Source: Chrysophaeum taylorii
Taxonomy: Eukaryota > Sar > Pelagophyceae > Pelagomonadales > Pelagomonadaceae
Assembly (NCBI GenBank): GCA_029834535.1
Contig: JAQMWT010000353.1
Location: 1-29,786, forward strand
Direction of reading: 5' to 3'
Length of the DNA stretch: 29,786 nt
Shown here: positions 1 through 29,786 of the stretch, in pieces
Layout of the letters: each line of letters opens with the position of its first letter
How positions within the stretch are numbered: position 1 is the first letter of the stretch
Notes under the pieces: model-generated
The model's database searches: none
What the model was told of the DNA's origin: nothing
Seen by the model: the letters and a program-made list of their open reading frames with translations, nothing else
Position numbers and translations under genes: made by a program

Positions 1-316
1 AGTGGTTTTCTCAGATACCCGCCCCTCCTGGCCGGACCAGGGGCCTCAACAACCGGCTCCCAACCCGAACCGCGGGTGAAACCACCACACGCCCGATCTC
101 AGCGTAATACCTGCGCCATCACGAAATCGGACAATCAAAAGAGGGTAATATCAAGAAGACAGCAAGAAAGCAATACAAATGCCCGGTACATTGGGTTCAG
201 TGGAAGCGCAGGTGAGGTGAAGATGACACCCCATAAGTGCAAGGTCAATACCAGAGCAACAATCAGGGTAAGTCATGTGGCAGGCAGGCAAGTGGGGAAT
301 GGGGGTTACTGCCACA
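1..316 (-). repeat. 3' LTR of the Ty3/gypsy element (left, cut by window edge)
   Basis: Matches 8761-9091 almost throughout with small indels. It ends at ttactgccaca, giving the TG...CA terminus in element orientation. The right copy starts tgtagtgg while this one starts at agtgg, so about three bases lie outside the window. Confidence 0.93.
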
Positions 317-331
317 GGAGCCCCCTACTTG
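317..331 (-). promoter_or_regulatory. polypurine tract of the Ty3/gypsy element
   Basis: Read on the minus strand, the bases directly before the 3' LTR are aagtagggggctcc, purine-rich and in the position expected for the plus-strand primer. It is short and interrupted by pyrimidines, so this rests mostly on position. Confidence 0.55.
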
Positions 332-2200
332 AGATGAAGTCGTCCTCGACTTCAAGGGTGACGAAGGTCACGCTCAGAATGGTACGATAAGCTCGTTCAG
401 CTACATCAGCAGGAACTTTGTTGCTGTGGGGACCGAAGTTAGTGACGAGGACATCGATTTCATCCGGGCGAAGATCAGTCACACAGGTTTCAGGCCGCCA
501 TGTTTGGTCGTAGGCGTGAAGCTACCTCCGTCAGGATCTTTGTATTCTGGTCTTAAGCGCTCAGCCAGAGGCTGTAGGATCAAAGACGCGAGGATCATCG
601 CGCGGTCCCAAATCGGTATAGTAGTGAAGCGCAACTGTATCATTGTCGTGGTCATATTCTTCGTAGACTTCGGCAACATAGATACGCTTCTTCCGCGGCG
701 GATCGTCCTTTCACCCTGAAAATCACGAACTTACCATGTTTGAACCGGTCGCGGTCCGAAGGTAAATGCAGAGGGCTGAAGAAGTGTCGATGGTTGGCAC
801 TTTCAAAGGCACAATCTTTGTACAGATACTACAACCGATTCAGCATCATCGTCGTTGACGTCTTGAATTTCGTAAACGACGGGAGGATCTCTAGTAACCA
901 AGTAAGGTCCGCGCCAAATGGGCCGTAGCTTGTGGCGTGTCTTAGGCACGAAACGCAGAACGATCACCTGGGAAAACTGGATGTCAATTTGGTGGGCATC
1001 ATAGTTGAGTTTTGACTCTCCTGTGCTTTCTGGTGAGCTCGTAACGAGACTATAAAATTCAAACTTGTTCTTAAAGTCCACAAAATCTGATGACGTGATT
1101 GCGGTAGATCACGCTGTTCACTCAAAGATGTAATCGGGTGGTAACAGGGTTGCTTGCCAGTACATCATGAAAGGTGAAATCTTCGTTCCCGGAATGTACA
1201 TCCTATGTACATGAATGACACATGGGAGGAAATTCGACCAATCTGGCTGACGCGTTCATCGATCGCAGCTCGCAAGAAGGCTTTGATGAATCGATGACAC
1301 GCTCAGTATGATTACTCAGGGTGATACGGAAGGGTAGTACGATAACGTACGTTGAATTGACGAACAAACGTGCGAAATAACCTGTTCGCGAACTCATTTC
1401 CATTATCCGTGACTATGCACCGTGGGAGACATCCTCAAGTAAAATCTTGTCCACAAACGCGTTAAAATCGAATAGTCGCCGGTGTTGATCAGAGCTAATT
1501 TCAAGAAATGCGATGCTGCATCGTACATTGCGAGTATGTACGTGTACAGGTCAGCGCCGCGCAAGTCCAATCAAATCCATACCTAGACATAGCATCTCCG
1601 ACGCGATTCGGTTGACAGAGCAAGCCATGACGTGCTACATGGTGGATCGAATCTTCTGGCAAATAATGCAGGCGACGACTCATAAACTGATGATGAGACG
1701 TTTGGCCACCAATACCGTTCTAAGATTTGATTCGCTGTGGAGTCTCGTCCTACATGGCGCCGAACAATCCCGGTGATGCATGGCGATCACACGCTGCATA
1801 GACTGAGGGACCACAATAAGACGTTGAGACGCTGAATCATCGACCTTATACAACACGGTCATCAACCTCATATGGCGGATGACTGCTCGTCTTGATCTTT
1901 CTGTTCAGAGTCGAGATTTCGTCTGATGCGCTTGCATGTTTCATCCTCAGCTTTTCTTTCGCTATCTCATCGAGTGATCTCATCCTCCGCTTGATCCGCA
2001 AAAGGGAGACGTTCGACGGAGTCAACTGGCTCAGACTCGTACGAGAATTGAGGCGGTTGTACGTTCTGTCGCGTACTAACTGCTACCATAGCTGCGGTGG
2101 GTCCGCTGTCCGTCAGCATAGGCATCGTCACCGAAGAGAAGGTGAAGCAAGCTGCCAGGTACATCGGTGGGGATTTGGAAAATCAAAAAGCTTGATCGGT
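332..2200 (-). pseudogene. integrase and C-terminal pol tail, frameshifted remnant
   Basis: Integrase that would join retroelement cDNA to the host chromosome. Pieces in different frames are recognisable: an N-terminal zinc-binding region with MHHRD near 1780 and CIICQK near 1660, the core segment MDLIG near 1570, the second acidic site in VTDNGNEFAN near 1400, and a downstream ...ERV... segment standing where the catalytic Glu is expected. Near 900-930 lies RPIWRGPYLVT, typical of the integrase C-terminal domain. The stretch contains TAG, TAA and TGA stops and at least three frame changes, so it cannot give a functional integrase. Beyond it (about 330-800) are further pol-tail pieces with no clear family; one (YVAEVYEEYDHDNDT) could be a chromatin-reader-like tail, but that is speculation. 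Confidence 0.8.
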
Positions 2201-4060
2201 TCCCCGTCTTCGTCTTTCTCGATCAATTTGTCGATAGGGTTGCGCGACAGACAATCCGGAATACGCATGCCAGGGGAGCTTCCAGGCTTGTATCCGAGCT
2301 CCCGGTCGAACGCAGCAAGCCGCATAGCCCATCGTGCTAACTGTCCAGACGTATGATTCGAATCCCGAAGAAACGTTAAATTACGATGATCCGTCTCTAA
2401 CTTCGTCTGATGACCTTCGATATAAAATCGGAAATTTTCGAGAGCAGAGAGTACTGCGAGGAGTTCCAAGCGCCGAGGATCGTACTTCCTCATCGACTTA
2501 GGCACGGTTCGACTCCAGTACTCGATAACTCTCTCTTCGATTCTTTCTCTTCCATCGTCGTCAACGACTGGTACCTTTTGAAATAGGTAAGCACCCAACC
2601 CATGCGCGGAAGCATCAGTTCGAATGTAAAAAGGTAACGAGTAATCAGGATGATAGACGCCCTTCGAAGTGACAATAGCCTCGATGATGGCATCCCAAGC
2701 TTCCTGACACTCTTTCGTCCACTTGAATTTCACGTCCGGCAACGTCAGTTGTCTTAATGGCTCTGCAACTTTCGCAAAATTCCTTACATAACGCCGGCAA
2801 AAACTTCCCATTCCAAGGAAAGATCGCACTTGCTTCTTAGGGTCAGCATCCGACAAAGTGCCAGGAATTGGCATGTGTCTGATGGCTTCTAAAGACCTTG
2901 GTGATGGAAGAAGTCCGTTCGGGGTAGATAAATGACCCAAAAACTCAATGACTTCTTGCATAAAATGAATCTTCTTGATCTTGGCACTGTACCCTTCAAA
3001 GCGAGATGGGGAATAACTTGCACAAGGCACTGCAAGTGATTCTTGTATCTGCGTGACCGGCGAGAATATCGTCGATATATGCCACGAGATCACGATATAG
3101 CCATTGCGACAAGTCAGTGTTCAACTGCTTGCAAAACAAACTTCCGGCTGGTTTGACTCCCAAAGGTAGACGCATGTAGCTGTACGCTCCCAGAGGACTA
3201 GTGAAGGTGACCACATCTTGTGCATCTAGCGACAATCGTAAATTGTGATAGCCCCAACGAATATCCAAACTGGAACGACAAAACTTGTCGATGAGAAACA
3301 TCAACGCGTCAGCCATGCTCACACTCGGCCAGCTATCATCCTTGAGCAATGCATTGAGGCGCCGTAGGTCGACAGCTGCTCTGTAAGCATTGGAAGTGCC
3401 AGGCTCAGCACCTTTCTTAGGCAACATCAAAATAGGGAACCCCCATGGAGAATTCGCGGGACGAATAACTCCGTCTCGGGTCCACGCTTCAATCTGCATC
3501 CGCAAACATTCAATCTTTTCTTTCGACAACCGATATGGCGAGAGTTTGACGGGAGTCGGGTTCTCTTCTTTGAACCGGAGCGTCACTTCAGGTGAATCAA
3601 CAGGTCTCATCACATCATCGAAAAATGCCCACGAATACGAGATTAAATGCTTCATCATCAGCTTCTCGTCATCATCTAAAGCAGGATGCTCTGTAATACC
3701 CAATTCAGTCATCACCTCTTCGACCTGCGCGACGGTCGGAGGGATGACCTGCATGCTCTCCTGACCCGCTAAATGAGGAGGCATCACCGGTAAAGGTTGA
3801 CCATGTTCGTCGTGAGGCGCGTCCGCCCACGGAACGTCGTACTTATTGAAATACGCTGGTCGCTCTTTCGCGGTGCCTTCTTCTTCAGCAGTTGCGGAGG
3901 GCTGGTTGTCGACTTGGTTGCTCTGCATAACAGCAGTGGCGACGGTGCCCTGCAAAAGATGAAGCCGTCCCAGGCGATGTAACTGAAGGTGGTGGTGGGG
4001 TGGTGGGGGCAGCAGCTGGTGGTGCAGGACTCGCAGGAGAATAGAGTTCATCGGGCGCAA
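2128..4060 (-). pseudogene. reverse transcriptase and RNase H (one frameshift)
   Basis: Copies element RNA into cDNA and removes the RNA strand. The RT part (4060 down to about 3000) contains RPANSPWGFPILMLPKK, VDLRRLN, PLGVKPAG and the catalytic YIDDIL box. The frame is lost near 3000 and resumes in another frame with IEFLGH and the connection region. RNase H follows with FYIRTDASAHGLGAYLFQ (catalytic Asp), an RRLELLAVL segment (catalytic Glu) and LETDHRNL (catalytic Asp). Spacing between the YxDD box and FLGH is normal, so the break looks like a one-base indel and not a deletion. The N-terminal 150 residues are Pro/His-rich linker. Sequence style is clearly Ty3/gypsy. Confidence 0.92.
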
Positions 4061-4097
4061 TATGACACCTCCGTCTAGTTTGTCGAGCTCGTCGTCA

Positions 4098-5063
4098 TCA
4101 AAACCTTCCTCTCCTGAAGGCAGGGCCGATAGCCGGGTGCGTAGATGAGCTGTTCACTATAATGAGCGGGTGACCACCTGTAAATCCCAACGCTGGCCCA
4201 AAACGGTCCCTTAAATTCGGTGGTACACGCGATAATAAAGGCAGGTTCAAGCGAACATTGCACGCAAGTAGGCGTGTGCGCGAGCACAGCAACTCTGGTG
4301 TGATACTATAGAAATCGACAATACGCGGCACATAAAATTGGTGATGCACAAAAGGGATCACTGATGGTTCCTGCTCGAGCGTCCATCGTCCAATCACATA
4401 AGGTGCGTTGCGGAAATGACGCAGGACCCAAGAAGTAATAGTAGCGCCCTTGCGTGCGTCCCTGTAGTGCAAATTGGCAGTCGACCCATAGATACACGGC
4501 GGACTGGCGTGAAAATAAGAATGCTTCCAAAAATCTGAATGTAAATACGACAACACTAAGTCGTATGTACGACGATGAGATTTCCCTAACTCATGCAAAA
4601 CATAGGGACTCTTTGGAAAATTGAGCTCAAAGGTGGCTCGGGCTTGAGGACAAGCATCCAAAGCCAGGACAATGCGAAATGAACTGCCATATAGCTCATT
4701 GCATCGCCGGATACCCAACGTTGATCCTCCAGCGCCAGCAAAGTAGACGACGACAAAGGTGTAGGTGATGGGTATCCAAACCAAGGAGGCGTGCTTAGAT
4801 AGCAGCTCCTTAGCAGTCGCCTCCATCTCCATTTCTGGTGTTTTTTTCACTTCTTCATCTGGAGGTGGCTGAGGAGGAGGTCTGTCACTCAAGACATCCT
4901 CCTCGACTTCATCGTCGTCAACAGCAGCCGTAAGAGTTGCATGACACACGTCATCAGTGGCTTCTAGCTGCATGTTGACACATCCTTCATGCGGCATGAT
5001 CTCGCCTTCGTGCTCGTCACGTACGCGAAATGAGGGATGATATCTTCCTCGTCTGCAGGGCAT
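4098..5063 (-). CDS. DNA cytosine-5 methyltransferase domain within Ty3/gypsy pol
   Basis: An uninterrupted 321-residue frame between the protease region and RT. Residues 1-90 are acidic, Pro-rich linker. From residue 104 the C5-methyltransferase motifs follow in order: motif I FAGAGG (108-113) for AdoMet binding, an acidic strand end ALDACPQAR (134-142), motif IV ASPPC with catalytic Cys190, motif VI LEQ with the expected Glu230 (EQ in place of the usual ENV), motif VIII SRTR (261-264), and FTGGHPLII (294-302), which resembles motif IX. The gap between VIII and IX is only about 30 residues, so the target-recognition domain is very short or absent, and I see no motif X. The PPC-x-STAN style resembles phage- and virus-type enzymes more than host DNMT1/3. 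It ends at two consecutive TGA codons. It was probably part of the polyprotein, since the next frame opens at once with acidic residues. Fold assignment is firm; activity is not established. Confidence 0.85.
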   Translation of the reverse strand: MPCRRGRYHPSFRVRDEHEGEIMPHEGCVNMQLEATDDVCHATLTAAVDDDEVEEDVLSDRPPPQPPPDEEVKKTPEMEMEATAKELLSKHASLVWIPITYTFVVVYFAGAGGSTLGIRRCNELYGSSFRIVLALDACPQARATFELNFPKSPYVLHELGKSHRRTYDLVLSYLHSDFWKHSYFHASPPCIYGSTANLHYRDARKGATITSWVLRHFRNAPYVIGRWTLEQEPSVIPFVHHQFYVPRIVDFYSITPELLCSRTRLLACNVRLNLPLLSRVPPNLRDRFGPALGFTGGHPLIIVNSSSTHPAIGPAFRRGRF

Positions 5064-6220
5064 TTAAGTTGGTCTTCCGCTTTTTCAGCAGTCTGATCAC
5101 CGGGAGGAACGTGATGGTGACTCGCTCTGATACGAATAGAGCGCAGTAGACTGTCATAACTCCACGGTTTACCAACTGGCGTCCAAGTTTGGATATTTCC
5201 GTATTGCACAGCAAGCTTAGCTGGGGACATCTGCACTACCTGCGGAGTCGCATCGAATGCATCATTGTAAGGACAATTCCATGCTGGTCTTGTGGCGAGG
5301 CGGAAGTCCGATTCTTGAGAACTCCAATGGTCACTTCAGAACGCCGAAAAATAGCTCTCTGTCGCATAATCCAAAATCGTACCCAAGAGTCGTAATTCTC
5401 GTGCTCCTAATAGTAATTGCCCATTCGTTTGACCAACGAAGAACATGAGCAGCATGGATGTCGTTGGCACCAAGGAGATCCGGAGAATGACCCATTCTCG
5501 AATAGCAGCTCCCGAACCTCCTGACCCATTTAGAGTACGAATCGTAGGGAGTGGCTGACGATAGATGATTTTGCCGTCACGATCAAGTTTGCGATACAAG
5601 CGGTGATCGATGTAGGGGGAATCAGCCATGCCATCCAAACCGGCAGCGATGATGGAATATTTCGAACCATCTAGCGAAGAGATAGCCACAGGCACATACG
5701 TCAAAGAGGCGGATCTCGTGCCATCGTACCTTTCGGCTTTATTTTCACGATGGTCGGGATCCTGAGTGGTATTCAACGCAGTCTGAGGGCAGAAACTCTC
5801 GAAATCCGAAGAGATGGAAGGGTGAGCGGCATAACGCTCGGCGCAGTCGTCCCTCGGTGGCACTATATCCATAGCAACCAAGGTATCTTGTCCCACACGA
5901 ACAATCGTATACCCCAATTCGTCACGATTATCTTCGTCTTCCGAGTGAACTCTAGATGCAACTCCAGTCACTTCGGTACTTTGCTCCTGCTCCTCCACCC
6001 ATGCATCTTCAGTGATGACCAAAAAGGAAGGAGGTTCCATGGGGTCACCAGGGGAATAGCCTTCTGCAGAGAAGCTATCATCATCGCCCCCAAACTCGTC
6101 ATCGTCATACACGTTGCCCTCCATGAGCTCAGAATATTGCACAGTGCAGTAGTCCGCTCGCTTAGTGTCATCCTGATCTTCGCCAAGCACTTCAAGGCAC
6201 TGAGCGGTACACCATCATTG
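4964..6220 (-). pseudogene. protease-like region and linker at the start of pol
   Basis: Opens in the -1 frame relative to gag, overlapping it over about 6220-5968. An acidic N-terminal part (DDDEFGGDDD) precedes a retropepsin-like segment near 5640-5350. The position of the D-S/T-G-A loop is occupied by LDGMADS, so the catalytic triad is not canonical. Later residues (GQLLLGARELRLLGTILDY) fit the end of an LTR-element protease. The frame meets one TGA at 5336-5338, then stays open to 4964 through a His/Pro-rich linker that overlaps the start of the methyltransferase frame. The protease call rests on position and weak similarity. Confidence 0.55.
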
Positions 6221-8332
6221 CGCTGGCTAGGGTTCGCTCTCTGAGAATGATGCCCTCTACCCAGTGGAGCCGTCTGCTGTGCCTGATGAATCAAGTTCAT
6301 CGTGTTGAGAGCCGTAGTCAGATCCTCCAGCCGCACCGAGGTCTGAGCGGTCCGCTGCACTGCGGGCTGCCTTCGGACCACCTGCTGTTGAGAGCCTGCA
6401 ACCAAACGCTGTTGAGTGCCTGCAACCAGCTGCTGTTGACCTGCACCCGGCACCTGTGCTGCTGTGTAGACCACCTGCGGCTGTTGCACAACGCGCGGCG
6501 CTAGCTGAGTCACTGAAGCCTGTCCTGCTGCAGCTAAAAGCGTCCGTCGGTATTGCTCCTGTCCCTCTGGCGTTGCTGGAAAACCCGCATTCGTCAACGT
6601 CTGAGCAGCACGCCTCTTCCTCGAGGGATTGTCCGACACAGGACACGCACCATTGTCGTGGTTAAAACTACCATACCGGCCGCAACTGAGGCACGTCGTA
6701 ATTGCTTGACGCGTATGGTTATCTATCCCCTGTGGTAGCCAGGTTCCAACTCCCGAGTCAGTAACATAACCAACTCGTTGGACTGGCTGCGACTGCTGCA
6801 TCTGCTGCTGCTGCTCTCTCCTCATCCGTGTTGCGCGCTCCTTTCCCTTCTCCTTCTTAATCGCCTCTTCGATGTTGGCAGTAGGGTTGGCTTCCAGAAT
6901 CTTGGAAATCTGGATGGTCAATTGAATGACATCGTTGAGGGTGAGAGTAGATGCTTTCATATGCGGTAATGCCTGAGCAAGTTCGACGCTCGTCCGCAAG
7001 CGCTCAGAATTGAGCCCAGCAATGAAGTGCGAACGGAACGCAGCAGGATCAGTATCACGACCCGACATTGCTCGTCACTGGCCGAATTTCTGCACCCATC
7101 GCGCAATATACTTATTCAATGACAAATTTCCCTGCCGTAAATTGAACCATTCACGTTCAAGCTCCTCAGCCGTAGCCCGAGGTGGACAAGGAAGCTTCGT
7201 CGTCTCTTGCATAGCATCCAGACAGTCCTCATCATGCTGGCGCAACTCTTTCAGTGTGATGGTCCCATCCTTGTATTGTTTCCACATCTGCGGCCGTTCA
7301 GCTTCGCATTTGCGATAAGCTTCCATAGGGGGGAGTTGATACTCGCCTCCAATCACGTTCATCGCTATTGAGGGTTTATCAATCTTGCCTTCCATCATAC
7401 GCCGCAATTGCATCCACCACGCGTCCACCTCATCACGGTCCTTAGTAATTTGCCCAGTGAGATTCGAAAACGTGATACGTGTCATACCAGGAGCTCCCTT
7501 CTTGACATGAAGTATATCTTCTTCGTCACGAGGACGCGCCGAACCGGGGTCAGTATGATGGTGCGGGGTAGGCTCCGGTCGACTTCGCGGTGGCTGATCA
7601 TCGGTCAGTGCCGATACAGCGTCATCATCGTCGGGCGTAACACGAGTCGCATCCGGAGAGGTTGGCCGTGCCTCTCGAGCATGCGCCCGCATGGATTCCT
7701 CCACCATTCGTCGAAGTCAATCGTTGTCGATCCGCTTCCGCTCCACTTCTGAGCGTTGTTGTTGAGCGTCGCGGCGGGTGCTCTCAAGTTCACGTATGAC
7801 TTGCTCGATGCGACTGGTACATCTCGAATCGTTCGGCGATGGTCTGCAGAACCTCGGGGTCGACACCCACGCGAAAATCTGTCACTCTCGTATTCGCAGA
7901 TGGTGGCCTAGAAGGTGCACTTTCCTCAGGTCCATGCATCGCCGTAAACGGTCCGGGTTCCGCTCGAGATGACTCCGTAGTATTCATCGCACGTTCGTAG
8001 GGTCGTGCGTACGGGACCGTCGGCTCACCCGGTCTTGAAGTTGCGTCTGGCGCAACCGTAGCTCCCCTTTCGCCGGCGCGTGGATCCGGAAGGACGACCA
8101 CGCTGGGGGGGCTGTCGATGCTATCAGATGATCTTGCCTCTCTTACGATGCCGCCTTCCTCGGCTTCCGGCCGTTGAAAGGGCGCACTGAATGGTGTTCT
8201 TCCAATAGACGCAAGGCACTGAATCGTTGCAGACGCTCCTGTGCGCCCCGAAACCACGGCGGTCGTTCTGTCATTGGCCTCTCTGCCATGACCGCGCTTT
8301 GCCCGGATAACAGGCTTAATCCGAACGCTCAC
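5968..8332 (-). pseudogene. gag polyprotein with zinc knuckle, broken
   Basis: Structural protein of the retroelement particle. The first part (8332-7790) is Pro/Ser-rich and has no ATG at its head; its frame stays open upstream to about 8413. After a frame change near 7800 comes a Gln/Arg-rich coiled-coil-like stretch, a TGA at 7717-7719, an Asp-rich linker and the capsid-like region (WWMQLRRMMEGK, FNLRQGNLSLNKYIARWVQKF). A second TGA at 7075-7077 is followed in the same frame by AAFRSHFIAGLN, so the domain continues across it. The nucleocapsid zinc knuckle is CLSCGRYGSFNHDNGAC (C-x2-C-x8-H-x4-C), with a longer loop than the usual x4. A Gln-rich tail (QQQ tracts, 6250-6500) follows. Confidence 0.85.
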
Positions 8333-8737
8333 AACTCGTTTGTTGCACTCTTTTTTCGTCAGACGACAATTGCCGGCAGCCGTCTGACTGCGCGCTGTAC
8401 CGGTGCGCTGGACTTACGGAAGTATTTGCCTTGCGCGTGAAGACTATGGACGGCCTTCCCGGTGCTGTCGCTCGCCGTCAGGGAGGTGGTCTGCCTCGCG
8501 CGAGCTAAGTTAGGTCTTACTCTGTCTTTGCCTGGTTAGGTCTTACGATGCTTTGCCTGGTTGAGTCGCAGTGACTCCGCTCCCCGTTCGATCCGAATCA
8601 CGTAAAATGAACCCTGCAGTAGTACCCGTGATCCCCTGGATCTTCACCCACAAATGCGTCGGCTTCGCACTCACTCGACCGTTACGAACCGACTCGCCGC
8701 CGAAAAACAGGAGATCGATAGTCCGGGAGTTGGACTA
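8333..8737 (-). other. untranslated leader between PBS and gag
   Basis: No convincing coding. Near 8507-8565 a 25-base unit with gttaggtcttac and ctttgcctg occurs twice in tandem. A perfect stem-loop next to the primer binding site is listed separately. Confidence 0.5.
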
Positions 8738-8742
8738 TCGAT
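8714..8742. repeat. perfect 11-bp stem, 7-nt loop beside the PBS
   Basis: ATCGATAGTCC (8714-8724) and its exact reverse complement GGACTATCGAT (8732-8742) enclose the loop GGGAGTT. The 3' arm overlaps the first five bases of the tRNA-like segment, so in element RNA the hairpin would compete with the distal end of primer annealing. It could act as a packaging or dimerisation hairpin; that is inference. Confidence 0.7.
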
Positions 8743-8759
8743 TCCCGTTTCGGAGACCA
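8738..8759 (-). promoter_or_regulatory. primer binding site, 22 nt, matching a tRNA 3' half ending CCA
   Basis: The plus strand here reads like a tRNA 3' end: T-loop TCGATT, T-stem CCCGT, acceptor TTCGGAG, discriminator A, then CCA, followed by one spacer base and the LTR. The implied acceptor pair C1-G72 with A73 is the eukaryotic tRNA-Tyr identity pattern, so tRNA-Tyr is the best guess. The match extends into the T-loop (B-box-like), longer than the usual 12-18 nt. Confidence 0.7.
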
Positions 8760-8760
8760 C

Positions 8761-9091
8761 TGTAGTGGTTTTCTCAGATACCGCCCCTCCTGGCCGGACC
8801 AGGGGCTTCAACAGCCCTTTCTCCCAACCCGAACCGCGGGCGAAACCACCACACGCCCGATCTCAGCGTAATACCTCACGCCATCACGAAATCCGATAAG
8901 CAAAAGAGGGTAATATCAAGAAGACAGCAAGGAAGCAATACAAACGCCTGGTACATTGGGTTCAGTGGAAGCGCAGGTGAGGGTGTCAAGATGACACCTC
9001 CCCCCATAAGTGCAAGGTCAATACTAGAGCAACAATCAGGGTAAGTCAGGTGGCAGGCAGGCAAGTGGGGGGAATGGGCGTTACTGCCACA
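8761..9091 (-). repeat. 5' LTR of the Ty3/gypsy element (right, complete)
   Basis: A 331-bp repeat bounded by TG...CA (tgtagtgg...gccaca), homologous to 1-316. As the 5' LTR it should hold the element's promoter; I cannot point to a TATA box with confidence. Confidence 0.93.
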
Positions 9092-9110
9092 CCTTCAAGC
9101 ACCCGCACGC

Positions 9111-9196
9111 ACCCCCCCAACCGCTGTCGACCTTTAAAAACCCCCAAGCCCCCGACGCACACCCCCACTTTAAGTTGTCGACCTTTAAAAACCCTC
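9111..9196. repeat. duplicated GTCGACCTTTAAAAAC motif upstream of the 867-aa gene
   Basis: The motif gtcgacctttaaaaac occurs twice about 47 bases apart (near 9126 and 9175), each after a C-rich run. A close relative, gtcgacatttaaa, ends all three tails of the endonuclease-type retroelement (21350, 21478, 29659). Here it could be a TATA-like promoter (TTTAAAAA) about 280 bases before the ATG, or the remains of such a tail. The rest of 9197-9466 shows no second gene. Confidence 0.5.
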
Positions 9197-9466
9197 ATCC
9201 CTCCGTATGAAGAGGCGACGGATGGTCATGGTGTCTTGGGGCGAGGAGTGTTGGGCCCCGCGCCAACTGGAAGCGTAGCCTGCAGCGCATGTACCCTCTC
9301 AGTTCCGCGCTTGCGTCGTCGTCGACCCACGAGCCGAGCGCGTGAGTTGATTTCACATTCGCGACCACTAGAACCGACACTCGGTCGGTCGAGTTTTTTT
9401 CCTCGAGAACCCGCTTCGGGCCGACGAATTGTGGCTGAAAAGCCCTTAAGTCATTCCGAAAGCACG

Positions 9467-12070
9467 ATGGAGGAGTACCAGGTTCGGCGGCGTCCGAGCT
9501 TGGAAGTGGACTACGTGACCGCCGCGTCCCGCGACGAGGCCAAAGCGGAGACGAAGATGTTTGAGGAGGGTTGGAAGTTGCTCAAGGCCGAACAGGCCAA
9601 GTGCGGCGGCGAGAAGCCGAGGCGGCTTGTTGCGAACCGTGCGATTCAGGATCTTCGGGTGAAACGCGTCGTGCGCAAGCTGGGTGCGCTGTTCTCCTTG
9701 CTCGAGGAAGGCGCGCACGAGCTGCCGTATCTATCGCGCGCGAGCGCGTCAGAGATCGTCATGGGAACGGCTTTAGTTCTTGGCGACGAGAGGGTCGTAG
9801 CGTGGTTGTTTCTCGGCGAAGACGTCAATTTTGGGGACGAGGTGTTCGACCCGCTCCGCCAGCGGCTCACGTTGCGGCCGGGGAGCTGCTTCGCGACATT
9901 GCCGCCCTGCGCGGTGTGGGAGATCCGACGCGTCGCGCACTCGCTCGCCTTCGAGGACCCTTTGCTCGAGAACATCACGCGCGCCGATTGTTCGAAGGCC
10001 CCCAACGACAGCGGCTGGCAGGCTCTGGGGTGCCTGTGTTGGTTAGCACAGCGCGATGACGACGGCTGGGCTGCGCGTCACATCCAGAACCTACCCGACG
10101 CGGCAGCTGTCGAGGCCATACTCGCGCTAGCGCACGACCTCGGACTCGGGGCGGTGCGCTGCTCGTGGCTCAGCGAGGACGAGCCCGACTGGACCCAACT
10201 TTTGACGAAAAAGAAGATGGTCTTGACGTGGCGTCCCGGGAACAACAACAACAACAACAACAGCAACGCTAACAACAATCATAATCATCATCACAAAACC
10301 TTCCACCAAACCCCCAACAACGACGTGGTGAACTGCAGCGGGTGCTTGGACGTGATCCTCGGCAACTTTGACGTTCACAAGGGCTTTCGACTTCCGCTCA
10401 CCGACGTGACCGCCTCGCGGGGCCGCGCGAGCTTTCGGCGCGATTGGGATGCCGTGGTGCCGTTGAGCAGCGCGCGACGAAAACCTCACGAGACCAAGTC
10501 ACTGCACTTTGCCGCGGCCGTCGAGTGTGCAGCGCTGGGGGACATCGTCGAGGAGAGGTTGGGAGCACTCGACAGGGACGAGGCCCTTGGTATCGAACAC
10601 TGCGAGGCGTTATCTGGGAGCCTCTTTATGGTCGCCGAGCTCGGCGTCGTCAAGCGCATGCGCGCCGTAGACGCCGAACGGCTGCCTTCGACGCTCGACG
10701 AGCTGCAGACCGCGTTGCAGACCTCGCTCGAGCGCGCGTTGCGCGAGTCGGCCGTCGTGCCTCTTGGCTGCGACGCCGCCCTCGACCGCTGGTGCCGTTC
10801 CTATGCTCAAATCATCTGGGCCACGCACCGCGTTATCCCGCAGACCGCGGTGGGGCACTACCTCCCCTCGGACCTCGTCTCCGACGTGTCGGCCTCGATC
10901 GATTCCATCAATCGGCTCTACAACGGCTGCTGCGACGTCTCGTCCAAGCAAAGGGTCCAGGCCCATCTCACCGCCGAATATGCCCGCCGGGCGCAAGCGG
11001 CGAGGCTCTTGCTTTCGCGCCTCGACCTCGCCCCGCGCTGGTTCCGCGCCCTTCTGGTGCTCGCGTGCGTCGCGTGCTACGCCGCGACGCACCTCGCACT
11101 CGGTCTCTTGGTTCCGACCACCTTGATCTCGATCTCCGACGCGCCAACGCACCGCCACCGTCGCCGCGTGCCGCTGCTTCCGCGTCTCCGGCGACGCGCC
11201 CTTTCGTTTTTAGGTTTGGTCGCGTGGCACGTCGTGCTCTTTGGTATCGTTCTGTCCGCGCTGCGCGCTTTCTTGCGCCGCTTGATCGACGAGACCGTGC
11301 CGCGCGCCGTCGAGACTACGCTGTACGCGCGCCTGCGCCGCTGCACGACCACTTCGCTCCTCGTCGAGAGGATTGCGGCGCTCCGAGCCGAGTGTACCGC
11401 CGTCTACGCGAACTGGCAACGCCACGTCGCGGTCGCGCAGCTGGCTGATTGCATTAACCGCGGCCGCGCGTCGCTTGCTGAGGCGACGGCCGCGCTTGAC
11501 TCGTGTTTTCCCTCAGTCCCGGACACCCTCGACGACTTCCTCGCCCTGCGTTTAGAGCCGCGCGCCCCAAAAAACCAAAATGCCGTCTTACCCCTAGCGT
11601 ATCGTTTGATTGACGCGGTCGACGACATCCTCGCCTCCCCGCTCAAGTGCCGAGCCTACTACGCGGAAAAGCGCGCGGCCGCCTTGTGCGAAAGTTTTGC
11701 CTTTGAGGGCAACGAAGACCGCACGGTCGAGGACGCTCTCGTCGAAGAGGGCTGGCGGTTTGATCGTGAAGCAGCCGGCAACGTCGTCGTGGGATATCGC
11801 AAGCCGCCCGGACGATCGTCGCCGGTCTTCGCAGAAGAAATCCGGGTTGCTCCCAAGGTGATCGATGACTGCGACATCGATGACTTCTCCCCCGGGATAT
11901 CGCGCGAGGACAACATTACTTCTTCCGCCTCGTCCGGGAAAAAAGCTCGTACGACGAGCTGCGAGCTTCCCCTTGACCATAACTCTACGCAGTGGTGCCA
12001 AGATGTTCCGCGACTTCGCCCTGTCGCTGTCGCAAACCGCCGCAAGAAACTACGCCAACGAAAGAAATAA
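9467..12070 (+). CDS. hypothetical 867-aa two-pass membrane protein
   Basis: I do not recognise the family. The frame is open from inside the LTR, but the ATG at 9467 (cacgATGG, good eukaryotic context) is the likely start because upstream residues are low-complexity and run into the transposon. Residues 1-90 are charged and helical. Near 95-127, LGDERVVAWLFLGEDVN resembles a single ankyrin-type helix pair. A run of Asn then His (about 258-285) is a low-complexity insert typical of eukaryotes. Two hydrophobic segments (about 525-554, WFRALLVLACVACYAA...; and 578-603, ALSFLGLVAWHVVLFG...) are likely transmembrane helices joined by an Arg/His-rich loop. The C-terminus is Ser-rich and ends in a Lys/Arg cluster (NRRKKLRQRKK). 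It is intronless, GC-rich and convergent with the AAA+ gene 158 bases away. Confidence 0.75.
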   Translation: MEEYQVRRRPSLEVDYVTAASRDEAKAETKMFEEGWKLLKAEQAKCGGEKPRRLVANRAIQDLRVKRVVRKLGALFSLLEEGAHELPYLSRASASEIVMGTALVLGDERVVAWLFLGEDVNFGDEVFDPLRQRLTLRPGSCFATLPPCAVWEIRRVAHSLAFEDPLLENITRADCSKAPNDSGWQALGCLCWLAQRDDDGWAARHIQNLPDAAAVEAILALAHDLGLGAVRCSWLSEDEPDWTQLLTKKKMVLTWRPGNNNNNNNSNANNNHNHHHKTFHQTPNNDVVNCSGCLDVILGNFDVHKGFRLPLTDVTASRGRASFRRDWDAVVPLSSARRKPHETKSLHFAAAVECAALGDIVEERLGALDRDEALGIEHCEALSGSLFMVAELGVVKRMRAVDAERLPSTLDELQTALQTSLERALRESAVVPLGCDAALDRWCRSYAQIIWATHRVIPQTAVGHYLPSDLVSDVSASIDSINRLYNGCCDVSSKQRVQAHLTAEYARRAQAARLLLSRLDLAPRWFRALLVLACVACYAATHLALGLLVPTTLISISDAPTHRHRRRVPLLPRLRRRALSFLGLVAWHVVLFGIVLSALRAFLRRLIDETVPRAVETTLYARLRRCTTTSLLVERIAALRAECTAVYANWQRHVAVAQLADCINRGRASLAEATAALDSCFPSVPDTLDDFLALRLEPRAPKNQNAVLPLAYRLIDAVDDILASPLKCRAYYAEKRAAALCESFAFEGNEDRTVEDALVEEGWRFDREAAGNVVVGYRKPPGRSSPVFAEEIRVAPKVIDDCDIDDFSPGISREDNITSSASSGKKARTTSCELPLDHNSTQWCQDVPRLRPVAVANRRKKLRQRKK

Positions 12071-12228
12071 GTGGGATCTTACAACTCCTAGGCGCCTACT
12101 CGTCGTCGTCGTCGTCGTCCGTGCAAAACCGCGAGATTGGCGCCTGCCTGCCTAAGCGGAGTGCAGTGTTGGCCGGCCGGCGCCTAAGTGCGCGAAACTA
12201 CCGCAGTTGATAGTCAATGGTCGACAAT

Positions 12229-13239
12229 TTATTGATATTTACGACCCCCGCCGACCACTGCGAACGAAAGATTCCACGACCAGGGCTCCTTGCCGGGTGC
12301 CGGGGATGAGAAGATCCCCGGCTGTTTATCCTCGGGATCCTCTTCTTCTCGTTGCACCAAGCGCGCGACGAGATTAACGCTGCACCGCGTGTTGCGCCAC
12401 ATGGAGAATCCAAACTTGGCTTGGTTTGGGCATACCTCCAAAAGAAGTGCCCTAGCGGCGAGCAGCGCTTGGCCTTCAAAGACTTCGGTGTGGAAGCGCG
12501 AGAGCGCGTGCGCTCGCGCCGGGCTCCGCGCCACCAAAACCGCGAGCGCGTCTGCGAGACTCTCGTCGACATCAACCCAGCCTCGCCAGCGAAAGAGCAT
12601 CGCGTCTCGGACAGCCGTCGTCGCTTTCGTTCTCGTGTACAACGAGACAAGCTGCTGAAGATCTTCGTTTGGCAAAGGCTCGAGTCGAATAATCGTCCAA
12701 TCGTCGTCGCGCAACGCTGTCGGAAGACGTCTCGCGGTGACGATCGCCGGCGCATACGGCACGTCTTCTTGAACATCGTCGACCACCACCATCTCCCAGG
12801 GCCTGGGCTCGTGCGCCACGTGCCCCGACCACCACGCGACCCCGCACTGCGTCGGATAAGGTCGGTTGGGCCGGAACAGGGTCGACGCGACGACCTCGGC
12901 TAGAAGGCTCTTTCCGGTTCCTGCGGGCCCCTCGATCGCGACGCGAAGCGGCTCGTGTCCCCGAGCGGCCCGTACGAGCGCCTCGCGCGCCGAGGCGTGG
13001 CCCGCGACGCGCCGCTCGAGTTCGCCTTCGAGCCTCACTGCCGCACTTTTGTGCGACACCGCATTGAGACACGCGCCCGGCCACCACCTCACGGCCAACA
13101 GGCCGACGACTAAGGCTCCAACAACGCCGATGACCTTCGAACGCGCGGCGCTGCGCTCATCTTCATCGTCCTCGCGAGAGAGTCCGAGCTTTGCCGTCGT
13201 GCTTTCAATTGGATCCGTTCGAAAGTATCCGTTACATTT
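12229..13239 (-). CDS. AAA+ ATPase with N-terminal membrane anchor (5' end unresolved)
   Basis: A P-loop ATPase. In the open frame, residues 36-50 (VIGVVGALVVGLLAV) form a hydrophobic anchor after an acidic DDEDE stretch. Walker A is GPAGTGKS (104-111) and Walker B is MVVVDD (150-155). A region IIRLEPLPNEDLQQLV follows where AAA+ lids begin. The segment LERRVAGHASAREALVRAA just before Walker A, together with the anchor, recalls torsin/ClpB-type proteins, but torsins carry Asn after GTGK and the likeness is weak. There is no in-frame ATG before Walker B; the frame opens after a TAA at 13240-13242, so a first exon or a non-ATG start must supply the N-terminus. An overlapping frame (13334-13110, starting MFAYDMILGGG) could be that upstream exon. 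It stops with TAA. Confidence 0.72.
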   Translation of the reverse strand, partial: KCNGYFRTDPIESTTAKLGLSREDDEDERSAARSKVIGVVGALVVGLLAVRWWPGACLNAVSHKSAAVRLEGELERRVAGHASAREALVRAARGHEPLRVAIEGPAGTGKSLLAEVVASTLFRPNRPYPTQCGVAWWSGHVAHEPRPWEMVVVDDVQEDVPYAPAIVTARRLPTALRDDDWTIIRLEPLPNEDLQQLVSLYTRTKATTAVRDAMLFRWRGWVDVDESLADALAVLVARSPARAHALSRFHTEVFEGQALLAARALLLEVCPNQAKFGFSMWRNTRCSVNLVARLVQREEEDPEDKQPGIFSSPAPGKEPWSWNLSFAVVGGGRKYQ

Positions 13240-13538
13240 TTAGCCTGCACATGGAGCGGGAATGGCCGGGGGACGGCCGGCCTCAAAAGTGAGGCGTTGT
13301 TGCCCCCGCCCAAGATCATGTCGTAGGCGAACACTCACTCCCGACCCCTCTTTCTGCTCTCCCCGTCTGGAAGCCCTGCGGTCCCGCGCGCTACGGCGCC
13401 CAGCATACGCCCCATGCACTACTGAGCTGGCACATATAGTTCGTGATAGTTTGTCACTTACTACTAAGAGTTAGTTATAAGTGCATTCGTCCCGGCGAGC
13501 AACTGCACCAATCAATCAATAACCGGTTGTTTAAATGA

Positions 13539-13850
13539 ACAGGAGTAAAGTCAAACGATGGTGGCTGGTTGCTCCCACAAGACGGTCAGACGTCGTTCAA
13601 ATTCGAACCATGCACCCGCAGCGGGCTGTCGGGGGCGGCAGTGTTGCTCGACGACGCCGAGTCGATCGACGTGCTCGGAATTGGAACTCCCGGAGACGGC
13701 GTGACCATGGACGGTCGCCCTCGGATCGTGCTTGTCATCACAGTCGTAACAATAAGGAAGATTACGCACTACAGCCCCACTCCGACCCAAATACTGGTAC
13801 CCCCACGCCCCGTCGATCGAGCAAGTGAGCGGCGCCAGACCTGTGTCTAG
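13539..13850 (+). CDS. small ORF with a possible serine-protease-like segment
   Basis: Open frame with no ATG at its head; an AG at the end of aaatgaacag could be an acceptor site. The translated stretch contains TRSGLSGAAVLLDD followed by VLGIGTPGD, which resembles the catalytic-Ser strand of chymotrypsin-like proteases (S/G-x-S-G-x-P/A-V, then a VGI strand). The His and Asp parts of a triad are not visible, so at most this is a fragment or one exon. The C-terminal half looks non-coding. Low confidence. Confidence 0.25.
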   Translation, partial: TGVKSNDGGWLLPQDGQTSFKFEPCTRSGLSGAAVLLDDAESIDVLGIGTPGDGVTMDGRPRIVLVITVVTIRKITHYSPTPTQILVPPRPVDRASERRQTCV

Positions 13851-13867
13851 GAGTGCGCGTACGGCCG

Positions 13868-13910
13868 ATCAAATCAAATCAAATCAAATTAAATTAAATT
13901 AAATTAAATT
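13868..13910. repeat. (AAATC/AAATT)n pentanucleotide microsatellite
   Basis: Runs of aaatc then aaatt in tandem. The stretch that follows (13911-14571) has Ser/Pro-rich open frames without domains; I see no supportable gene in it. Confidence 0.9.
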
Positions 13911-14571
13911 GAATGCCCCCGAGACGAAATTCCCACCCGCCTTCCTCGGTTCCACACGTTGCTATGTCGCTCTCGTAGCTCGCGCTGACGTCAAGCGCAG
14001 CAGAGCTGACAGTCTCTGAACTGCGTGGCTTCTTCATTTCGTCTGCGAGGACACTCCGCCGATGGTGGCGCGCTGAAGGCATTGCCATCGCGCTGCGGTA
14101 GCGGTCGTGGGGGCTATCCCATGTGAGCGCGGCCCTTAACATACACCGAGGAAAGACAAGGGGCCAACGGGAGGTGGGACTGTATAAGCAGAAGGAGTGT
14201 AAGAAAGAAAGCTGATTTGGTCGACCGGTCGGGGCACGAGGAGCGCAAAAGGCGGGAGAAAGCAGTCGCTTGAGAAATGTCGAGGCGTGGCAACAAATCC
14301 ACGTAGGGAGTACATTCGTTGCTGATTCATGCGGGGGTCCCCTCAAACCCCCACTCGATTCAGTGGTTGGAGAAGGTGAGGATGATACGCGCGGTGTTTC
14401 GTCGACGGACGTTGCGGGCACAGGTAACGGCAGCATTCGAGAGCCGCATCCAAGCAGGTCGCCCGAGACGGCAGGAGTAGCAGGAGATAGGGTGGCAGCG
14501 CGCCTCCCTCGTGAAAGCAAAAAAAAACGTCAAAACAAAACGAGGACGCCGGGCAAAGATCCCAAAAATAA

Positions 14572-15261
14572 TCAAGACTTATCTTCGTCTTCCTTCGCGG
14601 CGGCTTCAGCCTCGTCTTCCGGCTGCGTTTCGCGGTCTCCTTCATCTTCCATCGGCTTGCACGCGTCTTCCGAACGAGTAGCTTCGGCTTGTCGCAACAC
14701 GAAGAAGCGGACGGACTGTCCGTCGACGCTGTGCTTTACGGTGAGGTCGACGTCGCCGGCGACGAGATTGGCACCGGCGCCGGTGAAGGGCTGTCCGATG
14801 TCAGTGCGCTCGAGGACACATTCGTCGGCCGTCTCGCGCGCCGCGGCCTCCCACGCGGTTTCGCCGAGGTGGCGCTTGCCGCCGGGGAAGTCGAGGGAGA
14901 CGACGCCGCGGGCGTCGACGTAGGTAAGCGCGAGGACGAAGCAGTCGTCGTCAAGCGGCACGACGTCGAGACCTTCGAGGACGTGGTGCTTGACGTCGAC
15001 GACGACGGGCCGCTCTTCGACGACATTCTCGTCGTCGGCTCGTGCGAACGGCAGCCGAATCTCGGCTTTGTCGTCGGCGCCGGCGTCGACGGCGGCGCGC
15101 AGTCGCGCGATCTCGATGCAGACGCACCGCGACAGAACGAGCTGGCCACCACCTTCGGTGCACACCGAGAGACGTGCAGACGGACCGTTCAGGAGGACGT
15201 CGGGGTCCACCATAACCCCTTGGTCTTCCAAAGCCTCTGAGTCGTCGCCCTCGGCGACAAC

Positions 15262-15294
<33 letters not shown>

Positions 15295-16044
15295 TTCGGG
15301 GGGAGGCTGAATGTTCGGGGTCACGACCATCTCGCCGTGCTCGTCGTCGGCGTGTATGATAACGCGCTTGTGCATGTGGGTTTTGTCGGTGTTGGCGCGC
15401 TCGCAGGCTGCCGCGATGTGGTCCTTGGTGCCAACCCAGCACACCGCGCCGTTTCGCCAGTCGCCGTCGAGAAGACACGCAGCACAGCTGACGCGCTGGG
15501 TCGGCATTTCTGACGTGGCGATCGCCGCCGCGAGCCGCGCCTCGCGGTCGCGACGCTCGTCGCGCGACTCGTCGGACGCGGGCGGGAAAAACCCGTGGGC
15601 AGCGCCAAAGTGGACGTCGGGCGCGCGCGCGTCGCGAGACACGACGAGATATCCCGAGTCGGCCCCGAGCTTCTCGCGCACTCGCCGGAGTCGCTGGCAC
15701 TCGCAGCCCGGGCCGTGGACCTTGAGCTGCTGGAGGCTCGCGTTCTTGAAGCTGCGCGCCGGCAGCGGCGACGACGAGAAAAGCGGGCTCGAGCTCCCCG
15801 ACGATTGAGACGCGAGTGACGACGGTCCGCGTGGCGACACCGACCGCGATTCGCCGTCTGACGGCCACCGCTGCATGGGCTGCTTTTTCGTCGACGCGGC
15901 ACGACCCCGGTCGGGGCTGCTCGACCCCCGATTCCCACGCCTCTCGGGCGACGACACCGTCGGCCTGCTCTGACTCCGCCGAAACTTTGTCGGCACGAAC
16001 TCGGCGGCCGAGGGGTTGAGCGGTGAGCTCCGAGAGACCACCAT
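14572..16044 (-). CDS. Nudix hydrolase with long disordered N-terminus
   Basis: Hydrolyses a nucleoside diphosphate linked to another group; the substrate (nucleotide sugar, cap, dinucleotide) cannot be told from sequence. I chose the Met at 16044 (gccATGG context) over 16053, giving 490 aa. The Nudix box lies at about 389-408: G-x5-E-x7-RETADE, so one Glu of the metal-binding REUxEE is Asp. VSLDFPGGKRHLGE is the usual entry strand. Residues 1-105 are Ser/Arg/Pro-rich and probably disordered. Cys pairs (CEC near 114, CAAC near 187) could bind metal. A ten-Asp run sits at about 251-260, and the tail after 465 is acidic. The protein is far longer than a minimal Nudix protein (about 150-200 aa). 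It is GC-rich and ends with TGA. Confidence 0.85.
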
Positions 16045-16053
16045 GGCACACAT

Positions 16054-16780
16054 GGGACACTCGTTCAACAAGGAAGCGCTGGCCAAAGCGATTCCGGACA
16101 GCAGATAGTTTGCCCCACAATGAGAAAGTGCCTCGCAAGGAAGGAAAGGAATCTGCGCAATCTTTCCGAAGATTCACTCACTGCGTGCAGGCCCAAAAAA
16201 GACTTAACCACTAATTAGCTGTATAATCAGAATGTATGTCTGTCTTTCTGCGGTCACCACACGATGCTTTCGATTTTCAACTACAAATAATACATCTTGA
16301 TTGTACATATTTTATTACAAACCATGTGGCTGGCTGTCTCGCGATTTCCTTCTTTTTTTCTTCGCATCAGCCACGAACGACGACGGTGGCAAGGAAGTTT
16401 ATCTCCGGACGCGACCACCACATACTGCTTCAAAGGGTGGCCACCTTCGACCTCATCCGACCCGTGACTCATCCGACCCTCATCTCCTCCGACCCTCACC
16501 TCATCTCATCCCATCCGAGGCTGTGGTCGGTGTTCCGTGCCACGTGACCCTTCCGCCACTATTGCTGCGTCCGTTGTCCCATGACCGTTGTCAGTGGACC
16601 GTTTCAAGGTTTATTTGCGATCTCAATATACGTAAAATTTTCGTCGTAATGCACTTCACATTTCACTTGCTTTGAAGTAAGGGTAAGCAATGAGTTTCGT
16701 GGATTCTAGGCGTGGCTAATTGTGGCCAGGGGTCGCGGGCGCGGGCCGCGGGCTGCCGGTGAAGAGACGAATAAGAATGA
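16054..16780. other. intergenic stretch, nothing convincing
   Basis: AT-richer than the preceding genes. 16440-16530 holds loose repeats of catccgaccc/ctcatc. No ORF with recognisable features; this is probably the promoter region of the Nudix gene plus spacer. Confidence 0.5.
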
Positions 16781-17064
16781 CAAGTGCAGGCCAGTAAGTC
16801 CACCTACTCCCAATCTCCAACCCCAGTAAGTTCACCTAATCCCGTTAAGTTCACCTAGTCCCAATCTCCAACCCCAGTAAATTCGGCGCAAACCCACTCG
16901 TGCTCAAATCCACTCACCCCACTCTCCTTCGAACTCGTCGCGCTCACCCCCGCCAATATAAGCTGCTTTGATCCGCACACGCCGCTAACCTTTGAGTTTA
17001 CTCTAAAAACCCAGTAAGCTCACTTGGTCCCAGTAAGTTCACCTGGTCACTTAGTTCACATCTT
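16781..17064 (-). repeat. CTTACTGG module, copy 1
   Basis: Starts at caagtgcaggccagtaag and is built of repeated cagtaagttcacc(t) units separated by ggtccc or aatctccaacccc spacers, plus a fixed core (gccaatataagctgctttgatccgc region) and actctaaaaaccc. It is the reverse complement of the modules at 17741, 18756 and 19830. Confidence 0.85.
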
Positions 17065-17130
17065 CCTAACTACTAATCGACAGATGTTTGTCTGTTTGTT
17101 TGTCTGTCTGTCTGTCTGTCTGTTTGTCCC
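17065..17130 (+). repeat. CTAACTACTAATCGACAGAT motif and (TCTG)n microsatellite
   Basis: The motif ctaactactaatcgacagat followed by TCTG/TTTG repeats begins each direct unit of the array (here, at 18016/18036, and at 19055) and recurs inverted three times near 21640-21735. Confidence 0.85.
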
Positions 17131-17194
17131 TCGATTTAGGGTAAGGATCAGGTAGGCGCGAGAGTAAGGATCAGGTAGGCGCGAGAGCCAGACA

Positions 17195-17740
17195 GTGATC
17201 CTCCAAGCCGTCTACGGCGACCTCGCAGACTATTTCCACGACCCGCGGCGGCTCTTTTAGCCAGCGCGCCATTCTCACGCCCCGTCGAAACGATGTTGTC
17301 GATGCTGACAACGCGCGCATGACCGCGGCCTTTTTTTCCCGGAGACGAGGCGTCGGAGTTTTTTTCGGCTGACTAGGCTGGGTCGGAAGACGACGCCTCG
17401 CTCTTTACAGTAGAGTTTTCAACTCCCTGACAACCAACGGGATGCTGACTTTGAGCGCGAGCTTAATGTCTTCGCAACCTCGACCCGTCGCACGGCCACT
17501 GCAACGGTACCAGATACATGATCGATCGTGTCGTTGTCACCGAGGCTCCTCCAACCTGTATCCCTTAAGGCCCGCCTACGCCAAACGATCAACAAGAGCC
17601 AGGGCCAGACGTCCCGCGAGGTCGGCGTCCTCTTGGCGAAGCCCGTCTTCTGCCACGTCCAGCTCGACGTGGCTCTCTGTCGATCGGCAACCCCGAGGAT
17701 ATCCTCTTCTGGGTCGACGACTCCACCCTACCCCACACGT
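17195..17740 (+). pseudogene. Helitron/PIF1-type helicase C-terminus, array copy 1
   Basis: Remnant of an SF1 helicase as found in Helitron RepHel proteins and cellular PIF1. Pieces in successive frames read AVYGDLADYFHDPRRLF, AILTPRRNDVVDADN, a PG..A.EFFS stretch, LRNLDPSHGHCNGTRYMI, TINKSQGQT (motif V/VI region) and VGNPED-like residues near the end. These blocks, in this order, are characteristic of the Helitron helicase. Several stops and indels break the frame. It joins the following CTTACTGG module 57 bases earlier than copies 2 and 3 do. Confidence 0.82.
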
Positions 17741-18014
17741 GAGCTTACTGGGACCAGGTGAGCTTACTGGAGTTTTTTGCAACTCAAACTCAAAGGTTGG
17801 CGGCGCGTGCGGATCAAAGCAGCTTGGATTGGCGGGGGGGAGAGCGACGAGCACAAAGGAGAGTGGGGTGAGTGGGTGTGAGCACGAGTGGGTTTACGCC
17901 GGGAGAGAGATTGGGACTAAGTGAACTAACTGACCAGGTGAACTTACTGGGACCAGACCTAAACTTACTAGGGTTAGATATTGGGACTAGGTGAACTTAC
18001 TGGTCTGCACTTGT
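17741..18014 (+). repeat. CTTACTGG module, copy 2
   Basis: ggtgaacttactgg-type units with the same core as copy 1 in the opposite orientation; ends ctggtctgcacttg. Confidence 0.85.
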
Positions 18015-18015
18015 C

Positions 18016-18110
18016 CTAACTACTAATCGACAGATCCTAACTACTAATCGACAGATGTTTGTCTGTCTGTCTGTCTGTTTGTCTGTTTGTCTGTTTGTCC
18101 CTCGATTTAG
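18016..18110 (+). repeat. duplicated CTAACTACTAATCGACAGAT motif and TCTG/TTTG microsatellite
   Basis: Same junction sequence as at 17065, here with the 20-base motif present twice before the microsatellite. Confidence 0.85.
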
Positions 18111-18166
18111 GGTAAGGATCAGGTAGGCGCGAGAGTAAGGATCAGGTAGGCGCGAGAGCCAGACAG

Positions 18167-18755
18167 TGAGCCTCCAAGCCGTATACGGCGACCTCGCAGA
18201 CTATTTCCACGACCCGCGGCGGCTCTTTCAGCGCGCCATTCTCACGCCCCGTCGAAACGATGTTGTCGATGCTGACAACGCGCGCATGACCGCGGCCTTT
18301 TTTCCCGGAGACGAGGCGTCGGAGTTCTTTTCGGCCGACTAGGTTGGGTCGGAAGACGACGCCTCGCTCTTTACAGTAGAGTTTTGAACTCCCTGACGAC
18401 CAACGGCATGCTGACTTTGATCGCGAGCTTAATGTCTTCGCAACCTCGACCCGTCGCACGGCCACTGCAACGGTACCAGATACGTGATCGATCGTGTCGT
18501 TGTCACCGAGGCTCCTCCAACCTGTATCCCTTAAGGCCCGCCGACGCCAAACGATCAACAAGAGCCAGGGCCAGACGCCCCGCGAGGTCGGCGTCCTCTT
18601 GCCCAAGCCCGTCTTCTGCCACGTCCAGCTCTACGTGGCTCCCTGTCGATCGGCAACCCCGAGGATATCCTCTTCTGGGTCGACGACTCCACCCTACCCC
18701 ACACGTGCTGCGCAATACCGATAAGCCCCCTCCCGGCGTCTACACGCGCACTATA
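18167..18755 (+). pseudogene. Helitron/PIF1-type helicase C-terminus, array copy 2
   Basis: Near-identical to copy 1 but with the fuller 3' end (through gctgcgcaatacc...ctatag). Reads include FLNSLTTNGM, LRNLDPSHGHCNGTR, TINKSQGQTPREVGVLLPK and PVFCHVQLYVA, close to the usual Helitron FSHGQLYVALSR block, with His-Gly replaced and Ser lost. Frameshifts between blocks prevent a functional product. Confidence 0.82.
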
Positions 18756-19054
18756 GGTGAACTTACTGGGACCAGGTGAACTTACTGGAACCAGGTGAAC
18801 TTACTGGGGTTGGAGATTGGAACTAGGTGAACTTAGTGACCAGGTGAACTTACTGAGACCAAGTGAGCTTACTGGGGTTTTTAGAGTAAACCAAAGGATA
18901 GCGGCGTGTGCGGATCAAAAGCAGCTTAGATTGGCGGGGTGAGAGCGACGAGCTCAAAGGAGAGTGGGGTGAGTGGATGTGAGCACGAGTGGGTTTACGC
19001 CGAACTTACTGGGGTTAGAGATTGGGACTAGGTGAACTTACTGGCCTGCACTTG
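18756..19054 (+). repeat. CTTACTGG module, copy 3
   Basis: Starts ggtgaacttactggg directly after ctata and ends gcctgcacttg, next to the ctactaatcgacag motif of the next unit. Confidence 0.85.
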
Positions 19055-19172
19055 TAACTACTAATCGACAGATGTTTGTCTGTCTGTCTGTTTGTCTGTT
19101 TGTCCCTCGATTTAGGGTAAGGATCAGTTAGGCGCGAGAGTAAGGATCAGGTAGACGCGAGAGCCAGACAGT

Positions 19173-19829
19173 GATCCTCCAAGCCGTCTACGGCGACCTC
19201 GCAGACTGTTTCCACGAGCCGCGGCGGCTCTTTCAGCGCGCCATTCTCACGCCCCGTCGAAACGATGTTGTCGATGCTGACAACGCGCGCATGACCGCGG
19301 CCTTTTTTTCCCGGAGACGAGGCGTCGGAGTTTTTTTCGGCTGCTGACAACGCGCGCATGACCGCGGCCTTTTTTTCCCGGAGACGAGGCGTCGGAGTTT
19401 TTTTCGGCTGACTAGGCTGGGTCGGAAGACGACGCCTCGCTCTTTACAGTCGAGTTTTCAACTCCCTGACAACCAACGGCATGCTGACTTTGATCGCGAG
19501 CTTAATGTCTTCGCAATCTCGACCCGTCGCACGGCCACTGCAACGGTACCAGATACATGATCGATCGTGTCGTTGTCACCGAGGCTCCTCCAACCTGTAT
19601 CGCTTAAGGCCCGCCTACGCCAAACGATCAACAAGAGCCAGGGCCCAGACGCCCCGCGAGGTCGGCGTCCTCTTTCCCAAGCCCGTCTTCTGCCACGTCC
19701 AGCTCTACGTGGCTCTCTGTCGATCGGCAACCCCGAGGATATACTCATCTGGGTCGACGACTCCACCCTACCCCACACGTGCTGCGCAATACCGATAAGC
19801 CCCCTCCCGGCGTCTACACGCGCACTATA
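19173..19829 (+). pseudogene. Helitron/PIF1-type helicase C-terminus, array copy 3
   Basis: Third direct copy. It differs by a 67-bp tandem duplication (19276-19409) of the segment spanning gctgacaacgcgcgcatg to the ttttttcgg run. TINKSQG, PVFCHVQLYVALCRS and GNPEDILIWVDDSTLPH remain legible in separate frames. Confidence 0.82.
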
Positions 19830-20066
19830 GGTGAACTTACTGGGACCACGTGAACTTACTGGGGTTGGAGATTGGGACTAGGTGGACTGAGTGACCAGGT
19901 GCACTTACTGGGACCAGGTGAACATACTGGGGTTTTTAGAGTAAAGGGTTTTTAGAGTAAACTCAAAGGTTGGCGGCGCGTGCGGATCAAAGCAGCTTAG
20001 ATTGGCGGAGGCGAGAGCGACGAGCTCAAAGGAGTTGGTGTGAGCTAGGTGAACTTACTGACCAGA
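19830..20066 (+). repeat. CTTACTGG module, copy 4 (truncated)
   Basis: Begins like copy 3, has a doubled gggtttttagagtaaa near 19930-19960, and is cut where the inverted helicase copy starts; it lacks the gcacttg end. Confidence 0.8.
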
Positions 20067-20068
20067 TG

Positions 20069-20800
20069 AACATTGCGCAGCACGTGTGGGGTAGGGTGGA
20101 GTCGTCGACCCAGAAGAGCATATCCTCTGGGTTGCCGATCGACAGAGAGCCACGTAGAGCTGGATGTGGCAGAAGACGGGCTTGGGCAAGAGGACGCCGA
20201 CCTTGCGGTGCGTCTGCCTCTGGCTCTTGTTGATCGTTTGGCGTCGGTGGGGCTTATGGGATACAGGTTGGAGGAGCTTCGGTGACACGACACGATCGAT
20301 GATGTATCGGGTGCCGTTGCAGTGGCCGTACGACGGGTCGAGGTTGCGAAGACTTTAAGCTCGAGATCAAAGTCAGCATGCCGTTGGTTGTCAGGGAGTT
20401 GAAAACTCGACTGTAAAGAGCGAGGCGTCGTCTTCCGACCCAACCTAGTCGGCCGAAAAGAACTCCGACGCCTCGTCCTCGGGAAAAAAGGTCGCGGTCA
20501 TGCGCGCGTTGTCAGCATAGACAACATCGTTTCGACGGGGCGTGAGAATGGCGCGCTGAAAGAGCCGCCGCGGGTCGTGGAAACAGTCTGCAAGGTCGCC
20601 GTAGACGGCTTGGAGGATCACTGCCTGGCTCCTCGGGAAAAAAGGTCGCGGTCATGCGCGCGTTGTCAGCATAGACAACATCGTTTCGACGGGGCGTGAG
20701 AATGGCGCGCTGAAAGAGCCGCCGCGGGTCGTGGAAACAGTCTGCAAGGTCGCCGTAGACGGCTTGGAGGATCACTGCCTGGCTCGCGCGCCTACATGAT
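20069..20800 (-). pseudogene. Helitron/PIF1-type helicase C-terminus, inverted copy 4
   Basis: Reverse-complement copy meeting copy 3 and its module head to head. TINKSQ, PKPVFCHIQLYVALCRSA and FLNSL-type blocks are readable on the minus strand. A 154-bp tandem duplication (20478-20785) repeats the AILTPRR...AVYGDL part, so this part of the helicase is present twice. Confidence 0.82.
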
Positions 20801-20834
20801 CCTCACCCTAAATCGGGGGACAAACACCCCGACT

Positions 20835-21350
20835 TGTCGAACAGCGGCTACGTAGCTACGGCACCGTCGCCGGCCTCGTCTTTGGTGCCTTCGGTGAGGC
20901 CAGCGCGGCGTGCCACGCTCTCGCCCAAACATGCGCAGAGCGCATCGCTGCGCGAACCTGGGTGACAAGCGGCTGCGCCAACTTCACAGAGGCAAAGGCG
21001 GCCCAAACTCGCCGCATCTACCGTGAGTGGGGGATCGCCAACGCATTAGGCCGGGCTCGCTGTGCCCTCACCGCCCTCACCCATGTCGCCGCCTCGGGGA
21101 ACCCCGCCCAGGCCGCCCGATCCCAGCAGGACGTCACCCTTCGTCGCACATACGTCCGGCGGCAGCATGCGTTCGACCTACGGGCGGGGCCCGTCCTCTC
21201 TTCGCCTGCCCCACGCCTCGGCGATGACCCCGACTAGGTCCCGCGTACTTATCTCCGCCCGTCAGGCACATCCCTCATACCCCACAAACCCACCCACATC
21301 CTTCATGCTCCCCACACACACCCCCCCCCTCTTAGCAGTCGACATTTAAA
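20835..21350 (+). mobile_element. 5'-truncated tail of an endonuclease-type retroelement, copy 1
   Basis: Begins abruptly at tgtcgaacagcggctacg and matches 29142-29659. It encodes only the last part of the protein (EQRLRSYGTVAGLVFGAFG, then TEAKAAQTRRIYREWG and LGRARCALTALTHVA), stop TAG near 21235, then a C-rich 3' UTR ending cagtcgacatttaaa. Family: the same protein as copy 2, where an endonuclease-like motif is visible. The flanks are remnants of the inverted helicase copy (taaatcggggga) on the left and gacaaaca on the right. Confidence 0.7.
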
Positions 21351-21362
21351 GACAAACACCCC

Positions 21363-21478
21363 GACTAGGTCCCGCGTACTGATCTCCGCCCGTCAGGCAC
21401 ATCCCTCATACCCCACAAACCCACCCACATCCTTCATGCTCCCCACACACACCCCCCTCTTAGCAGTCGACATTTAAA
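21363..21478 (+). mobile_element. 3' UTR-only copy of the same retroelement tail
   Basis: Repeats the tail from gactaggtcccgcg to cgacatttaaa of the preceding copy. A 16-base sequence gacaaacaccccgact precedes both it (21351) and copy 1 (20819), meaning either a tandem duplication or a second insertion into the same (GACA)n target. Confidence 0.7.
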
Positions 21479-21735
21479 GACAGGCAGACAAGACAGACAA
21501 GACAGACAGACAGAGAGACAGACAGACAAGACAGACAGGCAAGACAGACAGAGAGACAGACAAGACAAGACAGACAAGACAAGACAGACAAGACAAGACA
21601 AGACAGACAAGACAGACAGACAGACAGACAGACAGACATCTGTCGATTAGTAGTAAGGAAACAGAACATCTGTCGATTAGTAGTAAGGAAACAGACAGAC
21701 AAACAAACAAACATCTGTTGATTAGTGGTTAGGAA
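21479..21735 (-). repeat. (GACA/AGACA)n microsatellite and inverted ATCGACAGAT motifs
   Basis: About 160 bases of gaca/agaca repeats, then catctgtcgattagtagt repeated, with a third, diverged copy (catctgttgattagtggt). This is the inverted counterpart of the junction at 17065, so it closes the inverted helicase unit. Confidence 0.88.
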
Positions 21736-21760
21736 AGGAAGAAGAAGGGTAAGGAAGAGG

Positions 21761-22246
21761 TCACGTTCTCAACGGACGGATAAGGGTAAGAGGCAGTAGA
21801 TTTCTCTGCATAAGAAAAGGAGTATAAGATTCATGAGTCGACATTTTCATCGGTGTCCTATCATTTTCATTCACGCATATACAAGTCTTTGAAATGGTGA
21901 AATTAACACTCCCATCGAATCTGATGATTGGATTATACTCGCCATGAATTGGTTCCACCCCCCCCCTGAGAATATTATCTATATCGATGAAAAACGAGGC
22001 CACGCGCGACGAGAGATACCCGGACACGTGCGTAAAATTGTCATTAAACTTTTTCAATGTACCATGGAAGATTGGTACTCGCAACAATTTAACTGGACTT
22101 CCACCGCTATCATCATCTATCCATCTCAGGGCCAGGCGTTGTCCTCGTTCTTGCATTTGTGCCTCAACCTTGAGAGTTTCCGATACCATGATTTCTTCTC
22201 CTTTTTCGCCTTTGGTACTTTCTTTTGCACGGTAACAAGTGGTCAT
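21761..22246 (-). CDS. hypothetical protein, 161 aa
   Basis: Not recognised. A true ATG after an A-rich run (aaaaATGa) opens a complete frame. The first 40 residues are Lys/Glu-rich. Later stretches (LLRVPIFHGTLKKFNDNF, FFIDIDNILRGGVEP, IIRFDGSVNFTIS) look like a folded domain with alternating hydrophobics. It lies in AT-rich DNA unlike its surroundings, downstream of another minus-strand acidic ORF. It could be a host gene or the remnant of a DNA transposon or virus. Confidence 0.45.
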   Translation of the reverse strand: MTTCYRAKESTKGEKGEEIMVSETLKVEAQMQERGQRLALRWIDDDSGGSPVKLLRVPIFHGTLKKFNDNFTHVSGYLSSRVASFFIDIDNILRGGVEPIHGEYNPIIRFDGSVNFTISKTCICVNENDRTPMKMSTHESYTPFLMQRNLLPLTLIRPLRT

Positions 22247-22445
22247 TTTTTTTTTTTAACAAACAAATACGACCGTTCTCTTTCCTTTTCTTTTATGATT
22301 TAAGGTGAAGCATCTCAGTTATGGCTACTCTTAGTTTAAACTAAATTGACAGTTATTTTAAGATTAGGGTTTAAAACCGTTACGTTCACGGGTGTATTCA
22401 CCAGAATAAGAATCATATACAGGTGTGACATGGCTTCTACCTCTG

Positions 22446-22739
22446 TTATCTCTTGATGTCTTTTTTGTTTTTTTGGGAAGGTACGTGGTATGTAGGAAGT
22501 TTTCGTTTATTCACTCTTTTGCGGTAGTTATCATCTACATCAAGGGTGCTCTCTCTACTAAGCGCAGATTCTTCATCACGCTCGCTATCGTCGTAATATT
22601 CTTCATCGCTCTCATCGTCGCTCTCATCGTCACTCTCGTCATCGCTTTCGATGTATTCATAAAAATCATTATCTCTTGAGCGTTTACGTGTTATATTTTG
22701 ACGTTCATCAAAAGCATTGCGTAGTACGCTTTCCCCCAT
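22446..22739 (-). CDS. hypothetical acidic protein, 97 aa
   Basis: ATG in good context (agaaATGG). The centre is a run of SDDESDDESDEE-type acidic repeats (from agcgatgac-like codons), the end is Lys-rich (NKRKLPTYHV...KNKKD). Acidic low-complexity heads of this kind occur in DNA-transposon transposases and in chromatin proteins, so no function is assigned. A 16-codon ORF (22766-22816, MSDDNSDLSFCDDEDH) lies just upstream in another frame behind a TATA-like tttatata, and may be the true first exon or a frameshifted N-terminus. Confidence 0.4.
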   Translation of the reverse strand: MGESVLRNAFDERQNITRKRSRDNDFYEYIESDDESDDESDDESDEEYYDDSERDEESALSRESTLDVDDNYRKRVNKRKLPTYHVPSQKNKKDIKR

Positions 22740-22821
22740 TTCTCTCGCAAGGTTGTCGGTGGATTCTAATGATCTTCGTCATCACAAAACGAAAGATCAG
22801 AGTTGTCATCGCTCATTGTTT

Positions 22822-22832
22822 CTATATAAATT
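22822..22832 (-). promoter_or_regulatory. TATA-like sequence
   Basis: On the minus strand, aatttatatag stands a few bases before the ATG at 22816. That is close for a TATA box, so initiation would have to be near the codon itself. Weak call. Confidence 0.3.
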
Positions 22833-22854
22833 TAAGGGAAAAGTCAAGTTTCCA

Positions 22855-22975
22855 ACCACCATATATGTTTGGTCACCGTAAACCTTCAACAAGTTTGGTC
22901 ACTTAAGTTTGGTCAATCCGTCTCTTGGTTGACTAAACTTGCACTCTTAGAGAGCAAACATATGGTTCGCTGACA
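22855..22975. repeat. imperfect palindromic segment (TTTGGTCA repeats)
   Basis: tttggtcac/tttggtcaa recurs four times. aagtttggtcaa (near 22904) pairs with ttgactaaactt (near 22928) with one mismatch, inside an outer imperfect pair accatatatgtttg / caaacatatggt. It could be the end of a MITE-like element. Confidence 0.5.
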
Positions 22976-22984
22976 AAACAAGGC

Positions 22985-23846
22985 CCGCCGTGATCAAGCT
23001 TTCAGGGGTTCTGCATGTCGTGCTGTGACTCCGGAGCGTCCTTCGACTTCGAAACGAACACAGTATCGATGCGGGCTTCGCTCAGGTCGAGCGGGAGCGT
23101 GGTGTTAACACGCCGACGTCGGTTGACCACGTTGCCGAGAAAGAAAACAAGAAGTCGCGTGCCCAGACGAAGGTAAACGACTATGAGAGATCGCCGAGTA
23201 CGCTGTCGCAGCTCAGAGCGCGCAAATACGAGGCTCCACTTTACTCGATCTAACCAAGATGCCAAGTTCAGCATGTGTTTTCTCGAGGCCAACTCGCAGC
23301 AGATGATGTTCGACACGGGGGGCAAGTTGACGGCGTGTACAACATGGTCTACAGCGCGACAGCGCTGTCGTTCAAGTGCTATATGCAAGATGCAGCGTTT
23401 ATGTGCGTGCTGGTCGTTGTGATGTGCAAGTAAACAATACCGTCACGTGTGCTAAAAGGCACACCTGCTCCGAACCTTCTTGCCGACAAAGATCCAGCTA
23501 TCGCGCGAAGCACTTCTGCGAGGACGTGTCGGTCCTCATCAAGGGCTTTATGGAGGGCAAGTCAGGCGGCTTGCCGGCCGGTTAGCACCCGGAAAGTCCG
23601 CGCTGGGATGGGGTTCGCTCGGTTGGGCAGAGCGTGACGGACAGGTCGATTGTTCGTGGACCGACACGTCCGCGGCCTGCGACGCTTTTGCACGACCTCG
23701 CACAAGACCGTGCAGTGGCGGTCCACCATCAACAAGTCCGTCCTCGTCCCTCGCCTCTGCCCCAACTGCGTGATTTTCCTCTGTGATTCCGTACCGGCTC
23801 CCGCTGGGCCGGCCTGGCTCCCGTGCTCGGGAGAGGTCTGAAGTTA
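22985..23846 (+). pseudogene. decayed coding remnant, unit T1
   Basis: Codon-like sequence split over three frames: KFSMCFLEANSQQMMFDTGG, FKCYMQDAAFMCVLVVV, EDVSVLIKGFMEG, RSTINKSVLVPRLCPNC. No family recognised. It ends with GPAWLPCSGEV, a TGA stop and an agttacttagttagttag tail. The same ending occurs at 25402-25439 (T2), which marks both as copies of one unknown, probably mobile, gene family. Confidence 0.45.
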
Positions 23847-24230
23847 CTTAGTTAGTTAGTTAGTCAGTCAGGCGGCTCTTCTCGGCATATGCGTTTGATA
23901 GACGTCTGCAACAATGTCATCCGCTAAAGGCACGAGATGACGAACCGGGATCGTTCGCTGTAGTCTGTCATAAACATCGAACTAATAAGGCGCATCCGAA
24001 TAATCTTGGGCGACGAAACAGCGTGGTATCAGCGTCGTCTTACGCAGGCCTTGTTTGTGGATGTTGTTCTGCGAGTATTCGCATGTTGATGCGTGTGTAT
24101 GGGCAAACTTGGAGGCATTCAATTTGGTGTGATCAAATTTCGAACAATCACATCAAACTTGTCATAGTTTAGACTCGTACTGATGATGACTGGGTTAGAA
24201 TTACAGGGGTGGTGTCAGCGATCTTCTGGA
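23847..24230. other. intergenic stretch, no gene seen
   Basis: Begins with (TTAG)n repeats; otherwise unique, without a supportable ORF. Confidence 0.5.
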
Positions 24231-24892
24231 GCCAGGCTGTCGACGTCTTGACACCCCTTCGCGCCGCAGCTTGTATTTGCCGACTTTCTCGTACAGTGCT
24301 CGACGGTGCAGCAGCAGCGGGAGATCTTGCGGCAGGGCGGGGTTGTCGAGATGCGCGAGGAGGAGGAGGATAAGGAGGTGTTCACTTACGGTCGTGCGAG
24401 TTGTTTATGCTGGCGTAACGGCACGTGCTCGCGTTGCCGTCCCATGATCAAGCTGGACAGCTAACTCCGGATCGGGTACGCGACGGTGAGGAACTCCTGA
24501 ACGTGGTCCTGTACGGTCCCGCACTAGTGTGGGACTACAATCTTTGGGTGCTCCAGGGGCGTTGCTCGCGCAGTTTCTCGAGGTCGTCGAGTTTCGCGTT
24601 CTCGACCCCGAGTCGACTATCAAAGACGCGCTCCCTCTCGGATTTTGGGATGCAGAATGGGGTGATCCGTCTCACGCAGACCATGTAAGTCTGGTGTCCG
24701 ATGTCCGCTTGTTGCTGAAGAATGACGTACGACCACGGCAACACCACCGTGGTGAGTCGCGGTTTGGGTGGCTTCTACGAACGATGGAAGGTACGAGAAT
24801 GGGCCCAGCTTAAATACGCCAAGCCGTGGGAATCTGCTCTCGAGGCCGCGCGTCGCTGCCCGCTCTCCTTGCGTATCGCCGCGCTGTCTTAG
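24230..24892 (+). pseudogene. decayed coding remnant of unknown family
   Basis: Protein-like stretches in several frames: CLCWRNGTCSRCRPMIKL (cysteine cluster), then RDGEELLNVVLYGPALVWDY, FLEVVEFRVLDPES and IKDALPLGFWDAEWG, and finally a short complete ORF (24722-24892, starting MTYDHGNTTVVSRGLGGFYE) that may be the C-terminus. A gtaagt after PSHADH could be a splice donor, so introns are an alternative to frameshifts. Confidence 0.35.
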
Positions 24893-25129
24893 GGTGGATC
24901 TCCGTCTAAGGCGGTCATGGGGGGGGTGCCCATGCCGCGCGTGTAACGCCACGGTAGATTCTGCGTGACTGCAGCACCTAGCTCTCGTTTTTACAGCACT
25001 TTCGCACCAAAAGCGCTCACGCGCCCCCTTGAAAAGCCTTCTTAAGTTTGATTTTAAAAGCCAAAGTTTGGTCAATACTGCCCCCCCCTTACCCTGATCG
25101 CCGACCGCGGCTGCGATGGAGGACGGTGC

Positions 25130-25439
25130 CTCATGAATCCTGAGCCTTGCGAGGGCATCCGCCCTCCCGGCGTAGGTTGGCACCTATTCGCGTCCCGGGC
25201 GGGCCGGTTGGCTGCCGGAACGTTCGCAGTGGGACGGGGTATGGCCGGGGGTCGAAGACGGAAGGTTATCGACGAGTTGGTTGTCAGTCACATCGCGGTC
25301 TCCTCGTCGAATGGCGACAAGCTTGATGGTCACTCTCCGCCGACCGACCTTTCGGCGCTCCTCGTCTACAGGCCCGTGATTCCGGACTGGCACCTGTCGG
25401 TCCGGCCTGGCTCCCATGCTCGGGAGAGGTCTGAAGTTA
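25130..25439 (+). pseudogene. decayed coding remnant, unit T2 sharing the end of T1
   Basis: The last ~70 bases match T1 (cctcgtc, gtgattccg, then a near-exact 38-base block at 25402-25439). Both encode GPAWLPCSGEV-stop, and their only difference in the block is a third-position G/A in a Pro codon. Followed by (GTTA)n. Upstream reading is ambiguous. Confidence 0.45.
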
Positions 25440-25456
25440 GTTAAGTTAGTTAGTTA

Positions 25457-25766
25457 CAAGTGCAGGCCAGTAAGTTCACCTACTCCAAATCTCTAACCCC
25501 AGTAAGTTCACCGTGCCCCAGTAAGTTTCATATAAGTTCGCCTGGTCAGTAAGTTCAGCTAGCTCACACCCACTCCTTTGAGCTCGTCGCTCTCACCCCC
25601 GCCAATCCAAGCTGCTTTGATCCGCACGCGCCGCCAACCCTTGAGTTTACTCTAAAACCCCCAGTAAGTTCACCTGGTCCCAGTAAGTTCACCTGGTCAC
25701 TCAGCTCACCTAGTCCCAATCTCTAACCCCAGTAAGTTCACCTGGTCCCAGTAAGTTGACCTACAG
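25457..25766 (-). repeat. CTTACTGG module, copy 5 (isolated)
   Basis: Same orientation and start (caagtgcaggccag) as copy 1, 4.6 kb outside the helicase array. It abuts the copia LTR at 25767, which evidently inserted in it. Confidence 0.85.
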
Positions 25767-25985
25767 TGTTACGAATGGTATGAGGCGTTAGACTAGCGAT
25801 AAGAGAAAGACGTAAGGATACTGGATACGTGGTGCAGGGGTAAGTGTCATAGCTTCCTCACACAGGTGCTGGAAAAGAAGGAAAGGGAAAAAGGGGTAAG
25901 TGAGGTCCTCACATAGGTGCTGAAAAAAAAGAAAAAAGAAAGAAAAAGGAAAAAATCTAGTTAACGCCTCATACCATTCGTAACA
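25767..25985 (+). repeat. 5' LTR of the copia element with 24-bp inverted ends
   Basis: 219 bp, TG...CA. Bases 25767-25790 are the exact reverse complement of 25962-25985. Inside, cctcaca(c/t)aggtgctg occurs twice, and the 3' half is a long A/G run. Confidence 0.9.
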
Positions 25986-25998
25986 TGGTAGCAGGTGC
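25986..25998 (+). promoter_or_regulatory. primer binding site, initiator tRNA-Met type
   Basis: tggtagcag directly follows the LTR and is complementary to the ...CTGCTACCA end of eukaryotic initiator tRNA-Met; the match fades after nine bases. Confidence 0.7.
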
Positions 25999-26095
25999 AG
26001 CATTCGTTCGTTTCGATCGAACCTGCGCTTGACTTCACAGCGACTCCTCCTCGGCTTCAGTTCATTGCTACGTGTTCGGTTCGTTATCGTTTATC

Positions 26096-26530
26096 ATGTC
26101 CTCGATCGAAATTAAGGATAGCAAGCTTTCGCAAAAACTCGATGCCTTCAGTGGTGAGCGACATCTTTTTCACCAATGGACCCGGCGCCTGGAAAACATG
26201 ATCACTTCCACCGGTGATCGCATTATCTTGGCCACTGACACTTGGACTAGCATTTCCGCTTCTGGCTGCTCTGAAGAAGAATTTGGTCTCAAGCAGCAAC
26301 GCTGGTACAGTGCACTCTTCATGGCGCTACCAATGCATGATACTGATCGTGCGGATATCCGTGAAAACCGCGATATAAACTTCACGCGACTTTACAAGCG
26401 CATTACCGATGTCTACATGGGCCGTGGGGATCGCGTAGCGAACTTCCTCAACAAGTTCATCATCGGAGTATACAAGTTGCTCGGCATTTTACCTATCACC
26501 GGAGTTCAAGTTGCTCGGCATTGTACCTGA
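26096..26530 (+). CDS. copia gag, N-terminal part
   Basis: Structural protein of the copia particle, 144 codons from the ATG at 26096 (MSSIEIKDSKLSQKLDAFSG). The FHQWTRRLENMI and LFMALPMHD stretches fit the UBN2/Gag-like N-terminal domain of copia elements, with ITDVYMGRGDRVANFLNKF as the later helix region. The frame ends at a TGA inside a 34-base imperfect direct duplication (aagttgctcggcat at about 26474 and 26508). Coding sense resumes in another frame (LECVLAFDYVHRASSLTGF), so the gene is broken there. Confidence 0.75.
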   Translation: MSSIEIKDSKLSQKLDAFSGERHLFHQWTRRLENMITSTGDRIILATDTWTSISASGCSEEEFGLKQQRWYSALFMALPMHDTDRADIRENRDINFTRLYKRITDVYMGRGDRVANFLNKFIIGVYKLLGILPITGVQVARHCT

Positions 26531-26815
26531 TCCGACGCACCCTCGAGTGTGTCCTCGCATTTGACTACGTGCATCGTGCTTCAAGCCTTACTGGCTTTGT
26601 TTTATCGTCTCGCGTTTCGTACCGATGAATGTGGTTGTACCCTTGAGAAGTTCAACAACAACCAATTTCGATGGCATGCACAACTACTTCCGCCGCGCTA
26701 TCCGCCGCGTCGTCAGCCACCAGACTCTTCCAAGCTGATGCAAGCACATCAACAACCCCATCCCACGGAAGCCCCTCGTTTTTTTTTGGTTTTTAGCTCC
26801 CATTGCACAGGCGCC

Positions 26816-27045
26816 TCGTTCTGTATTTTCCGCTATTCGTTGCTCCTCTCCTCGTTCTGTATTTTCACCTCGTCGTTGCTCCACCCCTCGTTCTGTATTT
26901 CCCCCTCGTCGTTGCTCCTCTCCTCGTTCTGTATTTTCACCTCGTCGTTGCTCCCCTCCTCGTTCTGTATTTCGCCTATTCGTTGCTCCACTCCCCGTTG
27001 TGCATTTTCAGCTATTCGTCGATCCACTCCTCGTTGTGCTTGTCG
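26816..27045 (+). repeat. 36-bp tandem repeats in copia gag tail
   Basis: About six copies of a cctcgttctgtatttt...cgtcgttgctc unit, decaying towards the 3' end. The unit length is a multiple of three, so it encodes a 12-residue repeat of the type PRSVFSPRRCSS. Confidence 0.85.
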
Positions 27046-27400
27046 GTTTTGGTAAAACCAGCGAATCACGTTCCATCGCGCATTTCACCTGCCACAACTA
27101 AGCCGTGCCTGTCAATTTTTCGCGTGCGTAGTTTTCGTGCTTCCTATGTGGTTGGATCGCTCATCTTCGGGATCCTCGACAGACGCTTCTTTGCTGTGTG
27201 ATTTGTGGTTCTCCTTCACGCACTTTTTCGCCGCTTTTCTGACCTTTAAAATTCGGTTTTGCTATCGACGTGAATTCCGTGCTCAGCACCTGCGACGCTA
27301 TCTGCAATGTTCTTACATGCCACCGCGACGCTATCTGCAAGCTATCTGCGACGTTCTTACGTGCCACAACTGTTTTGCCACTGTCGCCAACTTCTACCGC
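27046..27400 (+). other. copia inter-domain region, poorly conserved
   Basis: Frames are broken. Cys-containing pieces (CFLCGW, CCVICG) might be remains of the gag zinc knuckle. cgacgctatctgcaa repeats occur at 27294-27350. Protease and the N-terminal integrase are not recognisable. Confidence 0.4.
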
Positions 27401-28250
27401 AGTCTATTCGAGTATGACGAGCGAAGCTCGCGTCCACCTGATTTTTGGCGTTGGGCCCTGGAAACGGCTGACTTCATCTCTGAGCGTATGCCAAATGCCT
27501 CTAATCCTGGATATATGACGCCATATGAAATGCTACATGAAACACTCCCGCGTGTCGATTTTCTTCGTGTTTGGGGCTGTCCTGCTGCAATTCTTACTGG
27601 CGACAAATGGCCTACCAAAGCTATAACCGGTATCTTCATTGGGTATCCCTCTGCAGGCCCTGGATATCGCATATTGCTTCAACGCCCCACAGGTCCTGTC
27701 ATCCACACCTCGATTGATTTTGTTTTTTTGACGAAAATTTCGCTCTGCGTAAGTCACTGTCCAATCAACCCCTTCCTCCGTCTCTGGTGGATTCTCATTT
27801 TCCTGACTTGTTTTATTACGACCCTCGTTTATCTTCGGCCGTAGCCCCAATGTCCTCTGTTTTTGATGCTCCGGAGCCGGCCTTATCGGGACTGATCACC
27901 CCTGAAACAACTCAACCGTCACTGAATACACTTTTACCGGACAATACGAAACGTGCACCATTACGTCGTGCCAAACGGGGCCGACCGCGCAATGTCGACC
28001 AACGCGCGTTACAACAACCAACAAACTTTTTTACGGGCCATTCTGTTTCATCCTGTCACAATGTTTATACGGGCCATTCTGATGTTGATACGGGCCATTC
28101 TGATGTCGATACGGGCCATTCTGTTTCCTCCTGTCACGATGTTGATTCTGTTTCCTCTGTCGCTTCTGTTTCCCCCTGTAACTCTTTGTATGTCTCTTCT
28201 GTTAGCTTTCGTTTGTTAGTTCATTATGTCTTCCTTCCCCTTTGTTTAGC
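27400..28250 (+). pseudogene. copia integrase C-terminal part with AT-hook
   Basis: WALETADFISERMPN, TPYEMLHETLPRVDFLRVWG and ITGIFIGYPS are standard blocks of the Ty1/copia integrase core end and C-terminal domain; the D-D-E core itself is mostly missing. A seven-T run near 27720 causes a one-base frameshift, after which DSHFPDLFYYD and later residues resume. A KRGRPRN segment near 27975 fits an AT-hook (core GRP), and a GHSDVDT repeat follows (28030-28160). Confidence 0.82.
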
Positions 28251-28262
28251 TAACACCCGTGG

Positions 28263-29659
28263 GACGGACTTCGGGCTGATCTCCGTACCACGCTGGCTTC
28301 CCACGGCGGCGCTGGTTCCGGCGACCCCGCCAACGTTCATCTCGTCGACGGTCCTCTCTCCCACGAATTCGTCTCCATGGGCGTCCTCGTCGACCCCACC
28401 ATCTCGACACCCGTGCTCATACCCCAACTCCAGCGTGCTCTAACCTCCCAGCGCGAGACAGCTCGGGCCACTGCACTCCAGCGCCTTGCGGCCACCCTTC
28501 CCATCACCGAAGCACTTCGAGTAGCGGCGTCCTCATGGGATCGCTTCTCGACCACGTTCATCAGCTCGTGGCCCAGCTCTGGCCTTCAAATCCCCAACCG
28601 CTGCTGGGCTGAGATGTGTGCCCAGTACTTTGGCTACCCCTCTCCAGCTTGTTTGGGCCTCGTGGGCACTCGCATTCTGGGCACTGACGTCGTTCTCGAC
28701 GCTCACGGCAAGGTGCTTCTCACGCAGGCCAACCTTGTCAACCGCGGAGGAGCGCGGACCACCTGGCATGACGGCCAGCTCGACTGCGTCCACGGCAGCG
28801 TCAAAGAGGCCGGCATCCCAGCCCTGTCCGAGGTTTTCGGCATCTTTGCTGACGTCGTCGCCCCTACCATTCGCACGCGCCTCTACGGCCGGTACCGAGG
28901 CAATCTCGCCGACGTCAAGTCGTCCCAGACATCCTCACACGCTCGACAACAAGGAGCAACTCTACGACATCAAAACCCTCGCTTGGGTTCCTTGTACACC
29001 GCCCACGCCCTCCATCCCTCCCACCCGTCGCCTGTCGATCGGGCGCAGCGCAAGTCCACTCCGAATACCTCGCTCACGCCCGCGGCATCGGCGCCATCAT
29101 CCCCCAGCCGGGTACAGCACCACCGCCTGGCTTCTTGGCCCTGTCGAACAGCGGCTACGTAGCTACGGCACCGTCGCCGGCCTCGTCTTTGGTGCCTTCG
29201 GTGAGGCCAGCGCGGCGTGCCACGCTCTCGCCCAAACATGCGCAGAGCGCATCGCTTGCGCGAACCTGGGTGACAAGCGGCTGCGCCAATTCACAGAGGC
29301 AAAGGCGGCCCAAACTCGCCGCATCTACCGTGAGTGGGGGATCGCCAACGCATTAGGCCGGGCTCGCTGTGCCCTCAACGCCCTCACCCATGTCGCCGTG
29401 CCGGGGAAACCCCGTGCCCAGGCCGCCCGATCCCACAGGACGTCACCCTTCGTCGCACATCGTCCGGCGGCAGCATGCGTACGACCACGGGCGGGGCCCG
29501 TCCTCTCTTCGCCTGCCCCACGCCTCGGCGATGACCCCGACTAGGGTCCCGCGTACTTATCTCCGCCCGTCAGGCACATCCTCATACCCACAAACCCACC
29601 CACATCCTTCATGCTCCCCACACACGACCACCCCCCCCTCTTAGCAGTCGACATTTAAA
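28263..29659 (+). mobile_element. endonuclease-type retroelement, copy 2 (5'-truncated)
   Basis: A long open stretch (DGLRADLRTTL..., SSWDRFSTTFISSWPS, WAEMCAQYFGYPSPACLGL, TWHDGQLDCVHGSVKEAG) is followed, with frame changes near 28920-29140, by VPDILT and LYDIKTLAW. That P-D...D-x-K arrangement matches a PD-(D/E)XK restriction-like endonuclease site. HSEYLAHARG, EQRLRSYGTVAGLVFGAFG and LGRARCALNALTHVA complete the protein. Layout and the His-Asp/Asp-Ile-Lys blocks resemble the post-RT region of non-LTR retroelements with an RLE domain. No RT is present, so the copy is 5'-truncated. It ends cagtcgacatttaaa and sits in the place of copia RT. Confidence 0.6.
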
Positions 29660-29745
29660 CCCTTGTTGATCCTCATGTCCACTTTAGTACTCTGCTTCCG
29701 AAGAACTATCGCAATATTCCGACCTTAACGAACACCTGCTAACGA

Positions 29746-29786
29746 TGTTTCGAATGGTATGAGCGTTTAACCTATAGGCGAAAAGA
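29746..29786 (+). repeat. 3' LTR of the copia element (start only)
   Basis: tgtttcgaatggtatgag matches the start of the left LTR with few differences; cut by the window end. Confidence 0.85.

Follow-up and report, generated by a model that had tools for sequence, protein, structure and literature searches.

A decayed Ty3/gypsy element with a C5-MTase domain in Pol

The window analysed here, a stretch of 29,786 nucleotides that makes up the whole of contig C353 in a genome assembly of 70.8 Mb and 697 contigs, carries an LTR retrotransposon on its minus strand, with domains in Ty3/gypsy order; all features of the element given below lie on that strand. The 5' LTR (9091-8761) begins with TGTGGCAG at 9091, and the 3' LTR (316-1), cut by the contig end, is a direct repeat of it. 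Read on the minus strand, the pair runs TGTGGCAG...ACCACT, and alignment of the two copies gave 315 aligned pairs with 300 identities and 15 mismatches, plus 14 gap positions. The genome has no match to a 19-base pattern made complementary to the sequence that follows the 5' LTR, and we therefore do not claim a tRNA primer site.

Between the LTRs lie a putative gag region with a broken frame (6178-8328) and a putative protease-like and linker region (5006-6205), which correspond respectively to residues 1-721 (by tblastn) and 713-1114 of the open frame of a sibling element, L037. Their names follow from place and sequence; neither region has a Pfam family above cut-off in the window or in the siblings tested (Retrotrans_gag reaches E 0.049 in the window, below cut-off). 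Downstream are a reverse transcriptase core (RVT_1, 3050-3421; E 5.9e-7, 29.8 bits against a cut-off of 29.6), RNase H (2308-2721; RT_RNaseH and RT_RNaseH_2, E 2.1e-26 and 3.2e-24) and a candidate remnant of the integrase C terminus (830-910; Integrase_p58_C, E 0.057, below cut-off). Direct LTRs and the order RT, RNase H, integrase are those of a Ty3/gypsy element, with integrase clear in siblings only: its zinc-binding domain scores above cut-off in L035 and L038, and its core domain does so in L035. Other Pfam matches below cut-off (for example PBP_N 0.039, Exotox-A_cataly 0.0055 and Urocanase_C 0.077) were taken as chance.

The first-pass annotation had placed a series of C5-MTase motifs in a 321-aa open frame at 5063-4098. 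We confirmed the frame and located every motif in it, in the order described: FAGAGG at aa 108-113 (4742-4725), SPPC with Cys190 (4505-4494), LEQ with Glu230 (4379-4371), SRTR at aa 261-264 (4283-4272) and FTGGHP at aa 294-299 (4184-4167). C5-MTase motifs are numbered I, IV (PC), VI (E), VIII (RxR) and X (GxxVP); FTGGHP is where it had been placed, but to our knowledge it is no standard motif of these enzymes. The domain departs from the usual pattern: motif VI has EQE in place of ENV, the VPQ before RxR is missing, and only a short stretch separates motif VIII from motif X.

By Pfam and profile alignment, the domain spans 4115-4781 with motifs I, IV, VI and VIII, its end and motif X being missing. 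Compared with L037, the window copy lacks ~220 bp immediately ahead of the domain, with the junction at 5009-5011 (blastn), and at 4068-4115 ~344 bp are gone with ~46 unaligned bp in their place (blastn, tblastn), a replacement that removed motif X and altered the frame into RT. Alignment to the sibling frame leaves out the first 18 aa of the ORF. The ORF scores E 0.0012 and 18.8 bits against PF00145, under the cut-off of 22, and E 0.016 against the NCBIfam dcm model; it has no match in the PDB and no homologue in a set of 5.8 billion proteins. We attribute the score below the Pfam cut-off and the absence of relatives to the deletions, which take away the motif X end.

Full-domain siblings bear this out. 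L037 and L031 score 38.3 and 37.9 bits against PF00145 (E 1.4e-9 and 1.8e-9), and a partial domain at L069 scores 21.8 bits, below the cut-off of 22. Among 36 loci, the positions of motifs I, IV, VI, VIII and X are each conserved in 33-36; two loci, the window copy (L001) and L015, have no motif X. A motif-order regular expression, loose and composed after the ORF had been seen, had a single match across the window's six frames and none in 100,000 shuffled versions of the ORF. Chance motifs are ruled out by the sibling scores, the shuffle test and a profile match to viral and phage enzymes described below.

The profile search thus upholds the annotation's central claim, a C5-MTase in a Ty3/gypsy Pol, through siblings above cut-off and the LTRs, RT and RNase H of the window. 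Its claim of insertion between protease and RT holds as regards RT; the protease side is putative. We conclude that the window copy is a decayed member of a large Ty3/gypsy family with a C5-MTase in its polyprotein, between a protease-like region and RT, and we are nearly certain of its identity as a gypsy element with such a domain in Pol.

The rest of the window holds further features. On the plus strand, a 1029-aa stop-to-stop frame (8981-12070) starts inside the 5' LTR and has no Pfam match at E 0.01. A 533-aa frame on the minus strand (14572-16173) has a NUDIX domain (E 1.1e-4, above cut-off) and acidic runs. Within 17097-20809, a unit of ~1 kb recurs in three direct copies, with inverted copies at 20072-20809, and the ORFs at 20812-21237 and 28525-29544 have VEQRLRSYGTVAGLVFGAFGEASAACHALAQTCAERIA in common, a further dispersed repeat. 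A retroelement fragment at 27056-27841 (Pfam SH3_retrovirus, E 1.7e-9) presumably belongs to a Copia-type element.

Siblings, subfamilies and selection

The annotation had called for siblings with the same domain order, and the genome holds many. The subfamily of the window ORF (A) has at least 132 matches, some being pieces of one copy (a lower bound, with 124 of 908 candidates scored). A second subfamily (B), seen as L069, is 42% identical to A and has at least 150 matches (150 of 922 candidates scored). In several siblings the MTase and RT share one frame: MTase and RT frames of equal length were found at C225 (2129 aa), C311 (2115 aa) and C345 (1812 aa), a frame of 1815 aa at C421 holds the MTase plus the beginning of the RT part, and subfamily B frames of 3067 and 3063 aa were also reported by the RT search.

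We split the 150 listed RT matches by identity into 106 of subfamily A and 44 of subfamily B. An MTase lies 0.8-3.5 kb upstream on the same strand in 76 of the 106, a count that took in 43 of the 150 listed B matches; the other 30 have no upstream MTase among the matches listed. For subfamily B, using all 150 listed B matches, the figures are 23/44 with and 21/44 without an upstream MTase among the matches listed, and linkage rises to 25/44 when 28 hand-picked PF00145 matches are added. The extent of the lists may, but need not, explain the RT matches that lack a partner. Sibling elements that lack the segment, with the MTase proving to be a separate insertion, the outcome that the annotation had named as telling against it, were not found, the 30 subfamily A matches aside. 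The shared place of the domain and the 42% identity suggest that the family probably acquired its C5-MTase ahead of the split into at least two subfamilies.

Between two sub-lineages, the MTase domain is clearly under constraint. Comparison of L037 with L031 gave dN/dS of 0.058 for the MTase and 0.088 for the stretch extending to the N part of RT, with 0.20 for the protease region, 0.26 and 0.38 for the linkers before and after the MTase, and saturation in gag. Across the two sub-lineages (42 pairs, 14 by 3 copies), MTase dN/dS ranged from 0.049 to 0.080 with a median of 0.066; the exact ratio is soft, with dS at ~1.5 and open-domain copies only. Bootstrapping one pair gave 0.036-0.092 (489 usable of 500 replicates). 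Pooled pN/pS within 14 open copies of one sub-lineage was 0.23.

An orphan-looking, phage-like enzyme

A profile of the family aligns from motif I to X with ten viral-contig and phage C5-MTases (98%, E 8e-14). This likeness to phage enzymes such as gp003 of Aphanizomenon phage CL131 and its IMG/VR relatives covers the whole domain; the phage proteins differ in that identity is only ~20-24% and that, in the loci seen, they lie outside retroelements. For the phage enzyme 19 relatives were found in IMG/VR; 9 of them plus L072 make up the viral set behind the match (A3), and 8 plus L072 entered the tree described below. Other searches returned little. Profile A1 found in the protein set one 396-aa protein with PF00145 (E 0.008, 7994 candidates scored), and the MTase part of a sibling polyprotein found no homologue there; scans of prokaryote genomes gave no confirmed homologue. 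An IMG/VR search gave two loci at 32-33% identity over ~94 residues, and tblastn against phages gave one record (E 6e-4) and, with subfamily B, none.

In a PDB sequence search, profiles A1 and A2 matched only 8yf3 and 3g7u (a prophage protein), at E 0.08-0.9. The better match, 8yf3, bears the title DNA cytosine C5-carboxymethyltransferase, a mere curiosity at E 0.08. A first structure model was poor (pTM 0.38), and a second, with phage sequences added, reached pTM 0.67; its alignment held phage MTases, so that the fold match is not independent. In a tree of 20 rows, the gypsy MTases form one group (100/100) on a branch of 3.54 that has no resolved neighbour. The rows for DNMT2 and DNMT5 sit on long branches and come together, with P0001 joining them at 86/87.

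We also compared the domain with the methyltransferases of the host. A PF00145 search of the genome gave at least 123 matches (123 of 474 candidates scored), among which the only single host-type genes in the matches inspected are a DNMT2-like gene (L039; 1g55, E 3.9e-39) and a DNMT5-like gene with a 2086-aa frame (L040; 7r76, E 3e-143); this search ran exon by exon and the inspected matches are partial, so host DNMT1 or DNMT3 may be missed. The entry 7r76 is recorded as DNA repair protein Rad8, and we take it to be Cryptococcus Dnmt5. Against single-sequence templates, which are less sensitive, hhalign gave the element domain a probability of 0.1 over 20 columns with the DNMT5-like protein, and of 12 (E 0.0023) over 146 columns with the DNMT2-like protein.

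The genome also has a second multicopy C5-MTase family (L041-L068; for example L050 and L055, C96:64110 and C582:17361) without detectable likeness to that of the window, and the element domain gave no match to it. In this second family, 20 of 28 loci have LPCQ...ENV in an open frame of more than 300 aa, and a DGGA stretch ahead of the MTase in the frames of L050 and L055 is, we assume, protease-like.

On present comparisons, the element domain is best called an orphan that looks phage-like in profile, is not close to host DNMT5 and is only weakly like host DNMT2, the comparison covering those two host classes; descent from DNMT1 or DNMT3 is conceivable. The annotation's suggestion of a separate, phage-like lineage stands to the extent that the profile is nearer to phage-type enzymes than to host DNMT5 or DNMT2.

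Retrotransposons with DNMTs, to which the annotation had pointed, are indeed on record, Gypsy elements included (de Mendoza 2018, PMC5890265). DNMT3 is reported there from a Gypsy element of Klebsormidium nitens and from DIRS elements of Symbiodinium, and orphan DNMTs occur in Symbiodinium LINEs (PMC5890265). KnitGypsy-Dnmt3 resembles the present family as an LTR Gypsy with the DNMT in the Pol frame and several intronless copies; its key residues are kept and it is under purifying selection, with Ka/Ks <0.2 (PMC5890265) against ~0.066 here. It differs in having a DNMT3-kind domain and a host with a plant-like DNMT set, against an orphan-looking, phage-like domain and a DNMT5-like host gene here, and its repeats are described as DIRS-like (PMC5890265), whereas the LTRs of the window are ordinary direct repeats. 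The present family also numbers hundreds of matches, spread over two subfamilies or more. SymbioDIRS-Dnmt3 and SymbioLINE-Dnmt are likewise high-copy, and the SymbioLINE DNMTs are orphans too, but their carriers are DIRS elements with a tyrosine recombinase or LINEs (PMC5890265), unlike an LTR gypsy element whose siblings have gypsy integrase. The LTRs of the window and the sibling integrase set it apart from a LINE, which has neither.

The general idea can hardly be called new: Ty3/Gypsy and DIRS elements that encode adenine or cytosine methylases are reported from a wide range of eukaryotes, including stramenopiles and algae, with an antiviral role proposed for them (PMC6338049). Another source mentions DNMT3 in Copia and DIRS elements and describes orphan DNMTs as widespread, some perhaps through viral transfer (PMC12344493). 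The literature we searched, whose coverage leaves many journals outside, held no earlier report of this element.

What the enzyme may do

We looked for traces of methylation in the copies. Over 30 loci, C-to-T differences were as frequent at CpG (287/12,411, 2.31%) as at other C (882/37,666, 2.34%); these were the 30 best-matching loci, probably younger ones, which limits the test. Across 16 contexts the rate ran from 1.83% (TCG) to 3.39% (ACT), none standing out clearly, and a separate count by CG, CHG and CHH gave no CG excess. The element in the window has a CpG observed/expected of 1.05, and the flank at 9100-21000 one of 1.28. No context showed clear decay of the kind that methylation would leave behind. 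Such a pattern is compatible with marks that are transient or lie outside CpG, with methylation of RNA or with efficient repair; it is hard to reconcile with CpG methylation that persists and deaminates in the ordinary way.

The overall best explanation, to which we give a probability of roughly 0.55, is a C5-MTase in the polyprotein of the family, kept by selection, that most likely methylates new cDNA. Self-methylation of cDNA by the element is plausible by analogy, a cDNA-methylation model having been proposed for SymbioDIRS-Dnmt3 (PMC5890265). The enzyme would enter the Gag particle together with RT and integrase and would methylate newly made double-stranded cDNA, either ahead of integration or as it happens; the methylated copy might then pass as self, or escape a host nuclease or deaminase. 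We hold this mechanism tentatively, at a little short of even odds. Telling against it are the lack of CpG decay, the EQE in motif VI and the missing VPQ, the short stretch between motif VIII and motif X, and the RT matches that have no upstream MTase among the matches listed.

Among the alternatives, the domain might instead methylate RNA, either the element's own or a tRNA primer, and so stabilise the genome RNA or aid priming. The absence of CpG decay would suit such a substrate, as would the weak partial likeness to host DNMT2 (probability 12, E 0.0023, 146 columns); DNMT2 and DNMT6 have been linked to RNA (PMC12344493), and SymbioLINE-Dnmt gave no DNA methylation in yeast, a result its authors call inconclusive (PMC5890265). 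We nevertheless think it unlikely, at about one chance in five, given a far better profile match to relatives of an annotated phage C5 DNA MTase.

Slightly less probable is action in trans, on the host genome, competing elements or viruses, with de novo marks maintained by DNMT5. It would suit a genome whose only single host-type genes among the inspected matches are DNMT5-like and DNMT2-like: DNMT5 has been characterised as a maintenance methyltransferase, de novo activity is reported to be absent from C. neoformans (PMC10538959), and an antiviral role has been proposed for such domains (PMC6338049). Against it stand the lack of CpG decay in the copies, the CpG observed/expected of 1.28 in the flank, and the chance that the exon-by-exon search, with 123 of 474 candidates scored, missed host DNMT1 or DNMT3.

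The domain could also be a DNMT3 relative and the element one of the KnitGypsy-Dnmt3 kind rather than a separate lineage. The fold comparison ties on the DNMT3-clade question and the tree has no DNMT3 row; the PDB profile matches were confined to 8yf3 and 3g7u, and profile A1 listed no DNMT3 up to E 10. On these searches we rate the reading as improbable. A captured fragment carried along without function has next to nothing in its favour, since a dN/dS of ~0.066, a pN/pS of 0.23 and the retained catalytic residues contradict it, even though many copies, that of the window included, are broken.

The family would add another case of a retrotransposon that has taken up a C5-MTase, one with an orphan-looking enzyme, hundreds of matches and a host with a DNMT5-like gene. 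It bears on what retroelements gain from a methyltransferase, and on where a DNMT5 host obtains new methylation. As a long shot, an orphan phage-like C5-MTase may have been fixed once in an ancient gypsy Pol, and its hundreds of copies may now serve as the main de novo MTase of the genome, with DNMT5 copying the marks; if this is true, the methylome of the host would depend on the enzyme of a parasite.
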